Virus record (IMG/VR): IMGVR_UViG_3300028025_005244
Coordinates: 1-60,646 of that record
DNA length: 60,646 nucleotides
Strand: one strand, 5' to 3'
Source of the DNA: a virus
Of the stretch, positions 1 to 60,646 are shown one piece after another. The translations under genes were made by a program, and so were the position numbers. Position 1 is the first letter of the stretch; each line of letters begins with the position of its first letter. The notes beneath the pieces were generated by a model. The model worked only from the letters and a program-made list of their open reading frames with translations, had not been told where the DNA came from and searched no databases.

Positions 1-27
1 GATACGTATGCCCAATCAGACTTAGGC

Positions 28-210
28 TTATTTTTCCTCGTCGTCCCATTCAATATCTTCAGCATCTTCGAGAAGTTCCTCTAAATCGTCATCTTCCCAG
101 TCTTCAAAATCCTCGTCATCAATTTCTAAAGCAAAATCGACATCATCTTCCGGGTTAAGTTCTCTTGCGAAACTTTCGTCCCAATCAGGAAGATCTTTTT
201 CATTAGACAT
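28..210 (-). CDS. Small, extremely acidic protein
   Basis: A 60-residue protein in which well over a third of the residues are Asp or Glu, concentrated in the second half, with several Trp and Phe between the acidic runs. No domain is recognised. Its ATG lies inside the last codons of the ribonucleotide reductase gene (8-base overlap), so it is translationally coupled to it. Such composition is typical of DNA-mimic or chaperone-like phage proteins, but that role is only a guess. The 27 bases to its left, at the window edge, hold no visible start codon on this strand. Confidence 0.7.
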   Translation of the reverse strand: MSNEKDLPDWDESFARELNPEDDVDFALEIDDEDFEDWEDDDLEELLEDAEDIEWDDEEK

Positions 211-2245
211 TCTTCATTTCCTCTCGAATTAATTTAACTTCACAAGCATCTGTTGTGCAGTAAGCCTCGCCAATTGCGTCATAAGCCATTCCTTCATAGA
301 CCCCTTTGAGGTCAATTGGGAATAGATTCATTCTACCCTCTTCATACTCCTCTTCACTGCTAGTAGTGTAAGGCATTTGAGCGTATGTCCCAGTAGTCAT
401 TGGGAGGAACGAGACAGTCTTGAGTTGTCCGTCATACATATGGAGAGCAGTTCCTATTGAAGATGCTTCAGTCTCTGGGTTGAATGAGACGGTTACTGAG
501 ACGGAGTTGTCGGACCAGTATCGCTGCGCAGTTGCTGCGAGCGCCATCTTTTCATATATTGAGACTTCCTTCTCGGAACGCTTAGCGTTAGATTTAATTG
601 GGAAGAACACTACGGATGTAGTATCTGGTGATTCTGAGGCCGGCTCTACCCGATACTTAGCCATCTTAAATAGCGGAAGCATTGGATCTGAGTTACCAAA
701 GCGGATAGCACGCAAGAAGAATTTTCCGCCCGGTGTCCAGTGAACTCCAGGGGATTCTCCGGCCAAAATAGATACAGTTCCTGAAGGCTTAATAGTTGTG
801 GTCTTAATAGACTCACGGATACCTAGCCATTCTGAGTAAGACTTGTCGTACTGTTGAATAACGGCATATCCCTCATCCATCCAAGTACGTAGTAGTGGCA
901 GACCCTTGTTATCGGCAAAGTTAGCTACGCCGGATACAGATGTTCCAATACGGCGATTACGTTGCATGATCGCATTAGTCTCTTCCCAGTGTGTTGGGAT
1001 AAGGGTTACAGTCTTTGCGTATAGATAAGCAAACTTTAGGGTGCGCTTAAAGTCCTCAAGATCATCGTGACGATTTAAATAAGTCTCTACAAGAGTACAG
1101 CACTCAAAAGACTCCAAAGATTGCTCTGCGCAAGGATTGTATCCAGATGCTCGCCAGTCCTTATTGTTCTCTGGGTCGGCTAGTCTTCCATATTTACGAG
1201 TTAGGTCCATCCAGACAACGCCAGGCTCACCATTGCGGGAGATGCCGTCAATAATTGGAGATAGGTCTGTTCCAACAGATACCTCGACTGAGTTATTGGA
1301 CATCCAGCCCCAGCCAGGAGACTTTGGATCGTAAGAGTTACGCTCAGGATATACGTCAGCATTCTTTAGGTTTAGGAAGTCTTGGTCATCAATTCGACCA
1401 AGAAGAAGCTCTGCTGAACGGCGTACGTTTCCAGATACTACGCAGACTCCGATAAGATTTCCAATATCGGCAATATCTCTACGAGTAAGCTTTTCTCCGG
1501 CACGTCCTTTAAATATAGATCTAATGTGATTGTGGAGTTTTTCTAGCGGCTCGTGTCCGGCCGCGGTTCCACCAAAGGTTTTAATCGGAGTACCGGCTGG
1601 CCGGATCTGTGAGTAGTCGAATACTGGGCTCTTCTGATCTGGCTTAAGGTAACTGTTGATGATGAGGGCGACGGAATCAACCCAGCCTTCTCGGGTATCT
1701 GGAACAAGGATAGGGGCGGTGTCGGGTTGTGGCCCATAAATTGTGAACTCCTTATCTGCGCCCTTATCGTCAAATCCGACTCCAACGCCTAGCATCGAAG
1801 CCTCCATTAGGAAGGCAAATGGTTTTGCTGGGTCTAGCTTGGTCATAGAACCTGTAGATACAAAAGCACAGTTTTGTAGGGCAGCTGAGTTTCTCTGCTC
1901 ATTAACGATTGGAGTTCCCATAACCCATAGACCTCGGCCGGGTGGGGTCCACTTCAGATTAAATAAACGATCAAAAGCTTCCTTGGCTGAAGACTGAGCC
2001 TTGGCATCATTCCAGGGTAGCCGGTTAGTTTTAGCGTGATCTTTCTGAAGAGAATACATTCCATTGATAACCCGCTCGCAGACATCAACCCAGGTCTCTT
2101 TGGTCCCATCAGCTTTTAAACGACTGTAAGTACGAAGAAAGATGATCTCACCAACAGAGTTACCTGCGCAGTCTTCGTAGCCCCAAGGGACCTTCTTTCC
2201 GCGGTAAGATTTGATAAATTCTTCGGTCAGTTTAAAAGAAAACAC
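203..2245 (-). CDS. nrdJ: Class II (adenosylcobalamin-dependent) ribonucleoside-triphosphate reductase
   Basis: Reduces ribonucleotides to deoxyribonucleotides for phage DNA synthesis, using a thiyl radical made with coenzyme B12. At 680 residues it matches the monomeric RTPR type (Lactobacillus leichmannii enzyme). The NPCAEQ motif at 370-375 carries the predicted radical Cys372 and Glu374. Cys383 lies 11 residues on, like C419 of the reference enzyme, and Cys126 matches the other redox partner C119. The C-terminal CTTDAC (Cys663/Cys668) matches the external reducing pair. All key residues are therefore present. The start is GTG at 2245. The host must supply or salvage cobalamin. No separate small subunit or activase is needed, and none is seen. 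Confidence 0.95.
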   Translation of the reverse strand: MFSFKLTEEFIKSYRGKKVPWGYEDCAGNSVGEIIFLRTYSRLKADGTKETWVDVCERVINGMYSLQKDHAKTNRLPWNDAKAQSSAKEAFDRLFNLKWTPPGRGLWVMGTPIVNEQRNSAALQNCAFVSTGSMTKLDPAKPFAFLMEASMLGVGVGFDDKGADKEFTIYGPQPDTAPILVPDTREGWVDSVALIINSYLKPDQKSPVFDYSQIRPAGTPIKTFGGTAAGHEPLEKLHNHIRSIFKGRAGEKLTRRDIADIGNLIGVCVVSGNVRRSAELLLGRIDDQDFLNLKNADVYPERNSYDPKSPGWGWMSNNSVEVSVGTDLSPIIDGISRNGEPGVVWMDLTRKYGRLADPENNKDWRASGYNPCAEQSLESFECCTLVETYLNRHDDLEDFKRTLKFAYLYAKTVTLIPTHWEETNAIMQRNRRIGTSVSGVANFADNKGLPLLRTWMDEGYAVIQQYDKSYSEWLGIRESIKTTTIKPSGTVSILAGESPGVHWTPGGKFFLRAIRFGNSDPMLPLFKMAKYRVEPASESPDTTSVVFFPIKSNAKRSEKEVSIYEKMALAATAQRYWSDNSVSVTVSFNPETEASSIGTALHMYDGQLKTVSFLPMTTGTYAQMPYTTSSEEEYEEGRMNLFPIDLKGVYEGMAYDAIGEAYCTTDACEVKLIREEMKNV

Positions 2246-2267
2246 AATGGCCCCATTCGTTGGTAAA

Positions 2268-2305
2268 AGTAACTGTTATATGATAAGAGTGAAACTAGTT
2301 TTCAA
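2268..2305 (-). promoter_or_regulatory. Candidate promoter for nrdJ
   Basis: On the minus strand a TTGAAA hexamer (2300-2305) is followed after 19 bases by TATAAC (2275-2280), about 30 bases before the nrdJ GTG. The -35 overlaps the last codons of the upstream gene. The spacing is one or two bases longer than ideal and host sigma preferences are unknown, so this is a weak prediction. Confidence 0.3.
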
Positions 2306-3764
2306 GCTTTTCTGAGAGTATAGTCGATACCTCTGACTCAGACAAACCTTGGTTTGGGAGCTCCTTGAGCGTATTCGCTCGATCCCCAAACAGGGCAGAC
2401 ATTACTCCACCAGAGCTCTGACGTTCTACCGTCATGCGTACGAATTCTTTATTTTCCTCCAATTCCTTCAGTTGCTTTACAATTTTAAATAAACGATCTA
2501 TCTCTTGGGAAGTGTTAGGATCTGGGTATCCACCGTTCAATTCCTCCGCAAATCGGGCAAAAGCGACTCTAGAACCCTGTATTTCAATGACAGTATTCAA
2601 TAATCCCTTCAATTGCTCCTTTGTTTTTACCTCTACGGGCAGGTTGAAGGCACAGCTATTCTCGGGTTTAAAGGCCGGACAGTTAGTAGCTACGAAGCAA
2701 GTATTACACTGGCGTAGTGAAGAAGATGAGCTAGATAACACTGGAACGTCACGTAAAACGTCTCGTCCAACCTCATCTTTTTCAATTATAGTCTTTGTTG
2801 TAACCCCAAAAACGGGTAATGGGCGCAGTTCTAGGGGGTCTCTTTCTTGCAAATCTTTCCGCACGTCGGGGGGTCTATTATCAGGTTCTGTACCACCTGT
2901 TTCCGCATCTCCCGGGTCATCCATATACACGCTCTTATCAGATAACAGTGGTGTCTTTCGTTCATTAATGAACGCTTCTAGCTCAAGGAAAGACCAGATA
3001 GCTAGACGCGTAACCTCGTTTGGATCATCTGCAATGATTAATGAGTAGTCGAGACCGGCTTTCTCAATGACTGCCTTGTACCGGCTGCGGGCCTGAGCTT
3101 TCATTCTTTTAGGGTAACGAAGAAGGCGAGCGCCATCCCAGACAATTGTTTCCCCACGCATCATCGGGGACAGCCATGCTAGGGTGCTGACTGTGAGGCA
3201 TTGGATCTGCCGTAAATTTTCTGGGCTCATCGAGCCTATAGCGTGGAAGGTGGTTCCAAATTGGGTAGTTAGGGCCCGCGTAATGCCGGCTAAAGACTTA
3301 TCCTCCTCAATACTGTTGCCCACAATCCCCACGTGAGGGTAGGCCTTAGCTAGCCGGTGAAGCTCTGGATGGCCGTCTTTTGCTTCCCAAGTAGGAACAA
3401 AGCGATCAACCCCAAACTCTTCCCAAAAGGTACTTCTCTCAGTTGCTCGGTGTTCTGCCCCTAAAGACTGGGATGTAAACTCAAAAGCTAGCTCGATTCG
3501 GTCCTCGTTTAGGGAGACCCAGTCATTGTACTCAGCATTAAAATCAAAGAGCTCTTCTGTGGTTAGGGCTGACTCATCGTTAATCTTGGCATTTACATAG
3601 ACAAAGACGTCATCTGGGAAGTACTCAGAAAGTAGGTAGTCCTTAGTCTTGGGTAGGCCACGCTTTACAAGGCGCCAGTAGTTTAAGCCAATGTGCTTTA
3701 CGCCATTAGCGACCAGGAGCTTTCTGTGGGAAGGAACCTCTCCACCCAAAAATACGATATCCAT
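2295..3764 (-). CDS. Conserved actinophage-type protein with C-terminal Cys cluster
   Basis: A 489-residue protein of unrecognised function. I chose the ATG at 3764 because GGGAG sits six bases upstream; a GTG four codons earlier is possible. The N-terminal half (about 1-265) looks like a globular alpha/beta domain. A Pro/Asp-rich linker follows, then a cysteine group C353-x2-C356-x5-C362-x8-C371 that could bind zinc or an Fe-S cluster, and a helical tail. It starts two bases after the HAD-like gene and precedes nrdJ. The C-terminal part resembles hypothetical proteins I associate with actinophages, but I know no function for them. Confidence 0.8.
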   Translation of the reverse strand: MDIVFLGGEVPSHRKLLVANGVKHIGLNYWRLVKRGLPKTKDYLLSEYFPDDVFVYVNAKINDESALTTEELFDFNAEYNDWVSLNEDRIELAFEFTSQSLGAEHRATERSTFWEEFGVDRFVPTWEAKDGHPELHRLAKAYPHVGIVGNSIEEDKSLAGITRALTTQFGTTFHAIGSMSPENLRQIQCLTVSTLAWLSPMMRGETIVWDGARLLRYPKRMKAQARSRYKAVIEKAGLDYSLIIADDPNEVTRLAIWSFLELEAFINERKTPLLSDKSVYMDDPGDAETGGTEPDNRPPDVRKDLQERDPLELRPLPVFGVTTKTIIEKDEVGRDVLRDVPVLSSSSSSLRQCNTCFVATNCPAFKPENSCAFNLPVEVKTKEQLKGLLNTVIEIQGSRVAFARFAEELNGGYPDPNTSQEIDRLFKIVKQLKELEENKEFVRMTVERQSSGGVMSALFGDRANTLKELPNQGLSESEVSTILSEKLEN

Positions 3765-3766
3765 CG

Positions 3767-4231
3767 TTACTCCCACCTATGCGCTGATAAATCATCTAAC
3801 ATCAAACTTGCTCTAAATTCTTTTTGTTTTTCAAGCTCAGTCTTTAGCTCTTCCCAAGGCTTTACTTGACGCTTTGTTCTAACAAACTTTGGGGAGGCAA
3901 ATAACAGCGAGGTTATTCCACTTTTAAAAGCCAATGCGCAACGGTCTACATCAGAGTCTACAAATAGCTCTACTGTAGCTAAAGTCTTCATGATATCAAG
4001 TTGTCGTATTCTAAGATCTTGTCCTTCATAGCCAGAGGTATTATCAATAATATCTGCGTACCCAGAAATCATATTGGATCTAAGCCAATGCTCGGCTTCC
4101 ATTTTTGTACCGTCTGTAGCTAGGACTACTCGATAACTGGGAGCTAAAACCCTAAATAGTTTTAATCCTTCGTGAATTGGATTCCCAACTTCGGTTCTAA
4201 GAACCCCGTCTAGTGAAACCAAAGCTGTCAT
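3767..4231 (-). CDS. HAD-superfamily-like protein lacking the nucleophile Asp
   Basis: 154 residues with the layout of a small HAD phosphatase. The motif I position reads SLDGVL (residues 6-11), motif II ATDGT is near residue 40, and a motif IV-like VDSDVD is near residue 112. In catalytic HAD enzymes motif I is DxDG; here the first, nucleophilic Asp is Ser6, while the acid/base Asp8 is kept. Phosphatase activity is therefore doubtful, and a binding or regulatory role is as likely. It overlaps the nucleotidyltransferase-like gene by four bases, so the two may act together. Confidence 0.6.
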   Translation of the reverse strand: MTALVSLDGVLRTEVGNPIHEGLKLFRVLAPSYRVVLATDGTKMEAEHWLRSNMISGYADIIDNTSGYEGQDLRIRQLDIMKTLATVELFVDSDVDRCALAFKSGITSLLFASPKFVRTKRQVKPWEELKTELEKQKEFRASLMLDDLSAHRWE

Positions 4232-5157
4232 GGATTTTTTTGCGCTGCCCTTCGAATTAAAGTCCGTGTATCAGGCAATTCTACACCATAGGTGTCTAAT
4301 TGTTCTTGTTTTTTAGCCTCATCTTGGTACTGTTTAATAGCCCGTAAAGCTGGTACAGTGCCGGTCTTTTTACCAGCCTGCCACCTATAGTTATTAAAGT
4401 CAGAGTATCCGGATCCTGAGACGCTAAAAGCGGCTTTTCTTCCTCCGTGTATATCATCGTAAAAAGATACCGCCTGCTCTACCGCAAGTTTTAATCGTCT
4501 TTCTGCATTAAGTCTGTAAGCATCGTTAGGTGCCGTTTTAATATCAGATAGCGCCGCTGAGTATCTAGATACAAGCTCAGTAGCGGTATCGTAATCTCGT
4601 TGGCTCTGTTGCTCCCAAGAACGGGAGTAAGGAGCGTGAGCAGACCTATCCGGCTCTACAGTCCAGTTGTCATTAGTTAAGTCGTATGCCGCATAAGGGT
4701 TTAGATCTTTAATATCGGAACGAGCATTTACATAATATGTAAGCTCGTAGCCATTCCAATTTTTGGTGTTAGGCATTAAGTCTAAATTAAAACCCTCGTT
4801 AAACATGCTGGCAATTTCTTGATCAGAAAGGCCGGCGTACTCATAGTTTGCTTTTCTAAACTCAACATAATTAATGCCAACTAGGCAATCTAAGTCGCCC
4901 GGGTCTCGCTCTGCCGACCATTGATAAGATACTCCGGACCCGGCTAGCCAAATATGAACCCACCTATTTGGTGCCGAGTACCGTACTCCAAGGTGGTCAA
5001 ACAAAAGCCTTGAGATATTATTTCTAACCCAAGGCTTAAGTCTGTTACCAAAGAATAGGTTAGGATCTAAGTCCGTATTTGGAGCGCTAAAGTAAGAGGT
5101 TTGGGACTCGTGTAAGCCGTCAACCTGTTCAAATTTGCTTAATTTATCGCGGTCCAT
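4228..5157 (-). CDS. Nucleotidyltransferase-fold protein
   Basis: 309 residues. The Pol-beta-type signature is visible: GSGVSYQW at 73-80, then DPGDLDC at 85-91, giving the hG[GS]...[DE]x[DE] arrangement with Asp88 and Asp90 as likely metal ligands. The C-terminal half is helical with a Lys/Arg-rich end. Proteins of this kind occur in many actinophages without an assigned substrate. It overlaps the HAD-like gene by an ATGA. Nucleotidyl or adenylyl transfer to RNA, protein or a small molecule are all open. Confidence 0.7.
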   Translation of the reverse strand: MDRDKLSKFEQVDGLHESQTSYFSAPNTDLDPNLFFGNRLKPWVRNNISRLLFDHLGVRYSAPNRWVHIWLAGSGVSYQWSAERDPGDLDCLVGINYVEFRKANYEYAGLSDQEIASMFNEGFNLDLMPNTKNWNGYELTYYVNARSDIKDLNPYAAYDLTNDNWTVEPDRSAHAPYSRSWEQQSQRDYDTATELVSRYSAALSDIKTAPNDAYRLNAERRLKLAVEQAVSFYDDIHGGRKAAFSVSGSGYSDFNNYRWQAGKKTGTVPALRAIKQYQDEAKKQEQLDTYGVELPDTRTLIRRAAQKNP

Positions 5158-5208
5158 AGGACTATTGTTCTTCCTAACCAGGTGTATGTCTAGCGAAACT
5201 AGCGGAAA

Positions 5209-5538
5209 TTAAGCAGGAGAGTTGTCTTTTTCTTCTTCTTCCTTAAGGGTTTTCATGCGAGTAGTGGTGTATTCAGCAGATGCCTGTGCCTGAATATCCA
5301 TCACAATGTCTGCCGCATAACGGCGAACTTCGATAAGCGTGGCCTCACGCTCTACTGGGGCATTGAAAATACGAGGTGTGCGCTCTAAGAATAGGTTTCC
5401 CTTGTCATCTACTAGGATAGCAAAACCAAAAACAATCTTAGGGACATCTTCTTCAGAAGCTGTTTCCTCAGTATGAGATGCGCCGTATTCTGCATCAGTG
5501 ATTACAATTGCGTCTTCTGTGTTATCTTCGTTTGTCAT
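5209..5538 (-). CDS. Hypothetical acidic protein
   Basis: 109 residues with an acidic N-terminus (about 1-32), a central beta-rich section and a Lys/Glu-rich C-terminus. No motif is recognised. It sits between two conserved phage genes with short gaps and the same direction, so it is probably real and co-transcribed. Confidence 0.65.
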   Translation of the reverse strand: MTNEDNTEDAIVITDAEYGASHTEETASEEDVPKIVFGFAILVDDKGNLFLERTPRIFNAPVEREATLIEVRRYAADIVMDIQAQASAEYTTTRMKTLKEEEEKDNSPA

Positions 5539-5554
5539 TTATTTTCCTATTCTT

Positions 5555-6121
5555 TTACTTGTACATTCCGGATTGTTTACGTTGTTGTGTAACTACGTGA
5601 GATTTGACTGGGCAGAAATCACACAGGTAAATACTACTAGTAGCCGCGCTAAGTCCCAACTCTTTTCTTTCAGATTGTGTCTTTGGCACTAGCTTTTTCT
5701 TATCAGAGGCGTAATCGGGGCAACCCGCTGTAGGCCTAAGGTGCAAAGAGTAACACTTCATAGCATCTTCTGCAAATGTGGCTTTAGTAAAGTAGTACTC
5801 AGGATCAATATCAGCTAATCCCCCACCAACCTTTGTACGGAGGTTTTCAATGATTTGTTTTCTAAACTTTTCTTGCGTCCAAAGCTTTACGCCTATCTTA
5901 GACAAGAACCCCATGTGTTTGACTCCCGCAGACTCGTGCTTTTCAATTAAAAGCTCTAGTAGCGTATCATCTTCTGGGCGCCCCTCAAAGTCAGGAAGCT
6001 CTTCTATAGTTTTACATTGGTAGCAGTAAAGTAGGCGGATCTTAGGCCCATCATCTTTTACCTCAACGTACTCTCCACCGAGATCCGCGGGTCCTTTGGC
6101 ATTGCCGAATAAATTAGACAT
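5555..6121 (-). CDS. Putative zinc-binding protein of actinophage type
   Basis: 188 residues. A CYQC pair near residue 33 and a CDFC pair near residue 167 flank an alpha/beta core and could form one zinc site. Another Cys is in a GCPDY motif near 134. Similar two-CxxC proteins occur as hypotheticals in actinophage genomes; no function is known to me. Its start lies in a conventional position with GGAG upstream. Confidence 0.7.
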   Translation of the reverse strand: MSNLFGNAKGPADLGGEYVEVKDDGPKIRLLYCYQCKTIEELPDFEGRPEDDTLLELLIEKHESAGVKHMGFLSKIGVKLWTQEKFRKQIIENLRTKVGGGLADIDPEYYFTKATFAEDAMKCYSLHLRPTAGCPDYASDKKKLVPKTQSERKELGLSAATSSIYLCDFCPVKSHVVTQQRKQSGMYK

Positions 6122-6158
6122 AATACTCCTTTAATGATAAGGAGAGTCTATCAGACTA

Positions 6159-6719
6159 TTAAGCCATATCCTTCCGGCCAACCCGGGTTCGCTCAGCAAG
6201 AGTAGGCTCAGTTTTTTTAGGTTTACTAGGCGTAGATACCGGTATTTTTCTGTTTTTCATATATTCTTCTTCAATTTTATCTAACTGTTCGGCCGTATCT
6301 CGCTCAAGTTTTGCGGCAGACTTAGTTATTTCTATATCACCGCTTCTAACCAATTTACCTTTGCTGGTCTGTTTAGGGGGAGAAACCTCTGAGTAAGGCT
6401 TTCCAGCTAAAAATTTAGCCCGGGATCGGCCCGGTGAAGTAAACTCATATTTTTTATGCCTTAGTTGATGTTCTGCAGCAAATTCGTTAAAAGGTACGGT
6501 TACGGTAGTAGAGTTGCCTTCGGAATCTTTTACCGTAGTATCTACTTGTCTTTGCATCATAGAAGCTAGCCATGAAGCGTTTGCCTCTTTAGTTAAAGAT
6601 TCGCGTTCTCCCAGAGGAAAGCCCATAATAGGTTTGCCGTCTGGACGGCGATATGGCTCATTTTTATTGCTTTTTTTTCCAGTAGGAAAAGGCTTCTCTT
6701 TACTACTTCTTTTTGCCAC
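6159..6719 (-). CDS. Basic low-complexity protein
   Basis: About 186 residues, strongly Lys/Arg-rich at both ends with a short ordered-looking middle. I place the start at the GTG at 6719, ten bases after GAGGAG; an upstream GTG at 6728 is too close to that site. It overlaps the next gene's end. It is the first of a run of basic, largely disordered proteins (6.1-11 kb) with no recognised family; a nucleic-acid-binding or internal virion role is a guess. Confidence 0.6.
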   Translation of the reverse strand: MAKRSSKEKPFPTGKKSNKNEPYRRPDGKPIMGFPLGERESLTKEANASWLASMMQRQVDTTVKDSEGNSTTVTVPFNEFAAEHQLRHKKYEFTSPGRSRAKFLAGKPYSEVSPPKQTSKGKLVRSGDIEITKSAAKLERDTAEQLDKIEEEYMKNRKIPVSTPSKPKKTEPTLAERTRVGRKDMA

Positions 6720-7620
6720 GGCGCTCACGCTCCTCGTTTGCTAACTTTGCGGTAAACAAAGCACGTTCAGCGTACAATTTTTCTACGTCTTTTAAGTGTT
6801 CCGGCAAAGACTTAGAATCTCCCTGCCCTAATACAGACGCAAGTGAAAAAGCGCCTGCTGGATCTGCTGCTCTAATTTTAGCGTTATATACAGAAATAAT
6901 TTTTTCTGGGCTTTTCCACAACTCGCCAGATTCCTTTGTAGGTCTACGAATTCCTGGATCTGGGTTTCCTTCCCAGGTATCTCTTCTACGAAGACGGGCA
7001 GATTTCTTGCCACTTTTGGTTGTACGTGGGGTTAGCGGAGTCCAAGGACCTTTATCTCGACCTAAATCGTAAGTAGCAGCTTCTTTTTGCAAAGCTAAGT
7101 CTTTTTCTTGTTCTGATAACTTTTTTACTTTTGCTGCGGTTCCTACTTGTTGATTTGGGCGTTGACCAATTTTTTCTTGACCTTGGGTACCGGCTTTTTT
7201 AGGCTCTAATTCAAATGACTCTCTACCAAAGTAAACGTGCTCCATACGACCGTGGGAATCCGGATTAATTACCTTTTTAGAAAGCTCTTTATTTGGGCCC
7301 GCCATACCGCGTCGCCCAGCTTTAAGGTTTTTAAATTGTTCTGCGGCTTCTGCATCTAGTTGTTCACGATAAACGTAGGTGTTTTCTTTAGTTAATGGTT
7401 GAAAGCTTGGTTTAGGGAGTCTACGAGCTACCGAATTTAAATTAGCTGTAGCTTCACAGTCTTTACAGACTGGGTGAAACATAATTCTTCCACCGGAATC
7501 GTCTAAAACGTTAACGCCCATCAATTTGCGAGCAGGGGTGTCTTTTCCTTTACAGGCAGAACCTACGCAATACTCATAAACTTGAGATGCGCCACCATCA
7601 AAAACACTCTTCTTAGCCAT
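6703..7620 (-). CDS. Basic protein with N-terminal Cys motif
   Basis: 305 residues. The N-terminus carries Cys residues near 18 and 23 (C-VGSA-C) and a CKDC near 53, forming a plausible zinc ribbon of about 60 residues. The rest is Lys/Arg/Gln-rich and mostly disordered, ending in a KKK tail. The arrangement suggests a nucleic-acid-binding protein, but no family is recognised. It starts right against the preceding gene (shared base at 7620). Confidence 0.65.
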   Translation of the reverse strand: MAKKSVFDGGASQVYEYCVGSACKGKDTPARKLMGVNVLDDSGGRIMFHPVCKDCEATANLNSVARRLPKPSFQPLTKENTYVYREQLDAEAAEQFKNLKAGRRGMAGPNKELSKKVINPDSHGRMEHVYFGRESFELEPKKAGTQGQEKIGQRPNQQVGTAAKVKKLSEQEKDLALQKEAATYDLGRDKGPWTPLTPRTTKSGKKSARLRRRDTWEGNPDPGIRRPTKESGELWKSPEKIISVYNAKIRAADPAGAFSLASVLGQGDSKSLPEHLKDVEKLYAERALFTAKLANEERERRGKKK

Positions 7621-8021
7621 TAGTACCCGCTAGGTTTACGAGACTTCTTAGACTCTCGATATGCGCTCAAAGAGGTAACGTTTGAACCTAAATGTTCACT
7701 GGATCCATGAGAGAAATGCTCAGAACGACCATTACCTGGGTGTCTAGCTACAGAACGATTTAATTCCGCCTCTGTATGTGGGTCAAGAGGAATGCGATTA
7801 CTTACATGCTTATGTGGTTCCTGTATATCGCAATCGCCAGTACCGAGGTTGCAGCTTTGGTGATATTTTCTAATTGGGGTAGCGTTAGTAGGCTCGTTTT
7901 CTGGATATAGCCCAAGCATCTCTCCAGCACCCTTAGCAATTTTCTTAATATCTTTGCTGAGTGGTGAAGTGGCTAGCTTTTTTACTAAACTTTTTTTAGG
8001 TTTAGACGTGTCTTTATCCAT
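7620..8021 (-). CDS. Hypothetical basic protein with Cys/His motif
   Basis: 133 residues. A cluster of His and Cys between about 52 and 72 (YHQSC, DC, PHKH) may bind a metal. The C-terminal third is rich in Ser, His and Arg. No family is recognised. It belongs to the same tightly packed string of small genes and abuts its downstream neighbour. Confidence 0.6.
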   Translation of the reverse strand: MDKDTSKPKKSLVKKLATSPLSKDIKKIAKGAGEMLGLYPENEPTNATPIRKYHQSCNLGTGDCDIQEPHKHVSNRIPLDPHTEAELNRSVARHPGNGRSEHFSHGSSEHLGSNVTSLSAYRESKKSRKPSGY

Positions 8022-8045
8022 AATAACTAACTCCCCTAAAACTGA

Positions 8046-8327
8046 TTAGTAATTTGCTCCCATTTGCTTTTCAGATACGTTAAATACGTCTGAAGCTGGG
8101 CGGGAAGAGCTGTTAGCTGTCATCTTGCCAGGATTTACCTTTGCAGGTGTTTCTTGGTCGATGAAGTCATAGTTCATGTAAGGGTTTAGACCGCGGCGGT
8201 TAGCGCGTACGATCTCGTCGCCCATGCCTGGATCGATAGTGGTGTTGGGGCGAACTTTACGGTACTTACCGTCAGTTGCTCCTTCGTTTAAGCTTTCGTT
8301 TAATGAGCCTGATTCGTTAGTTGCCAT
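8046..8327 (-). CDS. Hypothetical small protein
   Basis: 93 residues, polar and probably disordered, with a GLNPYMNYDFID segment in the middle. No motif is recognised. It shares a base with the next gene's stop (8327), so coupled translation is likely. Confidence 0.6.
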   Translation of the reverse strand: MATNESGSLNESLNEGATDGKYRKVRPNTTIDPGMGDEIVRANRRGLNPYMNYDFIDQETPAKVNPGKMTANSSSRPASDVFNVSEKQMGANY

Positions 8328-8707
8328 TATATGTACCTTTCCTTTGCTTTTTTAGCGTCTTCTGCTTTTAATTTTTGATGGTGAGTATCTTTAGCAACTC
8401 TTAGGGCATGAGTTACATCTTCTGCTTCATAACCTTCGGGCACTTCTTTTTTGTATTCCCGTATATCTTTTAAAATATGTGAAGTTTTTGCGTGACCTTT
8501 ACCTACATTAAATCCACGATTATTTTGATCACCAAAACCGTGGGTATCGCCTTTTATAGGCAAAATTCTTCCGGCCATAGCGCCATGTCGATCACTCTCG
8601 TCATATCGCTCCCAACCAGAAGCGTTAGAGTAAGCTTTCATTGTTGCCTCATGAGTACGGACAGATTTAGCTACACGCTTAGCGTCACGCTCTCTTCGCA
8701 TCTTCAC
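8327..8707 (-). CDS. Tandem paralog A (RRERDA-R-VAKS family)
   Basis: 126 residues. The N-terminus (RRERDAKRVAKSVRTHEATM, then KAY-ASGW) matches the N-terminus of the gene directly upstream almost position for position, so the two are products of a local duplication. Both also share a G-GHA/VAT-like stretch later. The C-terminal 50 residues, charged and helical, are unique to this copy. The conserved head is very basic and helical. Function is unknown. Confidence 0.65.
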   Translation of the reverse strand: MKMRRERDAKRVAKSVRTHEATMKAYSNASGWERYDESDRHGAMAGRILPIKGDTHGFGDQNNRGFNVGKGHAKTSHILKDIREYKKEVPEGYEAEDVTHALRVAKDTHHQKLKAEDAKKAKERYI

Positions 8708-8718
8708 GGTGTGTCCTC

Positions 8719-9066
8719 TTACTTATTCTTTGGATATCTGGTAGCAACGTGGCCTCTGCCAAGAGTATGGCCAAGACGAGATGGTTCCATATCGTTAGTT
8801 TGAGACGCTTTAAACTCACTCTTTGCGCGTGGGTTATGCTCGTTTGGGGTAAAAATAGTTCCAGTACTTCTATTGTTATCCTTGGCTGAAGGAAAAATAG
8901 AGTTTACATCTGTAACATCGCCTTCTTTAGGGTCATTGTAGGCGTTCCATGCCTCCCCGTTAATGCGGGCCCAGCCGGAGGCCTTGCCATAAGCTTCCAT
9001 AGTGGCATCGTGAGTGCGAATAGACTTAGCAACGCGTCTAGCGTCACGTTCTCTGCGGATGCCCAT
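8719..9066 (-). CDS. Tandem paralog B (RRERDA-R-VAKS family)
   Basis: 115 residues, the partner of the gene downstream. It begins MGIRRERDARRVAKSIRTHD and has AYGKASGW at about 25-32. After the conserved head it has an inserted Asn/Asp/Ser-rich segment and ends in LGRGHVATRYPKNK. Only 11 bases separate the pair. The conserved head probably binds something common to both proteins. Confidence 0.65.
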   Translation of the reverse strand: MGIRRERDARRVAKSIRTHDATMEAYGKASGWARINGEAWNAYNDPKEGDVTDVNSIFPSAKDNNRSTGTIFTPNEHNPRAKSEFKASQTNDMEPSRLGHTLGRGHVATRYPKNK

Positions 9067-9554
9067 TACTTAGCCTTCTTGTTCTTCATACGGATAGGTG
9101 TCTTTGAACGACTAGCCTTTTTGGTAATCTTGTTTTCTTTCTTTTTATCTTCAGGTTTCTTAATCTTATTCTCGACTACTTTGTAGATCTTCTTAATTTT
9201 AGGTTCGTCAAATCCCGGGCTTTTTGGCTTAGGCTTTGGCATGTCTTTACGTTCATGCTTCATAGCATCCTGCATTTGGCTTTTCTTATAATCTGATCGG
9301 CCAAGTTGAGGAGATTTAGGCGTAGAAGGCTTAGGCTTATCTTTTGGTGGCTTATTCATCCACGCTTCGTGCTTACCAAAAGTTGATGGGTCGCCTTTCA
9401 TAGGCTTACCATAGTTACTATGCTTTTCTTTGTTAGAACGTTCACTCTTGTATTCATACTCATTCTTTTTAGGCAAGCCTTTTTTATCTTTAGGCGGAAT
9501 ACCGTATTTCTTCTTGTCTGGTCCTTCGTCTGGAGACGCAACAGCTGTCTTCAT
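9066..9554 (-). CDS. Lysine/proline-rich disordered protein
   Basis: 162 residues, close to a third Lys with many Pro and few hydrophobic residues, including repeated KPKP, KKP and DKKK patterns. It would be highly positively charged and unfolded, as in DNA- or RNA-condensing or virion-internal proteins, though nothing proves this. AGG lies just upstream of its ATG at 9554. Confidence 0.6.
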   Translation of the reverse strand: MKTAVASPDEGPDKKKYGIPPKDKKGLPKKNEYEYKSERSNKEKHSNYGKPMKGDPSTFGKHEAWMNKPPKDKPKPSTPKSPQLGRSDYKKSQMQDAMKHERKDMPKPKPKSPGFDEPKIKKIYKVVENKIKKPEDKKKENKITKKASRSKTPIRMKNKKAK

Positions 9555-9597
9555 GGTATTCCTTTCAGATAAATCCTAAGTACACAGTGTAGGGGCT

Positions 9598-9774
9598 TTA
9601 ACGGCCCTTTGACATGGCTTCTTTAAGCCTTTTTTTGTGCATTATATTTCGGCACTCTGGGCATACCCCTAAAGAGCCGGTAAAGGCCACCGTAACCGGA
9701 TCCATAAGATCTCCACACTTGTGGCAGAGCCTGGAACCCTCGTAAATAGTGGGTAAGTTGTAGTTTTCGTCCAT
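9598..9774 (-). CDS. Zinc-ribbon microprotein (58 aa)
   Basis: A small gene in the gap between two larger ones. Its protein has two CxxC knuckles, C17-HK-C20 and C38-PE-C41, separated by 17 residues, followed by a basic helix (HKKRLKEAM). This is a classic small zinc ribbon. The ATG at 9774 overlaps the upstream stop as TAATG, supporting coupled translation. The knuckle spacing and coupling argue strongly for a real gene. Confidence 0.75.
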   Translation of the reverse strand: MDENYNLPTIYEGSRLCHKCGDLMDPVTVAFTGSLGVCPECRNIMHKKRLKEAMSKGR

Positions 9775-10136
9775 TACCAGAACCCTTGGCCCTGAGCATT
9801 TCTTAGCGTGCTTTCTGCGCTCGCGGTTCCATAGGTGTCTGCTCGTAATGGGAAGCCATTAGCGTCCTCATTGACATGCATAACGTCTTTAAGATTTAAC
9901 TCTCGAGATCTGTAGCCAAAGCGTGGGGGGAACAACTTAACTTGGGGTAGGTTTGGCCTAACGATTTCTTGCAGCACAGCTCCCGGAGTTGTAACTGACG
10001 CAAGAGCTCTAGAGATTAATGAATCTTGTACAGACTTGTATGGCCCTAAATAATCGTAGCGTGGCTCAACGTCATTTCTATCACCAACAATTGGCCGACC
10101 TTTAGTATGATCATAGACTCCGTCTGCTGAATTCAC
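9774..10136 (-). CDS. Hypothetical protein
   Basis: 120 residues with an N-terminal polar section and a central hydrophobic alpha/beta stretch (about 38-75). No domain is recognised. Its start overlaps the HTH gene's end by four bases and its stop overlaps the zinc-ribbon gene's start, so it is part of a coupled cluster. Confidence 0.6.
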   Translation of the reverse strand: MNSADGVYDHTKGRPIVGDRNDVEPRYDYLGPYKSVQDSLISRALASVTTPGAVLQEIVRPNLPQVKLFPPRFGYRSRELNLKDVMHVNEDANGFPLRADTYGTASAESTLRNAQGQGFW

Positions 10137-10411
10137 TCTTCACCTCGATGAATGCGATCAAGCTTAGCTAATCTTGAATCACCTGGCTTTGCTCCCATGC
10201 TTTCTAAATGAGAGCGGATTTCATTAGTATCAAAGAAATGATTGTTACGACTTCCTTGTAAACCCCTAGGGCGAGTTTGATGTGGAATTTTATCCATGTT
10301 ACGTTTTACTGTGCTTAACCCAACTTCATAGATAGCAGCTACTTGTTTAGGGTTGGTAATAATTCTGCCCGGCTCTTTAGGGGCAGCAGCTTTTTTAGTT
10401 GGACGTCCCAT
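10133..10411 (-). CDS. Helix-turn-helix DNA-binding protein
   Basis: 92 residues. After a basic tail the segment NPKQVAAIYEVGLSTVKRNM (about 21-40) has the shape of a helix-turn-helix: position-checking helix, Gly turn and recognition helix. A short beta-wing-like stretch ending in HFFDTNEIRSHL follows, as in MerR/excisionase-type small regulators. It may regulate neighbouring genes. The target is unknown. Confidence 0.6.
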   Translation of the reverse strand: MGRPTKKAAAPKEPGRIITNPKQVAAIYEVGLSTVKRNMDKIPHQTRPRGLQGSRNNHFFDTNEIRSHLESMGAKPGDSRLAKLDRIHRGEE

Positions 10412-10412
10412 G

Positions 10413-10958
10413 TTAGTTCCACTTCGGCTTTAGGTGCGAGAATTGACGGGCAATAGTTGGGTTAAACTCTCCAGGAACTGTTGCAGAGATGTTGGCTTTT
10501 CCATCATTTACTAAGTGAGGGGCTGGAGCTAAGTTAGACTTAGGGGCGTGGCGATTAACCAACATGTTAATGCCGCCGTTTATGTTAGTAGCTGTATATT
10601 TTTCTTGCTTTAATCTGCTGCTTGGAAGGAAATCTTGTGGCCAGAAATATTGGTTAGACTCAATTCTCTCACCCTTGTGAACTCCGCGTTGATAACCGCG
10701 TTGGTTTTGGCGTGCCTTTAAAGAATCCAATACGGTATCTGAAACAGAAGCCGCTCTTCCTCGATCATCACGACGAGAACGTATAGTTCCTAGGTAACCG
10801 TCTGGATACTCGGCCTCAGGGGTTCTGCCAATTCCAAGACGCAAGTAATCCATATCACTGCGAGGAATAACTGGGGTACCGCCACCGCCGGTTGTAGTGT
10901 AAGCACCTACATAACCGTTAGATCCTAGGTATTGCCAGTTTTGATGGGATTGAGGCAT
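10413..10958 (-). CDS. Hypothetical polar protein
   Basis: 181 residues, rich in Arg, Gly, Asn and Tyr, with no recognised domain. It lies just downstream of a strong minus-strand terminator, so it must have its own promoter or depend on read-through. No convincing promoter was found between the terminator and its ATG. Confidence 0.6.
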   Translation of the reverse strand: MPQSHQNWQYLGSNGYVGAYTTTGGGGTPVIPRSDMDYLRLGIGRTPEAEYPDGYLGTIRSRRDDRGRAASVSDTVLDSLKARQNQRGYQRGVHKGERIESNQYFWPQDFLPSSRLKQEKYTATNINGGINMLVNRHAPKSNLAPAPHLVNDGKANISATVPGEFNPTIARQFSHLKPKWN

Positions 10959-10970
10959 ATCGGCAGTATA

Positions 10971-11004
10971 AATGAAAATGGGGACAGAAACAGGTCTGTC
11001 CCCA
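10971..11004 (-). terminator. Rho-independent terminator after the holin-like pair
   Basis: A perfect 10-bp stem (10979-10988 with 10995-11004) with a six-base loop. Read on the minus strand it is followed by TTTTCATT. It sits directly after the stop of the 83-residue membrane protein and separates it from the small-gene run to the left. Confidence 0.75.
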
Positions 11005-11020
11005 TAATCTTTTTAATTTT

Positions 11021-11272
11021 TTACTTCTTTTTGCCCTTTTTCTGGGTGTCAGAAAGAAACTTCATAACTGTTGGCAAAGCCGCGTTAACAATACCGAACG
11101 CTGGATCTTTTGGATTCAAAGCACGGATAGCTACTGGCAGGATTGCTGCTAGGCCGGCTGCAAGCAGGGCCTTTGGATCGGTGTTACCGGTAGTCCATAG
11201 CGCAACAGCTGCGGCTAGGAATGAACGGCCATATGATGACAACATTGCTAGAATCTTTGGATCTAACTTCAT
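11021..11272 (-). CDS. Holin-like small membrane protein
   Basis: 83 residues with two hydrophobic stretches (about 12-28 and 36-52, Ala/Leu-rich) and a Lys-rich C-terminus (KKGKKK). The layout resembles r1t-type small phage holins, which form inner-membrane lesions to release endolysin, but no sequence signature proves it. It sits at the left end of the divergent lysis region, next to a second small membrane protein. Confidence 0.55.
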   Translation of the reverse strand: MKLDPKILAMLSSYGRSFLAAAVALWTTGNTDPKALLAAGLAAILPVAIRALNPKDPAFGIVNAALPTVMKFLSDTQKKGKKK

Positions 11273-11282
11273 TTATTACTCC

Positions 11283-11486
11283 TTATTTTTTCTTGTTATC
11301 AATGAGAGCTACAAAAAGCTCGTCAATACGCTTCTCAAGTCTATCGACAGAGTCACGCAAACTTGTTCCAGAATTTGGCTTAAGTTCAGTTAAATAATGT
11401 TTAACCATGTAACGAACCATTACGCCAATTGAACCAATTAACGAAACTATAGTGAGGCAAAAAGCTGCCCAGTCCTGTGCGGACAT
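11283..11486 (-). CDS. Small single-TM membrane protein
   Basis: 67 residues starting at the ATG at 11486, chosen because AGGAGA lies a few bases upstream. A longer in-frame start would lie in the promoter region. One transmembrane segment (about 6-24) is followed by a charged coiled-coil-like helix (LRDSVDRLEKRIDELF). This shape is common in phage holin partners, antiholins and sensors. It forms a two-gene unit with the holin-like protein. Confidence 0.6.
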   Translation of the reverse strand: MSAQDWAAFCLTIVSLIGSIGVMVRYMVKHYLTELKPNSGTSLRDSVDRLEKRIDELFVALIDNKKK

Positions 11487-11582
11487 ACGGTATCTCCTAA
11501 AGAACAAGTTGTAGGGGCAACTATGATACACGTAATACGTATTGTCATGGTAAAGTACAAATATAGTTAAGAAGGAGAAAAA
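11487..11582. promoter_or_regulatory. Divergent promoter region
   Basis: This is the only divergent junction in the window: the minus-strand holin-like pair starts at 11486 and the plus-strand cassette at about 11583. On the minus strand ATGACA (11543-11548), a 17-base spacer and CATAGT make a reasonable promoter. A short palindrome ATACGTAT (about 11536-11543) lies between the two transcription units and could be an operator. On the plus strand TATAGT at 11562-11567 is AT-rich, but is too close to the ribosome binding site (AAGGAG at 11572) to be a confident -10. Confidence 0.4.
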
Positions 11583-13967
11583 ATAAACCTACTGCGCCCA
11601 TTCGCAGCACTAATCCTTACACTATTCCTCTTTATATTGGGACAAAATTCAGCAAACGCAGAAGAACCTACTGTAGATACAGCTGTAGTTAGCCCTGCCT
11701 CCACAGATTCTTCTCCAAGTCCTGAATCTTCTCCCGCTCCCGCAACAGATCCTGTGACAACGAGCGAGACTTCGACTTCCACGGTTCAGACCACTGAATC
11801 CCCCCAACAAACCAACCCGCCGCAAACGCAACCAGTATTAGAAGCTCCAACTGTAACCTCCGTACAAGAAAAAATTGAGACTGCAACTATAACATTAAGT
11901 AACGCAATTTCTACCGCCAGCCCAGCACAGCAAACTGCCGCAGAAGCACCGGTAGCTGAGGCAACCACAGCAATCCAGGCCGCAGAATCAGCTACAGCTG
12001 TAGCGGTAGTAGCGGTACAGGCTGTTGATTCTCAGACAGCGGTGGTGGCTACAGCCACTACAGCCGTTGAGTCAGCAACAGCAGTCGTTGCTACAGTTAC
12101 AACATCGGTTGAATCCCAAACTGCGGTAGTGGCTACTGCAACAACTAATCTTACAAATGCTCAAACCACGCTAACTGCTCTTCAAAATACCCCGTCTGAT
12201 TCTAAAACTTACACAACTGCTGGGTATGTTGCTCCTGTTAATCCAGAGACTCAAACAGTCACAACTACAACTCTTCCCCCAATGTGGGATGCTGCTACAA
12301 AAATTCAAACGCCTTTTGACATCAAAATGGGAAATACCGTTTATGAAGGTCAGGGAACAAATAGTCAAATTTACGTAACTTCTAAAGCCACTATTACCTT
12401 TGGCACTGGTGACTTTAACTGGTGGGATTTCCCGGCAGGACCTCACATCTCCGTCTTTGCTTCTGATTTTATGAGTGCTGGTCCTGGAGCAAGCATTACT
12501 GTTACAACTACTGAGACTACATTAGCGGTTGATTGGGATTTACATAAGTTTGGTGACAATAACGGCCCTCTTACTAATGTTAACTGGACCATGACAGTAA
12601 ATCCAACAACAGGTGAGTGGACAGGCGTTGGAACTGTTGCAGGAAACACCACTAATTTGTACAACGGCCCACGTATTGGCGTTCGTGAAACTGCAGGTGC
12701 TCCAGTACAGCAAATGACTAACGTAACTAACGAAGCTTTAACTGCTCAAATTACTGAGCAAACAGCTGTTGTAGCTGATAAGACAGAGGTTAAGGCAGAA
12801 GCCGTTGCAACACTCACAACCCTTACAGCAGAGAAAACAACAGCAGAGACAGCGCTTGCAACAGCTCAGACCACACTAACAACAGAAACTGGGACATTGA
12901 CAACCCTCCAATCAACAGCTAATACAGCGGTTATTGCAGCAAATCAATTAGCAGATACTGCAACTGCTAGCGTAGCAGTAGCGGTTGCTGCTTTGCAAGT
13001 TCCAACACCTATAGTTCAACCAGTGGTCCCTGATCCCAGTCCGGCCCCAGAACCTCAACCCGTTCCTCAACCTGAACCAGTGACTCCGGAACCTGTGACT
13101 CCAAATCCCGTAGTGCCAGATCCAGAGCCTTCTCCAGAGGAACCAACCACTCCGGATACTCTCCCTGAGACTGGAGATACTGACGTTTCTGATGATGCAC
13201 CTGATTCAACAGATGACGCAACTGATGACGCACCTACTGAGCCCTCCACAGAAGAGCCAGAGCAACCCATAGAAGAGCCACAAGAACCGGTAGAGCCCGA
13301 AGAGCCAGTCGTAGAGCCCGAGGTGCCTGTTGAGGAAGTCGAACCACCCGTGGAAGAAGAACCACAACCAGAGTTACCAGAAACAGAGCCAGAAAATCCG
13401 TTAGAAGAATCATTCCCAGAGCCTACCACACCTGAAGAGGAAGTAGATGCCGCGGTAGAAGATGCCCTAGAAGACGGCGTTGTTACTGAGGCTGAAAAAG
13501 AAATAATTGTAGATGCTCTTTTAGAGTCTGTAAAGCCTGGGGAAGCGCTTACTGCTGAAGCTATTGCTGAAGCCGGCATTGAGTATAAGGACCTTCCACC
13601 GGAGACCCCTGTTGAGGTTAGAACAGATGAAAATGGAAATGAAGTTATAATTACGGCAGACGTTGCTGCGGCCCTTGTGCTATTAGAGAACCCCGCGGAA
13701 TTAATTGGTGCAATATTCAGTGATCCAGGAGAAGCCCTCCAAGCGCTAGGAAGTATAGGCGCTGATATGTCTACAGAAGAACGTGAAGAAGCACAAGAAA
13801 TGGTAGTTGCTGCTGTTATTGCAGCTGGTGCTGCCATGAATGCGGTGGGAGCTGCTGCAGGAGCTGCCGGTACAAGTACTGGTGGTTCAAGTGGCGGAGG
13901 GGGCGGAAGTTCTGGTGGCGGAGGTCCATCAGGAGACAGTAAAGGCGTTAGGAGACGTAAGCCATGA
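11583..13967 (+). CDS. Large secreted Ala/Thr-rich, Pro/Glu-rich protein with probable ATA start
   Basis: Read from ATA at 11583, five bases after AAGGAG, the protein has 794 residues and a textbook signal peptide: MNLLR, a hydrophobic core and an ANA-EE cleavage site. No ATG, GTG or well-placed TTG gives this; the TTG at 11637 would cut the signal in half. The mature protein has an Ala/Thr/Val-rich coiled-coil region, a compact Trp-rich beta domain (about 225-365), more coiled coil, a long Pro/Glu/Asp linker, a helical domain with an EF-hand-like DxxxDG-rich part, and a Gly/Ser tail ending in RRRKP. It opens the plus-strand operon. The likely location is the host surface or periplasmic space. 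Function is unknown. Confidence 0.8.
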   Translation: MNLLRPFAALILTLFLFILGQNSANAEEPTVDTAVVSPASTDSSPSPESSPAPATDPVTTSETSTSTVQTTESPQQTNPPQTQPVLEAPTVTSVQEKIETATITLSNAISTASPAQQTAAEAPVAEATTAIQAAESATAVAVVAVQAVDSQTAVVATATTAVESATAVVATVTTSVESQTAVVATATTNLTNAQTTLTALQNTPSDSKTYTTAGYVAPVNPETQTVTTTTLPPMWDAATKIQTPFDIKMGNTVYEGQGTNSQIYVTSKATITFGTGDFNWWDFPAGPHISVFASDFMSAGPGASITVTTTETTLAVDWDLHKFGDNNGPLTNVNWTMTVNPTTGEWTGVGTVAGNTTNLYNGPRIGVRETAGAPVQQMTNVTNEALTAQITEQTAVVADKTEVKAEAVATLTTLTAEKTTAETALATAQTTLTTETGTLTTLQSTANTAVIAANQLADTATASVAVAVAALQVPTPIVQPVVPDPSPAPEPQPVPQPEPVTPEPVTPNPVVPDPEPSPEEPTTPDTLPETGDTDVSDDAPDSTDDATDDAPTEPSTEEPEQPIEEPQEPVEPEEPVVEPEVPVEEVEPPVEEEPQPELPETEPENPLEESFPEPTTPEEEVDAAVEDALEDGVVTEAEKEIIVDALLESVKPGEALTAEAIAEAGIEYKDLPPETPVEVRTDENGNEVIITADVAAALVLLENPAELIGAIFSDPGEALQALGSIGADMSTEEREEAQEMVVAAVIAAGAAMNAVGAAAGAAGTSTGGSSGGGGGSSGGGGPSGDSKGVRRRKP

Positions 13968-14134
13968 GAATAATTAAAGACATGATTGACCAACTATGGA
14001 CACTTCTAGGTATGTTTATTGCTTGGGTTGTTCTAGATGGATCTGCAAAAACCGTAGTTGGATACGCAATTATCGGTACTTTATTTGCCTGGGCTGTTAC
14101 GTACCCTTTAAGAAACCCAAAGGATGAGGAATGA
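13964..14134 (+). CDS. Small two-TM membrane protein (56 aa)
   Basis: Overlaps the end of the large secreted gene (ATGA) and the start of the lipoprotein gene (ATGA), so coupling on both sides supports it. It has two hydrophobic stretches (about 11-24 and 31-47) around a short polar turn and a charged C-terminus ending in PKDEE. It lies within the plus-strand envelope/lysis cassette, and its shape suits a small holin or membrane adaptor. Confidence 0.7.
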   Translation: MRIIKDMIDQLWTLLGMFIAWVVLDGSAKTVVGYAIIGTLFAWAVTYPLRNPKDEE

Positions 14135-14361
14135 AAACATTTAAAATACTGCTGTTAGCCTCTGTATTAACGCTGTCTTTGACTAGCTGTGGCTATAGCG
14201 GGTTTTACAGATATCCGTGTCAGGACCCAAAAAACTGGGAAACTGCGGAATGTAAGCCACCTATATGCACTGCGGCTCAAATTTGTCCAGTAGACTTAGT
14301 CAAGACAGCCCCACAAGACGGAACCACAGCCACACTAGAAACGGGAACACCAAATGAGTAA
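14131..14361 (+). CDS. Secreted lipoprotein
   Basis: 76 residues. It has a type II signal peptide with basic MKTFK, a hydrophobic core and the lipobox LTSC, so Cys20 should be lipidated and the protein anchored on the outer face of the membrane. The mature part is about 57 residues with four further Cys and many Pro/Thr. Phage lipoproteins of this size often block superinfection or help lysis; the sequence alone does not tell which. It is coupled to its neighbours by short overlaps. Confidence 0.75.
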   Translation: MKTFKILLLASVLTLSLTSCGYSGFYRYPCQDPKNWETAECKPPICTAAQICPVDLVKTAPQDGTTATLETGTPNE

Positions 14362-14764
14362 AGAACGCCTTACACCAGCCGAATTAGACTCTAGATTAAA
14401 GTTTATGCTAGGCACTATTCTTGGCCTTATTCTATTTTTTACAGCTCTAGGTATTTTGTACGGACTTTTATTCGTAACCCAGCCTATTGGAGCTCAGTCA
14501 GAGAACGACAAGATGTTTTTTAACGTTCTTGGAAGCATCGCTACTTTTATTACAGGAACCCTTGCGGGTATCTTGATCGGTAACTCTGGTGCTAAAGATA
14601 TTATGGCAGCACAGCTTCAAAACAAAGAAATGGACGCTAAGAACACACAGGCGGACAAGAAGCTTGAGGCAGAAATTGACGCTACAGCTGCTCGTTTAGC
14701 AGCAAAGCCAGATGGACAAATGCCAGAAGCTCAACCTGTAGATACGGACTGGGATAAAGACTAA
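14354..14764 (+). CDS. Two-TM membrane protein with charged tail (holin candidate)
   Basis: 136 residues. Two transmembrane helices (about 18-42 and 56-78) are joined by a short polar loop and followed by a long charged, helical C-terminal tail that faces the cytoplasm if both ends are inside. It overlaps both neighbouring genes and lies two genes before the endolysin. It is a good holin candidate, but the family is not recognised. Confidence 0.6.
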   Translation: MSKERLTPAELDSRLKFMLGTILGLILFFTALGILYGLLFVTQPIGAQSENDKMFFNVLGSIATFITGTLAGILIGNSGAKDIMAAQLQNKEMDAKNTQADKKLEAEIDATAARLAAKPDGQMPEAQPVDTDWDKD

Positions 14765-15045
14765 TGCCGTTAAATCACTATACATTTAGTGTGAATAGTG
14801 CATCCCCAACTCGTATTACTCCTGAAGGTAGGGAAGCAGGATCAAGCGTAACTATTCACATTCAAAATTTTGGAGCTCACGACGTATTTATTGGCGGAGA
14901 GGGGCTAACTTCTAGCTCTTATGGAAGACATTTAAATACCGGAGAAAGCATTAGTTTTGAAAACCTTACAACAGCTGATGAAATCTATGCATTAGCTGAA
15001 GCCGGTCAAAGCACAACTGTAGCCGTAATAATTATAAAGCGTTAA
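14764..15045 (+). CDS. Small beta-rich protein, possible virion decoration
   Basis: 93 residues, almost all predicted beta strands: VTIHIQNFGAHDVFIGG, then SSYGRHLNTGESISF. This pattern is familiar from small phage decoration or fibre-tip proteins with a jelly-roll-like fold. Its place between a membrane protein and the endolysin is unusual for a structural protein, so the assignment is tentative. Confidence 0.55.
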   Translation: MPLNHYTFSVNSASPTRITPEGREAGSSVTIHIQNFGAHDVFIGGEGLTSSSYGRHLNTGESISFENLTTADEIYALAEAGQSTTVAVIIIKR

Positions 15046-15059
15046 GGAAAGGACTAATA

Positions 15060-15623
15060 ATGGCAGATCAAGGAACCGCAGCCCGACTTATTGAGGTTGC
15101 AACTGCAGAAATAGGGACTATTGAAGGACCTAAAGATAATGAAACTAAGTATGGCGCTTTTATGAAAGCTAATTTTCAACCGTGGTGTGGAAGCTTTGTT
15201 AACTGGTGCGCAAATGAGGCTGGGGTAAAGATTCCTAACACGGTCTACACTCCGGGTGGTGCGCAGGCGTTTAAGAAAGCCGGTGCGTGGATTGATGGAG
15301 ATATTGCGGATCCAGAACCGGGAGATATTGCCTATTTTGATTTCCCATCAGACGGCGTAGATCGTATTTCTCACGTAGGAATTGTAGTAAAAGATAATGA
15401 AGACGGCACCGTGTGGTGCATTGAGGGAAACACTTCTTCAAAAAAGAAGGGTAGCCAAAGAAATGGTGGGGAAACCTGCAAGCAACTTCGGGCTTTTAAA
15501 AAGAACAAAGCCGGAGTAATGATTTCTATCGTAGGTTTTGGTCGCCCTAAGTTTAAAGGTGCTGGGGCTGCACCTAAACCTGCTGCGGAAAAAGCGGAAA
15601 AGTGCCCAACTTGCGGCAAGTAA
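15060..15623 (+). CDS. CHAP-domain endolysin
   Basis: 187 residues. The CHAP cysteine peptidase/amidase signature is complete: Cys43 in PWCGSFVNWC, His105 in ISHVGIV, and Glu122/Asn124 in IEGNT. It cuts peptidoglycan peptide or amide bonds. There is no signal peptide, so release through a holin is expected. The C-terminus is a short Ala/Pro/Lys tail ending in CPTCGK, a CxxC pair that may bind zinc. No separate wall-binding domain is present. It is the last gene before the plus-strand terminator. Confidence 0.85.
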   Translation: MADQGTAARLIEVATAEIGTIEGPKDNETKYGAFMKANFQPWCGSFVNWCANEAGVKIPNTVYTPGGAQAFKKAGAWIDGDIADPEPGDIAYFDFPSDGVDRISHVGIVVKDNEDGTVWCIEGNTSSKKKGSQRNGGETCKQLRAFKKNKAGVMISIVGFGRPKFKGAGAAPKPAAEKAEKCPTCGK

Positions 15624-15636
15624 TTATAAAATAAAT

Positions 15637-15665
15637 AACCCCCGGCTAATAACCGGGGGTTTTTT
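15637..15665 (+). terminator. Strong terminator between convergent operons
   Basis: A 9-bp stem, AACCCCCGG (15637-15645) with CCGGGGGTT, has a seven-base loop CTAATAA and runs straight into TTTTTT (15660-15665). It ends the plus-strand lysis cassette 14 bases after the endolysin stop. Read on the minus strand it may also stop the replication operon that ends at 15667. Confidence 0.9.
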
Positions 15666-15666
15666 A

Positions 15667-16848
15667 TTAGCGGTCGTTTTTACCGCCAAGTACAACTAAC
15701 TCTCTTCGAGGATCTAAACCCTCTCCGACTACTAAAGAAATAATTCCTGGTGCGCTTTCAAGCCCTGACTTATCCCTAAACCAAGCCGATCCATTATCCA
15801 TTGCAGGATTTTGTATAAACAGTCTTGGGCCAACATTCTGTGACCGGTAATGGTGATAGTGACCAACATTAAGTATGTCTGCCTGTGCTACTGAGCAACG
15901 CCCCATAGCTTGTCCAGCCCACCACTTAACCATGTCCCTGGCCTGATGTCCATGGGCCATACCGTACATAACTCCGCTTAGATTAACGGTTAGTGTGCTG
16001 TCATCTGCAGCGGGGTATCGGAACTCTACGCGGTCTCGTAGGAAATCATTTTCTTTACAAATATCTTCAACTTGAGAAACAACCTCAATTTGCCACGAAT
16101 CTTCTGGGCGACCAACTAAGAAACGTTGAACTTCATCGTGGTTACCAGGCACTACTGGGACAATAATCTTATTTGCTAGTGGTGCAAAAGCCTTAACTTG
16201 TGCGAGGAGCATTCGTCTACCTACACGAACTTGCTCTGATACGCCAATGTCGTGACGTCCCATAACCTTGCCCTTTTGGCTTGTCATACCCTCAATGCAA
16301 TCGCCTAGTTGTGGCAGAGCAATCTGACCGATCTTGTATTTCTTTGACAAATACTTTTGATGTTCAACGGCTTCATCTAAAGACATAAGAACTCTATTAA
16401 TAATTGCCGGCGTATCGTCTTTACCGTATTGAGTATCTCCAATACTGTACACCGCAGTTAGATCTCCGCTAGCGTCAACTACTTTTCCTGGCTTCCATTT
16501 ATTTATGTTATCTAACAACTCTACAAGATCGTAATCTTTTTCTGTAGATCCGTTTACTGGAACAACATTGATTCTAAATGACTCTAGCCATTCACCGTCA
16601 TACTTTTGCCAACGAGATCTGCGGTGTGATACAACAGCCCACTCTGCAGGGTCTAAATTAGCTTCTCTTAAAATCTCTTCTGCGCCAGGAGTGTTTCCGT
16701 CTGGTCGTGGAGTAGAAACAACAAACCCACCATCAGTGCCTATTTCAGAACGTGGGCGCCAAGTTTCAGGGATATGTTTATTTAATTTATCTGAGCCTTC
16801 TTGTCCTGCTTTAATAATTGCGTCGCTATAATCGTCGCTTAAGGACAT
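15667..16848 (-). CDS. Calcineurin-like metallophosphoesterase
   Basis: 393 residues. The N-terminal 120 residues are a separate alpha/beta region. The phosphoesterase core then shows GDTQYG, GDCIEG, the diagnostic GNHDE, AHGHQ and GHYHH, which together supply the two-metal site. Such phage proteins act as DNA exo/endonucleases (Mre11/SbcD-like) or phosphatases. Context at the end of the replication/recombination operon favours a nucleic-acid substrate. The GD-x-H first motif is modified to GDTQ. Confidence 0.8.
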   Translation of the reverse strand: MSLSDDYSDAIIKAGQEGSDKLNKHIPETWRPRSEIGTDGGFVVSTPRPDGNTPGAEEILREANLDPAEWAVVSHRRSRWQKYDGEWLESFRINVVPVNGSTEKDYDLVELLDNINKWKPGKVVDASGDLTAVYSIGDTQYGKDDTPAIINRVLMSLDEAVEHQKYLSKKYKIGQIALPQLGDCIEGMTSQKGKVMGRHDIGVSEQVRVGRRMLLAQVKAFAPLANKIIVPVVPGNHDEVQRFLVGRPEDSWQIEVVSQVEDICKENDFLRDRVEFRYPAADDSTLTVNLSGVMYGMAHGHQARDMVKWWAGQAMGRCSVAQADILNVGHYHHYRSQNVGPRLFIQNPAMDNGSAWFRDKSGLESAPGIISLVVGEGLDPRRELVVLGGKNDR

Positions 16849-17075
16849 CCGCAGTCTCCGTTTCGATGTGTAAGCAATGAGGTTAGTCCAAATTGCGCTC
16901 CAGCTTTAGTGTACAACTTATAAAGACTTCTAGTTGAGAAGTCTACATCATTAATTGATTTTTCAAATGCTTCGTGATCATTGTGTGGCAAAGAAGCGGC
17001 CCACTGTCCTACTACGCAATATAAAGCGTTTTTTCTTTCATCTTTTGCAACTGCATAAAGATCTTCTAATACCAT
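16839..17075 (-). CDS. Small protein, possible HTH regulator
   Basis: 78 residues, starting at the ATG at 17075 (GGGG upstream; another ATG four codons earlier is possible). The C-terminal segment, two helices followed by THRNGDCGC, recalls small actinophage proteins ending in an HRRG-C-C motif that look like helix-turn-helix proteins. This likeness is from memory of the pattern, not a search. It overlaps the phosphoesterase start by 10 bases. Confidence 0.55.
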   Translation of the reverse strand: MVLEDLYAVAKDERKNALYCVVGQWAASLPHNDHEAFEKSINDVDFSTRSLYKLYTKAGAQFGLTSLLTHRNGDCGCP

Positions 17076-17100
17076 TGTCTGCCCCATCCTTTTTTAGTAT

Positions 17101-17134
17101 CTCTCTACTAAGCCCGTTAGGGCCTAGTAGAGAG
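17101..17134 (-). promoter_or_regulatory. Long intergenic hairpin
   Basis: A 10-bp perfect stem (17101-17110 with 17125-17134), one mismatch, four more G-C pairs and a GTTA tetraloop. It has no T-run on either side, so it is not a standard terminator. It sits between two minus-strand genes, just before the ribosome binding site at 17076-17090. RNA processing, mRNA stabilisation or a protein binding site are possible. Confidence 0.6.
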
Positions 17135-17145
17135 CATACACTAAA

Positions 17146-17451
17146 TTAGTAGGACGTGCTCATTCCCTGACCAAAACTGTCGGTGCTGCGCTTGATGGCT
17201 GGACTCATAACTCGTCCGTTAGCCTGAGTGCTAGCGGCCTCTGGAGAGGTCTGTGGCATGTACTTAACTGTGATTCTGTGGGCTGCCCCATCGTGATCTG
17301 GAGCTACTGTTCCGCGCTTACCCATAGGTTGTGCGTAAGGGTCAGCGGCTTGTGCGCCTTTTTTCTTGATAAGAGTTCCTGCTTTAGGTGATGCTGAAGG
17401 GGAAGTAAACTTCGCACCCTCTTTACCTATTGTCTTACGTTCTTTGGCCAT
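17146..17451 (-). CDS. Basic low-complexity protein
   Basis: 101 residues, rich in Lys, Ala, Ser and Pro and largely disordered, ending in QGMSTSY. In composition it resembles the basic proteins at 6.1-11 kb. AAGGAAG lies before the ATG. No function is recognised. Confidence 0.6.
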   Translation of the reverse strand: MAKERKTIGKEGAKFTSPSASPKAGTLIKKKGAQAADPYAQPMGKRGTVAPDHDGAAHRITVKYMPQTSPEAASTQANGRVMSPAIKRSTDSFGQGMSTSY

Positions 17452-17487
17452 TTTTACTTCCTTAAATTAGAGTTGAGATCTCAGGAC

Positions 17488-17760
17488 TTAGTTTACGCTA
17501 ATTGTAAAAACAATGGCGCTAATCTGACCGTCTCTTGAGTCAACTGTGGTGAATCCAGGTCGGCATGTTAAATCTAATCCTCGAGGCGCAACGTATCCTC
17601 GGGCAATAGCAATAGCTTTTACAGCTTGATTTACAGCTGAAGCACCTACGGCTCTAAGCTTAACTTGGGGAGATTCATATAGGGCGTGGGCAATTGCCGA
17701 CCCTACGGATTGGGCGTTAGATCCAGCCCCAACACGTAAAAAACTTTCTTCTTCTGACAC
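17488..17760 (-). CDS. spoVS: SpoVS-family (stage V sporulation protein S-like) protein
   Basis: 90 residues that align over nearly the whole length with Bacillus SpoVS. Shared features are an LRVGAGS-like start, a SVGSAIAHAL helix, then GASAVNQAVKAIAIARGYVA and a beta hairpin ending in VFTISV. SpoVS belongs to the Alba-like nucleic-acid-binding superfamily and affects septation and sporulation in Bacillus. In a phage it may bind nucleic acid or alter host division. The start is GTG, preceded by AAAGGAA inside a possible hairpin. Confidence 0.85.
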   Translation of the reverse strand: MSEEESFLRVGAGSNAQSVGSAIAHALYESPQVKLRAVGASAVNQAVKAIAIARGYVAPRGLDLTCRPGFTTVDSRDGQISAIVFTISVN

Positions 17761-17766
17761 GGGTAG

Positions 17767-17804
17767 TATTCCTTTGGGTTCGATTTGTGGTGCCCTCAGG
17801 AATA
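17767..17804 (-). promoter_or_regulatory. Possible SD-sequestering hairpin before spoVS
   Basis: In the mRNA, UAUUCCU (17798-17804) can pair with AGGAAUA (17767-17773), which contains the spoVS ribosome binding site. Inside it a GGG/CCC pair extends the stem across a 2x2 internal loop. The outer stem is only 7 bp and AU-rich, so this could be chance. Confidence 0.35.
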
Positions 17805-17808
17805 AGTA

Positions 17809-18399
17809 TCACGGCTTTTCTTTAAATTTAGGGTCTAAAAGCTTTTTAATTATCTCTTTTTCATAGGTTAGGTCTCCCATACCGGCAGCTATTCGAGCCA
17901 GCCCATAGGAATCTGCCGCATTATCGTCGTTAAACTCTATTCCCCACTTCTTATACACATTCAGCAAAATCTGGTTTTTCTGTACCCCGGTGCCCTTACC
18001 TGTGATGTACTTCTTAAGCATCGCTGGGGCAACAATAAACGGATACTTTGCCTCAGAGTCATAGAACCAGCTACGAAGCTCCATCTTAACAAGACCACCT
18101 AATTCACCAGCCATATGAGCCATAGTGCTGTTATAAGCATAGCCCTCCATAGCTGAGTCAACAACATTTAAAGCTACCTCAAAAACTTCTTCGCCCATAA
18201 AATAATAAATATCTCGTAGTCGTTCTACCCCATGCCCAGCAGATTTGTATACAAAAGTCTTATATTTACCTTCTTCGTTAATTACTGTAATAGCAAAACC
18301 GGTATAAGACTGATCAAGTCCAATATACTTTTTAGACTTATCAGTAAGATCTAGGCCGCCATCAATAACTTTTAGTTTACCGCCATACCCTTTTTTCAT
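17809..18399 (-). CDS. RuvC-like Holliday junction resolvase
   Basis: 196 residues with the RNase H-fold resolvase pattern. Asp29 is in YIGLDQSYTG, Glu85 in AMEGYAY, and Asp159/Asp163 in NDDNAADSYGLARI, the C-terminal metal-binding pair. It should cut four-way junctions and branched DNA during recombination or before packaging. It overlaps the next gene by an ATGA and is in the same operon as RecA and the nucleases. Confidence 0.85.
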   Translation of the reverse strand: MKKGYGGKLKVIDGGLDLTDKSKKYIGLDQSYTGFAITVINEEGKYKTFVYKSAGHGVERLRDIYYFMGEEVFEVALNVVDSAMEGYAYNSTMAHMAGELGGLVKMELRSWFYDSEAKYPFIVAPAMLKKYITGKGTGVQKNQILLNVYKKWGIEFNDDNAADSYGLARIAAGMGDLTYEKEIIKKLLDPKFKEKP

Positions 18400-18878
18400 G
18401 TTGTAAATTTTCTTGATCTGGTGCGGAAGCTGCCGCCATCAGACGTACGACGAGTTAACTCTCTAGAAACTAACTGTGAGTCTCTTTCTACGTTCTCTGC
18501 ACGCATCTCAAGTAGTTTACGAAAAGCGTACTGAACATCTAACTCATGCTTGGCTTTTTCAACAATTGGATTAGTCGTAATAGCCGCTTTTACTACGGCC
18601 ACCCTATCGCCTTTGCCGCCCTGCCAGTTATCCAGCATACACTGAGCCTCTACTGCATCTAGGGTTCTTTCTGCCTCGCGTTCATTAATGATTGCAATAG
18701 CTCTTGCTCCAGAAAGATGATCATTCCATTGAGTAAACTGAACAAATAATTCCATAAGAGCTTCATCATCTAGCTCTGTAATGTCTAAGGGTAGGGAAGG
18801 TATTTCATATACCGGTTTTGGAGAGAGTGTAAATCCTAACTCCCCTAAAGACTTTAAAACGTTATTGCTAATACTCAT
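18396..18878 (-). CDS. Conserved hypothetical protein of the recombination operon
   Basis: 160 residues, mainly helical: an N-terminal hydrophobic/Pro section, a long central helix and a basic Arg/Ser/Thr tail. No catalytic motif is visible. It is translationally coupled to the RuvC-like gene and to the WhiB upstream. A role as a nuclease or recombination accessory is inferred from context only. Confidence 0.65.
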   Translation of the reverse strand: MSISNNVLKSLGELGFTLSPKPVYEIPSLPLDITELDDEALMELFVQFTQWNDHLSGARAIAIINEREAERTLDAVEAQCMLDNWQGGKGDRVAVVKAAITTNPIVEKAKHELDVQYAFRKLLEMRAENVERDSQLVSRELTRRTSDGGSFRTRSRKFTT

Positions 18879-19154
18879 ATGTATTCTCCCTCTAGAATAA
18901 CGGCTTTTCCGGATATCCCACGTTTTTTTCTAATATTATCTCGTTCGTTAAATGTAGTGCCAGCCCACAAACCGTGCACTAAATTCTCTACCGCATAATC
19001 ATAGCACTCTATTTTTGCTGGGCAAGTAGCGCACATTCTTCTTACAGTGTCTAAATTAGAGTAGTTAGCGTTATCTTCTTCTGTAAAAAAGACTTCTGGA
19101 TCTATCCCTAAACAAGACGGGGTATTAACAAACTTAATAAAAACTCAGCGTCAT
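18875..19154 (-). CDS. WhiB-family Fe-S regulator, frame interrupted at a T5 run
   Basis: The open frame encodes a complete WhiB core: SC-LGIDPEVFF, then CATCPAKIEC, then the GLWAGTT turn and a basic C-terminal helix. The four Cys should hold a 4Fe-4S cluster. WhiB proteins bind the housekeeping sigma factor. The ATG at 19154 overlaps the FmdB stop (ATGA), exactly where a start is expected, but reads MTLSFY-stop. A single T fewer in the TTTTT run (19139-19145 region) would join it to the core as MTLSFIKFVNTPSC. Either the sequence has one extra base, ribosomes shift +1 here, or translation starts at ATT. It overlaps the next gene by four bases. Confidence 0.75.
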
Positions 19155-19321
19155 TGCCCACCCCATCCTCCGCCTTTTAAATGTATACCAAAAGGGGAGT
19201 ATATACGAAAAGCTTCTCCGCCGCATTTACACACAACGGCAGGGGAAGGGCCGTCAGAAATTGGAAAAAAACTTTCAGTTACTTCTTGGCACTTTGTGCA
19301 TTTATAGTCGTAGTCAGGCAT
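19151..19321 (-). CDS. FmdB-type zinc-ribbon protein (56 aa)
   Basis: Starts MPDYDYKCTKC, the hallmark of the FmdB regulatory zinc-ribbon family, with a second knuckle CKC-GG at 31-35 and a C-terminal GGGWGGQ. The four ligands are Cys8, Cys11, Cys31 and Cys33. FmdB-type proteins are small putative regulators or nucleic-acid binders with no firm function. It starts two bases after the stop of the Cas4-like gene. Confidence 0.85.
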   Translation of the reverse strand: MPDYDYKCTKCQEVTESFFPISDGPSPAVVCKCGGEAFRIYSPFGIHLKGGGWGGQ

Positions 19322-19322
19322 T

Positions 19323-20174
19323 TTATCCCCTAAATGGTTTACAACGAGGACATCCTACCACAGAGTCTATATTGCACTGTGGTGGGCGGTTATTCTCTAA
19401 AGCCCAAGCAACATCCAGTGCAGACTCAAAAAACTTAGCTGAGTGTTCTGGGTTATATGCAACAGAGAACTCTTTATAATCTTGATTTGCTTTTAACTCA
19501 TAGATATAGACAATCTCAGACGGGGCAGACTCTAGCAAGCCGTCCTCAACCATAATGTGTGCAAGATGCAAATAAACCTGACCCTGTAGTATATGGCTAG
19601 GAAAAGGTTGACGAATATTACGCCAAGCTGACTCTACGTCTTGTGCGCCATTAAATAATCCCGGAGCTTCCATACGTATAGTTCCCGCACCTATGGTTTT
19701 GATTTCAATTAAGAAGTCTTCGCCTAGTGTTTTAACCCAACCATCAGAGTGGCCAGCAATTCTGTGGCGTTTGCTTTCTAGGGGAACTTCTTTGTACTCA
19801 ACACTTTTATGTACTTCTGAAGAGAGTGCCCAGGATCTTCCGGTGCTATCTTCCCAAGCGCCATAAAGAACGCCCATTTCTCGAAGATAGCCTTGCCACT
19901 TAGCGTGGGCACCATGTCCTGCGTCAAATATAGACTGCAAACGTAGAGTGGGGCGCTCCCTAGTTTCTACATAATTACCATTCAATGCGTGATAGGAAGC
20001 GAGAGCACACCACTCCGGCTTAATGATATCAGAAGGGTGCAGCACAGTTTGATCTCTATTATCAAAATCTTTTGATAAAATGTGCCGCTCAATAGCGCCC
20101 ATTAATCTAGTATCTCTTTTTTTGGTATCAAGATAGTTCTTTAGTTTGATACTAGAAATGACGTTATTTTCCAT
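19323..20174 (-). CDS. Cas4/RecB-like PD-(D/E)XK nuclease with likely Fe-S site
   Basis: 283 residues. The nuclease core has GHSDGWVK followed by FLIEIKTIG, supplying the Asp and the E-x-K. One Cys near the N-terminal side (Cys56) and three near the end (Cys267, Cys275, Cys278) match the split four-Cys arrangement that holds a 4Fe-4S cluster in Cas4 and AddB-type nucleases. It probably processes DNA ends (5'-3' exonuclease) for recombination. No cas genes or CRISPR array are nearby. It lies between FmdB-like and WhiB genes. Confidence 0.8.
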   Translation of the reverse strand: MENNVISSIKLKNYLDTKKRDTRLMGAIERHILSKDFDNRDQTVLHPSDIIKPEWCALASYHALNGNYVETRERPTLRLQSIFDAGHGAHAKWQGYLREMGVLYGAWEDSTGRSWALSSEVHKSVEYKEVPLESKRHRIAGHSDGWVKTLGEDFLIEIKTIGAGTIRMEAPGLFNGAQDVESAWRNIRQPFPSHILQGQVYLHLAHIMVEDGLLESAPSEIVYIYELKANQDYKEFSVAYNPEHSAKFFESALDVAWALENNRPPQCNIDSVVGCPRCKPFRG

Positions 20175-20175
20175 T

Positions 20176-20490
20176 TTATTTTTCCTTCTCCTCTAGCCAT
20201 TTTTCCAAGGTATATCCCATTTTAGTGTACTTACGTTTAAGCGCATTTCGTTCTCTGTGACTCATCCCGCCAAAGATACCATGAAGCTCATCGTTCTTAA
20301 TAGCCTCTTTTAGGCACTGCTTTCTTACAGGGCAGGGAGGCCTGCCATCTCTACCATAACAAATTGCCTTAGCTGAGTCAGCTATGGGTTTGTATAACTT
20401 CTTATCCCTCGGGGGGAAAAAGATCTCAGTGTCTTCTCCTCGACACTTTGCTTCATATCTCCAAGCCCAGGACGGGTTGTTTTCTGACAA
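20176..20490 (-). CDS. WhiB-family Fe-S regulator
   Basis: 104 residues with the WhiB arrangement: Cys16 (AKCRGEDTEIFFP), Cys44, CPVRKQC (Cys53 and Cys59), then GIFGGMSHRERNAL. The usual CxxC is stretched, C44 to C53 being eight residues apart, and the G[VI]WGG turn reads GIFGG. Second of three WhiB proteins here. It may compete with host WhiB proteins for sigma factor. It abuts the nuclease genes on both sides. Confidence 0.88.
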   Translation of the reverse strand: MSENNPSWAWRYEAKCRGEDTEIFFPPRDKKLYKPIADSAKAICYGRDGRPPCPVRKQCLKEAIKNDELHGIFGGMSHRERNALKRKYTKMGYTLEKWLEEKEK

Positions 20491-20808
20491 CTATTCACCT
20501 CTAACGTAATTACGTAGCTCAAAAAAATCCTCCTCTCCCAGAAGAACGTAATTTTCACCGTCGAGATGAATGCCTAGTACCGGAGTACGGCTGTCTAAAA
20601 TTGCTTCTTTTGTTATTTTCTTTAAAACTTCTGACTTAATTGTTACTGTTTTTTTACCTGTCCACTTATGCTCTATTAAAAGATCATCGGTTCGGACGTC
20701 TCCTTTGCGAGACCAAAAAGCGCCGGAACCGGCACTTCTTTGTCCACCAAGAATTTTTTCTAAACGCTTTTCATGCTTGAGAGATTGTTTCTGGCCTTCA
20801 CTCTTCAT
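20491..20808 (-). CDS. Small PD-(D/E)XK nuclease (Hjc-like)
   Basis: 105 residues from the ATG at 20808. The fold signature is clear: SAGSGAFWSRKGDVR, then LLIEHKWT, supplying an Asp, Glu and Lys (E-x-K), then the VTI helix and a beta hairpin. In size and layout it resembles archaeal Hjc-type junction resolvases and single-domain phage endonucleases. It overlaps the end of recA, which supports a recombination role. With the RuvC-like gene, the phage may have two junction-cutting enzymes. Confidence 0.75.
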   Translation of the reverse strand: MKSEGQKQSLKHEKRLEKILGGQRSAGSGAFWSRKGDVRTDDLLIEHKWTGKKTVTIKSEVLKKITKEAILDSRTPVLGIHLDGENYVLLGEEDFFELRNYVRGE

Positions 20809-21865
20809 CGTCAAGTATCTCTACTTGAAGTGGTGCTCCATGTTTCAAGGTATCCATTACGGCGTGGGATAGCTCTTCCTTTAAGTCAACCTCTTCACGG
20901 ATTGAGTTAATTAGGTTTACCGCTCCCTGCCATTTACGATCCTTATAATACAGCCATCCGCCGCGTCTTTCAACTACCCCATTCAGGATAGACATAGCCA
21001 CGATCTCCTTGCCAAAGTCGTACTCTCCGGCATCAATAGCCCCACCATCGGCAAAGTAAAAGTCCATATAAGCCGTTTGTTGTGGGGGATAAGTCTTATT
21101 TTTGATAGTTCTGACTCGTATAGTCTGACCTACACGGCGCTTGCTATCTCCAGTGCCAGTCTCTAGCCACTCATCTCGCTTAACCTCGCACCGGACGCTG
21201 TAGGCATAGTCTTTCCCTAGGCCCCCTGGGGTAGTTCGTGGATCTCCGTGCATAACCCCAATCTTCATCCGGTACTGGTTAATCATTACTCCGAGAACTG
21301 GTCTTTCGTCTTCGACGAGGTCTCGTTTGGTAGCTGACGCCACTTTTCTAAAGAACTTATTGGTAATAAGTGCGCCACGACCCACAGTAAATTCATCCAT
21401 GTTCTTTTCATCTTCTGCGCCAGGGACAAGGGCAGGAAGAGAATCGATAACGACCATGTCCACAGACTTACTTTCCATAAATTGAATAACCGATTCAAAA
21501 GCTTCCTCCATACTATTGGTTTCAACAAGCAATACTCTATCTACATCTACGCCACACATCTTTGCGTAGCCTGGATCAAACTGTTCGGCAGCAATCCACA
21601 CAACTGTAAAGTCGGGATTGAGTTTTTGATTGGCGCCGATTGTCTTGAGCGCTATAGCGGTCTTTCCATGAGATGCTTCTCCAACAATCTCAACCCAATG
21701 ATTCATAGGCCAACCCCCACCCAAAACAGTGTCAAAGGTAAGAGATCCAGTAGTAATACGTTTAGCAATATTTATTTGGCTTGCAAAAACAACGGTATTT
21801 GCTCCGCTCTTCTTGTTAATTTGAGCCATTACTTTTAGTGCTTCAGAGTTTATTGTTGAGGCCAT
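20798..21865 (-). CDS. recA: RecA-like recombinase
   Basis: 355 residues, close to bacterial RecA length. Walker A is GEASHGKT (62-69) instead of the usual GPESSGKT. Walker B-like MVVIDSLPAL, the loop PGGLGKDYAYSVRCEVKR and a Glu-rich C-terminus (EILDDEE) are present. It forms filaments on ssDNA for strand exchange, repair and recombination-dependent replication. The first base of its start codon is shared with the upstream gene's stop. Confidence 0.9.
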   Translation of the reverse strand: MASTINSEALKVMAQINKKSGANTVVFASQINIAKRITTGSLTFDTVLGGGWPMNHWVEIVGEASHGKTAIALKTIGANQKLNPDFTVVWIAAEQFDPGYAKMCGVDVDRVLLVETNSMEEAFESVIQFMESKSVDMVVIDSLPALVPGAEDEKNMDEFTVGRGALITNKFFRKVASATKRDLVEDERPVLGVMINQYRMKIGVMHGDPRTTPGGLGKDYAYSVRCEVKRDEWLETGTGDSKRRVGQTIRVRTIKNKTYPPQQTAYMDFYFADGGAIDAGEYDFGKEIVAMSILNGVVERRGGWLYYKDRKWQGAVNLINSIREEVDLKEELSHAVMDTLKHGAPLQVEILDDEE

Positions 21866-22251
21866 TACTCTAACCTTCCTACGATTGTTGTTGGATTGAA
21901 TCCGCCAGATTGTCCTACTTGCTTTGCTGCAATAGGTGCGCCACCATTACCGGTACCACCCACTCCAGTTCCAGCTTGAACGATTGGGTAGCCGCAATCA
22001 TAGCAGCGTTTTCTTTGAGTGCCTAATGGGGCAAAGTAATTGCCAGAGAAACAGCCCGGACAGTTTTCCGGATTTTGTGCGCTCTGAGCTTTAACTACTA
22101 CTTGATCATTTTTTTGGTCGTAAGCAACTGGAACGTTAGGAGTCTGCTGTGCTTGGCGATATGGAAGCATAGGGTTAGGAGAAGTTTGGGGTGCAGGAGA
22201 AGGAGGTTTTTGTGAACCCAACTTTCTTGCGTACCAATCAGCATTACTCAT
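21865..22251 (-). CDS. Zinc-ribbon protein with Pro/Gln-rich N-terminus
   Basis: 128 residues. A disordered Pro/Gln/Ser-rich first half is followed by a zinc ribbon, CPGC and CYDC with 18 residues between (about 62-85), and a Gly-rich linker to a hydrophobic end. Between recA and Pol A, it is likely a replication accessory that binds nucleic acid. The family is not named. Confidence 0.7.
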   Translation of the reverse strand: MSNADWYARKLGSQKPPSPAPQTSPNPMLPYRQAQQTPNVPVAYDQKNDQVVVKAQSAQNPENCPGCFSGNYFAPLGTQRKRCYDCGYPIVQAGTGVGGTGNGGAPIAAKQVGQSGGFNPTTIVGRLE

Positions 22252-22669
22252 TTTTTACTCCTGTTTCTAGTAGATCTAAATTAATAAGGGTAGATATTAC
22301 AGATATAGAGGAGGATAGAGAAACAATCTTAAACAACTCTATAATGTGAATTAAGTCCTCTTCAATTAAAGGCTTACTCTCAGGGTGTTCGCCTAGCATC
22401 TCTAACTCATACGCTGCTGCTGCAATTCGAGCGGCAATATCAGAGTGGGCCTCTATTAAAGGCAATAAATTTGAGAATCGCTCTAAACGTTTTTGGCTTG
22501 CTTGCTCTTCCATATCAGCTACTTCATCCGATATTGGGGGCAATCCCATAGAGTGCCCTAGTGCGGCAACATCATCAAATATGGAGTCAAAAATTGCTTC
22601 ACGAATTAAAGTAGGCATAGATATATTAAGAATCTTTGTTACTTTTTTCTTCTTTTTAAACAACCCCAT
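22244..22669 (-). CDS. Conserved hypothetical helical protein
   Basis: 141 residues from the ATG at 22669, which overlaps the Pol A stop as TAATG and has GGAGAG just upstream. It begins with GLFKKKKK and continues with long amphipathic helices and a hydrophobic C-terminal segment (about 108-130). A basic head and hydrophobic tail could suit membrane association. It sits between Pol A and the zinc-ribbon gene. Confidence 0.65.
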   Translation of the reverse strand: MGLFKKKKKVTKILNISMPTLIREAIFDSIFDDVAALGHSMGLPPISDEVADMEEQASQKRLERFSNLLPLIEAHSDIAARIAAAAYELEMLGEHPESKPLIEEDLIHIIELFKIVSLSSSISVISTLINLDLLETGVKNE

Positions 22670-24648
22670 TATTTTGCCTCTCCCCATCTGGAGACAAGTG
22701 TAACATCTGCAATCAAAGGTACGGACAGCACATTTATGCCTTCCATAGCCTCGATCACAGCGGCCATAGTTATTTCCGCCAAGTGGTCAGGGCTAACTAC
22801 AACTAACTCGTCATGAACAGTTAGGATTAAGCTTGATTCTTTTGGAATCAAAGCCTGAGCTCTAACCATAGCAACTTTTATTAAGTCTGCGGCAGATCCT
22901 TGGATCATAGTATTAAAAGCCTGGCGTTCAGCTCTAGCTCTAGCCCACTGATCTTTAGCCCTAAGCTCAGGAAGATAGCGTCTGCGCTTTAATAGAGTGC
23001 TTACATAAGGTATAGGGGTTTGACGACGCGATTCTGATACCACGTGCCTCTTATACCTAGCAACTGCAGGAAACTTCTTAATAAACATATCAAGGAGATT
23101 CTTTGCTTCGTTTAGGGTACAACCAATTTCTTTAGCAATCTTATCTGGACCTACACCATAAGCAAGGGACAAAACAAGAACTTTTCCTGCTTTTCTATCA
23201 ACACCCATGGTATTTCCAATGGTTGTGTAAATATCTTCCCCGTTTTTATACGCATCTACCATAACCCGGTCACCGCTAAAACTAGCAATAATTCTAGGTT
23301 CAATCTGAGAGTAGTCTGCAACTATAAGCTTGTGGCCCTCTGGTGCAATAAAAAGATTTCTAATAGCTTTACCGTTTTTAGTGTGGGGTGCGGGAACATT
23401 CTGTAGATTTGGATTTCTACTAGAAAAACGCCCGGTCTCTGCTCCGTACTGAACAAAGTCAGTATGGATTCGATCGCGATACATAATGCTCTCTTTAACA
23501 ACCGTCTTTGATTTGCCAGCTAAGGTACGAGTGATATCCCCACCCAAGTATGGAATTACGTACGTAGTCATAAGTTTATTTAAGTCAGAGTAAATAAGTA
23601 ATTGATCTACAAGAGAGTCTCTACCACGAAACGCATCTAGAGCAGGCTCAGAAACAGAGTAGTCTCTAAAACTGGATACATAGTTAGGGTCAGAGGCGCG
23701 TTTTTCTCCTGCTGGGGTCATAAGCTTTGGCTTAAGTCCTCTACCCCCGTCTTTTTTAGGAGTAAATAATATTTCTTGTTTTTCTGGTACGGAGTTTAAA
23801 TTAAATGGGCGTTTAGCTAAAGCAAAGATCTTTCCTCGAGTGTCTTCAATTTGACCCTCTAGATCATCCTTTAATTGCGCTAGCTGATCTACATCTATGT
23901 CTGCACCGCGTAGTTCCATGTTGCATATGACGTGTAAAACATCCATCTCAAGATTAAATATTGGCCCTAAACCATCTAACGCAAGTTTTTCCTCATAGGA
24001 CTTATACAGTTTCCAAGTCCACTCGGCATCAAGTGCAGCGTAAGTAGCGACCTCATCAAAGGAATAGGCCTCAATTTCTTTTCCTACACCCTTAACCATC
24101 TCGTAACCAAACTCACGCTTTAAGCAGTCATCGAGACCTAAAGAGATCCTATTTCGATTGTCTAAAATAAAAGCCGCATTGAGGGTGCAGAAATATGGTC
24201 CGGCCGGTAAAGATTTGTTGTATTTAGTCACGCTTTGTAAGTCAAATTTTAAGTTGTGCCCAACCTTTACCTTAGAACTGTTAAGTAAAGGCCTAAGAGC
24301 CGAGAATACCTCGGCCGGAGTCAACTGCTCGGGTGGGGATGTAAAAACTTTTGTAGCCTTCTTTTCATCCTTACTATAATCTTGAGGACGAATTTCCATG
24401 CCGCTTTCTTTTCTAAGAACAGCAGAGGGTAGTAAAGGAAAATCAGTACGTAAAAAATCGCCATTTGGGTGACCCATAGGTATGACGTCTACCCGGTCAT
24501 CTGTCGCCAAAGCTATCCACACAACACGGTTCTGTCGTGGATCTCCTCGATGATCACCCATAGTTTCTACGTCAAAAGCAAACGCAGGCTTGTCACTATA
24601 GTGATCAACAAGTTCTTGTAATTTATCCTTCGTCGTTATTATATTCAT
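22669..24648 (-). CDS. polA: Family A DNA polymerase with 3'-5' exonuclease
   Basis: 659 residues from the ATG at 24648, chosen because AAGGAGG lies five bases upstream. The exonuclease domain has FDVET, VGHNLKFD and YAALDA. The polymerase domain has motif A VADYSQIEPR, the O-helix RKAGKVLVLSLAYG and motif C VHDEL. Aligning R754, K758 and Y766 of E. coli Pol I puts Leu at position 762 and Val at 761 (normally Phe and Asn). Leu762 is the common virioplankton type. No 5'-3' exonuclease domain is present, as usual in phages. It is the main replicative polymerase. Its leader carries an unusual structure (see 24654-24715). Confidence 0.95.
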   Translation of the reverse strand: MNIITTKDKLQELVDHYSDKPAFAFDVETMGDHRGDPRQNRVVWIALATDDRVDVIPMGHPNGDFLRTDFPLLPSAVLRKESGMEIRPQDYSKDEKKATKVFTSPPEQLTPAEVFSALRPLLNSSKVKVGHNLKFDLQSVTKYNKSLPAGPYFCTLNAAFILDNRNRISLGLDDCLKREFGYEMVKGVGKEIEAYSFDEVATYAALDAEWTWKLYKSYEEKLALDGLGPIFNLEMDVLHVICNMELRGADIDVDQLAQLKDDLEGQIEDTRGKIFALAKRPFNLNSVPEKQEILFTPKKDGGRGLKPKLMTPAGEKRASDPNYVSSFRDYSVSEPALDAFRGRDSLVDQLLIYSDLNKLMTTYVIPYLGGDITRTLAGKSKTVVKESIMYRDRIHTDFVQYGAETGRFSSRNPNLQNVPAPHTKNGKAIRNLFIAPEGHKLIVADYSQIEPRIIASFSGDRVMVDAYKNGEDIYTTIGNTMGVDRKAGKVLVLSLAYGVGPDKIAKEIGCTLNEAKNLLDMFIKKFPAVARYKRHVVSESRRQTPIPYVSTLLKRRRYLPELRAKDQWARARAERQAFNTMIQGSAADLIKVAMVRAQALIPKESSLILTVHDELVVVSPDHLAEITMAAVIEAMEGINVLSVPLIADVTLVSRWGEAK

Positions 24649-24653
24649 ATCTA

Positions 24654-24715
24654 CCTCCTTAGTGTAGAGGCTGGGAAGTTCCGCCAAGAAGGAGGCGAAA
24701 ACAGCGGAACTCCCC
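24654..24715 (-). promoter_or_regulatory. Candidate pseudoknot masking the polA ribosome binding site
   Basis: In the mRNA a 12-bp stem (24704-24715 with 24673-24684, one G-U pair) closes a 19-base loop. The loop contains CCUCCUU (24689-24695), exactly complementary to the polA Shine-Dalgarno AAGGAGG (24654-24660), with one extra G-U pair possible. Loop-to-SD pairing would form an H-type pseudoknot with connecting stretches of about 8, 4 and 12 bases. T4 controls gp32 and gp43 by RNA structures near their starts, so autoregulation by Pol A or the SSB-like protein is a reasonable inference. Confidence 0.65.
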
Positions 24716-24732
24716 AACCATAGAATCGAGAG

Positions 24733-25461
24733 TTACTGGCCAGCCAGAAGTTCTCTCGCAATTTCCTCAAGTTCGGCGTTGGTTGACACACGAAGTGCGT
24801 CTGGACCAAGAGGCTTCATCTTAGAGATTACACTAGAAAGTTGAACTGGATCTAAATCCCAGTCCTCTGCCAAATCGCGTTCCTTGACTGGCATTATTGA
24901 ATATGAAGTTTTTGTTCCAATGCCGGACTTGCTAACCGCCCAATAAATATCAGCGCGATCGATAGGCCCAACTTTTTTATCTGCATTTAACTTTTCAAGC
25001 TGCCCACACAAACGTACTCCAACTGTCATAAGTTGAATCTGTGGGACCTCATCAGAAAGGTTAACTACGCTGAATGCAAATTTGCGCTCAGGCTTATTTC
25101 CAACACGAGATAGCGGATCGTTATCCCAACCAACAAAAGACTTCTTACCTGGGCGGTTTACCCAGTGCTGTAAAAAGCTCATTGGTTCTGCTGAAAGAAA
25201 CTTTACTAATTGCACGTCTTCATCAAACCTAAAATCGGTTGTAAATGACTTGCTTGCTTCGGAAACGGCTCGCTTTGCTGCGGCCCATCCGGTTTGGATA
25301 ACAGACGAACGATCTGGAAAATCAGATTCGCTGTCTTCAATAAATAGATCTTCTTCAACTTCAGAGATTACGGGTGATACAGGGTCTGTTCCTAGATAAG
25401 AAGAGACGTTAGGTGCTTGTGACACGGTGTTTCCTTTCATATTGCCATAGCCAGTTGCCAT
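24733..25461 (-). CDS. gp32-like single-stranded DNA-binding protein (putative)
   Basis: 242 residues. The central stretch FLQHWVNRPGKKSFVGW, then DPLSRVGNKPERKFAFSVVNL, follows the pattern of gp32-like SSBs of actinophages (F--HW-----KRSFVC---CPLC--GDKP---F-FNV). The zinc-type Cys residues of that pattern are replaced here by Asp and Ser. The fold is probably an OB. The C-terminus is acidic and amphipathic, as in SSBs that recruit partners. It lies directly upstream of polA. Confidence 0.6.
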   Translation of the reverse strand: MATGYGNMKGNTVSQAPNVSSYLGTDPVSPVISEVEEDLFIEDSESDFPDRSSVIQTGWAAAKRAVSEASKSFTTDFRFDEDVQLVKFLSAEPMSFLQHWVNRPGKKSFVGWDNDPLSRVGNKPERKFAFSVVNLSDEVPQIQLMTVGVRLCGQLEKLNADKKVGPIDRADIYWAVSKSGIGTKTSYSIMPVKERDLAEDWDLDPVQLSSVISKMKPLGPDALRVSTNAELEEIARELLAGQ

Positions 25462-25464
25462 AGG

Positions 25465-25929
25465 TTAGTTGGTTTCGTTTTCATGAATCTTAGTCCAGTT
25501 TTCCAATAGTTCTATTGAAAGATCTGGGTGTCGATTCCAATCAATCCGCTTAGAGTCTATAAGACCCCGGGATTGAAAGCTTTGTATTGTGGACTCAATA
25601 ATAGCACGACTATACATTCGCCACCCAGGTTTTTTCTTACCGTCTACGACGATAGATCTAAGCCTGTATGGAGCCCGCGGAATGTAGCCTTTGCGTTCCC
25701 ATAGACGTATGGTTACTAGCGGCCTCTTTAATGCCTCACAGAGGGACCCCGCGCTATAAAGCTCGATAGTCTTCCCATTTGGAAGCGTTTTTACCTGAGG
25801 TTTGCTTTCCCAAGAGTCTTTGGGTTCGACTTTCTTTTTAGCAGGATCGACTGATTTACGTTTACGCTTTGATCCGGGGTAATAATCCCCTAACCCATTA
25901 AACATAGAATCAATAATATCGTCAGCCAT
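25465..25929 (-). CDS. MerR-type helix-turn-helix protein
   Basis: 154 residues from the ATG at 25929; the frame is open further upstream, but that part overlaps a separate small gene. A basic N-terminus leads to an HTH of MerR/excisionase type: LYSAGSLCEALKRPLVTIRL, W-ERKGYIPRAPYR, then a wing and MYSRAIIESTI. It may be a transcription or replication regulator. Confidence 0.7.
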   Translation of the reverse strand: MADDIIDSMFNGLGDYYPGSKRKRKSVDPAKKKVEPKDSWESKPQVKTLPNGKTIELYSAGSLCEALKRPLVTIRLWERKGYIPRAPYRLRSIVVDGKKKPGWRMYSRAIIESTIQSFQSRGLIDSKRIDWNRHPDLSIELLENWTKIHENETN

Positions 25930-25931
25930 TT

Positions 25932-26099
25932 TTAAATATTTTTCCTTAAACGACGCTTTGACATTGGTAGTTCTATTTGTACAAAGAAAAATAGTAAATC
26001 TAAAGAACACTGAATGCTAGAAATAAATATTCCAAGCCCAATGCTTCTCTTGTAAAACCCGTACTGTACCCATACGTCGCCAATTCTAATTTCTTTCAT
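25932..26099 (-). CDS. Small protein with hydrophobic segment (55 aa)
   Basis: Read in the gap between two genes. It starts MKEIRIGDVWVQYG, has hydrophobic stretches (about 20-29 and 32-42) and ends in a basic SKRRLRKN tail. Its stop is three bases before the next gene's start codon, and its ATG lies two bases after the upstream stop. This packing supports it. Function is unknown. Confidence 0.55.
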   Translation of the reverse strand: MKEIRIGDVWVQYGFYKRSIGLGIFISSIQCSLDLLFFFVQIELPMSKRRLRKNI

Positions 26100-26101
26100 G
26101 A

Positions 26102-26545
26102 TTACTTCTTACTTGGCACAAAGGCCCAGGTTACAGTGCGAGTAAGCATATCATCTATGTCTTTTTCAGATAACAAATCTTCATATAGACACGCCATAAT
26201 TTCGTCTTCATCTACAACTTCAATAGTCTTAATGCAACGATCTGCTAGCCCTCTAGCTTTAATTAAATGAAGCGCCACTTCAGTATCAATTTTTTGGGAA
26301 GCTCGACGTTGGCGTTGTAAAGACACATAGCCCTCAACTTCTTCTGGAAGTTCTAGCCAGAAGTGGCCTTTGTCATCTTCAATGCCCTCTTGTTCAACAA
26401 TATCCATTAATTGAGTTTTAATTACGGACTGCTGTTTTGTTAAATCATCAATACGCTTTTTAAAGCCAATAAACTCGCGCACTTGCGCCATTAATGAATT
26501 AGTTTCTACACGTACTGCTCTTGATGGTGGCTCTATTGTTGCCAT
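26102..26545 (-). CDS. Conserved actinophage-type hypothetical protein
   Basis: 147 residues. The N-terminal half is a coiled-coil-like helix (FKKRIDDLTKQQSVIKTQL), followed by a beta section (FWLELPEEVEGYVSLQRQRR) and an acidic helical end. I know this general pattern from hypothetical proteins in actinophage replication regions, without a function. Its ribosome binding site can pair with upstream repeats (26564-26592). Confidence 0.65.
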   Translation of the reverse strand: MATIEPPSRAVRVETNSLMAQVREFIGFKKRIDDLTKQQSVIKTQLMDIVEQEGIEDDKGHFWLELPEEVEGYVSLQRQRRASQKIDTEVALHLIKARGLADRCIKTIEVVDEDEIMACLYEDLLSEKDIDDMLTRTVTWAFVPSKK

Positions 26546-26546
26546 T

Positions 26547-26592
26547 TGTACCCTCCTTTAGAGTATGTGGGTACACCCTAACATATGGGTAC
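26547..26592 (-). promoter_or_regulatory. Tandem GTACCC repeats able to pair with a ribosome binding site
   Basis: On the plus strand TATGTGGGTAC (26564-26574) and CATATGGGTAC (26582-26592) are near-identical direct repeats 18 bases apart. In the mRNA either copy can pair with GGGUACA (26547-26553), which lies between SD and start codon of the 147-residue gene; the nearer copy makes a 7-bp stem. The repeats could equally be operators for the ribbon-helix-helix protein encoded just upstream. Confidence 0.45.
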
Positions 26593-26612
26593 GACATTTC
26601 AAAACTGGGGAT

Positions 26613-26756
26613 TTATTGGCGGACGTAGTCCTTTAGAGCCGTGATAATTACGTCTGTAACGGTCCGGCCCTCTATAGCGGCCTTTTCCTTAACGGCAGAC
26701 CAAAGCTCGGGCGCTACCCGTATTGTGCGGGTAGGGGTTTTAGGTAAATTAGGCAC
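26613..26756 (-). CDS. Ribbon-helix-helix DNA-binding protein (47 aa)
   Basis: Starts at GTG 26756, with AAGGAGT seven bases upstream. The sequence fits the Arc/MetJ/CopG fold: beta strand TRTIRVAP, helix ELWSAVKEKAAIEG, turn R-T-V-T, helix DVIITALKDYV. Such proteins bind as dimers to short repeated DNA sites. Direct repeats with 18-base spacing lie immediately downstream. It is likely a phage regulator. Confidence 0.8.
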   Translation of the reverse strand: MPNLPKTPTRTIRVAPELWSAVKEKAAIEGRTVTDVIITALKDYVRQ

Positions 26757-26766
26757 GTATGACTCC

Positions 26767-28386
26767 TTAGCTGTTAACTTGCAAAAAAGCTCGAAGTGTG
26801 CCTACTGAAAGGTTAACTCCGCCCCGATCATTTATGCCTTGCCCATCTAACACCGCGTCAGATATAGCAGTTTTCTGTATAAGCATTTCTCTTTGACGCT
26901 GTTCTAAAGAGTTTTCCATAAGAATGTCTTGGATTACAATTTTTTCCCAGGTGCTAGATGCTCGTTTAATTCTACCATTTCTTTGTACAGCTAAACCGGC
27001 ATTCCAGGGTAAATCATAATTAATTAGTAGATTAGCTTGAGGCAGATCTACCCCATAACCCCCGGCGTCTGAGGAGATAAATAGGCGACAATTAGGGTCT
27101 GTTTGGAACTTTTCTTTTGCTTCTTCTTTTTGTTTAGCATTTAATTGGCCTGTATAGGTCACAGAGTCATAAGGTAAAGCTTCCTGTATAAGCTTAGTCA
27201 TGCCAACAAAGCTTGAAAAAATTACTATCTTATTTCCGTCATATTGAGATAAGAAATCATCTACGTACTGTTTTAATACGGCTAGTTTTGGGCTTGATTT
27301 TAACCCGTCCAATAAACCCAATGTTTTTAATTCAGAGGCGTAACCCGATCCTCCGTGAAATCCTGGAATATTTATGGTGTTTCCATCAACTACTACGGCT
27401 CCGTCTTCAAATTTATTAGCACTTAATGCTAACAGCTGAGGGTCATCGCAGAGAAGGCGTAGGCACGTCATTTTTGACATAATTAAACCCCTAAGCTCAT
27501 CCATCTGACCGCCTTGATCACTTTGTTGACCATAGTGAGAAAAGATATTAAATGAAGTTCCAAAGGTATCTAAGGCCTCTTCTAAATTAAGAAGAAGGTC
27601 TCGAACAATGTGCGTGTAAAGCTTTCTTCCAGCCCTATCAAAAGGTACATATATAGGTTCGGAGTGTATTGTTTCTGGCAAAAAAGGGGCTACATCTGGA
27701 TCAGATTGTTTCTTTCTTACGCACGCGTTTAACAAGGTTTTATTTAGTAGCGGTAAGTTTCTATAGCGCTCTACCCCACCAAACTTATTTCTAATAATAA
27801 ATGTGGAGTCAAAAAGATCAAATCTACCCAAAATTTTAGGGTTAACAAACTGCATAATTGAGTAGAGCTCTTCTGGTTTTCCGTTTTCTACCGGTGTACC
27901 AGTAAGAGCAAATTTAACGGGGCTTTGAAGTTTTTTTACGTACTTAGATCGTTTAGATCTAAAGCTTTTGACTGCGGTTGCTTCGTCGCAGACAATGAAT
28001 CCCGTAGCGAGCTGTCGTACATACTCCCAGTCGTTAACAACTTGCTCGTAGTTAATAATGACGTAATCCACGAGTGAATGCCCCCAGTCGAGGGCTTGCT
28101 GGTATTGCTCAGCTCGCTGTTTCGGCGTTCCGTCAATAACCAAAGGTGTTGCAGATCCATCTGTAAACTTCCTGATTTGATCAGCCCACTGATATTTAAG
28201 GCTGGAAAGACAGACTATAACACCGGGCTCCCGGATTGAACCGCTATCCTTAAGCGATTCGATAGCCGCAATGGTTAGTACTGTCTTCCCAAGCCCCAAA
28301 TCATATGCAACGAGCATTTGTTTACGCTCGACCATTGCTTCTACGGCCTCTACTTGATACGGTAGAAGGGTTCCGGTAAAAGTCAC
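26767..28386 (-). CDS. SNF2-type superfamily 2 helicase/ATPase
   Basis: 539 residues with the full two-lobed SF2 set: Q-like LLPYQ, Walker A DLGLGKT (29-35), motif Ia, CDEATAV for DExx (133-139), TGTP (162-165), and in the second lobe VIFSSF, the GVDLPQANLLINYD motif V and QRNGRIKR motif VI. SNF2-type phage enzymes remodel protein-DNA complexes or branch-migrate DNA. The replication-operon context suggests fork restart or recombination. It overlaps the next gene by four bases. Confidence 0.9.
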   Translation of the reverse strand: MTFTGTLLPYQVEAVEAMVERKQMLVAYDLGLGKTVLTIAAIESLKDSGSIREPGVIVCLSSLKYQWADQIRKFTDGSATPLVIDGTPKQRAEQYQQALDWGHSLVDYVIINYEQVVNDWEYVRQLATGFIVCDEATAVKSFRSKRSKYVKKLQSPVKFALTGTPVENGKPEELYSIMQFVNPKILGRFDLFDSTFIIRNKFGGVERYRNLPLLNKTLLNACVRKKQSDPDVAPFLPETIHSEPIYVPFDRAGRKLYTHIVRDLLLNLEEALDTFGTSFNIFSHYGQQSDQGGQMDELRGLIMSKMTCLRLLCDDPQLLALSANKFEDGAVVVDGNTINIPGFHGGSGYASELKTLGLLDGLKSSPKLAVLKQYVDDFLSQYDGNKIVIFSSFVGMTKLIQEALPYDSVTYTGQLNAKQKEEAKEKFQTDPNCRLFISSDAGGYGVDLPQANLLINYDLPWNAGLAVQRNGRIKRASSTWEKIVIQDILMENSLEQRQREMLIQKTAISDAVLDGQGINDRGGVNLSVGTLRAFLQVNS

Positions 28387-28622
28387 AATGGGATCTCGTT
28401 TACTCTGTCTTTAGACCAATGTATGTAAGACCGTATATACACAAGAGCATACGCTAACGCTGAAAATATAAACCCATACTGATCAGTAGTTAAGGCGTAC
28501 ACAATCCATAAAACTTCGTTAAAAAGAAGAACTAACCAGCCCCAGATAGTTTTACGGCCAACAAAATAAATCCCACCAACACCGATAACCGCAAGAACCC
28601 AAGATCCATATTCCATAATCAT
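28383..28622 (-). CDS. Small three-TM membrane protein
   Basis: 79 residues, mostly hydrophobic. Three transmembrane stretches are visible (about 6-20, 27-44 and 49-66), then a charged tail. It lies between dNMP kinase and the SNF2 helicase with overlaps on both sides. The spacing of aromatic residues recalls small PnuC-like transport proteins, but this is weak and I do not assign it. Confidence 0.65.
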   Translation of the reverse strand: MIMEYGSWVLAVIGVGGIYFVGRKTIWGWLVLLFNEVLWIVYALTTDQYGFIFSALAYALVYIRSYIHWSKDRVNEIPL

Positions 28623-29152
28623 ACGTAAGCCCCCATTCTCGTCTTAATTAAAGATTTTAAGTCATCTATTGTACCGTTATTAACAAATATTTGATCAACT
28701 TTTTCTCCGTCCATTGCGGACTCAGACTCGTGTGAGTTTACGGGGTCAACACCTAAACGCCTTACACGCCAGATCTGTGAGCCACCGTACTCACGTAGTG
28801 CTTTAGCTTCATTTGGGTATCTAACATCAGTAATAACATACTTTCCATCAGGATTAACTTGACGAAGAGCTTGACGCACCCAAAACATATCTCCAAAAGT
28901 TTTACGGGCACCAACACCTAGGTCTTGAAGAAGGCGTCTGGCTTCGGGATAGTCAACTTTAACTCTGTCCCACCCGTACACATCAACCAACCCCTTAACT
29001 CGATACCCCTCTTTAAGCATTGGGTTAGTGGCGTATAACAGGTCACGTATGGGGTCAGCAAAAGCGACTCGTTGGTAACCGTAATTCTCTACAAGGATAC
29101 TGGCTACCGTGTCTTTGCCTGACTGCGCATATCCGGTAAGTCCAATTATCAT
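28619..29152 (-). CDS. Deoxynucleoside monophosphate kinase
   Basis: 177 residues. P-loop GYAQSGKDT (7-15), a following AFADPIRDLL substrate helix, and the DVRYPNEA motif are those of phage dNMP kinases of the T4 gp1 type. It phosphorylates dNMPs so that, with host NDK, dNTPs can be made. It complements NrdJ. The start overlaps the zinc-ribbon gene's stop (ATGA). Confidence 0.9.
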   Translation of the reverse strand: MIIGLTGYAQSGKDTVASILVENYGYQRVAFADPIRDLLYATNPMLKEGYRVKGLVDVYGWDRVKVDYPEARRLLQDLGVGARKTFGDMFWVRQALRQVNPDGKYVITDVRYPNEAKALREYGGSQIWRVRRLGVDPVNSHESESAMDGEKVDQIFVNNGTIDDLKSLIKTRMGAYV

Positions 29153-29271
29153 TTTGATCCCCTACATCCAGCACAAATTTTTTCAGGAATACTGGCTACT
29201 ATTACAGTTTTGCAATCTGTTGCCCAGTTGCCGCATTCGCTGCAATATCCTTTAGCTCCTACTTTTGACAT
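29149..29271 (-). CDS. Zinc-ribbon microprotein (40 aa)
   Basis: A 40-residue protein with two knuckles, CSEC and CAGC, and one more Cys between. It fits between primase and dNMP kinase: its ATG lies inside the last codons of the primase gene (20-base overlap) and its stop overlaps the kinase ATG. Its role is unknown. Size and four-Cys geometry resemble minimal rubredoxin/zinc-ribbon domains. Confidence 0.7.
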   Translation of the reverse strand: MSKVGAKGYCSECGNWATDCKTVIVASIPEKICAGCRGSK

Positions 29272-30265
29272 TTAGTGATCCCCTCAACATAACGCAGTGC
29301 GTTGCGTGTTCTATTCCAAATACTACCTCATCTGGAGTCATTTCTCCAATATCTTTAGCCGTTGAGCTCCCGTAATTAAACGCCCAAAACTCCAGACCGT
29401 TTTCCCGTGCAACCGCTATAAAAGACTCTAATGCCGCTTTTCCGGCAGCGTCAACGTTTGGGTTATCAAAAGCCAGTATGAGCTTGTCTGCACGCTTCAT
29501 AAGATCTATCTGAGCGGCGCTTACAGTAACCCCACATAAAGCTACGCCCTCTGTCGAATTTCGACAGACCCCAACCTTTACTGCATCTAAAGGGGACTCG
29601 ACAACAACCATAGTTGGGCCTGCCCACTCCCTTATTCCAAATAAAGTTTTAGACTTCTGTATTCCAGGAGGTCTATTAAAGAAATGCTTGTGTCCCTGGC
29701 CCTTTTCCTGCCAACCCATCAAACCACCCGTGTCTGCGTTTCTTATGGGAATAATCCAGATAGACTTGTTGTTATCCCACTTAACTGAGTAAGTTTTGCA
29801 AGACTCCAGTGTCAAGCCCCTAGCGGATAATGCTGAGTCTATAGGATCAGTAAATACAGCTAATCGTGCTTCGCCCATAGCAACGGGTTGCCGCAGCCTT
29901 ACATAATTATTCTTTGCGTCTTCCATTTGGCGCACTAACTGAGCTAAATCAACATCTACTTGGGTAGTAAGCCAGCCCTTTGCAGCCTCAAAATCTAAGA
30001 GACCAAAAGAAGTTTTAAACTGTTTTAATTCTGCGACTAAACTTAAAAGAGTTCCCCTATATCCACAAGAAAAACAATGATGTACACCGGTTTCTTGATT
30101 CATAGACCAAGAAGGGTTTATGTCTTCTCTTCCGGTACGTTCTTTATGCAAAGGGCAATGGCCCTGCAGCTCATTACGTACTTCTGAGCAGTCTACGCCT
30201 AGCTTTAAAAGGGCTTTCTGAACCTCACCCTCGCGGTACACAGCAACCACAGCAATTCGTCTCAT
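29252..30265 (-). CDS. DnaG-type primase with CHC2 zinc ribbon and TOPRIM domain
   Basis: 337 residues. The N-terminal zinc ribbon has Cys37, His40, Cys64 and Cys67 (CPLH then CFSC). The TOPRIM part shows VVVESPLDAVKV (catalytic Glu) and ILAFDNPNVDAAG (Asp pair). It makes RNA primers, or loads with DnaB, on the lagging strand. It lacks the C-terminal helicase-binding domain of full DnaG. The exact start is uncertain: an ATG at 30265 without a clear SD, or GTG codons about five and eight codons later. Confidence 0.85.
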   Translation of the reverse strand: MRRIAVVAVYREGEVQKALLKLGVDCSEVRNELQGHCPLHKERTGREDINPSWSMNQETGVHHCFSCGYRGTLLSLVAELKQFKTSFGLLDFEAAKGWLTTQVDVDLAQLVRQMEDAKNNYVRLRQPVAMGEARLAVFTDPIDSALSARGLTLESCKTYSVKWDNNKSIWIIPIRNADTGGLMGWQEKGQGHKHFFNRPPGIQKSKTLFGIREWAGPTMVVVESPLDAVKVGVCRNSTEGVALCGVTVSAAQIDLMKRADKLILAFDNPNVDAAGKAALESFIAVARENGLEFWAFNYGSSTAKDIGEMTPDEVVFGIEHATHCVMLRGSLNVKSRS

Positions 30266-30500
30266 GATCTATTTTTACAACTATATCATTGTTAATTTCA
30301 TCTGGATCTGGATGTCCTACGCCATGGGTGCATACACGTTGCATGCAAAATATCATAGGGTTCCATATTTGAGGAAAAGAACGCATATGGTGGTCAGAAC
30401 GATTGTGAATTGTGCAGTATGGTCCCCGGCAAGCACCCTTAGAGTGAGCTCGCTTAAAAACCATTTCAGAATGCTCTAGTTTAATTACTTCAGGACTCAT
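30225..30500 (-). CDS. Cys/His-rich conserved actinophage protein
   Basis: 91 residues from the ATG at 30500 (AGGGGAAAT upstream; the longer open frame is non-coding there). The sequence ACRGPYCTIHNRSDHHM, WNP-x7-M-x3-CTHGVGHPDPDE, and final C-CGCC matches a family widespread in actinobacteriophages, in which C-x-HN-SDHHM and C-HG-GHPDPDD are invariant. No function is known. The many Cys/His suggest a metal-binding fold. It overlaps the primase start by 41 bases. Confidence 0.8.
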   Translation of the reverse strand: MSPEVIKLEHSEMVFKRAHSKGACRGPYCTIHNRSDHHMRSFPQIWNPMIFCMQRVCTHGVGHPDPDEINNDIVVKIDHETNCCGCCVPRG

Positions 30501-30715
30501 ATATTTCCCCTGTCTAGTGGTGTAGGAGCTTTTGCGTAAGTACCGCAAATTGCGCACTCCATGTCTAGAAGATACTGCGATATTTCATAATCGTCAAAAC
30601 TTGCGTGTACACGCCAAAGATTAGACTCACAGTGGGGGCATTCATGGCACACTATATTTTCGTAATCCATGCTTCCACTGTAGTCAGGTTTTAGCTCTCT
30701 AAAAGATTTACTCAT
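30497..30715 (-). CDS. Small zinc-binding protein
   Basis: 72 residues with CHECPHC near residue 23 and CAIC near residue 54, together a probable zinc ribbon. It is coupled to neighbours by four-base overlaps on both sides, in the string WhiB - zinc ribbon - Cys/His protein - primase. Confidence 0.7.
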   Translation of the reverse strand: MSKSFRELKPDYSGSMDYENIVCHECPHCESNLWRVHASFDDYEISQYLLDMECAICGTYAKAPTPLDRGNI

Positions 30716-30978
30716 CTACTCTTAACCTTATTTTTAGCACTACGCATCCTTATTCTTTGGCGAGGAGTTGTTCCGCCCCAAATTCCCTCTAACCAGGGAG
30801 TTTTTATTGCGTATTGCAAGCATTCATTAATGAGCGGACAAGCCGAACAAATGGTCTTAGCCTCTCTAAGAACCTCAGGATCTGTGTAGTCTTCGGGAAA
30901 GAAAAGATTAGAGTTTAAGTCATTACATAGCTGAGTGCCATTAAATGGATAATCTGAGTACTCAATATTAAGCTCCAT
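30712..30978 (-). CDS. WhiB-family Fe-S regulator
   Basis: 88 residues from the ATG at 30978; the longer upstream reading has a hydrophobic run that belongs to the helicase frame. Features are QLC-NDLNSNLFFP, CSACPLINEC, GIWGGTT and a basic tail RQRIRMRSAKNKVKSR, so all four Cys and the WhiB turn are canonical. Third and most canonical WhiB of the window. It overlaps the end of the DnaB-like gene by 11 bases. Confidence 0.92.
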   Translation of the reverse strand: MELNIEYSDYPFNGTQLCNDLNSNLFFPEDYTDPEVLREAKTICSACPLINECLQYAIKTPWLEGIWGGTTPRQRIRMRSAKNKVKSR

Positions 30979-32188
30979 ATTCTTGAAACTTCCCCTCTTC
31001 CCAATCCCAAAGTAGTTCAACTTCTGCTGGACCACAGTTACGGCTAGCAACAATGCGAAGTAAACGAGAGCTATCGTCTTCTTCATCTTGGCGCTGTAAA
31101 GCAAAGATCACGTCTGAGTCCTGGTGGAACGAAGACGAATACCCAATAGAGTCTGCAGTTACCTGACCCTTTTTCATTTTGTAACTTAATACCTGCGTGC
31201 TCTGTACGATAGGTATCTCATACTTTTGAGCAAGGCGTTTCATAGACTGAGTAATGTTTTTAAGAGCTAACGGGGTTCCGCGTTCTTGACTAATCTCGTC
31301 AAACATCAAATACACACCGTCTACAAAAAGAATTTGTGGGCGAAGTTTTTCAAGCTTTATAGCTAACTGAGAAACAGTTGCTCCGGAGATAGACTCTGTT
31401 AGATAGAACTTATGCATGCCTTCCATATCAGTAAGCATCTTTTGATAACGAGTTTCTTCAGAAGGATTAAGCGCTCCCCTAACCATACGTCCGTGTGAAA
31501 TATGCGCTCGCATAGCATCGTGACGGTGCTGTTGCTCTAGGTTGCTCATCTCAAAAGACTGAAACATAGGTACAAACCCATCGTTGTGGACGTTAACCGC
31601 CATCTGCATTGCAAGAACAGACTTACCCGTTTTAGGCGGGGCAATAATAGTTACAAGTTGTCCAGGCTGTAATCCGGCTGTTGCCATATCCATTACTTGG
31701 AATCCGGTGGCAATACCAAGCAAACCATTAGGACGAGTTTTAATATCTAAGTACTCTTGATAGCGATTCATCGCATCTTTAGTTAAATCAATTTCTGTTG
31801 GGGATCCTGAACCCTCGTCTATAAGAGTTGCAAAACCCTGGCCCATAATTTTAATTGCAGAGTTGTGATCCCCCACAGCAATTGCATCCGCAGCCTGTTG
31901 AACAACCTCAATAGATTTTTGACGTTTTCTAAATTCTATTAGTTGATCTAATAAATAATCTAAAGAGTCTTCTACAGCTAATAATTTATAAGTAGGGAAG
32001 TTATCTAATACTGTAGTTGCTGTAGGTACTTCTTGATACTTAGTCCAGTGGTTCCTTAAAAAATCCCAGATAAGTCTGCTGTCTTCATTAAAGAACCAGC
32101 TACTTTCTACGCCACGCTCTAGGAGTGGGGATATATCTCGAGTGCGAATAGCACGCGATATTAACCTCACCTCATTATCTGCAGCCAT
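30968..32188 (-). CDS. DnaB-like replicative helicase
   Basis: 406 residues. A helical N-terminal region (1-120) precedes a RecA-type ATPase core with Walker A APPKTGKS (183-190), ILFVDGVYLM for Walker B, and QVLSYK and QRQDEEDDSSRLLRI in the later motifs. It should unwind DNA as a hexamer at the fork with the primase and the DnaC-like loader encoded nearby. Confidence 0.88.
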   Translation of the reverse strand: MAADNEVRLISRAIRTRDISPLLERGVESSWFFNEDSRLIWDFLRNHWTKYQEVPTATTVLDNFPTYKLLAVEDSLDYLLDQLIEFRKRQKSIEVVQQAADAIAVGDHNSAIKIMGQGFATLIDEGSGSPTEIDLTKDAMNRYQEYLDIKTRPNGLLGIATGFQVMDMATAGLQPGQLVTIIAPPKTGKSVLAMQMAVNVHNDGFVPMFQSFEMSNLEQQHRHDAMRAHISHGRMVRGALNPSEETRYQKMLTDMEGMHKFYLTESISGATVSQLAIKLEKLRPQILFVDGVYLMFDEISQERGTPLALKNITQSMKRLAQKYEIPIVQSTQVLSYKMKKGQVTADSIGYSSSFHQDSDVIFALQRQDEEDDSSRLLRIVASRNCGPAEVELLWDWEEGKFQEYGA

Positions 32189-32598
32189 TACATTCTCCCC
32201 ATATCTAAATATTTTGCGCCGTATCTAAGACTTCTACTGGGTATGTCTACCACATATTTAAGTTCAGGTCTATATGGGAGTTCGCCAACCAGATCCGCTA
32301 CTACCGGATAACTATTTGTGTAGTTAAAGGGGTTAGTACCTAGATTGTCTAGATCCTCCATAATTTCTTTCATTTCTTTTCTTGTATAGCCAAAGCCAAC
32401 AAGTTCCATACTAAAATCATTCTTCTGTGCAAATCTCCAGAATAAAGATAGTGCTACTCTATTGTAGGTAACTTCTTCTGTATGTAGAGTTACTAAGCCG
32501 GCTAAAGTTTTCTTTACTGCGGGCCGCCTATTTAATATGCAATCAAGTGTTACAACTACACGAAGAGGTACTTCGTTAGAGATGTCTCCTTTTTGCAT
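32188..32598 (-). CDS. Hypothetical protein, weak HAD-like features
   Basis: 136 residues. The beginning, VVVTLDCILN, resembles HAD motif I with the nucleophile again missing. It is otherwise a small alpha/beta protein ending RYGAKYLDMGRM. The likeness is too weak for a firm call. It shares its stop base with the helicase start. Confidence 0.55.
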   Translation of the reverse strand: MQKGDISNEVPLRVVVTLDCILNRRPAVKKTLAGLVTLHTEEVTYNRVALSLFWRFAQKNDFSMELVGFGYTRKEMKEIMEDLDNLGTNPFNYTNSYPVVADLVGELPYRPELKYVVDIPSRSLRYGAKYLDMGRM

Positions 32599-32602
32599 AA
32601 CA

Positions 32603-32911
32603 TTACAGTACCAAAGGTTTTCCGTATTTCAAAATTAATTCTCTAAATGCCTCTACTGAGGTTTCGGCTGCGTCAATCTCTTCTCTAGGAATTACCTTAG
32701 ACGTAATCTCTATTGGGTACATACCTTCGCTAAGCCGAGACTTACACCAATTTACGTGGCGGCATACATTTCTTCCGGTAAACCCGTCACAAGAACAGCG
32801 AAGGCTGGAGTCAGTATAAATTTGTACTTCGCAGACCCCCGTAGTTGAAATAAAAAACTGTATGGTCTTCCAACCTGGAAGCTGTGACTTCTTAAAGTTA
32901 TTCTTTTTCAT
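32603..32911 (-). CDS. SWIM zinc-finger protein
   Basis: 102 residues from the ATG at 32911 (GGAGAAGAA upstream). The SWIM signature CxC-x(n)-CxH is seen as CSC-DGFTGRNV-CRH. SWIM domains bind DNA or proteins and accompany Rad51-paralog complexes and SNF2 ATPases in cells. Here the domain stands nearly alone. It could be a partner of the SNF2-type helicase or RecA of this phage; that is inference. It overlaps the loader gene by 14 bases. Confidence 0.75.
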   Translation of the reverse strand: MKKNNFKKSQLPGWKTIQFFISTTGVCEVQIYTDSSLRCSCDGFTGRNVCRHVNWCKSRLSEGMYPIEITSKVIPREEIDAAETSVEAFRELILKYGKPLVL

Positions 32912-33587
32912 TTCTTCTCCGATCTCCTTTTGGAGCATTTACAACTAAGGGTATAAACGCTTCGTGTATAAAACTGGACATAGGCTCACCATACACAGTT
33001 TCCCAATCTTTTGTCGGAACGTTTGTTGTAATTATCGTTGGCAAGCCCGAATTAAATCTAGAGCGCAGAAGGGCGTCAAAGGTATTCTCAGCCCACCCGG
33101 TAGCAGTCCGGTACTCCTTGCCTAGGTCGTCCAACACAAACAGCTGTAAGTTCTCTACAGGGCTTAGATCCCCAAAGATTGCATCTATCTCTCTTTGGTC
33201 TGATTCGTTCTCTTCGTCCCACTGAGCCTTCTGAGTACGCAAAAGCTTTGGATAGTCCATAAAAGCCCCTAGGCGAGGAGGTAGGGCTTCCGTTGGGCCG
33301 TATAAACGATCGGGAATGGCCCTAATAAGGCTTTGAAGGGCCACAGAAGCTATCGTGGTCTTTCCGTGACCCGGTTTACCTACCAAAAGGATGCCAAGGC
33401 CGCAGATAGGGGATCCAGGGGTTCTAATGACCTTTCCAGATAGAACTGACTCCGTCCAAGCCATGACCTGAGTTTTGGTGTCAGAATCATCTAAGTCTGA
33501 GAACTCCATACCCAGAGTTTTTACGGGAACTCCTGAACGGCTAAGTCGACTTCTAGTGCTAGGGCGTTCTTGGTTAATGTCGTACAT
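32898..33587 (-). CDS. DnaC-like helicase loader (AAA+ ATPase)
   Basis: 229 residues. Walker A GKPGHGKT (70-77), Walker B LFVLDDLG, sensor I TIITTNV and a C-terminal arginine-rich end identify a DnaC/IstB-type AAA+ protein. It likely loads the DnaB-like helicase encoded downstream. It shares one base with the upstream gene's stop. Confidence 0.88.
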   Translation of the reverse strand: MYDINQERPSTRSRLSRSGVPVKTLGMEFSDLDDSDTKTQVMAWTESVLSGKVIRTPGSPICGLGILLVGKPGHGKTTIASVALQSLIRAIPDRLYGPTEALPPRLGAFMDYPKLLRTQKAQWDEENESDQREIDAIFGDLSPVENLQLFVLDDLGKEYRTATGWAENTFDALLRSRFNSGLPTIITTNVPTKDWETVYGEPMSSFIHEAFIPLVVNAPKGDRRRNEKE

Positions 33588-34540
33588 TAGTTACCTCCAA
33601 GTAGTTTTAACATTTTTTCTTGGTGCGCCAAGAAGTTGTCGTCAACATACTCGACCTCAGACTTTGTTGTCAACCCGTGAATTGTTGGGTAGTAAGCAAT
33701 AAAGCGACGCCACATTGGAGTACCTACTCCGGAGTTGTGTAAGTTTCTAGGGTCAGCAAAAAACATTCTGATCCCTTTTAAGATTGAAGATCTGTGTACG
33801 CCTTGGCCAACAAGCTTATTCATCCAACTGATTAAGGACTTGCCGTTGACTTGTCCTGGAATGCCGGGACAGTGTTCTCGGATCTTGTCATAGAACTCAG
33901 CAATCAAATCATCCGTAGTCCAGTTGTCTTCTAGACGCTCGTATCTGCGCATAGATGCCGGGACGGCTTCAAAGGTTGTTGCTTTGTACTTCAAGTTAAT
34001 CTTCGCCTGCTTATCCTGGATCTTTCCGATAGCCCCAGAATCTGAGTCTTCAACAAAGCCGCGAGTTTTTTTCTTAGGCTCTTCGCCTTCTTCCAGAATT
34101 GGCCAACCCATTTCAACCTCCTTGGTTATCGGGGCACCCGATTGATTAGAATTACGTAGTAATTCTAATTCTTTATAGCTCTCTAATGACTTACTACTAG
34201 TAGTGACTGGTTCACCGACGTACGGAATTCCAGGCGTCGGTAAATCAGGCGTCGGTACTGGTTGATAATTCCAGTTAAATAGGTCTACGTACTTCTTTCC
34301 TAGTTCAGTAAACTTAAGTGAAGTAACCCATCGTCCATTAGACGTTTGTTCTTTTACGGCTTTTATATACCCTGAGCGTTTTAGCTCAGTCATAGCCGAT
34401 CTAATTGCGTCTCGGCCTTCATTCATATAGTTGCCTTCTTGAATTTCACTAGAAGACATAACTCTTCCTACAGTAGCAAATAACATCCACGTAGCCCTGG
34501 CTAATCCTGACAGGTGTGGATTTGTATTTGGTGCGTGCAT
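33587..34540 (-). CDS. Replication initiator-like winged-helix protein
   Basis: 317 residues from the ATG at 34540 (AGGAGGGCAG upstream). The N-terminal 90 residues form a winged helix (YMNEGRDAIRSAMTELKRSG, then a beta wing). A Pro-rich linker follows, then a helical C-terminal domain about 190-310. The combination next to a DnaC-type loader is that of phage initiator or DnaD-like proteins that recruit the loader to an origin. No iteron-type origin was seen inside the gene. Confidence 0.65.
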   Translation of the reverse strand: MHAPNTNPHLSGLARATWMLFATVGRVMSSSEIQEGNYMNEGRDAIRSAMTELKRSGYIKAVKEQTSNGRWVTSLKFTELGKKYVDLFNWNYQPVPTPDLPTPGIPYVGEPVTTSSKSLESYKELELLRNSNQSGAPITKEVEMGWPILEEGEEPKKKTRGFVEDSDSGAIGKIQDKQAKINLKYKATTFEAVPASMRRYERLEDNWTTDDLIAEFYDKIREHCPGIPGQVNGKSLISWMNKLVGQGVHRSSILKGIRMFFADPRNLHNSGVGTPMWRRFIAYYPTIHGLTTKSEVEYVDDNFLAHQEKMLKLLGGN

Positions 34541-34559
34541 CTGCCCTCCTCTTTTAATT

Positions 34560-34835
34560 TTATATCTTTTCAACCTTTTGGGGTAGTCCCCTAAATTCTC
34601 GAAGCGATATTCCGGTGAAAGTTTGCTCTACGACTATGGACATTGTCAAACCCAAAAAAGTAGCCGCTAAGGAGTAGACAAGTAAAAACTGCAGGCTACA
34701 ACCTAAAAGCATACAAAAAGGGACAGAAAGGGCTAAAGCTAATAAACCCCGCCATTTACCTATAGAAAATATTAAACTTTCTACGGCAGACAGAACACAC
34801 GCAACAGCAAGCGAAACAATAAAAACTGTTGTCAT
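34560..34835 (-). CDS. Three-TM membrane protein
   Basis: 91 residues with hydrophobic helices at about 3-20, 28-46 and 50-70, then a charged C-terminus. It is placed between the tail module and the replication genes. Not recognised. Confidence 0.6.
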   Translation of the reverse strand: MTTVFIVSLAVACVLSAVESLIFSIGKWRGLLALALSVPFCMLLGCSLQFLLVYSLAATFLGLTMSIVVEQTFTGISLREFRGLPQKVEKI

Positions 34836-34844
34836 TTAATGATC

Positions 34845-37800
34845 CTACTCTCTAAATACAACCCTGTCGATGTTGAAAGATTGGGTTGCATCAAAGGTAC
34901 TCGGTATAAATGTAATTGTCAATTTTGCGGAAGCAGCGTTTAGGGTAGCTAAAGCAGGGAATGTGTTTGAGATGTATGCCCAACGATCAGTTCGGGTTAC
35001 TGTAACTGACTTCTCTGTGTATTGAGCTGTAACATCAAGTACCTTTGTTGGGTCATTTGGAAACGCCGGATCTTGAATTAGTACCGGCAGTACAGATCCT
35101 GTAGGTGTATAGAACGTTACCTTAAGCTTATACGTACCTGCAGACAGGGCATTTTCTGGCTTAATAGCAATAGAGGCATAATAACCTTGACCTGAAACAA
35201 CAGGCACAGTTCCTGAGGTTATTCCAAATACCTTAGTAGCGTTAGATGTGCCAGAGGTCGTTACTCTACACCAAGAAGTTCCGTGAGTAATTTGATCGCC
35301 AAACAAAGATCCCCTAGAAGTTTTTCTAACTAGCGTTGAGTTTTCTGGTACCCACTTATCCAAGTCATTTTCAAAAGAAGCAGAAGGTATTAAAGACTCT
35401 ATTAGCTCTGGGTATCCCTCAGACTCTAAGCCCGGCTTTACAGCCCAACTACTGCCGTGAGGCATTACTAAAGCAAGTGAGTTGCGTAATCTAGAAAACT
35501 TAACCGCATAGTTGGGAAAGTATGAACTACGGCTAGCGTTAGTGTTTAAAACTCTATCTACCAGGTAGGTATTAGAACTTCCTGAGATAGGAACTATTGA
35601 GCTGGTAACGGAAGCTGGGTTAAGGAATACGCTAGGAATTTTTCCGTACTCTGCCTGAACACCGTCAATATGGAAGAACGTTGTTGGAGTTCCCACATAG
35701 GTGGCGGGAGGATCAATTTTAATATTTAAAACAAAACTTGTTTCTCCAACGGCTAGCTGCTTTACTGCATATATTCTTGTCCATTGATATTTATCTTTTT
35801 CAGATACAAAGGTTGTTGATTGAAAAGCGGTACTCCCTAAATTAACTGTATAGCTTCCCTCAGCCGCACGAACATAAGCAGATACTACAAAGTCCTCGCC
35901 GCCCTTTGCTGGAGATGGAAGAACAACTGTTGTAGATATATTTCCGCCAGTTGTTGCAACATATGTTAGCTTGCCCATCTTAGACCCATACTTTGCAGTG
36001 TATGTTCCGCTTGTAGGAGTTCCTAAAGTTCCATTAGAATTTTTTACTGGCACTAGGGTAGACCCTGGAGCAGTATCCATAGTTAAAGTTCCTACATTGG
36101 CAGTCCAAGTTGAGATTGTTTCAAAAGAAGGTTCTTGAATAAAGTTATATACATTTTTATACTCCCACAGGCAGTCCCCAGGGAAAAAATACGGCTCAGT
36201 AACTGGAGTGCTAGACACCGGAGCACTAGACCCGTCAAAAAATGGTAGAGAAAGAGCGGTAGGTTGTAATAAACAAGAGTCAATGTAAGCAGACTCACCC
36301 ACGGCGCAGTTTGGAAATATAATGAAAACCTTTACTACAGGGTTTCCGGAATCTCGAGTGTATGCTGGAGCAATTGCAGATATAGAAATTCGTGTTCTAA
36401 CCGGCACTCTTTGTGAACTTACTACGGTATTAGTTAAGGTAACTTCGTTAGACTGCACGGAGTATATAGCTGAGTCGTAGTATTCCCCATCAACATCATT
36501 TAAAATTAAAGTCTGTTGTTCAATAGACTCTCTGTTCGAAAACTCCATTTTAATTACGGCTTTATTTATAATTGTTGAGTCGGTACTTACGTAAGCACTA
36601 AAGGTATAGTTTTGGCCTGGATCTATAGATATCCAGTCGCTAGCTACATACATTTGACTTGAATTTGACGCAGTCAATGCTCCAACAGAAGAACCAAAAA
36701 ATATCGAGTTTGAAGACACAAAAGATTTAGATACAAAGTTTGAGTTACTAGAGGACAACCAGCCACCCGTACCGTCTTCAAAAGAGGGGTTTGGAACTAG
36801 GTTTTCTTTAGATCCTTGAAGGTACACATTTACTTGCTTTGCGTCCTCAAAAGCAAGGCTATATTTAGACTCTGAAAATTGAGTTTTATCTAACAGAACC
36901 TTTGTTTCAGAAAGAGTGCTAGGTGTTATTAATAGTTCAATTGATGCGTAAGCTGCGTCTAGTGGGGATACCCGACCTAATCTTCCTGCAGAAGATCCGG
37001 AGGTAAACTCTTTCCAAGAGCTTGAAGAGGTAATGGGTGCGGTTAACGCGGTAGAGCTAAGGGTCTCTCCAAGGTAATTCCACCAGTTAATCTTTACTGA
37101 AAGAGTAAAAGAGTTTCCGTCAACTTCTCTAAACCAACCAGTAAATAAGTATTCTTTATTTCCGTCAACTGGGATACCTAAAAGAGGCATTTTAGCGTTA
37201 GCTATAGGTAACTGCAAAGTTGCTGGGGATACTGTAGATGTACTTTCTGATACAGTAAATACTCCGAAGCCAACTTCTTTTGGTGGATACAAAGAGTCAT
37301 TTACCCAAGCTTTGGGTGGGGTAATAGCCGTACCTAAAACTGCTGCTGAGTTTTCAAATTTTACCGAAGTTTTAGTTCCACGGGTAATGTGCCAGCGACC
37401 AGTAGATTCTTCAAAAGAAGAGTCATTGTAGTCCAGCATAAGATTGTGTCCTAGTTTAATTTCAGAGCTTAAGTGTGTAAGTCCGGTAACATAACCAGAT
37501 ACTGCTCCTTTTGTCCCCTTAACAGAGTTAATTACGTTTCCCGCTCTATACAGGGATCGATGATAGCTGTCGCCCAAAGCAGGTTCATAATTAAAACCTA
37601 GATCTAAAATTTGTGATTCTAAAAGAGCGCTAGGAATTGCGTTTGATGACGATTTGGATATTAGCTCAGCTTCAGCATTGAGTTTATCGTACATAAACGT
37701 GTAGGCTGAGAGTGTTCTAGAAAAAGCATTAGTTTCAGCTTCACCAACAGCATCTCCAATACCGTTATCCGTGTTAAACCAGATACGCGGCAACCAGTTA

Positions 37801-38210
37801 ATTAATTTGGATAGTGTGTCTGTTTCTTGAGTTACAATTATGTTAGTGTCTCCGCAAAAAATCCAACGTTTTACGCCTTGAGTACCGCCAAAAACCCAAA
37901 TTGAATAGTTAACCTCACGGTTATCAGTTGATACGTCATTGTCAATATAGGTAGTTCTAAACGCAGAAATTACATCTCCATCTAAATAGATTCCCTCAAA
38001 TGGCGTGTCAGGAACCCCGGAGAATCCGCGAACAACTCTCCAATGGGTAGGCTCTTCATCCTCGGGCGCAGGAGTAATTGATCCCCAAGCCAAGGATATA
38101 GAGTTAAAGTTATACGACCATGATCTGATCCCTGAGGCATAGTAAGTCCTACTTACTTCACGCTCGCCGTACTTGGATATACCATACGTCGCAATACTAT
38201 ATTTTGCCAT
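34845..38210 (-). CDS. Baseplate gpI-like protein fused to carbohydrate-binding modules
   Basis: 1121 residues. About 130-260 resembles the P2 gpI/tail-protein domain (SKLINWLPRIWFN, then ESQILDLGFNYEP), which joins fibre to baseplate. From about 300 on there are at least four repeats of a jelly-roll carbohydrate-binding type, each opening with a NLVPNPSFEDGTGGW-like or ESLIPSASFENDLDKWVPE-like motif. This suggests a receptor-binding side fibre or spike for sugar polymers on the host wall. It follows the gpJ-like gene as in Mu/P2-type baseplates. Confidence 0.8.
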   Translation of the reverse strand: MAKYSIATYGISKYGEREVSRTYYASGIRSWSYNFNSISLAWGSITPAPEDEEPTHWRVVRGFSGVPDTPFEGIYLDGDVISAFRTTYIDNDVSTDNREVNYSIWVFGGTQGVKRWIFCGDTNIIVTQETDTLSKLINWLPRIWFNTDNGIGDAVGEAETNAFSRTLSAYTFMYDKLNAEAELISKSSSNAIPSALLESQILDLGFNYEPALGDSYHRSLYRAGNVINSVKGTKGAVSGYVTGLTHLSSEIKLGHNLMLDYNDSSFEESTGRWHITRGTKTSVKFENSAAVLGTAITPPKAWVNDSLYPPKEVGFGVFTVSESTSTVSPATLQLPIANAKMPLLGIPVDGNKEYLFTGWFREVDGNSFTLSVKINWWNYLGETLSSTALTAPITSSSSWKEFTSGSSAGRLGRVSPLDAAYASIELLITPSTLSETKVLLDKTQFSESKYSLAFEDAKQVNVYLQGSKENLVPNPSFEDGTGGWLSSSNSNFVSKSFVSSNSIFFGSSVGALTASNSSQMYVASDWISIDPGQNYTFSAYVSTDSTIINKAVIKMEFSNRESIEQQTLILNDVDGEYYDSAIYSVQSNEVTLTNTVVSSQRVPVRTRISISAIAPAYTRDSGNPVVKVFIIFPNCAVGESAYIDSCLLQPTALSLPFFDGSSAPVSSTPVTEPYFFPGDCLWEYKNVYNFIQEPSFETISTWTANVGTLTMDTAPGSTLVPVKNSNGTLGTPTSGTYTAKYGSKMGKLTYVATTGGNISTTVVLPSPAKGGEDFVVSAYVRAAEGSYTVNLGSTAFQSTTFVSEKDKYQWTRIYAVKQLAVGETSFVLNIKIDPPATYVGTPTTFFHIDGVQAEYGKIPSVFLNPASVTSSIVPISGSSNTYLVDRVLNTNASRSSYFPNYAVKFSRLRNSLALVMPHGSSWAVKPGLESEGYPELIESLIPSASFENDLDKWVPENSTLVRKTSRGSLFGDQITHGTSWCRVTTSGTSNATKVFGITSGTVPVVSGQGYYASIAIKPENALSAGTYKLKVTFYTPTGSVLPVLIQDPAFPNDPTKVLDVTAQYTEKSVTVTRTDRWAYISNTFPALATLNAASAKLTITFIPSTFDATQSFNIDRVVFRE

Positions 38211-38219
38211 GTTTTAAGT

Positions 38220-38783
38220 TTACATCCCCGCAAATAAGAATGGGCTAATAGACGCCGCATTAGCTATAGCTGTTGCAGTAGCGGCTTGAGTAGCAGCTGC
38301 AGAAATAGCATTAGTTAAGGCAACATAGTCTGTACTTGTATTATACAGGACGTTAAAGGTTCCTACTCTAGGCCTGCCGGTGTTATCTACGTTAAATCCT
38401 AAAGCAGTTGATGAGTCTCGAGTTTCAAATAGGTTAAATAAGTTTCCAGTACGGGCGGTTATAGTTAATCCGGTTCGCCCAGCAATAGGGGAGATATTAT
38501 CTCCTGTTTTGGCTACGTAGTTTGCAGAGCTTCCTGTTCCGTTTACTAGCCCAGCTTCAATATTTTTTAGTCTAGCTCCTAAGGAGTTCCAGTTAATATC
38601 TTGAACAAACGTTCCAGAATAGTTAGAAACTAAGATGCTTGTATCATTTACGGCAGCACCAAGAGACGTTTCTATAGCGCGAACTTCATCTTGAATGACG
38701 TTTACGTGGTCAGCTAAAACTGTATCTTGGATATCAATTTTATTCTGTAATTGACGTACTGAGGACGGGAAGGAAGCGGTCAT
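38220..38783 (-). CDS. Tail fibre-associated structural protein
   Basis: 187 residues. It starts with a coiled-coil-like helix (VRQLQNKIDIQDTVLADHVN), then a beta-rich centre and an Ala/Thr-rich C-terminal helix. Its place between gpJ and the gpI/fibre protein indicates a baseplate-to-fibre connector or short fibre. No named family. Confidence 0.6.
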   Translation of the reverse strand: MTASFPSSVRQLQNKIDIQDTVLADHVNVIQDEVRAIETSLGAAVNDTSILVSNYSGTFVQDINWNSLGARLKNIEAGLVNGTGSSANYVAKTGDNISPIAGRTGLTITARTGNLFNLFETRDSSTALGFNVDNTGRPRVGTFNVLYNTSTDYVALTNAISAAATQAATATAIANAASISPFLFAGM

Positions 38784-38798
38784 TTTTTACCTATCTCT

Positions 38799-40346
38799 TT
38801 AGATGTTAATTCCGCCGGATACCTCGATTAGCAGGTTAGCTGGAATCAGGTACGGAATTTGGTTTGGTTCTAGGATTATGTCTTGGGCAGAGGATCCGCC
38901 GTCAACGTTTAGCTTTGTTACCGATACTGAAGTTACACCAGTTAACGGGGACAATGCTGAGATAATTGAAGAAAGGGATATATTTCTAGCAAACGTATTC
39001 TTTTCATAAGAGAAGAGCCCAGTATCACCAGAAAGAAGTGCTTTATACACATCAAGACGCGCAGTGCTTTTTTTATAAGTGTCTTTTATTAAAACAGTAA
39101 CTTCTAACCGCAACGGCATGTATTGTGGAGGCAAGACGTTTAAGGTTACGCCTACAGGAATCTTGTCATCCATATAGAGCTCTACGTCTCTTTTAAGGCT
39201 AGTCCAGGAAGGAGTTACGGATCCTGAAATTATGCCCGGGGTAGCGCTACCATCATTCTGTACTTGAAGGTATACGTTAACTAAAGAGTACACTGAAGAT
39301 GCGGCATTTGTCTTTCCCACTAACGGAACTAGTGATGAAAGATACTTATAATCATTTAAAGTTACCGCACGATTTCGTGAAATGATGGCATTTTTAATTT
39401 TAGATCTAATTTGTGTTTGGCTATCAGCATCCGCACCCCCGGTTGCGGCCGTGGTATTGTTTACAGTAAAGAATGAAACTGCTTCTGGGTCTATATTTCC
39501 AGGAATAAATGAGACTTCACTTACCGCACCTGAAATTACGTTTCCATAACGGCCAACGCTAATCTTATAGGTTGCACTAATTGCTTGTGAGGCAGGAGGA
39601 ATAGCGCCGTTAATTCCGTCACCAAAAAGTACGTTTAGAGTTCCGTCCGTATTTTGGTTTGCTGTAAATACTAAGTCATTTGGGCCGTACTCTACAAGGT
39701 TATCCACATACTGCCAAGGTGCAAATGCTACTCCCTGCCCTACGTAGACAACAAGAGATGCGTCAATAATGCCACTTTCAAGAATTTGAAAAGACTGGTT
39801 AGCGCTTCCAGTTGACGTACCAATACTAGATGGAAGTGGTTTATGAAATACTGGGTCAATGTAATCTTCTTTATCAGTGTTTACTGTTTTTCCCTCAACA
39901 CAAACAACGTTTACTGTTGCATTTGGCGCAATTGCTGTAAAGGGTTGGGTAGTTTCAAAGTATGCTTGAGAAAAAGGGCCGTAATTTAACGGGGCCATTA
40001 CCTGAGTTCCAACGGGCAAACTTACCGGAGCATCGCTATCATTTGTAAAGGACACGGTTACGGTAGCTGGGGTCGGACCTGAGGGGCGGTACCCGTATAG
40101 AGATGCAAAATTTAAAAGGGTCTCTGTTTTTACGGCAGTTTCTACCTGGGTTTCATTAGCAACTCTGTCGATGTAGTAGGACATAATGTCGCCCATATAA
40201 GCAAAAGCTTCGAGCAAAGCATTACCAAGGTCTGACGGATCGGTAGGGTTCCAAGCTCCGCCTGTTTTTAGGTTTACTAGGCTTATTAATTCATTTTTTA
40301 AGGCCGAGTAATCCCTAGAAGTGTAGTCAATTTGAATTTCACTCAT
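38799..40346 (-). CDS. Baseplate J-like protein (gpJ)
   Basis: 515 residues. The N-terminal DYTSRDYSALKNELISL, then LLEAFAYMGDIMSYYIDR, and the LASLYGYRP-like and later SRNRAVTLNDYKYL motifs are those of the Mu gp47/P2 gpJ/T4 gp6 baseplate wedge family. It builds the outer wedge ring of a contractile tail. It overlaps the gp25-like gene by four bases. Confidence 0.9.
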   Translation of the reverse strand: MSEIQIDYTSRDYSALKNELISLVNLKTGGAWNPTDPSDLGNALLEAFAYMGDIMSYYIDRVANETQVETAVKTETLLNFASLYGYRPSGPTPATVTVSFTNDSDAPVSLPVGTQVMAPLNYGPFSQAYFETTQPFTAIAPNATVNVVCVEGKTVNTDKEDYIDPVFHKPLPSSIGTSTGSANQSFQILESGIIDASLVVYVGQGVAFAPWQYVDNLVEYGPNDLVFTANQNTDGTLNVLFGDGINGAIPPASQAISATYKISVGRYGNVISGAVSEVSFIPGNIDPEAVSFFTVNNTTAATGGADADSQTQIRSKIKNAIISRNRAVTLNDYKYLSSLVPLVGKTNAASSVYSLVNVYLQVQNDGSATPGIISGSVTPSWTSLKRDVELYMDDKIPVGVTLNVLPPQYMPLRLEVTVLIKDTYKKSTARLDVYKALLSGDTGLFSYEKNTFARNISLSSIISALSPLTGVTSVSVTKLNVDGGSSAQDIILEPNQIPYLIPANLLIEVSGGINI

Positions 40347-40759
40347 TGTATGATACCAACCGTCCCGTCGTTTCCAAAAATTGCCGTTGATGTAGTTAAG
40401 CTGACCTGTTCATCCCCAGGAACTAAAATAACTACTTTAATTTCGCTAGTTCCGTTTTCCCCAGGAGGGCTAACCTCTATTTGTTGAATTTTAACACCCT
40501 TTAACCAGGTATTAATTGCTTCTCTTACGGCGTCCTCAACTGATTTCCTAAAGGACATCACTTCTCCGCCATCATGTATATACTCATTCTCAAATAAAGC
40601 TCGTTTTAAATCGACCCCATAACTTTGTTGCATAGGGCGCTGACCTATTGTTGTGCTCATTAGAGTCGCTAGGCGGTCTAAATAGATCTTGCCGCTAGAT
40701 GTTGCGGCTAAAATTTCTCCCGAAATATCTACAGTATATGGGTAGGCAATAGCTCTCAT
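40343..40759 (-). CDS. Baseplate wedge protein, gp25/gpW-like
   Basis: 138 residues. The sequence has LATLMSTTIGQRPMQQSYG, then FRKSVEDAVREAINTWL-VKIQQIEV, the conserved pattern of T4 gp25/P2 gpW. The central EVMSF region replaces the gp25 EPR motif. It links wedge to sheath. The neighbours (gp5-like and gpJ-like) are in canonical order. Confidence 0.88.
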   Translation of the reverse strand: MRAIAYPYTVDISGEILAATSSGKIYLDRLATLMSTTIGQRPMQQSYGVDLKRALFENEYIHDGGEVMSFRKSVEDAVREAINTWLKGVKIQQIEVSPPGENGTSEIKVVILVPGDEQVSLTTSTAIFGNDGTVGIIQ

Positions 40760-41262
40760 TAAGCCCTAACTCCAATCCATATAGGGAATTCAGGGTCCCC
40801 AGCAATATACATGACCCAAACTTCTTGATATTTTCTAGGAACAATTCTATGCGGTGTATGTTCATCTGTAACGTTAGTCTCTTGTGGATCTGACGTTGCT
40901 TTTCGCTCGTGATCCAAAGAACCCGCCCCAGCCTTAGCTACAATAGTCAATGCAGGTATTGAATGGCTATGGGAGTCTAATCCCCCGCCGCTTCCAGTAC
41001 TACTTGATTGCGTGGTTAATAGGGCGGCAATTGCTTCCGCCGTATGCTCTTTATGATCCGGATGATTGGCATTACTTGTTACAGGTAGGCAAGCCTCAGC
41101 CCAACCTGTTTTAGACCCACCCGTAGGTTGATTTACAGAAATCTTTATACGACTCTTTTTTAAGGGGTCGTCAATATCTAAAACTTTACCCACGTAAATC
41201 CCATAAAATCTTGGACGCCCAAGGGGATCTACTCCATACGTGTTATTGCTATAGTCATTCAT
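40759..41262 (-). CDS. gp5/gpV-like OB-fold spike base protein
   Basis: 167 residues. The beginning GRPRFYGIYVGKVLDIDDPLKKSRIKI and IW-VM-IAGDPEFPIWIG end match the OB-fold domain of T4 gp5/P2 gpV/VgrG-type spike proteins. It lacks a lysozyme domain and a long beta-helix, so the spike itself is short or another protein. An internal Ser/Gly/His linker (SHSHSIPALT) is present. Confidence 0.8.
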   Translation of the reverse strand: MNDYSNNTYGVDPLGRPRFYGIYVGKVLDIDDPLKKSRIKISVNQPTGGSKTGWAEACLPVTSNANHPDHKEHTAEAIAALLTTQSSSTGSGGGLDSHSHSIPALTIVAKAGAGSLDHERKATSDPQETNVTDEHTPHRIVPRKYQEVWVMYIAGDPEFPIWIGVRA

Positions 41263-41858
41263 TATACTATTTTATTACCCCTCTTTGCAGACCATGACAC
41301 TGTATTTTTTACGCCTTTAAGTGAGGGTGGTTTTATTAGATAAGGGTTAGTAACTAGATTAGAAAATGAATTTGATGGCTGGGTTACATTTGGTCCCACC
41401 CCATCATAATCAATTTCTTGAAGTTCAGAGCTATTTGGAGAAAGAGATATTTCAGTTAATTGGGACTCAGCTATGGTCAATGATTGTCCAGAAAGCTCGC
41501 TTTCCACATCCCTATATTGAACAGCTTTTCTAGCGTTAGGGTTTACATCCCCAAGAGTTTCAGCGCCAACAACCAAATCAAGTACATAATAGGCTCGACG
41601 ATCATTAAAATTATGGGAAACAGACAATACGGTCCAGTACCCAGAAAGATCATTAGGAAGGTTATCTAAGTAGATTGGGTCATATGGCCTAATATCTGAG
41701 TTGCCTACAACAGTGACTTCCATAGTATATTGGTACCTGCTGGTGTTACTTAAAGCATTTGCTAAAAGTTTTGAGTCATTTACATTAGAAACCACTTCAT
41801 AGGGATAGTGTTTTTTAAATGCTGCTTTAGTATTTTTTTTAGAAAAACTCGCTGTCAT
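41262..41858 (-). CDS. Baseplate hub protein, second part
   Basis: 198 residues. The beta-rich part around AYYVLDLVVGAE resembles the end of gpD-type hub proteins. With the preceding 280-residue protein (four-base overlap) it could complete a split T4 gp27-like hub. The assignment rests on order and this likeness. Confidence 0.6.
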   Translation of the reverse strand: MTASFSKKNTKAAFKKHYPYEVVSNVNDSKLLANALSNTSRYQYTMEVTVVGNSDIRPYDPIYLDNLPNDLSGYWTVLSVSHNFNDRRAYYVLDLVVGAETLGDVNPNARKAVQYRDVESELSGQSLTIAESQLTEISLSPNSSELQEIDYDGVGPNVTQPSNSFSNLVTNPYLIKPPSLKGVKNTVSWSAKRGNKIV

Positions 41859-42697
41859 AGGAAGTAGTCCTCACTTGGTTTTACCGCACCTTTTTGAGGT
41901 GTTTTTTTATTTACGTGGGGATGTACAGTCTTAATAGTTTGTCTACCATTTTGACTTTTTCCACTTATTACCCTGTCAACCTTAACTCCCGCTTCAGGAG
42001 AGGCGTCACTAATTACAGGCTTAAAGTAAAGTATTGAGCCTAATGCCCTTTCTAGAGCATTTATAGCCCCATTTACTGGACTATCTACATAGTAAAAATA
42101 TGGGGCTTGGCTTTTTTTACTTGCAGTTATCTTATCCTTAGAGCAAAACGTAACCGTAGTATTCTCTGCACGTAAAGCAAATCCGGTTTGTTTAGCTAAA
42201 CTTCTAAATAATTGCCAGTATGTTTGCCCAGATTGAACTATAGCTTTTCTTACTCTAGGGTCTCTCTGAACTGTAGAGGATAGGCCAAATCTTTGGCATA
42301 TTTTTGAAACCACTTGATCTGCAGTAACATTAGTGTGGATTTCTTGAGTGCTGTCTTTTAAGCATGCTGAAGCAGAAATACACTTAATTATAGTTTGATT
42401 TACACCATCAATACCACCCGTTTGATAGATTCTATCAACTTTTCCTACAAATACTGATTTAATCTTTCCAGATCGATAGGTAAACTTTACCGGGTCTCCA
42501 TATGCAATCTGTGTTTCTTTTCTATTTGGTTTTCCTTTAATTCTAAGTATAAGCAAATCATGCTCTTCTATTGATTGCTTTAGTTCTGCACTCATAATTA
42601 AAAAATCAAGTGATTTTAAGTTAGGAAACTCAACCTTATATGATGCGCTATAAACATCTGGTCTCCAAATATAGGCAGGAAGTACGAGGTTATTCAT
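41855..42697 (-). CDS. gpD/gp27-like baseplate hub protein
   Basis: 280 residues. The section TADQVVSKICQRFGLSS, then SGQTYWQLFRSLAKQTGFAL, and beta strands around 70-85 give the late-control-D/gp44 hub layout. It forms the central hub ring above the spike. It overlaps the LysM protein gene by eight bases. Confidence 0.75.
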   Translation of the reverse strand: MNNLVLPAYIWRPDVYSASYKVEFPNLKSLDFLIMSAELKQSIEEHDLLILRIKGKPNRKETQIAYGDPVKFTYRSGKIKSVFVGKVDRIYQTGGIDGVNQTIIKCISASACLKDSTQEIHTNVTADQVVSKICQRFGLSSTVQRDPRVRKAIVQSGQTYWQLFRSLAKQTGFALRAENTTVTFCSKDKITASKKSQAPYFYYVDSPVNGAINALERALGSILYFKPVISDASPEAGVKVDRVISGKSQNGRQTIKTVHPHVNKKTPQKGAVKPSEDYFL

Positions 42698-42971
42698 TTG
42701 GCACCCTAATTACTGTTCCTGGGGCTATGTTAAATGGGTCTAAAATTTCAGGGTTTATATCCATAATTTCCCACCAGTATTTAGCGCCGCCACAATATGT
42801 TGCAGCTAAAGCAGCTAAAGAATCAGTAGTAACCCAGGTATGGTTAAAGTAAGTCACTTCTTGGTTGTCTGGCCATAACCTAAATACAGCAATTTGAAAT
42901 TTAGATTCAGACCCAGAGGTAACTTGCGCTAAAGTACCGTCGTAGTATCTAGACACTCTTTCAATAGGCAT
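42690..42971 (-). CDS. LysM-type baseplate/tail-tip protein (gpX/gp53-like)
   Basis: 93 residues. The second half, DSLAALAATYCGGAKYWWEIM, then PFNIAPGTVIRVP, is a LysM fold of the type used in P2 gpX and T4 gp53 to join tube and baseplate. It is preceded by a beta-rich segment. The location between the tube-like 563-residue protein and the hub is standard. Confidence 0.8.
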   Translation of the reverse strand: MPIERVSRYYDGTLAQVTSGSESKFQIAVFRLWPDNQEVTYFNHTWVTTDSLAALAATYCGGAKYWWEIMDINPEILDPFNIAPGTVIRVPNE

Positions 42972-44662
42972 TACTCATCCCCCTCCTCTACAGCCCCAGC
43001 ACCGCCGTAGCGTTTTTTAAATGTCTCTAGAACGTCACCATTTAGGTCGTCTACGTTTTGAACTATAGCTGGGTATCTGTTTATAGTTAAGGTTACTGTG
43101 CTAAGAACAGGCACCATTCTTCTATCAAACTGGCGATGTTCTACCTCTAAATTTGATACCGCTCCAAAAATCTTATAACTATTATGAAGATGTAGCCATA
43201 CTGGGGTCTGTTTTAAGAGTCCGCTATCAGAGGTTAATCCAGGATAACCAAGCAAAGGATCTTGCCCCGTAGTTGTGCTTGGGTCTCCGTTACATACTCT
43301 ATACAAAAACTCGATATCGTATTCAGTTCCGCGGTTTAATATCCCCTGTTTAGCTACTTCACTTAGTGCCGGAGTATACGGAGATTTAGTTGGGCTATTT
43401 GTACTTTGAAGCTCGGTCATATCTGCTAAACGATTTAATAGTAAAGTTAACTTAACCGACATATTTCCAGTTATGAGAATTGCGGCATCTTGAATATTTG
43501 TATAATCAAATGGTGATCCACTAACGCCGTAACTAATTGTTTCCGGGTTATACATAAATCTAAATCCCCAAAGCTGACCCTTTTTAGATATTTCTGGGTT
43601 TGTATTTACAGCTAGTGCGCTATTTTTATCTTGGTAAATTCTTCCCAATTCTGGGGCAGTACTGAGCCGGTTAACTACACCTTTTTTGTCTGTCCACTCA
43701 AAACTTCTTGGATTACCCTTTGTAGATTTATGAAAGGGCGGATTCCATCGTTCAGGGTTTGTAGGTTCTTTTGGAGATACGTTTCCTCCGCTTCCACCAC
43801 CACCACTTTTGTCTTCTTTTGGAACTTTTACGTTTGTAACTTTTCCACTTACAATTGCGTCAATAAGTATTGCCATAGCGGCTTTGTATGCGGGGCCCTT
43901 GCTTCCATTTAAAAACTTTTTAGGGTCTTTTCCAACTTCAACTTCTTTAACTTTAGTCCCATTTGCACCAGGATTGTAGTACAAAGCAAAGTATGTAGTT
44001 TCTTGTGTGGTAGTATTTACAACTCGTTTTATTCCAACATATTGTTTTAAATCTACATCATAGTGAATATTTTGAGTTTGTCGTATAGGGGCTGCTCCAG
44101 CATATTCAAGATCTAGTTCTGCAATAAGTCCCTTTGGAATTGCAGGAAAAGCCTCAGATTTAGTAAAATGAACTGTCTGAACTCCCTTGAAGTCTTTACC
44201 AACAATGTCTGCCCTAGGTATTGACACACCATTTGCAGGAAAACCGGCAGCACCTTTGTGCGTTACAGTAAATGAGGGGGTAATCAGATAAGGAAATTTA
44301 TTAGCCCGTAAATTTAATATTAGTTTATTAATTTGAGCAGTAAAGTATAAGTTATTCCAAGTTTCAATTCCATTAAGAATGTCATTTACTGGGTTTGCTG
44401 GAACGGTCGCTTTTACTACCCTAACTTGATCGTCATTTAGCTGAGTAACGGTAGAGCCATCTTTTTTATAGGCCTTTATTACCCACTGCAATTGACTTTG
44501 GCTACCGAGTTGATTTCCAGCTTGATCTGTTGGAGATACTTGAACATTGCCGCTATCTTTAAAGTCTATAAAGTTAATTTTAGCAACTTGAGTCTCTATA
44601 TTTACCCACACGCCATTTAGGTGCTGTTGTAGGTAAACGTTATAGTAGTAAGTTACGGCCAT
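42971..44662 (-). CDS. Tube-initiator-like baseplate protein
   Basis: 563 residues. The C-terminal third (LWGFRFMYNPETISYG, then VWLHLHNSYKIFGAVSNLEVEH and VPVLSTVTLTINRYP) resembles tube-initiator/LysM-adapter proteins of contractile injection systems. The N-terminal 280 residues are beta-rich and unrecognised. A GGGGSGG linker near residue 290 joins the halves, which suggests a two-domain fusion. Confidence 0.7.
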   Translation of the reverse strand: MAVTYYYNVYLQQHLNGVWVNIETQVAKINFIDFKDSGNVQVSPTDQAGNQLGSQSQLQWVIKAYKKDGSTVTQLNDDQVRVVKATVPANPVNDILNGIETWNNLYFTAQINKLILNLRANKFPYLITPSFTVTHKGAAGFPANGVSIPRADIVGKDFKGVQTVHFTKSEAFPAIPKGLIAELDLEYAGAAPIRQTQNIHYDVDLKQYVGIKRVVNTTTQETTYFALYYNPGANGTKVKEVEVGKDPKKFLNGSKGPAYKAAMAILIDAIVSGKVTNVKVPKEDKSGGGGSGGNVSPKEPTNPERWNPPFHKSTKGNPRSFEWTDKKGVVNRLSTAPELGRIYQDKNSALAVNTNPEISKKGQLWGFRFMYNPETISYGVSGSPFDYTNIQDAAILITGNMSVKLTLLLNRLADMTELQSTNSPTKSPYTPALSEVAKQGILNRGTEYDIEFLYRVCNGDPSTTTGQDPLLGYPGLTSDSGLLKQTPVWLHLHNSYKIFGAVSNLEVEHRQFDRRMVPVLSTVTLTINRYPAIVQNVDDLNGDVLETFKKRYGGAGAVEEGDE

Positions 44663-47613
44663 TAGTATGTCCTAATCTCATTCTCTTCAATAGACCTTTT
44701 AAGTTTTCTACTAAATTCTTTAAATAGTCTTTCTGCGTCTGCTGAGCTAGCGCTAGCAATACTTACGTTCATGTTTACGGTTATTTCTCCCCTATGAGAG
44801 GATTCTCTTGTAGAGGATCCAGAGGACATCATCCCACCAGAAGAGTATGACTCTTGACCACCGCCTATGCCTGCAGCCTCTTTTGCACGCTTAGCATCAT
44901 CCATATACCTAAGGAATGTACCGTCATTATAAGTAGACCACTGTTTCCACCAGCCACCCTTATTAGAAACCTCATATGCTGCCCGTATGTTTGTGTCGGT
45001 GTTAAATAGAGCCTCATTGTTTTTAATGCCAAATTGTTTGCGACGATTACGCCCCATATTTGGGCTTGAAGGGTCGTCATCCTTCATGTTAATTTGGAAT
45101 AAGCCGTAAGAAAGGTCTCGTCGTTTATTATTAAATGCTCGTGGATTACCTCGGGACTCGGCAAGAGATACTGCAAAAGCTGTTTCTAAAGACTTGCCAG
45201 AAAACCCAGCACGGCGAAGCATGCGAATATAAGCAGCTCTGCTTCCACCAGGTATTTGAGAAGAAACGGCATCATCGGCGCTATTTAAAGTTCCAGTAAT
45301 TCCGTCTGAAATTGAAACGCTTCTTCGTGAGTACCCAGAGGTAAATCTATCAAGATCTTCGGACCCGATTTCTCTACCCGCAGCTATAGAGCCAGACAAT
45401 AGAGACGATAAAGATGCGCTATTTAAATCTGATAAGCCTCGGCTGTTTAAATCGGATAATCCTTTCCCAATCTCAGCGCCCTGAGAATTAGAAAAAGCAT
45501 CTTGCTTACCAAATAATCCGCCGCTTACTCTAGAGAATATGTTTTTAGCCATATTTAATCCTGCTTTAAAAGCTCTGGTTACAAAGTTAGCGGCTTTTCC
45601 AAAGAATCCTCTAGGGTCAACACGGCCCTGCGCACCACGCCCACCATTATCTCTAACTTCAAAGTGCAAGTGTGGCCCAGTAGATGCTCCAGCTCCGGGA
45701 GCTCCTTTACGACCACCTGATTTAGCAATTACTTGCCCGTTTTTAACTACTTGTCCAACTCTAACCAAAGCACGATTTAAGTGTGCGTACAGAGTAGATT
45801 TAGTTCCGTGCTTTATAATTACGTAGTTTCCATAGCCTCCGCCACTACCAACCTCAGTAACAATACCGTCAGCAGCAGATGTAACGTTTGTGTTTTCACT
45901 AACGCCAAAGTCCATACCTCGGTGGTTAGAGCTGATACCATTTCCACCTTTACGGCGCCCAAAATGAGACGTTACCTTAGTTCCTTCAGGTACCGGTAAA
46001 GAGAATGTTCCAACCGATCCCTTGCCAGGCATATTGTTGTCGCCACCAATACCGTGGTCATCATCCGGCCCACCTATAGCGCCAATTGCACGCCCACCTA
46101 GGTATCCGCCACCGCTTATAAGTGCTCCCAGTATTGCTCCTGGAATTGCACCTACTCCGCCCGCAAATGCACCTGCAGCGCCACCAGCTAAAGCTCCTGT
46201 ACCCGATGCAGCTAGTAAACCACTTAATAATCCTTTATTGGATTTTTGATCACCATAGCCACTCATTCCGCTTAACAAAGCTCCAAGACCAGGTATTAAT
46301 CTTCCCGCACCTTTACCCATAAATCCTAAGCCGCCCTTTAGGCCTGACATTAAGCCGCCAGCACTCATTAATCCACCGGCAAGTAGTTTTCCGCCCCCTG
46401 CAGCAGCAGCTCCGGCACCAAATCTTCCTACACCCATTATTCGCCCCATAATAGCTGCGTTAACCGCAGTATTGGCTATGCCCATACCAACGCTTCCAGC
46501 AGTAGCTAAAGTACCGCCCATATTTCCAGCGTTAGGAAAAGTTTGTAGTATTCCTTTAAGGCCCATAAGGCCGCCAGTTACTGGTCCTAATGCAGAAGCA
46601 AGATCTGCAAATCCCTCATTAAGTTTTGCGACAACGTTTAGCGACGCATTATAGCCGCCTACAAGTCCGCCCTCTGTTGATTGTAAAGCAGAACTTTGAC
46701 CTTCTTGAAATCTAAAGTTTGCTCTTGTTGGGCTTCCAGACTCCACGCCCATAGCGCTTAGCGCAGACTGCGCACTTCCTAAATCTTTCTTTGTAAGGCC
46801 CTTGCCTTTTCTAGCACGAGTTATAACACCCATAGCAATGGCCGAGAATAAGTTTGCATCGCCACCGCAAATTAACATAAGAGTTGAATAACCCTTAGAA
46901 TTTGGGTTTAACAATAGTGCGGCTTGCTCTTCTGTGATAGTTCTTCCGCCATATAGCATGTTGTATACGGAGTTAATAATCTGATTCATAGGGAGCAAAG
47001 CACCCTTATCATCACGAATACGTACGCCTAGTCTTAAAAATAAAGCCCCGTTTATGCCTGCTACGCTTGAGGCTGTTTGCTCGTTAGTGCCTCCAGTAAT
47101 GGCGCTTAATCCACCAAGTTGAGACATTATATTTCTAGAGCTTACGGAGTTAGCAGAGTAACCGCCCTGATAGAAAAGGTTTGCGGCAGCCGCAGTGGGG
47201 CCGCCGGCACTCGTTGCCCCGTTAACTAGGCGGTTAGACTGGGTAATTACTTCTCGAGACTTCATGCCGCTTAATCCGGCAACAGAATCGGCATACATTC
47301 TTTGCGCAACAGCTGACATGGTATTTGGAGCCATGCTCATAAAAGTTCCGCCAGCTATTGCTGCGCCACCCAGTATTTTTTCACCACGGGTAAAGCTTCC
47401 CAGGACGGTTCCTAGACCTAATTTACTACGTCCGGTAGATCCTCCGGATACGGCGTCGCCATAGGCTTCGCCATTTTCTTTCATTTTAGCGGTCTCAGCA
47501 GTCATCTGCTTGAGTACTTTATAGGCTTTTACGAACTCTTTTTCAAACGTAGTTCCAATGCCTTCTACCTCATCGTCGGTAGCAAACAAGTTCTGACTGT
47601 TAATTTTAATCAC
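44662..47613 (-). CDS. Tape measure protein with M23 peptidase and lysozyme-like domains
   Basis: 983 residues, GTG start. The Gly/Ala-rich hydrophobic first half (about 60-540) with several membrane-like helices is the tape measure. About 540-670 is an M23 metallopeptidase (SHFGRRKG, H-RGMDFG, HLHFEVRD) with its zinc ligands. About 790-905 is a lytic transglycosylase-like domain (ESRGNPRAF, SYGLFQIN). The C-terminus is a charged helix. It sets tail length and cuts peptidoglycan during injection. Two different wall-cutting activities in one protein suit a Gram-positive type cell wall. Confidence 0.92.
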   Translation of the reverse strand: MIKINSQNLFATDDEVEGIGTTFEKEFVKAYKVLKQMTAETAKMKENGEAYGDAVSGGSTGRSKLGLGTVLGSFTRGEKILGGAAIAGGTFMSMAPNTMSAVAQRMYADSVAGLSGMKSREVITQSNRLVNGATSAGGPTAAAANLFYQGGYSANSVSSRNIMSQLGGLSAITGGTNEQTASSVAGINGALFLRLGVRIRDDKGALLPMNQIINSVYNMLYGGRTITEEQAALLLNPNSKGYSTLMLICGGDANLFSAIAMGVITRARKGKGLTKKDLGSAQSALSAMGVESGSPTRANFRFQEGQSSALQSTEGGLVGGYNASLNVVAKLNEGFADLASALGPVTGGLMGLKGILQTFPNAGNMGGTLATAGSVGMGIANTAVNAAIMGRIMGVGRFGAGAAAAGGGKLLAGGLMSAGGLMSGLKGGLGFMGKGAGRLIPGLGALLSGMSGYGDQKSNKGLLSGLLAASGTGALAGGAAGAFAGGVGAIPGAILGALISGGGYLGGRAIGAIGGPDDDHGIGGDNNMPGKGSVGTFSLPVPEGTKVTSHFGRRKGGNGISSNHRGMDFGVSENTNVTSAADGIVTEVGSGGGYGNYVIIKHGTKSTLYAHLNRALVRVGQVVKNGQVIAKSGGRKGAPGAGASTGPHLHFEVRDNGGRGAQGRVDPRGFFGKAANFVTRAFKAGLNMAKNIFSRVSGGLFGKQDAFSNSQGAEIGKGLSDLNSRGLSDLNSASLSSLLSGSIAAGREIGSEDLDRFTSGYSRRSVSISDGITGTLNSADDAVSSQIPGGSRAAYIRMLRRAGFSGKSLETAFAVSLAESRGNPRAFNNKRRDLSYGLFQINMKDDDPSSPNMGRNRRKQFGIKNNEALFNTDTNIRAAYEVSNKGGWWKQWSTYNDGTFLRYMDDAKRAKEAAGIGGGQESYSSGGMMSSGSSTRESSHRGEITVNMNVSIASASSADAERLFKEFSRKLKRSIEENEIRTY

Positions 47614-47616
47614 CGC

Positions 47617-47763
47617 CTATCTAATTCGTAGTATCCACATGGTTCTCTCTCTAAATGAGAGGTGCTTTATGTCGTCTAGGGTCCATCCAGGGTAGCTTTT
47701 GCTAAGAATGTCATAGGATTCTATGAGTAATTCGTAGCTTAACTCACTCTTGAAATAGTTCCG
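47617..47763 (-). CDS. Downstream frame of a frameshifted tail assembly protein
   Basis: A 48-codon open frame with no usual start codon. It codes for a helical peptide, ESYDILSKSYPGWTLDDIKH, LSFRERTMWILRIR, overlapping the end of the preceding gene in the +1 frame. T4-gp26-like baseplate assembly proteins normally carry such a tail in the same chain. The overlap contains CUA_UUU_CAA followed by GAG and a UGA stop; Phe-tRNA can slip from UUU to UUC, continuing as ELF-KSELSYELL. Expression as a fusion by +1 shifting is inferred. Confidence 0.65.
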   Translation of the reverse strand, partial: RNYFKSELSYELLIESYDILSKSYPGWTLDDIKHLSFRERTMWILRIR

Positions 47764-48562
47764 CTAAAGTTAGCGGAAGTGGTACCTCCGAACCACAAGA
47801 CTGACAAGCTTTCTTAATTGCACCGAGTTGTGGACCAGGATTGCGGTCTGTTATTGCTTTGAGTATGTCTCTTCGATCTTTAATGCTTAAATCTTTAACT
47901 ATCTGCGGGTTTGTTATTGGCAAACCATTAATACTTACTATACAGCCCTGCAGTAGAAGGCTGTCTAGTTCTGCAGAGTTTTTACTTGAGGCATTTACAA
48001 GTGTCTTTTGTACAGCTCCACTAGGTAGTGTTGCCTCTACAATTCCCACTTTACACTTTAAAGTAAAAACTCGATCTTTTTCGTCAAGAGTCTTAATCTC
48101 AACGTCATCTGTTAGATGAATTGTAACTGTCTGTTCTTCTTGACAAGTTGGGCACAGTCCTGGACCAACGGTTACTTCCTCACCAAAAGTAATTTTTCTG
48201 ATGGCTAGAAGAAGCATTTCTCGGTCTCCAGCTAGAAGTTGATCTAGGGTTTCTTTTGTGGCTTCTTCGTCACCAATTTTAATTACTGCTCTTTCAAGGA
48301 TAGTTAGGAGTGATTTACCAGGATCTAAAATCTTAGCAATTACTTCCTCATCAGCCCCGGTTAGTTCTCGAACAACCGCGGTTGAAATTGACCCCTCAAA
48401 TGGGTCATAAAGACCACCAGGTAGGGTAACTTCCCCGTCTGGAGGCAACACAACTGGAGGTTTTTCCAGCTGCGTTGCCTCAGCAGAGTTAAGAGCATCT
48501 TCTACGAGTTTGTTAGCTGCAGCCGGATTATCCGTTGCAACTACGATTGTTTCATTTGCCAT
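47744..48562 (-). CDS. T4 gp26-like baseplate assembly protein (short product)
   Basis: 272 residues from the ATG at 48562 (AGGTGC upstream; a GTG three codons earlier is less likely). LPGGLYDPFEGSI, VRELTGADEEVIAK, and LLAGDREMLLLAIRKITFGE, then a zinc pair CPTC (and CQSC near the end) match a baseplate assembly family found in contractile phages and injection systems. The +1 frame extension may add about 45 residues. Confidence 0.75.
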   Translation of the reverse strand: MANETIVVATDNPAAANKLVEDALNSAEATQLEKPPVVLPPDGEVTLPGGLYDPFEGSISTAVVRELTGADEEVIAKILDPGKSLLTILERAVIKIGDEEATKETLDQLLAGDREMLLLAIRKITFGEEVTVGPGLCPTCQEEQTVTIHLTDDVEIKTLDEKDRVFTLKCKVGIVEATLPSGAVQKTLVNASSKNSAELDSLLLQGCIVSINGLPITNPQIVKDLSIKDRRDILKAITDRNPGPQLGAIKKACQSCGSEVPLPLTLAELFQE

Positions 48563-48586
48563 GTTGTGCACCTATTTCTTTTTTAA

Positions 48587-49216
48587 TTATGCGCTAAATT
48601 GACCGGCTGTTGCGGCAAAGCTGTCTGCAAGTATAACATCAAAGCCTTCGTGAACGATTGTCATTTCTTCAACCATTAGGGTGCTTTGACCTGCATCAAG
48701 GCTGCTGTAACCTAGGTTTGCAATCCATGCGTTATATACTCTAAAACGCATAGAGGTGTGCTGTCCGCCATCGGTTAGCGCAGCTTTTCCACTAGTTCCG
48801 CCACCAGCAACATCGAATCCTGCTGGGTTTGGGTGGCTTAGTACCGCGATATCAAGGGTGCAACGAAAATCTGCTCCAACTCCCGCTGTTGCGCGAGGAG
48901 TCATCATTGCAAATAGACGCTTCATCCACTTCTGGTTTTGATTCTGTCCAAGCATCACGCCGTGTGACAGAGTGATTGGTGTGAAAGAAGACTGACCAGG
49001 AATCTGGTGTACGTTTGTGTTGTAGCCGCCTTCACGGTATGCAATAGGTTCTGTTGAAACACTAAGACCGGAAACAGATACAAAACCCATCTTATTCCAA
49101 GCAGTCGTGTCCCACTTTGAATCATCAGTATTTGGCGTAAAAGTTACTAAAAACTTAAACGTACGTACTGGATCAGTAGTTAACTGTCTCTTGATATTAT
49201 CGACTGAAAGTGCCAT
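48587..49216 (-). CDS. Tail tube protein (gp19-like)
   Basis: 209 residues. DPVRTFKFLVTFTPN, VSGLSVSTEPIAYREGG and the FDVILADSFA end are the usual motifs of T4 gp19-type tube proteins of contractile tails. It forms the inner tube. It directly follows the sheath gene, and GGAG stands before its ATG. Confidence 0.9.
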   Translation of the reverse strand: MALSVDNIKRQLTTDPVRTFKFLVTFTPNTDDSKWDTTAWNKMGFVSVSGLSVSTEPIAYREGGYNTNVHQIPGQSSFTPITLSHGVMLGQNQNQKWMKRLFAMMTPRATAGVGADFRCTLDIAVLSHPNPAGFDVAGGGTSGKAALTDGGQHTSMRFRVYNAWIANLGYSSLDAGQSTLMVEEMTIVHEGFDVILADSFAATAGQFSA

Positions 49217-49230
49217 GTTTGTTTATCTCC

Positions 49231-50808
49231 TTAGGCCGTAGCGTTGCTAGTAATTTGACCCAGTTTGATAACAACAAACTCAGCTGGGTATTCTAAAGCG
49301 ACTCCAACTTCAATATTTACACGGCCATTCATAATGTCCGCTTCGCTATTGATAGTCTCATCACATCGTACAAAGAAGGCATCAGCAGTAGTTGCTCCAC
49401 GCAAACCACCTTGTTGCCAGTATGATCCTAGGAAGTTTGAGATAGTGACATTTAGTCGCAACCACAATCTAGCATCATTATTTTCAAAAATCGCAAATGA
49501 CGTTAGGTCTGTAAGCTCTTTCTTAAGGTAGCTTAAAGATCTGCGGATATTAATGTAGCGATTTCCTGGGGTATTATTTAGAGTCCTACCACCCATAATT
49601 ACAATTCCAGCTCCAGGTACTGCTCGAATTGCGTTAATTGGGTTAGCAGAGGTATTGATAGAATCAAGTTCTGCGTTTGTAAATTGTCTTTCTGTAGTAA
49701 CAGCTAGAGCAATTTGGTTTCCTAGTCCTGCAGGTGTCTTAAACACTCCGCGAGAAGCGTCTGTCGCTAGGTATTGACCTACAACTGCTGCGCCAGGTGC
49801 CTGAAGACGTGTAGCTCCAGGTGTAGAACGCAAAGCATTTGGAATCAAAACCCAAGGATAGTAGAATGCTGCGCATCCACCTGCTGAGCTTGCAGCAAAA
49901 GCAGTAGACACATCATCAACAAATGTCTGAGCTTCAGCTACTGTAAGTCCTGCTGGAGTATCTAGAACAGCAAATGAATCTCCACGACCTTCGCAATAAG
50001 ACACTAAGTCAGCTGACATATTGATTGCAAGAGTTCGTTCTGTAGATGTAAGAGATGTTGTGTATGTGTACGCAATAGCTGGAACGTTAATTACTAGTGG
50101 GTTTTGGATTGGATCCAAAGTTGCTAGTGCAGTCGAGATATTAGTACGTGTTGGAGCAGATCCGTCTGCTCCAGCAGTTGTTGATCCAAGCGCGTATAGA
50201 GTAGCTCCAATAGTAGGCATATCATCTGGCGCTGTAGATGCAGAGTTAAGATCAGATACTGAAATAACTGAAGAGCTTGGGTTAATAACAGAAACGAAGT
50301 AACGAGGATCTGTACTATTCATGCTTAGATCTGTGTATTGTTCGATTAGGTTAGAGGTTGCGTTGCCCGCGATTGTAGGTGGGCCATACACTGCAAGACC
50401 AAAACGAGTTGAAGTTCCTGCGGCTCGAACCTGAACTGCAAGGCTATTTCCCCAAACTCCTGGGTTATTTGCAGATACTAAGATTGTGTTTAGCTGTGCT
50501 TGAGACTTGTCAGTAAGAGTAACTGATGCGGCTGCCGCGCCAGATCCAGTAACTCGCTTAATATACAGCTGGCGTCCGCCATTTGCAAAAAAGTTATAGG
50601 CTGCCCAAGTTGTTGGGTAGGCGTCATCCAATGCACCAAAAGTTTTTACAAACTGTGTCCAAGAACTAAGAAGGACTGGAACAGCTGTTGGGCCTTTTGC
50701 AAGAGCACCAACAAAAACTCCAATAGCGTTGCCACTTTCGGCAAGCTCTATGGTTTGTGGAAGTTCCACTTCTTGAATAAATACGCCCGGTCTATTAAAT
50801 GTAGACAT
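49231..50808 (-). CDS. Tail sheath protein
   Basis: 525 residues. The start FNRPGVFIQEVELPQTIE, then VGALAKGPTAVPVLLSSW and FKTFGA-like motifs are those of contractile sheath N-termini. The C-terminal domain has YINIRRSLSYLKKEL, NDARLWLRLNVTISNFL and the YPAEFVVIKLGQI end. This establishes a contractile tail. AAGGAG stands before the ATG. Confidence 0.95.
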   Translation of the reverse strand: MSTFNRPGVFIQEVELPQTIELAESGNAIGVFVGALAKGPTAVPVLLSSWTQFVKTFGALDDAYPTTWAAYNFFANGGRQLYIKRVTGSGAAAASVTLTDKSQAQLNTILVSANNPGVWGNSLAVQVRAAGTSTRFGLAVYGPPTIAGNATSNLIEQYTDLSMNSTDPRYFVSVINPSSSVISVSDLNSASTAPDDMPTIGATLYALGSTTAGADGSAPTRTNISTALATLDPIQNPLVINVPAIAYTYTTSLTSTERTLAINMSADLVSYCEGRGDSFAVLDTPAGLTVAEAQTFVDDVSTAFAASSAGGCAAFYYPWVLIPNALRSTPGATRLQAPGAAVVGQYLATDASRGVFKTPAGLGNQIALAVTTERQFTNAELDSINTSANPINAIRAVPGAGIVIMGGRTLNNTPGNRYINIRRSLSYLKKELTDLTSFAIFENNDARLWLRLNVTISNFLGSYWQQGGLRGATTADAFFVRCDETINSEADIMNGRVNIEVGVALEYPAEFVVIKLGQITSNATA

Positions 50809-50856
50809 TCGGTTTTCTCCTTAATAGGTTAGTTGTTTTCATAGGGGGTCCGATTA

Positions 50857-51486
50857 TTATGCGGGTTGTGCTTGTTGTAGTTGTAACAGTTCATATATTG
50901 ATACATTTGATTGATCAGTGCCACGGATACTAATATTTCTAGTAGTAACCGGAACGCCTGTTCTTTCAAAACCAGTTCTAAATAGTTCAGAACTAATTCT
51001 AATTGAGTAGACATTCATAAAAAGTCGTTTTTCAGACTCAGTACTGTCTCTCTTGGAAAAACCCAACATGTCCAGTCGACGCCAAGTGTTGTCTTCTGGT
51101 ACGTAGATAGATCCAAATCTAACTGGCAAGCGACCTATAGAAAATAGTCCGCCTAAAATTTGTCGGTCATGCCGAGGCTGCCTAGAAAAAGTTGATATTT
51201 GATAATCAAGATTTATTGGCATTGGATAGAACGTGTCTCGACTAGAGTTTCCGTCCCAACCTTCTGGTTGGTAGGGGACGGTCACTATTCCAGACTGTAC
51301 TCGTTCGGTTGCTTCTGAAATGTTAATTAGGTCAATAGTCATATAAGGATACGCCTGTTGACGGATTTCTTTGTCCGGTTGGCCGTAGAAGACCCCTACA
51401 GGTCGTGCTTGGTTTCCCGCATCTGAAACTGTAAGGCCGGACAAAAGGCTCTTAAGAGCTTTTTCCTCATTTAAAATAAATGGCAT
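50857..51486 (-). CDS. Tail completion/sheath-associated protein
   Basis: 209 residues directly upstream of the sheath gene. YPYMTIDLINISEATERVQS, then strands around LDYQISTFSRQPRHDRQIL, match the layout of tail terminator-type proteins (helix plus beta core). The assignment is from position and fold impression. Confidence 0.55.
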   Translation of the reverse strand: MPFILNEEKALKSLLSGLTVSDAGNQARPVGVFYGQPDKEIRQQAYPYMTIDLINISEATERVQSGIVTVPYQPEGWDGNSSRDTFYPMPINLDYQISTFSRQPRHDRQILGGLFSIGRLPVRFGSIYVPEDNTWRRLDMLGFSKRDSTESEKRLFMNVYSIRISSELFRTGFERTGVPVTTRNISIRGTDQSNVSIYELLQLQQAQPA

Positions 51487-51764
51487 TAATTTACCCCAAT
51501 CTTAGTAAAGTAATTTCGCATTACTGGAGATGGGGGGGTATCTTCGTCGCCATATTCAAAAGCTAGAATCTTATTCTCAAGCTCTTTAGGGTAGGATACT
51601 TTTAGGCTGCCGTTAGGATTAGGGCGAACCTCAAGTTTTGTAGCTAGGTTTTCTGGCCACCCAGCAAGAAGCGCCTCATACTGTAGTGTGAGGGTGTGTT
51701 TTTCAGCAGACGCTGATAATTCCTTGTAAAGTTTGATCTTTAATTGTTTAGTTATACTAGCCAT
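51486..51764 (-). CDS. Small neck/tail protein
   Basis: 92 residues, helical start and beta end, ending RNYFTKIGVN. It lies between head-tail joining and tail-completion genes and shares a base with the next start. No family recognised. Confidence 0.6.
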   Translation of the reverse strand: MASITKQLKIKLYKELSASAEKHTLTLQYEALLAGWPENLATKLEVRPNPNGSLKVSYPKELENKILAFEYGDEDTPPSPVMRNYFTKIGVN

Positions 51765-51918
51765 TTTTACGAAGGGCTTTCGAGAGTAAATACCCAGCTA
51801 TAAATCCCGCTGCAGCTTTACGTTCGCCGCCTGTATTAAGGCCAACGATTCCTCGAACAAACTCTTCTTTGTCAGCTTCCGTTTCAGCACGGTTTAGCCG
51901 ATTGACTAAAAAGATCAT
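51757..51918 (-). CDS. Small protein of the neck region (53 aa)
   Basis: Recovered from a gap. The ATG at 51918 has a strong GGAGGAATT ribosome binding site, and the stop overlaps the next gene's start by eight bases. The protein has a charged helix (NRLNRAETEADKEEFVRG) and an Ala/Gly-rich hydrophobic helix (KAAAGFIAGYLLSKALR), as in small membrane-interacting or assembly proteins. Function is unknown. The 103 bases to its right (51919-52021) show no start codon and no clear signal. Confidence 0.75.
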   Translation of the reverse strand: MIFLVNRLNRAETEADKEEFVRGIVGLNTGGERKAAAGFIAGYLLSKALRKNG

Positions 51919-52021
51919 AATTCCTCCATATGAGGTGCAAGGTATATCAGCAGGGTTCCCAGTTGCCTGGGCGTCGCTCTAAGGATAAGGCAAAGACGTT
52001 TAAAAGAAGCCCTAAGTGAGA

Positions 52022-52288
52022 CTATTTTTCTTTAGGCCTAAACTGTTTACGTATTCTTGGGCGTATTACTTTCTTACCCAAAGCCTTATATTTGTTACTA
52101 CTTAATCTCTTAGTTATGGCCCCCGTAGATCCCGGGGATAGGGTTCTAGCTTGCCCGCCCTTCCACTTTCCAGAGGACTTTTTTGACCAAGATTCGGCAG
52201 ACTTAAACCCAGCTTTTACCGTTTTAGCTGAGGTTGCCTTTGCCGGCCCTATAGCTTTAGGTGTTTTAGGGTTTACGTTACTAGGCAT
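52022..52288 (-). CDS. Basic structural-region protein
   Basis: 88 residues from the ATG at 52288 (GAGG upstream). It is Lys/Ser-rich, largely disordered, with a KKVIRPRIRKQFRPKEK end. It overlaps the preceding gene by eight bases. It resembles small HK97-gp10-like tails only in charge, and no assignment is made. Confidence 0.6.
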   Translation of the reverse strand: MPSNVNPKTPKAIGPAKATSAKTVKAGFKSAESWSKKSSGKWKGGQARTLSPGSTGAITKRLSSNKYKALGKKVIRPRIRKQFRPKEK

Positions 52289-52871
52289 TTGGTGGTACCT
52301 CATTAAATGGGTCATAAGAGGCATACTTAGAAAACTGTGGGTCATTGACCAGTTCTTCAGGATTCACTTGATTACAGTCTAAGGAAAACAAGGTGTACTT
52401 ATTATTCATAATTCCCCTAGGAGACATTTTTGTAGGGGTAAATACTTCGTTTCTAAATACTAGGCGATCTCGTAAAAATTCATCGGGGTTATCAACAAGG
52501 GTTTTAAAGTGGGCGGAAGTGGTGCTGCTTGACCCGTAAAGATCAGTGCTTCGCTCGACGATATCCATATTAAAGGTAACCCTTAAAACGTCAACGTTAT
52601 AGAAACCGCGGTCGCTTTGCATAGTTACGCCCTGATAGATAACGGCATTAATACATGGAATTATAAGAGGGCCATGCCAACGACGTCCTCCGGTACTTGG
52701 GTTTGAGCTACCTACGTCGTAGATTGGGTCTACTACAGTGCTCGGTTCATCATAGGTCCACCACTCAATGTCACTACCAACAGTACGAACTATCTCTTTG
52801 GTAATGCCCGAAATTATAGACTTACGTTCATTAGGTACATCAAAGCGTCCTTGACGTTGTTCTCCACGCAT
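52281..52871 (-). CDS. Probable head-tail joining protein
   Basis: 196 residues. An N-terminal helix is followed by a beta-rich domain (VVDPIYD, PLIIPCINAVIYQGV). The position before the tail genes and the DPIYDVG motif suggest a head closure/neck protein. The call is from context. Confidence 0.55.
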   Translation of the reverse strand: MRGEQRQGRFDVPNERKSIISGITKEIVRTVGSDIEWWTYDEPSTVVDPIYDVGSSNPSTGGRRWHGPLIIPCINAVIYQGVTMQSDRGFYNVDVLRVTFNMDIVERSTDLYGSSSTTSAHFKTLVDNPDEFLRDRLVFRNEVFTPTKMSPRGIMNNKYTLFSLDCNQVNPEELVNDPQFSKYASYDPFNEVPPNA

Positions 52872-52879
52872 GTCTTCTC

Positions 52880-54709
52880 CTATGCCCAGCCTGTAGAGAG
52901 TGGTCCGGATGAACCGTCTCCATTTGACGCTGTTACGCTAACCCATCTAGCCCAGCTATATGTAGAGCTGTTTCTTGTTACTTGAACAGATCCCCCAGCA
53001 GCAATTGTTCCGCCGCTACCAGTAGTTGACGCTAAAACAGAACCGCCATTTGAGTTAGAGAATTGAAGTCCCCAACTGTATGACGTAGCCGCGCCACCAC
53101 TGTTTGAAATCGTTAATGTCCAGCTATTAGGGCTTCCGCCATTGTAAGTGTTCGTAACACTAATATTTGGCGGACTTGACACCGCCACGGTTGTAAAGGT
53201 AACGTTAGGAGACTGTACAAATGCTGATGAAAGACCAGTATTAACGTCAAAAGTTTGAACTCGTATGTAGAATGTTCCGGCTTGTCTAAGTTGAACAGAC
53301 AATACGGCGCCGCCGCCACCAGTTACATACGACCCACCACTAGTGTAGATATCCCATACGTAAGACAAAGTACCGCTGCCACCCGATCCAGCGCCCCAAC
53401 TAAATGTACCTCCGGTAGGGCTAAGATTGTCTACACCACTAGGATTTGTTGGTGGGTTAGGTGCCGACGGTCCCGGAGCGTTTATAGAACCAATATCCAC
53501 CCCGGTTTGGATCCAACCAGAAGTACCGCCAGCATTAGATGCGCGAGCAAAAGCCCTAAAGAATCTTTTTCCAGAGTCGTAGTCCGCTTGTGTTACGAGG
53601 TAGCTTAGTGATGCAGAAGTAGATCCAGAACCGGTGGCTCGTGGATTATTACCGGCATCTTCGCCCTCAACAACTCCAGCAGTACCGCGAACAAGTTTAA
53701 TTTCAACACTTGTAGGGTTGTTGTTCCACCCAGAAGTTGAAGCGGTTATTGTAGTACCTATATTAATTGTGCCAGAAGCTGGGTTTTGGCTTATGCTGCC
53801 GGAAGTAGGTGCTGGAACGTTATCAAGAGTTACTGGGTCTCCCGATCCTGTAAGGGACGGTAACCCACCTTGTTGTACGCTTCCAAGGGTATTTACGTTT
53901 TCCGTGTTTACCGGGTAAGACATAAATGAGTACGATGCTCCAGGAGTCAATCCAGTAACTACTGCTTGACCGCCATTAGAATTTATAGTTCCCCAAAAAA
54001 CTTGGTTACCCGATCCAGCAGGCCCGTAATAGGCTAAAGCGCTTGTGGTATTTGCACCAAAAAAAGTTGCAAAAGTAAATGTATTTGATCCTTTAGATAC
54101 AAGAGAAACCGAAGGTCGGCTTGGAGTAGGTACTGTATAATTATAAAGAGTATACCCAACAGTTTGAGCAGTAGTGTAGCTACTTCCTGCAGGAATAGTT
54201 TGACTTGCAACTGTATTGTGGTTGTTAGCGGTTGCCCCAGATGCGCTTCTTAGAACTGAACCTACTGTGTTTCCTGCGTTAGTAATTAAAGCATTTGCAG
54301 TTGCTTCGGTTTGACCCACAACATTTGGGACGGTAATAAATGTAAATACGTAATAACTAAGGTTTACTGTTTGAGCTGATAGATATACGCCTGGAGTTAC
54401 GCTCTGTGAAGCAATGTTTCCGTTGTTTGCTGGAGTAGCGCCATTAGCATTATTAAGTATAGTATTTGTTCCAGGAGTATTTCCGGAGTTAGTTATATTT
54501 GTTCTACCGGTAGCCAAAACTTGGCCCACAACATTTGGGACAACAAAAGCGCTATATGTAAAGATTGATCGCCAAGTACCCGCAACTTTTACGTAGGCGT
54601 TAGTCACACCTAACCAGGTTCCGTTTACTTTTACGTAGGCTGTTTGTACGGAGTCAGTATCCGGAGATACCGTTTTCCACGCACCAGCTACTTTTACGTA
54701 CTTGGCCAT
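52880..54709 (-). CDS. PASTA and Ig/FN3-like surface structural protein
   Basis: 609 residues. Three copies of YVKV-G-W open the protein (4-11, 25-32, 39-46), each followed by a short linker, an anchor-like repeat. Two PASTA-type domains (VPNVVGQ at about 58 and 128, each with TAQTV- or SAQTV-like ends) follow, then several Ig/fibronectin-like beta domains. PASTA binds muropeptides and beta-lactams in host kinases and PBPs. Here it likely lets the virion stick to peptidoglycan. It probably decorates the neck or capsid. Confidence 0.8.
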   Translation of the reverse strand: MAKYVKVAGAWKTVSPDTDSVQTAYVKVNGTWLGVTNAYVKVAGTWRSIFTYSAFVVPNVVGQVLATGRTNITNSGNTPGTNTILNNANGATPANNGNIASQSVTPGVYLSAQTVNLSYYVFTFITVPNVVGQTEATANALITNAGNTVGSVLRSASGATANNHNTVASQTIPAGSSYTTAQTVGYTLYNYTVPTPSRPSVSLVSKGSNTFTFATFFGANTTSALAYYGPAGSGNQVFWGTINSNGGQAVVTGLTPGASYSFMSYPVNTENVNTLGSVQQGGLPSLTGSGDPVTLDNVPAPTSGSISQNPASGTINIGTTITASTSGWNNNPTSVEIKLVRGTAGVVEGEDAGNNPRATGSGSTSASLSYLVTQADYDSGKRFFRAFARASNAGGTSGWIQTGVDIGSINAPGPSAPNPPTNPSGVDNLSPTGGTFSWGAGSGGSGTLSYVWDIYTSGGSYVTGGGGAVLSVQLRQAGTFYIRVQTFDVNTGLSSAFVQSPNVTFTTVAVSSPPNISVTNTYNGGSPNSWTLTISNSGGAATSYSWGLQFSNSNGGSVLASTTGSGGTIAAGGSVQVTRNSSTYSWARWVSVTASNGDGSSGPLSTGWA

Positions 54710-54712
54710 GGT

Positions 54713-54904
54713 CTACGCGTACTTAAACCAGATGTCCCCATCAGCACCGTCAGTACTTGTGGGTGCGGCAGTAGATGCAAAAACGTTTCTAAGAGCCCCT
54801 GTAGTGACTGTTGTTGGTGAGACTACTCTTGTGGCAGGACCTACAACCAGGTTAGTTGTAGAAGATATCGTTTCAAGTTTCTCAGGAAATTCTTTACGTG
54901 TCAT
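54713..54904 (-). CDS. Small structural protein
   Basis: 63 residues, Thr/Ala/Val-rich, ending STDGADGDIWFKYA. That ending (ADGDIW-KY) is common in short phage tail or fibre proteins. It overlaps its upstream gene by four bases. Confidence 0.6.
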   Translation of the reverse strand: MTRKEFPEKLETISSTTNLVVGPATRVVSPTTVTTGALRNVFASTAAPTSTDGADGDIWFKYA

Positions 54905-55245
54905 GCTGTTATTTGACTCCCAAACGCGTGAAAAGTAATAGATGAAGATGTTCCTGTAGCCACAGTAATTGTGTCATACGGAGCTAGAGTTATTCCAAGA
55001 GTAAATGTTTGTGTTGTGTTGCCTGCAATAGGTACTGTTAAAGCCAGTGCATTTCCTGTGCTAGCTACAGCTGGGGTTGTACCTGTAGCCTTGCGAACAT
55101 AGATAGTTGCAGTTGCTAGGGTTGGCGTCACATTGGCTACCGCAATAGTTGAGACAATAGTTTGGGTAGCTGCAGGGCTAGAGTATAGATCTAGGTTTGA
55201 ACCGGATGGTGTAGCCTGTCCAAGAATGAGATAATTTGTAGGCAT
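54901..55245 (-). CDS. Small beta-rich structural protein
   Basis: 114 residues, Thr/Ser/Ala-rich with alternating hydrophobic positions throughout, typical of a beta-sandwich decoration or fibre protein. No family name. It is coupled to the 63-residue gene. Confidence 0.6.
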   Translation of the reverse strand: MPTNYLILGQATPSGSNLDLYSSPAATQTIVSTIAVANVTPTLATATIYVRKATGTTPAVASTGNALALTVPIAGNTTQTFTLGITLAPYDTITVATGTSSSITFHAFGSQITA

Positions 55246-55259
55246 TGTGCTCCCTGTAA

Positions 55260-56312
55260 TTAGATGTGGCTAAGGTAGTACCCCATATTAACTTGATATC
55301 GCTCATTAGAGGGGTCTAAACTAAGAGCAATTTGCCCGTGTAGGGCTGCAGTTTCGTATTCTTTTAGGTTATAACTTGCTAACGCTAGTAAGTCGTGAGG
55401 AAGTGGCCCCCAAGCCCACGGTTCGCAAAAGTAATCAAGTGGTTTGGTTTCAATTTTTAAAGCTTTAGTAGCCCACTCATAGGTTTCTTTCCATTTACCC
55501 TGATCGTGGTAGTGCTGAGCCAGCTTTACTGATGACTCTCTTCTTGAGGGATCCTCAAGGTACGCTTTCTTAAGCCAGAACTCTGCATTATTAGGCTCAC
55601 ACTCAGCTAAGTATCTGTATGAAGATGCCCTTTCAGGAATCCATTTTGCAGACTCTAACTTTAAATGCCTTTTAAACTGTACCGCGGCTTCTTGATATTT
55701 ACGCCAAAAGTAAAGTTCTCTACCGTAGTAAAAAGCGCAACGATCGTCTAAAGGATTCTCTTTAGCCGCTTCTTCAAGTAATCCTAGATAATCTCCGCGA
55801 GACTTGTTTTCATCGGGGTGGTGCTCTATCTGCAGATCTATCCACCCACGAGTTTCAGGAATTCGATATGGGCTGGGAACTTCGTGAATAGGATACTGCC
55901 ACCGGTATCCTTGGCGAGCGTGGATTCTAATCCCACTAAATTGCATTCCTGGAGATCCATCAGGATTCCAGCTAGTGGTGAACATATATTGTGGTCTAGT
56001 CCATTTATTGGCGTAAGCCACCTCTAAATGTTTTCTCCACCCAGGAACTAAAACTTCGTCGAGATCCAAAGCAATACAGTAATCAATATCCCCAGGGATA
56101 AGAGCGAGGCTAGCATTACGAGCATCGTCAAACCTCCAAGGTTTTACTGAGATAACGTGTGTTTCAATTCCAAAAGATTTTGCTAGTTCTACCGTTTTGT
56201 CAGTAGATCCAGTGTCAGCTATTAGAAGCAGGTCCGCTTCTTTTGCTGAGTGATACCATCGTTTGACAAACTGCTCCTCATTTAGAGCTATGGCGTAGAC
56301 AGCAACTTTCAT
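55260..56312 (-). CDS. GT2-family glycosyltransferase with TPR-like repeats
   Basis: 350 residues from the ATG at 56312. The GT-A core has VYAIALNEEQFV, ADTGSTDKTVELA and the metal-binding DLDEV. After about 200 there are helical TPR-type repeats ending the protein. It transfers a sugar, probably to a virion protein (tail fibre) or to the host surface. It is embedded between fibre genes and follows its own terminator. Confidence 0.88.
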   Translation of the reverse strand: MKVAVYAIALNEEQFVKRWYHSAKEADLLLIADTGSTDKTVELAKSFGIETHVISVKPWRFDDARNASLALIPGDIDYCIALDLDEVLVPGWRKHLEVAYANKWTRPQYMFTTSWNPDGSPGMQFSGIRIHARQGYRWQYPIHEVPSPYRIPETRGWIDLQIEHHPDENKSRGDYLGLLEEAAKENPLDDRCAFYYGRELYFWRKYQEAAVQFKRHLKLESAKWIPERASSYRYLAECEPNNAEFWLKKAYLEDPSRRESSVKLAQHYHDQGKWKETYEWATKALKIETKPLDYFCEPWAWGPLPHDLLALASYNLKEYETAALHGQIALSLDPSNERYQVNMGYYLSHI

Positions 56313-56326
56313 ACTAATAGTGTAGC

Positions 56327-56366
56327 AAAAGAAAAGCCCCACCAGTCCCGGGGGACGATGGGGAGC
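56327..56366 (-). terminator. Terminator between fibre genes and the glycosyltransferase
   Basis: In the minus direction a stem CCCCA...TGGGG with an inner GTCCC/GGGAC stem and CC loop (56337-56363) is followed by CTTTTCTTTT. It would end the fibre transcript just before the glycosyltransferase gene and can reduce, not fully block, transcription into it. Confidence 0.7.
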
Positions 56367-56377
56367 TAATCTTAAAA

Positions 56378-56758
56378 TTAAGCGATGTTAGCGAACTCTA
56401 CTGCACCGTAGATGGTTGTACCACCATCGGTAGAGTAGAACTTTAGAACAGTCTTTCCAGAAGCTACGATAGTTGGGGCTGAGCCGCCATCCCATGTAAC
56501 TCCAGAAAATGTAACAGTGTTAGCGCCACGGTTGGCTACTTCAACAAGCCACTGATTAGCGTATCCACTAGGAAGGTTTGTAAAAGTAACGGTTGTGTTT
56601 CCAGCTAATGAGCTCATGCGGGAAACGGCACCATTAGTTACGGAGATATTAATGGCTCCAGTTGAGCCTGTGATAGTCTGCAAACGAGTAGTATTGCCAG
56701 CATTAATGTAGGCATCTACAGACTCCGACAGTACGACTGGCTGTGAGGAAATGGCCAT
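56378..56758 (-). CDS. Small beta-rich virion protein
   Basis: 126 residues. The repeated Thr/Ser/Gly, alternating strands (ITGSTGAINISVTNGAVSR, VTFTNLPSGYANQWLVEV) and the STDGGTTIYGAVE end resemble short phage fibre/decoration proteins. It lies three bases after the preceding small gene. Confidence 0.65.
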   Translation of the reverse strand: MAISSQPVVLSESVDAYINAGNTTRLQTITGSTGAINISVTNGAVSRMSSLAGNTTVTFTNLPSGYANQWLVEVANRGANTVTFSGVTWDGGSAPTIVASGKTVLKFYSTDGGTTIYGAVEFANIA

Positions 56759-56760
56759 TA

Positions 56761-57057
56761 TTACTTACCTTTCTTAGATGATGCTTCTGAAGATTCTTCT
56801 TCAATAAGTTCTGCTTCAATAATTTCTTCAACTTCTCCGACAAACCCTTGATTTGTCCAAATAAGCTTTGCCTCGGGAGAGAGGTTTGGCGGATACCAAA
56901 CCCCACTCTCACGAGTCCAACCTGTACCTGGCTGAGGATCAAGATTAGTAATATCTACAACTTCGTATATTGAAGCGAATACTCCAATCTGATCCTCAGT
57001 ATCAGATACAACTACATTTACAACGTAGGTGTCGGATAAAAGTGCAAATTTTGCCAT
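56761..57057 (-). CDS. Fibre-associated small protein
   Basis: 98 residues. The beginning MAKFALLSDTYVVNVVVSDT, then PGTGWTRESGVWYPPNL match a common short tail-fibre-associated or assembly type. The C-terminus is very Glu-rich (EVEEIIEAELIEEESSE), a possible chaperone-like tail. Confidence 0.65.
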   Translation of the reverse strand: MAKFALLSDTYVVNVVVSDTEDQIGVFASIYEVVDITNLDPQPGTGWTRESGVWYPPNLSPEAKLIWTNQGFVGEVEEIIEAELIEEESSEASSKKGK

Positions 57058-57067
57058 TTACTAGATC

Positions 57068-60000
57068 CTATGCGGTGGTCTTATCAAACCAACGAATAAG
57101 GGCAAGACCGTCAGCACCAAAACCACCTGTTGAGAGGTAAGGGAAGTACTGAATATCTGAGATATCTAGGTCAACAACATCTGTTCCGTCCATGTAGAGA
57201 AGTTCCCATGTAACGTCGAAGTATGCAGCATTAGCTGGTGCTGGCTGTGTCTGCCAAGCAGATGTAGCCGCAGTAGCCTGTCCTAGGTATGTAATTGTGT
57301 TTGTTGCAGTGAATACGATGTCAAATGGTGGACGTTCTTCACGGATAAGTCCTCCGTCAGCTCGTCTCCATCGAACAGTTGGGCGTACACGCTTAGTAAC
57401 GTTGAACTGGGTGCTAGTTAGACCCACAGTTGCGGTTGTTAGACGTGCTGCAACACCTGTGAACAAGAGTGGTGTACGTGGAAGGATTGCATAACCCTGC
57501 CATGCTGTTGAAAGCTTTGCGTTTCCAACATCTTGCATTGTTGCACGAAGTACGTTTGATCCGTAGAAACCAGCCTGTGCAGAGAGTTGAATTGCTGCGT
57601 TGTAGACTGAGTACCACTTTGTAAGATCAGCGCCAGCATTTTCGTAGTTAACTGCACGACCCATTAGGAAGTGAGTTACTGAAGCTGTAGGTGAGTTTGC
57701 AAGGTTTGTAGAACCTCCACCACCACCGCCACCAGTGTTAGCTTGACCGTCAATACCACGAGCGTAGTAGTCAGCTGTACCGCCACCTACTTGAACTAGA
57801 TAGGTACCGCCACCCTTACCGCCGCCGCCGTTTCCGCGTCCTGGTACAAGCTGGTTTTGTGAGTGTGCGGTCCATCCTGCACCACCACCTCCGCCACCAA
57901 GAGCCATACCAGATGGGTTGCCGTTAAGACCTGTTGGCCATACACCAGCTCCACCATCTCCTGCGTATGCAGGTGCAGATCCAATACCGCCGGCAGAAGT
58001 TGTATTCCAAACCGCGTAACCACCTAGGTTACCGCGTAGTGGGAATGTCATCAGAGATGATCCACCAGAAGTGTTCCAACCGCTTGTGTAAGCCATTGTT
58101 GTGGAGTTAGAAGGAGCAGCCATGTATTGAACTGCGTTCATACCAGCACCGTTAGATCCACCACCGCCACCTGCTAGGGTAGGAAGTGTTGCAGTAGAGT
58201 TGAATGCTGCGTGGCCTCCGTTGTTTCCGGATTGTAGGCCGTACTGCCAGTGAAGGTTGTTAGAGTTATAAGTACCGCCACCACCGCCGCCTTCTGCAAT
58301 TACAAAGGCGCCTGTCTGTGAGATCAGTGGTGAGTTTCCTGGTGATCCAGCCCATACGATACCGTGAGTAGCGCTAGGCTCCTTAACGGTAGTTGCAGTA
58401 GCACCAATTTCAAGCTGAGGAGCCACGATGTGGAACTCAGAGACTGTTGGTGTGGCTGACTGCGCACCATTAAGCTGGAATACACCAAACTTAACAAATG
58501 CTGTTGATACCGGAGCGGTTGCAGTAACGCCCACACGAACTGGGTGAGATGCTGCGTAGTTTGAACCCACTACGAATTGGTTAGCTGTTGCTACACCAAA
58601 GATTGGGGCAAATGTATTTGTTCCTGTTGTACGAGCCAGTGAATTGTAGTCTGCATCAAAGAACTCGAGATAAGCAAGGAATGGTCGGTAAGTTGAGGCA
58701 GATCCACCGGCAATTACGAAAGCAGATGCAGAGTATTGAGTTCCTGCAGATGCCCGAACAAATCGGTGAGAAGTCTCTAGGTTACCGAGAGTTGCTGCGT
58801 TTGTCTGAACAATTGCAGAAGATGACTCAGCGATCATTGGTGGCATCCACTGTGTAGCAGTGCTTCCAATTTCTAGCTGTGCGTTATCGAACCAGTATGT
58901 TACGCCACCTTGGTGTAGAACAATAGATGGGTATACGAACTGAGGAGTAGCTCCAAAAGCGTACTGGCTGTTTGCTGTAGCTGTACCAATTGTAGGTGTT
59001 GTAAATGTCGCAGAAATTCGGCGCCATCCGTTTTGACCAGTAGTTGTATTTGCACTAAGAACCTGCAAAGACGAAGGAGTACTTAGGGTTAATGTAGAGC
59101 TAACTGGTATAACTGCGTTAGTTGCCGCAGAAAGAGTAATTGTAGTTGTAGCTCCAGTTGTAACACCTGTAATTGTAGTGTTTGCTGGAATACCTGTTCC
59201 AGTAATAGCCATTCCTCTAAGAACGCCTGTACCAGTGGTATTTAGAGTAACGTTAGTTGCTCCGCTAGCTACTTCAGCAGTTGTTGTGGCAGTAATAGTT
59301 CCGCCATAACCAGGCATTGTAGCTGTTGGTGTAACTTCACGAACAAAGAATCCGTTTGCTGTTCCGGCATCGATAGACGATGTTGTTCCAGTGTTGGTTC
59401 CCAGAGCGTACGATACGTTGCTCTGTGCTGCAAAAGATCCGCCTGTAGAGCGAAGTTGGAATTTAATTGGTGTAACAGATGCGATATCCACGTTTGTAGA
59501 TACGTATACAGAGAATGTATATGTTGCTCCAGGAAGGTATGGAACACCGCGAGTACCCGCTGCTGTGGTCTGACCAGAAGCATCAGATACGGAAGTAGTG
59601 TTGTTAATGCTTGAGAAGCTGATCCATGTTGGGTTAACAGCTGTTACGGCACCTGCAGTAGTAGCTGAAAGCGCATACGCTCCAGTACCGCCTGTGTATG
59701 AGAATGTAGCTGTTGCACCAGTAATTGGCGCAGTAGTTGCAGCGCTAATTGTTACCTGGCTAGAACTATCTACGCTAAGAACCACAGCTCCCACAGGAAC
59801 GCTAGTAGCTACTAGGATCATGTTTGGAAGGATGTTAGTTGTGTCGCTAACGGTAATTACTGTTGCTCCGCTAGCAGCGGTGATAGTGCGTGTGTAAGGC
59901 GCTGACATTTCAGCTAGCTTTGTTGGAAGACCAGAGCTGTTTATAGCTAATGTTGCTGCGTTTGTACCAAATGAACGAACTAGAGTTCCGGCGATTGTTG

Positions 60001-60646
60001 TTGTGCCAGGCTCTTCTAATTGCGCAACTTGTGGCATCAAAAGGTTATTAGATAGGTTTAGAGTTTGTGGTGATGTTGCTGATCCAACCAATTGAGGGTT
60101 AGAAGTTAGCGCTCCACCGCCAGAAGAGATGTTCTGGTATAGAATTGTGCTTGGGCGTACAACTGAGTCGTTGTAATCAAAAGCAGCAATGGCGTTTACC
60201 GCAGCAGTATTTGCTCCGCCTAGAGTAACAATGTTACCGGCTACAGATACTACGATGTTGTTTGGGCTTACAGCCAAACCAGTAATCGCTGCGCCAGCAA
60301 TAGTGGTGAGTGACATACCTGGAACAATTCCTGTAGCATTTGGAGTTACAGATACTGTTGTTTGACCGTTAACACCAATAATTTGGCGGAAAAGTAGGTT
60401 TGAGTCCCATTGTGCTGGGGCATAATCAAATAGGGAGTTAGGAAGAAGGTTAGCAACAGTTAGCGTACCAAATGTTGTAGATCCACCATTAGCTCCTGGA
60501 AGAGTGTTGGTTACGTCAGTTGCTGAAAGGATTGATCCCTGACCGCCTTGACCACCAGCACCAATATTAATAGCATAGTTTGTGCCGGGAACAACAGATA
60601 CGTTTCGAACGATTACCTGTCCACCGCCACCACCGCCGCCTGCAAC
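57068..60646 (-). CDS. Very large glycine-rich tail fibre/adhesin (5' end beyond window)
   Basis: The frame is open to the window edge (at least 1192 residues), so the ATG at 60316 is internal; a Gly run is found at the very edge. Two carbohydrate-binding-like jelly-roll domains (ending with LEIGSTATQWMPP and LEIGATATTVKEPS) precede a glycine-rich region with at least five Gly runs. The latter resembles polyglycine-sandwich adhesin tips of phage fibres, which decide host range. A terminal beta domain closes it. Confidence 0.85.
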   Translation of the reverse strand, partial: VAGGGGGGGQVIVRNVSVVPGTNYAINIGAGGQGGQGSILSATDVTNTLPGANGGSTTFGTLTVANLLPNSLFDYAPAQWDSNLLFRQIIGVNGQTTVSVTPNATGIVPGMSLTTIAGAAITGLAVSPNNIVVSVAGNIVTLGGANTAAVNAIAAFDYNDSVVRPSTILYQNISSGGGALTSNPQLVGSATSPQTLNLSNNLLMPQVAQLEEPGTTTIAGTLVRSFGTNAATLAINSSGLPTKLAEMSAPYTRTITAASGATVITVSDTTNILPNMILVATSVPVGAVVLSVDSSSQVTISAATTAPITGATATFSYTGGTGAYALSATTAGAVTAVNPTWISFSSINNTTSVSDASGQTTAAGTRGVPYLPGATYTFSVYVSTNVDIASVTPIKFQLRSTGGSFAAQSNVSYALGTNTGTTSSIDAGTANGFFVREVTPTATMPGYGGTITATTTAEVASGATNVTLNTTGTGVLRGMAITGTGIPANTTITGVTTGATTTITLSAATNAVIPVSSTLTLSTPSSLQVLSANTTTGQNGWRRISATFTTPTIGTATANSQYAFGATPQFVYPSIVLHQGGVTYWFDNAQLEIGSTATQWMPPMIAESSSAIVQTNAATLGNLETSHRFVRASAGTQYSASAFVIAGGSASTYRPFLAYLEFFDADYNSLARTTGTNTFAPIFGVATANQFVVGSNYAASHPVRVGVTATAPVSTAFVKFGVFQLNGAQSATPTVSEFHIVAPQLEIGATATTVKEPSATHGIVWAGSPGNSPLISQTGAFVIAEGGGGGGTYNSNNLHWQYGLQSGNNGGHAAFNSTATLPTLAGGGGGSNGAGMNAVQYMAAPSNSTTMAYTSGWNTSGGSSLMTFPLRGNLGGYAVWNTTSAGGIGSAPAYAGDGGAGVWPTGLNGNPSGMALGGGGGGAGWTAHSQNQLVPGRGNGGGGKGGGTYLVQVGGGTADYYARGIDGQANTGGGGGGGSTNLANSPTASVTHFLMGRAVNYENAGADLTKWYSVYNAAIQLSAQAGFYGSNVLRATMQDVGNAKLSTAWQGYAILPRTPLLFTGVAARLTTATVGLTSTQFNVTKRVRPTVRWRRADGGLIREERPPFDIVFTATNTITYLGQATAATSAWQTQPAPANAAYFDVTWELLYMDGTDVVDLDISDIQYFPYLSTGGFGADGLALIRWFDKTTA

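Follow-up and report, generated by a model that had tools for sequence, protein, structure and literature searches.

The window, the whole 60,646-nucleotide stretch of viral DNA analyzed, contains at positions 11583-15623 a plus-strand operon encoding a large exported protein, here named BIG, the small membrane protein TM56, a lipoprotein, a membrane protein with two helices, a small protein and a CHAP endolysin (Table 1). All parts described in an earlier sequence-only reading of this region were recovered where it had placed them. As that reading had noted, the plus orientation is unique among the main genes of the window and the cassette ends in a strong terminator; its proposal of an independent unit is supported in that the genes appear to form one transcription unit. 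The lysis-linked module extends beyond these limits and includes two small minus-strand genes for membrane proteins just outside the cassette, an extension missed earlier. The 83-residue candidate is found near BIG in 36 of 83 distinct loci and the 82-residue candidate in 39 of 83, and in other phages homologues of both lie downstream on the same strand as TM56.

Table 1. Features of the BIG cassette and its flanks (positions in the window).
Feature	Positions	Strand	Basis
Small membrane protein, 83 aa, one predicted TM, holin-like candidate	11021..11272	-	ORF, hydropathy; divergent from cassette
Small membrane protein, 82 aa, one predicted TM, holin-like candidate	11283..11531	-	Hydropathy; divergent from cassette
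Shine-Dalgarno site AAGGAG of BIG	11572..11577	+	5 nt before ATA
BIG, 794-aa exported protein (predicted)	11583..13967	+	ORF, family
ATA start codon of BIG	11583..11585	+	No upstream in-frame ATG/GTG/TTG
BIG signal peptide, residues 1-26, ...NSANA/EE	11583..11660	+	Sequence; hydrophobic segment residues 1-19
Conserved hairpin/dyad CTGCG-N6-CGCAG	11592..11607	+	Pairing count, compensatory changes
Trp-rich beta domain, exchangeable head, residues ~207-368	12201..12686	+	AlphaFold2
Pro/Glu stalk, residues ~470-615, P 29%, E 22%	12990..13427	+	Composition
BIG conserved C-terminal domain, residues ~630-738	13470..13796	+	Alignment
Hydrophobic Ala-rich helix, residues 740-758, before Gly/Ser tail	13800..13856	+	Hydropathy 1.95
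AGGAG site for TM56 inside BIG Arg codons	13950..13954	+	Shine-Dalgarno-like match across loci
TM56, 56-aa membrane protein	13964..14134	+	Overlaps BIG end
Lipoprotein, 76 aa, lipobox LTSC	14131..14361	+	Sequence
136-aa protein, two membrane spans, holin candidate	14354..14764	+	Hydropathy; phrog_25359
93-aa protein, sporadic passenger	14764..15045	+	In 3/83 loci
CHAP endolysin	15060..15623	+	PF05257
Bidirectional terminator	15637..15661	.	G+C-rich stem, T-rich tails on both strands

BIG is encoded by a reading frame open from 11571 to 13967, behind a stop codon at 11568-11570, and is present as a single copy per phage. The signal peptide claimed for it was identified, also in relatives, and BIG is thus predicted to be exported via Sec and located at the host surface. 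The beta domain, the Pro/Glu stalk and the Gly/Ser tail proposed earlier are likewise present; for the proposed coiled coils there are A/T/V-rich segments, which may adopt such a structure. The hydrophobic helix at residues 740-758 is a possible membrane span and appears as one long helix in a model of the C-terminal part that is of low confidence (pLDDT 61). Sortase anchoring was rejected, the LPXTG motif (LPETG in the BIG of the window) being found in only one of 111 members and in mid-protein. The basic RRRKP end was also set aside as a purely protein-level signal, as the Arg codons in it double as the Shine-Dalgarno site of TM56.

The BIG family comprises at least 550 IMG/VR loci; at the sensitivity used, searches of named phages and of prokaryote genomes gave no member. 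A pattern search of prokaryote genome contigs, which distant relatives would escape, confirmed no relative of either the C-terminal domain or the Trp-rich head that could point to a host origin. Whole relatives are phages of ~100 kb with WhiB genes, and are therefore taken to be actinophages.

TM56 is as well conserved as BIG and is its immediate, overlapping neighbour in 108 of 111 distinct loci, starting at -1, -4 or +2 relative to the BIG stop codon. A Shine-Dalgarno-like match precedes TM56 in all 111, with AGGAG itself in 48, and the pairing persists even where the endolysin sits elsewhere. In phage DSL-LC01, which represents a distant family, as well as in L338 and L339, a TM56-like domain is fused to a BIG-like protein; in L337 the two are separate. 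Comparison of TM56 with the DSL-LC01 domain gave an hhalign probability of 94.5% (P 7.7e-8), the other cassette proteins reaching at most 1.5%, which suggests homology, with a short hydrophobic stretch as its basis. The best reading of TM56 is that of a membrane partner of BIG, an obligatory one that had gone unrecognized. DSL-LC01, an Actinomycetia phage, also carries relatives of the lipoprotein and holin candidate of the cassette.

No in-frame ATG, GTG or TTG lies between the stop codon at 11568-11570 and the signal sequence of BIG, and the start position is confirmed by relatives. The 46 distinct 5' ends have ATA (24), TTG (10), ATG (6), ATT (2), ATC (2), GTA (1) or CTG (1) as the start codon. 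ATA versions have AAGGAG or a similar sequence 5-7 nt upstream, and in the few AUG versions the Shine-Dalgarno site is weak or absent. A near-cognate start with a strong Shine-Dalgarno site, the hallmark of an attenuated non-AUG start, is thus conserved, and the start signal appears to be unusual, weak and kept weak by evolution. Conserved AUA/AUU start sites of S. aureus give ~10% of the output of AUG (PMC13009471), and the output of BIG is probably also low. ATG is the start codon in 55 of 59 endolysin genes and in all 27 holin candidate genes, and no example of a phage AUA start was found in the openly accessible literature. Neither TTG 11637 nor any ATG or GTG is supported by relatives as the start of BIG, the first of them lying beyond the hydrophobic core of the signal sequence. 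The CTG in the hairpin was also rejected as the start, being too distant from the Shine-Dalgarno site and replaced by CTA, TTG or TCA in some relatives. All five pairs of this hairpin are present in 44 of 52 distinct 5' ends, against 2.05 expected from synonymous codons. No element in 11000-16000 reaches its Rfam gathering score. The dyad could also be a DNA operator, its inverted half-sites being separated by roughly one turn of the helix, and the spacing of 11 bp and the compensatory double changes among relatives, which fit an operator and a hairpin alike, are consistent with this. We consider an operator possible though doubtful, as the dyad keeps a fixed distance of 9 nt from the start codon, not one of 48 sequences having an insertion or deletion there, shows GU-type changes, and occurs in at most one exact copy per genome among the genomes searched. 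Both the AUA start and the hairpin had been missed by the sequence-only reading.

The endolysin proposed earlier is a CHAP-domain protein (PF05257, 46.1 bits against a Pfam cut-off of 26) predicted to hydrolyze peptidoglycan, and matches PHROG endolysins down to 5e-25. Conservation with the lysis genes, on which the earlier proposal had been made to depend, was observed, as 71 of 83 distinct loci have the endolysin close to BIG; in over a dozen it is sited elsewhere. The lipoprotein was found in 36 of 83 loci. The 136-residue holin candidate matches phrog_25359, a family of unknown function. HOL counts were obtained with iterative profiles, which may have picked up unrelated small membrane proteins; by plain blastp the count is 44 of 67 loci. 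The 93-residue protein shares 32% identity with its counterpart in phage G005, which is otherwise ~98% identical to the window.

The structure prediction called for earlier gave a beta domain for the Trp-rich head with a mean pLDDT of 88.5. This model has no PDB match at E<=0.001 and matches two uncultured Caudovirales proteins in BFVD; the head has no Pfam relative, and PA14 has no match in the BIG of the window. Heads of relatives exceed Pfam cut-offs for PA14 (L043, L075, L110 and L098) and SUEL lectin (L078), and the 111 distinct BIG proteins divide into the Trp-rich superfamily (71), PA14 (24), SUEL (2), FN3 alone (1) and others (13). The Trp-rich head may bind glycans. Exchange of the head is seen even where the rest of two phages is ~98% identical, as in the window and G005, where proteins are mostly 95-100% identical and the BIG heads unrelated. 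That exchange occurs despite a 97%-identical fibre-like protein of 1121 residues lends no support to the idea that the head is adapted to the receptor of the phage itself. A match to the fibre candidate at 52880-54709 was also rejected, no co-variation being seen in the three phages compared. This candidate is more variable than the 1121-residue protein.

We favour, with moderate confidence, the reading that BIG and TM56 form a phage-made, membrane-anchored surface lectin or adhesin that is sparsely translated, displayed during infection and made together with the lysis proteins. After export by the Sec pathway, the coiled-coil and Pro/Glu segments would hold the exchangeable head away from the membrane, in which the conserved C-terminal domain, the hydrophobic helix and TM56 would keep BIG. 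Synthesis would be kept low by the AUA start or, in some relatives, by an AUG that lacks a good Shine-Dalgarno site; the hairpin just inside the gene may contribute. The pair would most likely serve to attach to glycans of the infected cell or its debris and so change what adheres there; possible benefits are the exclusion of competing phages, keeping progeny off debris and holding cells together. The earlier proposal of envelope remodelling is partly supported, by the single transcription unit, the predicted surface-type protein, its conservation with lysis genes in many phages and the swappable heads that include known lectin-type domains. A weak start is hardly what one would expect of a protein that has to cover many receptors, and a low level of translation speaks to some extent against receptors being masked in stoichiometric amounts.

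A low-copy exported BIG could alternatively serve as a lysis-timing sensor, whose head detects glycans of neighbours, debris or superinfecting phages and whose partner TM56 acts as or on a holin, like the T4 antiholin RI. The obligatory pairing with a small membrane protein, the nearby endolysin and holin candidates and the low translation fit such a regulator, which is nevertheless rather improbable, since nothing resembling a known antiholin was found, the constant companion of TM56 is BIG rather than the endolysin, and a timer is not expected to exchange heads often. That BIG is a part of the lysis machinery, such as a wall-spanning scaffold aiding the endolysin or envelope rupture as a monoderm counterpart of spanins, would agree with the operon shared with the endolysin and holin candidates and with the long stalk and membrane partner; as the absolute linkage of BIG is to TM56 and not to the endolysin, and as lectin-type heads are exchanged, we regard this as improbable. 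It is also quite improbable that BIG-TM56 is a membrane receptor whose interchangeable lectin heads read outside glycans and which feeds into lysis timing, the AUA start and hairpin switching translation so as to control its timing and amount. A virion fibre or decoration protein, which the earlier reading had named as an outcome that would refute it, is unlikely, and no mark of one was seen. Modularity, low complexity, lectin domains and domain exchange are typical traits of fibres, and a fibre-candidate homologue lies ~2 kb downstream in L024; yet relatives have a signal peptide, BIG has no PHROG tail match at E<=1, the gene layouts inspected place it with lysis genes or other genes outside the structural module, and its obligatory membrane partner is fused to it in DSL-LC01.

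Freshwater actinobacteria are among the most abundant lake bacteria, and the BIG-TM56 pair occurs in at least hundreds of sequenced contigs of viruses of aquatic actinobacteria. In BIG, phage lysis genes would be linked to an exported protein of modular, lectin type, for which both a membrane partner and a fused form have been identified; a role of the pair in superinfection exclusion, debris shielding or aggregation is directly testable. The inseparability of BIG and TM56, the head exchange and the AUA start with its conserved hairpin are new. The conserved AUA start, compensating Shine-Dalgarno site and covarying hairpin would provide a natural example of a virus holding the translation of one gene low.

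The start of BIG resembles those of infC, ccpN and cvfC1 (PMC13009471) in having a conserved AUA/AUU codon behind a strong Shine-Dalgarno site, and differs from them in belonging to a phage gene, in the downstream hairpin and in the AUG versions with weak or no Shine-Dalgarno sites. Superinfection-exclusion surface proteins such as Llp of phage T5 keep phages from adsorbing to infected cells and to the fragments of lysed ones (PMC9586334). Like Llp, BIG is phage-made and predicted to be exported to the host surface, and the cassette also contains a small lipoprotein; unlike Llp, BIG is large and modular with exchangeable heads and a membrane partner, T5 itself is a phage of a diderm host, and the two share no homology. 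As a putative exported, coiled-coil-rich surface protein, BIG also resembles SEC10/PgrA (TIGR04320), its residues 379-471 giving a weak match of 16.7 bits, far below the NCBIfam cut-off of 70. SEC10/PgrA is a plasmid-encoded, wall-anchored enterococcal protein. PA14 and SUEL lectin proteins share their domains with relatives of BIG, where these are carried on a phage protein with a predicted anchor of its own; the BIG head of the window differs in being without a known domain. WJZ48438.1 of DSL-LC01 (OQ999401.1, hypothetical protein) shows no blastp similarity to BIG over the full proteins and shares its architecture, with a signal peptide, an FN3-like domain, a stalk, a Gly/Ser region and a C-terminal TM56-like domain, and differs in joining BIG and TM56 in one polypeptide of 944 residues.

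The virus record holds 60,646 bases with a gene set of myophage type (tail sheath, baseplate wedge, DNA polymerase, ribonucleotide reductase), and near-full-length relatives measure ~95-108 kb. WhiB genes were found above the cut-off in all 14 records tested, the window among them, and in only one of 14 control genomes, that of Corynebacterium glutamicum; gene content thus supports an actinobacterial host. Among the main genes, the sole plus-strand operon encodes the exported protein BIG, the membrane protein TM56, a lipoprotein, a 136-aa two-span protein (the holin candidate), a 93-aa protein and a CHAP endolysin, and ends in a strong terminator. The coordinates are summarized below; the phrog_887 gene listed there possibly serves 7-deazaguanine DNA modification.

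Coordinates of the cassette and of further features in the window and in two related loci
Feature	Position	Strand	Remark
Cassette	11583-15623	+	
BIG	11583-13967	+	794 aa
TM56	13964-14134	+	56 aa
Queuine tRNA-ribosyltransferase family gene (phrog_887)	2295-3776		adjoins other conserved genes
Small-gene block	6159-9554		divergent or absent between phages otherwise ~98% identical
WhiB-family genes	18935-19120, 20239-20463, 30748-30933		three in the window phage
609-aa protein	52880-54709		YVKVxGTW motif repeats, PASTA domain
Glycosyltransferase family 2	55260-56342		TPR repeats; adjoins structural genes
Signal-peptide proteins near BIG	L060:8074-9801, L060:13515-14183, L066:13667-14596, L066:15371-16393		in family phages

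BIG and TM56 are one unit. TM56 is the gene directly after BIG in 108 of 111 distinct complete proteins, with its start at -1, -4 or +2 counted from the stop of BIG; the three others have a small inserted gene (L006), a degraded TM56 (L036) or a contig end (L323). A Shine-Dalgarno-like match precedes TM56 in 111/111 loci, in the window inside the terminal Arg codons of BIG. In 71 of 83 loci the endolysin gene is found near BIG, on varying sides and at varying distances. Phages with a second layout carry the genes for lipoprotein, holin candidate and endolysin upstream of BIG, separated from it by others, and there too TM56 follows BIG. The BIG query matched 67 viral loci, and searches with its C-terminal domain gave at least 550-554 confirmed loci each; two scans confirmed no relative in genome_contigs, and tblastn found none in named phages. 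Each of 14 records carries exactly one BIG copy. Given the additional signal-peptide genes near BIG in L060 and L066, phages of this family may export several proteins.

The Actinomycetia phage DSL-LC01 (OQ999401.1), where the cassette lipoprotein and holin candidate have relatives too, encodes a distant BIG-like exported protein of 944 aa with an FN3-like domain, a stalk, a Gly/Ser region and a TM56-like domain at its C-terminal end. The same fusion occurs in L338 and L339, while in L337 the TM56-like domain is a separate gene directly next. Profile comparison matched TM56 to the TM56-like domain with 94.5% probability over 54 columns; none of the remaining cassette proteins exceeded 1.5%. 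By sequence comparison this is a case of gene fusion or fission, and as such the best evidence for TM56 as the putative membrane partner of BIG. In a plausible topology, the head and stalk would lie outside, the Ala-rich helix 740-758 would form one span, and the Gly/Ser tail would lie inside, followed by the TM56 hairpin.

The head of BIG is exchangeable. In the window it is a Trp-rich domain, predicted with high confidence to be all-beta, with no match in the PDB; in relatives this place is taken by PA14 domains or by a SUEL lectin domain, with scores that exceed the Pfam cut-offs. Among 111 proteins, 71 heads belong to the Trp-rich superfamily, 24 are PA14, two SUEL, one FN3 alone and 13 others. 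A small, Cys-containing type that shares the conserved motif GKGDIA.LFC.GG and lacks a domain assignment occurs in L195, L188 and L295-L311. Phage G005, whose proteins are mostly 95-100% identical to those of the window, has a PA14 head instead of the Trp-rich one, and differs further in the 93-aa gene, the C-terminal half of the 609-aa protein and a block near 6-9.6 kb. The small-gene block is a hypervariable island. The 609-aa protein, likely a virion fibre or receptor-binding candidate, has a fast-evolving C-terminal half (~55% identity between near-identical phages, against ~94% in the N-terminal half). Since carbohydrate binding is known for the PA14 and SUEL types, glycan binding is the natural reading of these heads and, by inference, of the Trp-rich one.

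Weak initiation looks like the conserved trait of BIG. In 46 distinct 5' ends aligned on the signal-peptide protein motif, the start codon was ATA in 24, TTG in 10, ATG in six, ATT and ATC in two each, and GTA and CTG in one each; 27 of 29 non-canonical starts have no in-frame ATG, GTG or TTG back to the previous stop. The ATA starts mostly follow AAGGAG, AGGAG or GGAG by 5-7 nt, whereas upstream of ATG starts there is GAGGT at a mere 2 nt or, in most cases, no recognisable site (one has GAGG at 5 nt). ATG is the start codon in 55/59 endolysin genes and 27/27 holin candidates. In Staphylococcus aureus, conserved AUA/AUU starts after strong Shine-Dalgarno sites yield ~10% of the AUG level (PMC13009471).

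A conserved CTGCG-N6-CGCAG begins 6 nt past the last base of the BIG start codon, or 9 nt counted from the first base. The five pairs are complete in 44 of 52 distinct 5' ends; recoding the unchanged amino acids with the codon usage of the window, in which CTG makes up only 5.6% of Leu codons, gave an expectation of 2.05 and never more than 7 in 2000 trials. Pairing holds in 97.4% of cells, compared with at most 57% in slid versions, and both sides have changed in two of the five pairs. The window has one exact copy of the motif, and none of eight relatives has more than one. Because its spacing from the start codon is fixed, an RNA hairpin is the likelier reading and a DNA operator the less likely one. 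In a hairpin-less lineage (L133:2003, L253, L129, L123), BIG apparently starts with ATT after GGAG.

Most safely, BIG is described as a putative membrane-anchored, exported, lectin-type surface protein, linked to lysis genes and probably sparsely translated. It may act in lysis-timing sensing, adhesion, or superinfection exclusion or debris shielding; low output would fit a sensor or few-copy adhesin better than a mask. Superinfection exclusion and debris shielding, candidate roles for BIG, are those of Llp in phage T5 (PMC9586334).

Follow-up and report, generated by a model that had tools for sequence, protein, structure and literature searches.

A candidate pseudoknot masking the polA Shine-Dalgarno sequence in a family of uncultivated actinophage-like genomes

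The intergenic RNA that separates a gene for a probable single-strand DNA binding protein (SSB) from polA, the gene for a family A DNA polymerase, is probably a cis-acting translational control element. In two large clades of related phages (clades 1 and 2 below), the loop of a hairpin in this RNA is predicted to pair with the polA Shine-Dalgarno sequence (SD) as an H-type pseudoknot, which would lower polA expression. Loop and SD change together between these clades, and this co-change supports a pseudoknot that would act in cis by masking the SD. The element was first noticed in a single IMG/VR virus record of 60,646 bases, the whole of which was analyzed and is called the window here. The first-pass annotation of the window, which proposed the pseudoknot, knew of no earlier account of such an arrangement, and the literature that we searched likewise gave no pseudoknot between a loop and the SD in front of a phage polymerase gene.

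Structure of the ssb-polA intergenic element

The features of the window are collected in Table 1. The ssb-polA intergenic element is surrounded by a cluster of replication genes, and polA is assigned by matches to Pfam DNA_pol_A (E = 5e-87), to DNA_pol_A_exo1 and to PHROG 17. The hairpin starts 13 nt past the stop codon of the SSB-like gene, and the RNA from there to polA is ordered as GGUUGGGGAGUUCCGCUG[UUUUCGCCUCCUUCU]UGGCGGAACUUCCCAGCC-UCUACACU-AAGGAGG-UAGAU-AUG. The main observation of the first-pass annotation, a hairpin with a perfect anti-SD in its loop, was verified letter by letter, CCUCCUU being the perfect 7-nt complement of the polA SD AAGGAGG. Its measurements needed revision. 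The stem given as 12 bp is 18 bp long, made up of 16 pairs plus two inner wobbles; the loop has the 19 bases claimed if both wobbles are left open and 15 nt in the full stem; and the full stem ends 8 nt before the SD instead of 12.

Table 1. Features of the ssb-polA region, in coordinates of the window
Feature	Position	Strand	Basis or remark
SSB-like gene	24733..25461	-	ORF; directly upstream of the hairpin; stop codon 24735-24733
Hairpin	24669..24719	-	Folding, verified coordinates, paired stem changes in relatives
Stem S1, 18 bp	5' arm 24719-24702, 3' arm 24686-24669	-	Letter-by-letter verification
Loop, 15 nt, UUUUCGCCUCCUUCU	24701-24687	-	Letter-by-letter verification
Anti-SD CCUCCUU in the loop (5' strand of putative helix S2)	24689..24695	-	Sequence; loop tracks the adjacent SD across clades
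polA SD AAGGAGG (3' strand of putative helix S2)	24654..24660	-	Sequence
Linker L3, 8 nt, spanning S1 if the pseudoknot forms	24661..24668	-	Sequence
Whole stretch from stem end to polA start ("linker")	24668-24649	-	Sequence
polA, family A DNA polymerase with 3'-5' exonuclease domain	22669..24648	-	Pfam, PHROG
polA start codon ATG	24648-24646	-	Sequence

The leader folds with an energy of -36.5 kcal/mol (z = -3.6), which none of 200 shuffles equaled, and its hairpin is the one stem-loop in the whole window with CUCCU in a loop. Since CCUCCUU arises in 1.3% of composition-shuffled loops, the window alone is only suggestive; it is because the hairpin and the co-change of loop and SD are conserved in relatives that the match amounts to more than chance. 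Rfam gave no match at the gathering threshold across the whole window, and the leader by itself had none even when E values as high as 5 were allowed.

The first-pass annotation was right in placing the leader between an SSB-like gene and the polymerase gene, and the upstream gene can be called an SSB gene only with the word probable. A Foldseek search of the PDB with an AlphaFold model of the protein (pLDDT 73) gave no significant match, and the identity therefore rests on PHROG matches and annotated homologues. Relatives of the protein match PHROG single-strand DNA binding families with a best E of 8.8e-8, the protein of the window reaches E = 0.034 against these families, and it is homologous to the "SSB protein" of Alone3. 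A T4 gp32 profile matches weakly over the zinc-site region (single-comparison P = 0.0057), and a PDB sequence search with the SSB profile found nothing. Several SSB-like relatives, spread over all three clades described below, carry an H...C...CxxC pattern resembling a zinc site, which is lost in the protein of the window (24736-25461).

Conservation of the hairpin as RNA

No phage record matched the leader in a DNA similarity search, so relatives were taken from IMG/VR by way of the polA protein. Searches of viral contigs with polA yielded 182 distinct leaders at a polA identity of at least 45%, and a strong hairpin is conserved in 179 of these as against 5 of 300 simulated leaders; in 175 of the 182 it lies no more than 50 nt from the start. 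On a polA tree, for which BRock and other Streptomyces phages served as the outgroup, 117 leader representatives fall into clade 1 (38, including the window), clade 2 (43) and clade 3 (36). The family is a large one of uncultivated phages, the hosts of which are probably actinobacteria. Two WhiB genes encoded in the window point to such a host, as WhiB genes are a commonly used criterion for actinophage (PMC10202952). A search of bacterial genomes with polA found no relative and hence no connection to a prophage or a host.

Nearly all stem positions show changes on both sides, a result that has to be read with the caveat that the hairpins had been picked for pairing. In a MAFFT alignment of ten leaders, 92.9% of cells are paired, compared with 38-64% when the partners are slid by 1-3 columns. 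The stems contain 148 G.U and 60 A.C pairs (p = 9e-10, with A.C allowed as freely as G.U), and this excess of G.U on the mRNA strand indicates that the structure acts as RNA. A DNA-level element between ssb and polA, such as a cruciform or a replication signal, would suit the location within a replication gene cluster, but with this imbalance on the mRNA strand and a loop that follows the SD we find it barely conceivable.

The median gap between the SSB stop codon and the hairpin is 12 nt in clade 1, 9 nt in clade 2 and 12 nt in clade 3. Some 12 nt past a stop codon is roughly where the edge of a terminating ribosome lies, and for this reason translation of SSB should leave the hairpin largely folded. 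A tRNA-Asn gene lies between stem-loop and polA in one relative, L223 (2892-2964), with a tRNA-Arg gene further upstream. Roughly 100-250 nt separate the hairpin and SD from the present polA start in L016, L248 and L240, and in the first two of these a short truncated polA start (MRVLTTKHI-stop) persists beside the hairpin.

Co-change of loop and Shine-Dalgarno sequence

In clade 1, a GGAG core in the SD is accompanied by CUCC in the loop in 31/38 leaders, and in clade 2, GGGG is accompanied by CCCC in 27/43; a GGGG SD beside a CUCC-only loop occurs in neither clade. Core pairing is found in 31/38 clade 1 representatives (missing in 7) and 28/43 clade 2 representatives (missing in 15), and is mostly absent in clade 3 (2/36). 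The mean energy of the native loop:SD duplex is -8.1 kcal/mol in clade 1 and -7.6 kcal/mol in clade 2, and clade 2 loops placed on clade 1 SDs reach just -4.2 kcal/mol as against the -7.6 on their own. Native loops outdo composition-shuffled ones in clade 1 (about 3 sd) and in clade 2 (about 7 sd), whereas in clade 3 they are no better. Permutation within clade 2 favors the native loop:SD pairs (p = 1e-4); in clade 1, the native pairs have no advantage over swapped ones (p = 0.66). In clades 1 and 2, most loops have been kept complementary to the SD of polA itself over long evolutionary distances.

The SD of polA is itself unusual in clade 2, with GGGG and GGAG in a ratio of 31:6 compared with 43:93 for other genes at the same loci (Fisher p = 1.2e-8). 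This bears on the idea that the loop is a mimic of the 16S rRNA 3' end (CCUCCUU) that works in trans, either on SDs generally or on a ribosome-associated factor. Clade 1 loops do often read ACCUCCUUUCU, which is the 16S 3' tail of actinobacteria and extends to bases left unpaired with the polA SD. The CCCC loops of clade 2, on the other hand, differ from 16S, mismatch the GGAG typical of the locus and match the GGGG of polA. A loop that follows the exceptional SD of its own downstream gene argues against a 16S copy or a general SD target, and we consider either highly unlikely.

Loop and downstream sequence have also changed in smaller lineages. In that of L122, L237 and L238, the SD has become an AGGGAA-type sequence, and two stretches further downstream, the changed SD among them, pair with the loop UUUUCCCUCCUCCUUUUU; all 18 of the 18 loop nucleotides of L237 are paired downstream, at -19.3 kcal/mol. 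The AU-rich stem of L049 and L055 is unrelated, and its loop again matches GGGAGGCGAAAC just before the SD (-14.4). The pseudoknot put forward by the first-pass annotation is supported by the comparison of leaders that it had suggested, in which the stem shows heavy covariation and loop and SD co-change in two large clades and one extra lineage. The same annotation held that relatives keeping polA and losing the complementarity would speak against it, and relatives that keep both polA and hairpin and that lost the complementarity, or never possessed it, make up clade 3 and several subclades.

On the tree, about two changes, in essence one or two events deep in it, account for the shift from GGAG/CUCC to GGGG/CCCC; a phylogenetic sign test would need more, and bases flanking the S2 core show no covariation. 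The state of the core, paired or not, switches about 15 times on the tree, and several leaders have an S2 match of only 4 bp. Linkers of 3-8 nt would have to span stems of 12-18 bp, and those of clade 2 are short for their stem length. Straight-line A-form distances, taken as a lower bound, would permit the span with no pairs opened in 35/36 clade 1 leaders and with 0-3 outer pairs opened in clade 2; on the same lower bound, 18 bp would call for a linker of at least 7 nt, and that of the window has 8 nt.

The SD could also be sequestered by the 3' arm of the stem once the 5' arm is displaced, as in an attenuator-like switch. Good hairpins between 3' arm and SD can be drawn in individual leaders, such as L097, L293 and L278, but the two elements do not covary and native combinations are no better than swapped ones (p = 0.65-0.90), which leaves this switch very improbable indeed.

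Relation to known RNA operators

In T4, a pseudoknot about 67 nt upstream of the start codon of gene 32 is bound by gp32 and represses gene 32 itself, as cooperative binding that begins at the pseudoknot then covers the ribosome site (PMC3014915, PMC535899). Like the gene 32 operators of T4, T2 and RB69, the polA leader belongs to a phage replication gene, has a probable SSB in its operon and is predicted to hold an mRNA pseudoknot. Here, however, the SD itself would be one strand of the pseudoknot and the target would be the polymerase; the element of the window follows the SSB gene and precedes polA, and so is not in the leader of the SSB gene. The gp43 operator of T4 and RB69 is a small hairpin with a conserved UAAC-type loop and no evidence of a pseudoknot (PMC3014915). 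It too is a leader hairpin of a phage DNA polymerase gene, whereas the present stems are 12-18 bp long and of changing sequence, the polymerase belongs to family A, and the loops are pyrimidine-rich and SD-complementary, with the UAAC type not present among them.

Masking of the SD by a pseudoknot is familiar from riboswitches, namely the preQ1 classes and SAM-II (PMC11625349, PMC10622847), in which a leader segment likewise pairs with the SD region. The polA leader differs from these in having no conserved ligand pocket, no Rfam match and a stem that is free to change in sequence. The translational operator of E. coli rpsO (S15) has also been named as a pseudoknot (PMC3014915), although rpsO is a host ribosomal protein gene with a known binding protein, and none is known for the polA leader. 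The polA leader element is a known structural principle in a new place and gene.

Other intergenic hairpins were seen in these genomes. In L450 (G003:15754), G004 contig 4642 (L453) and G009 (L459, minus 15458), a small gene of unknown function (NQxLWNSL-type) is preceded by a second hairpin that is conserved, with a varying stem and the near-invariant loop UACCCCUUCUC, which partly matches the SD of this gene. A 14-bp hairpin in L463 (1258-1309) has a loop, CCUCUCU, that is the perfect complement of the AGAGAGG ahead of a proteasome-like (Ntn hydrolase) gene, and is absent at the orthologues in two relatives. In L445-L449 and L452, an intergenic hairpin with a varying stem and a loop without an anti-SD lies before a conserved gene (VAKxKVTDVTG...).

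Proposed role and origin

In the mechanism that we propose, a very stable hairpin forms about 7-14 nt past the SSB stop codon, and in clades 1 and 2 its loop would pair with the polA SD to give an H-type pseudoknot that rivals the ribosome. We infer that helix S2 forms in the cell and represses polA, so that the shared mRNA would yield much SSB and little polymerase. The balance may be set by a protein, either SSB or the polymerase, or by the ribosome. The hairpin likely doubles as an insulator or as a 3'-end element of the SSB mRNA, and the assertion of the first-pass annotation that the leader has no other obvious purpose is doubtful, as a hairpin also follows the SSB gene in lineages whose loops lack an anti-SD. 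In BRock-like Streptomyces phages, at about 40% polA identity, the SSB gene is directly followed by a hairpin with no anti-SD in its loop, and in two of these phages, GiJojo and pSt2308, small ORFs lie between this hairpin and polA.

These phages, together with the clade 3 and subclade leaders that keep the hairpin without loop:SD pairing, also favor a rival explanation, by which the hairpin is solely a 3'-end, processing or partial terminator element of the SSB mRNA and the loop:SD match is compositional, a loop rich in pyrimidines facing SDs rich in purines. The constant distance of about 12 nt from the SSB stop codon would fit such an element, as would the runs of 5-6 U that follow the stem in a few relatives (at least five U in 9/117 representatives). 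It would not account for clade 1 and 2 loops that beat shuffled ones and match the SD of their own clade, nor for a clade 2 loop that follows a polA-specific SD, and the stem of the window is followed by UCUACACU and not by a U tract. We regard a purely 3'-end or terminator function as rather unlikely. A trade-off between U-tract terminators and anti-SD loops was considered and rejected, since the overall signal is weak (p = 0.03) and clade 2 by itself shows none.

Returning to the pseudoknot, the hairpins without an anti-SD loop in BRock-like phages and clade 3 point to an order of events in which the hairpin behind the SSB gene is the older part, perhaps serving at first as a 3'-end or insulating element, and in which clades 1 and 2 gained the anti-SD loop later and repeatedly lost it. 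More tentatively, and as a possibility that we would not yet favor, the ssb-polA pseudoknot may represent a new family of phage translational operators that responds to the level of free SSB (or polymerase) and adjusts how much polymerase is made, an older hairpin having gained a loop that follows the SD. Should the pseudoknot function in the way put forward here, it would provide a compact case of an RNA operator arising from a plain intergenic hairpin and then being lost, and a new RNA family to annotate. The candidate pseudoknot is common to many uncultivated actinophage-like genomes, in which it would control the replicative polymerase.
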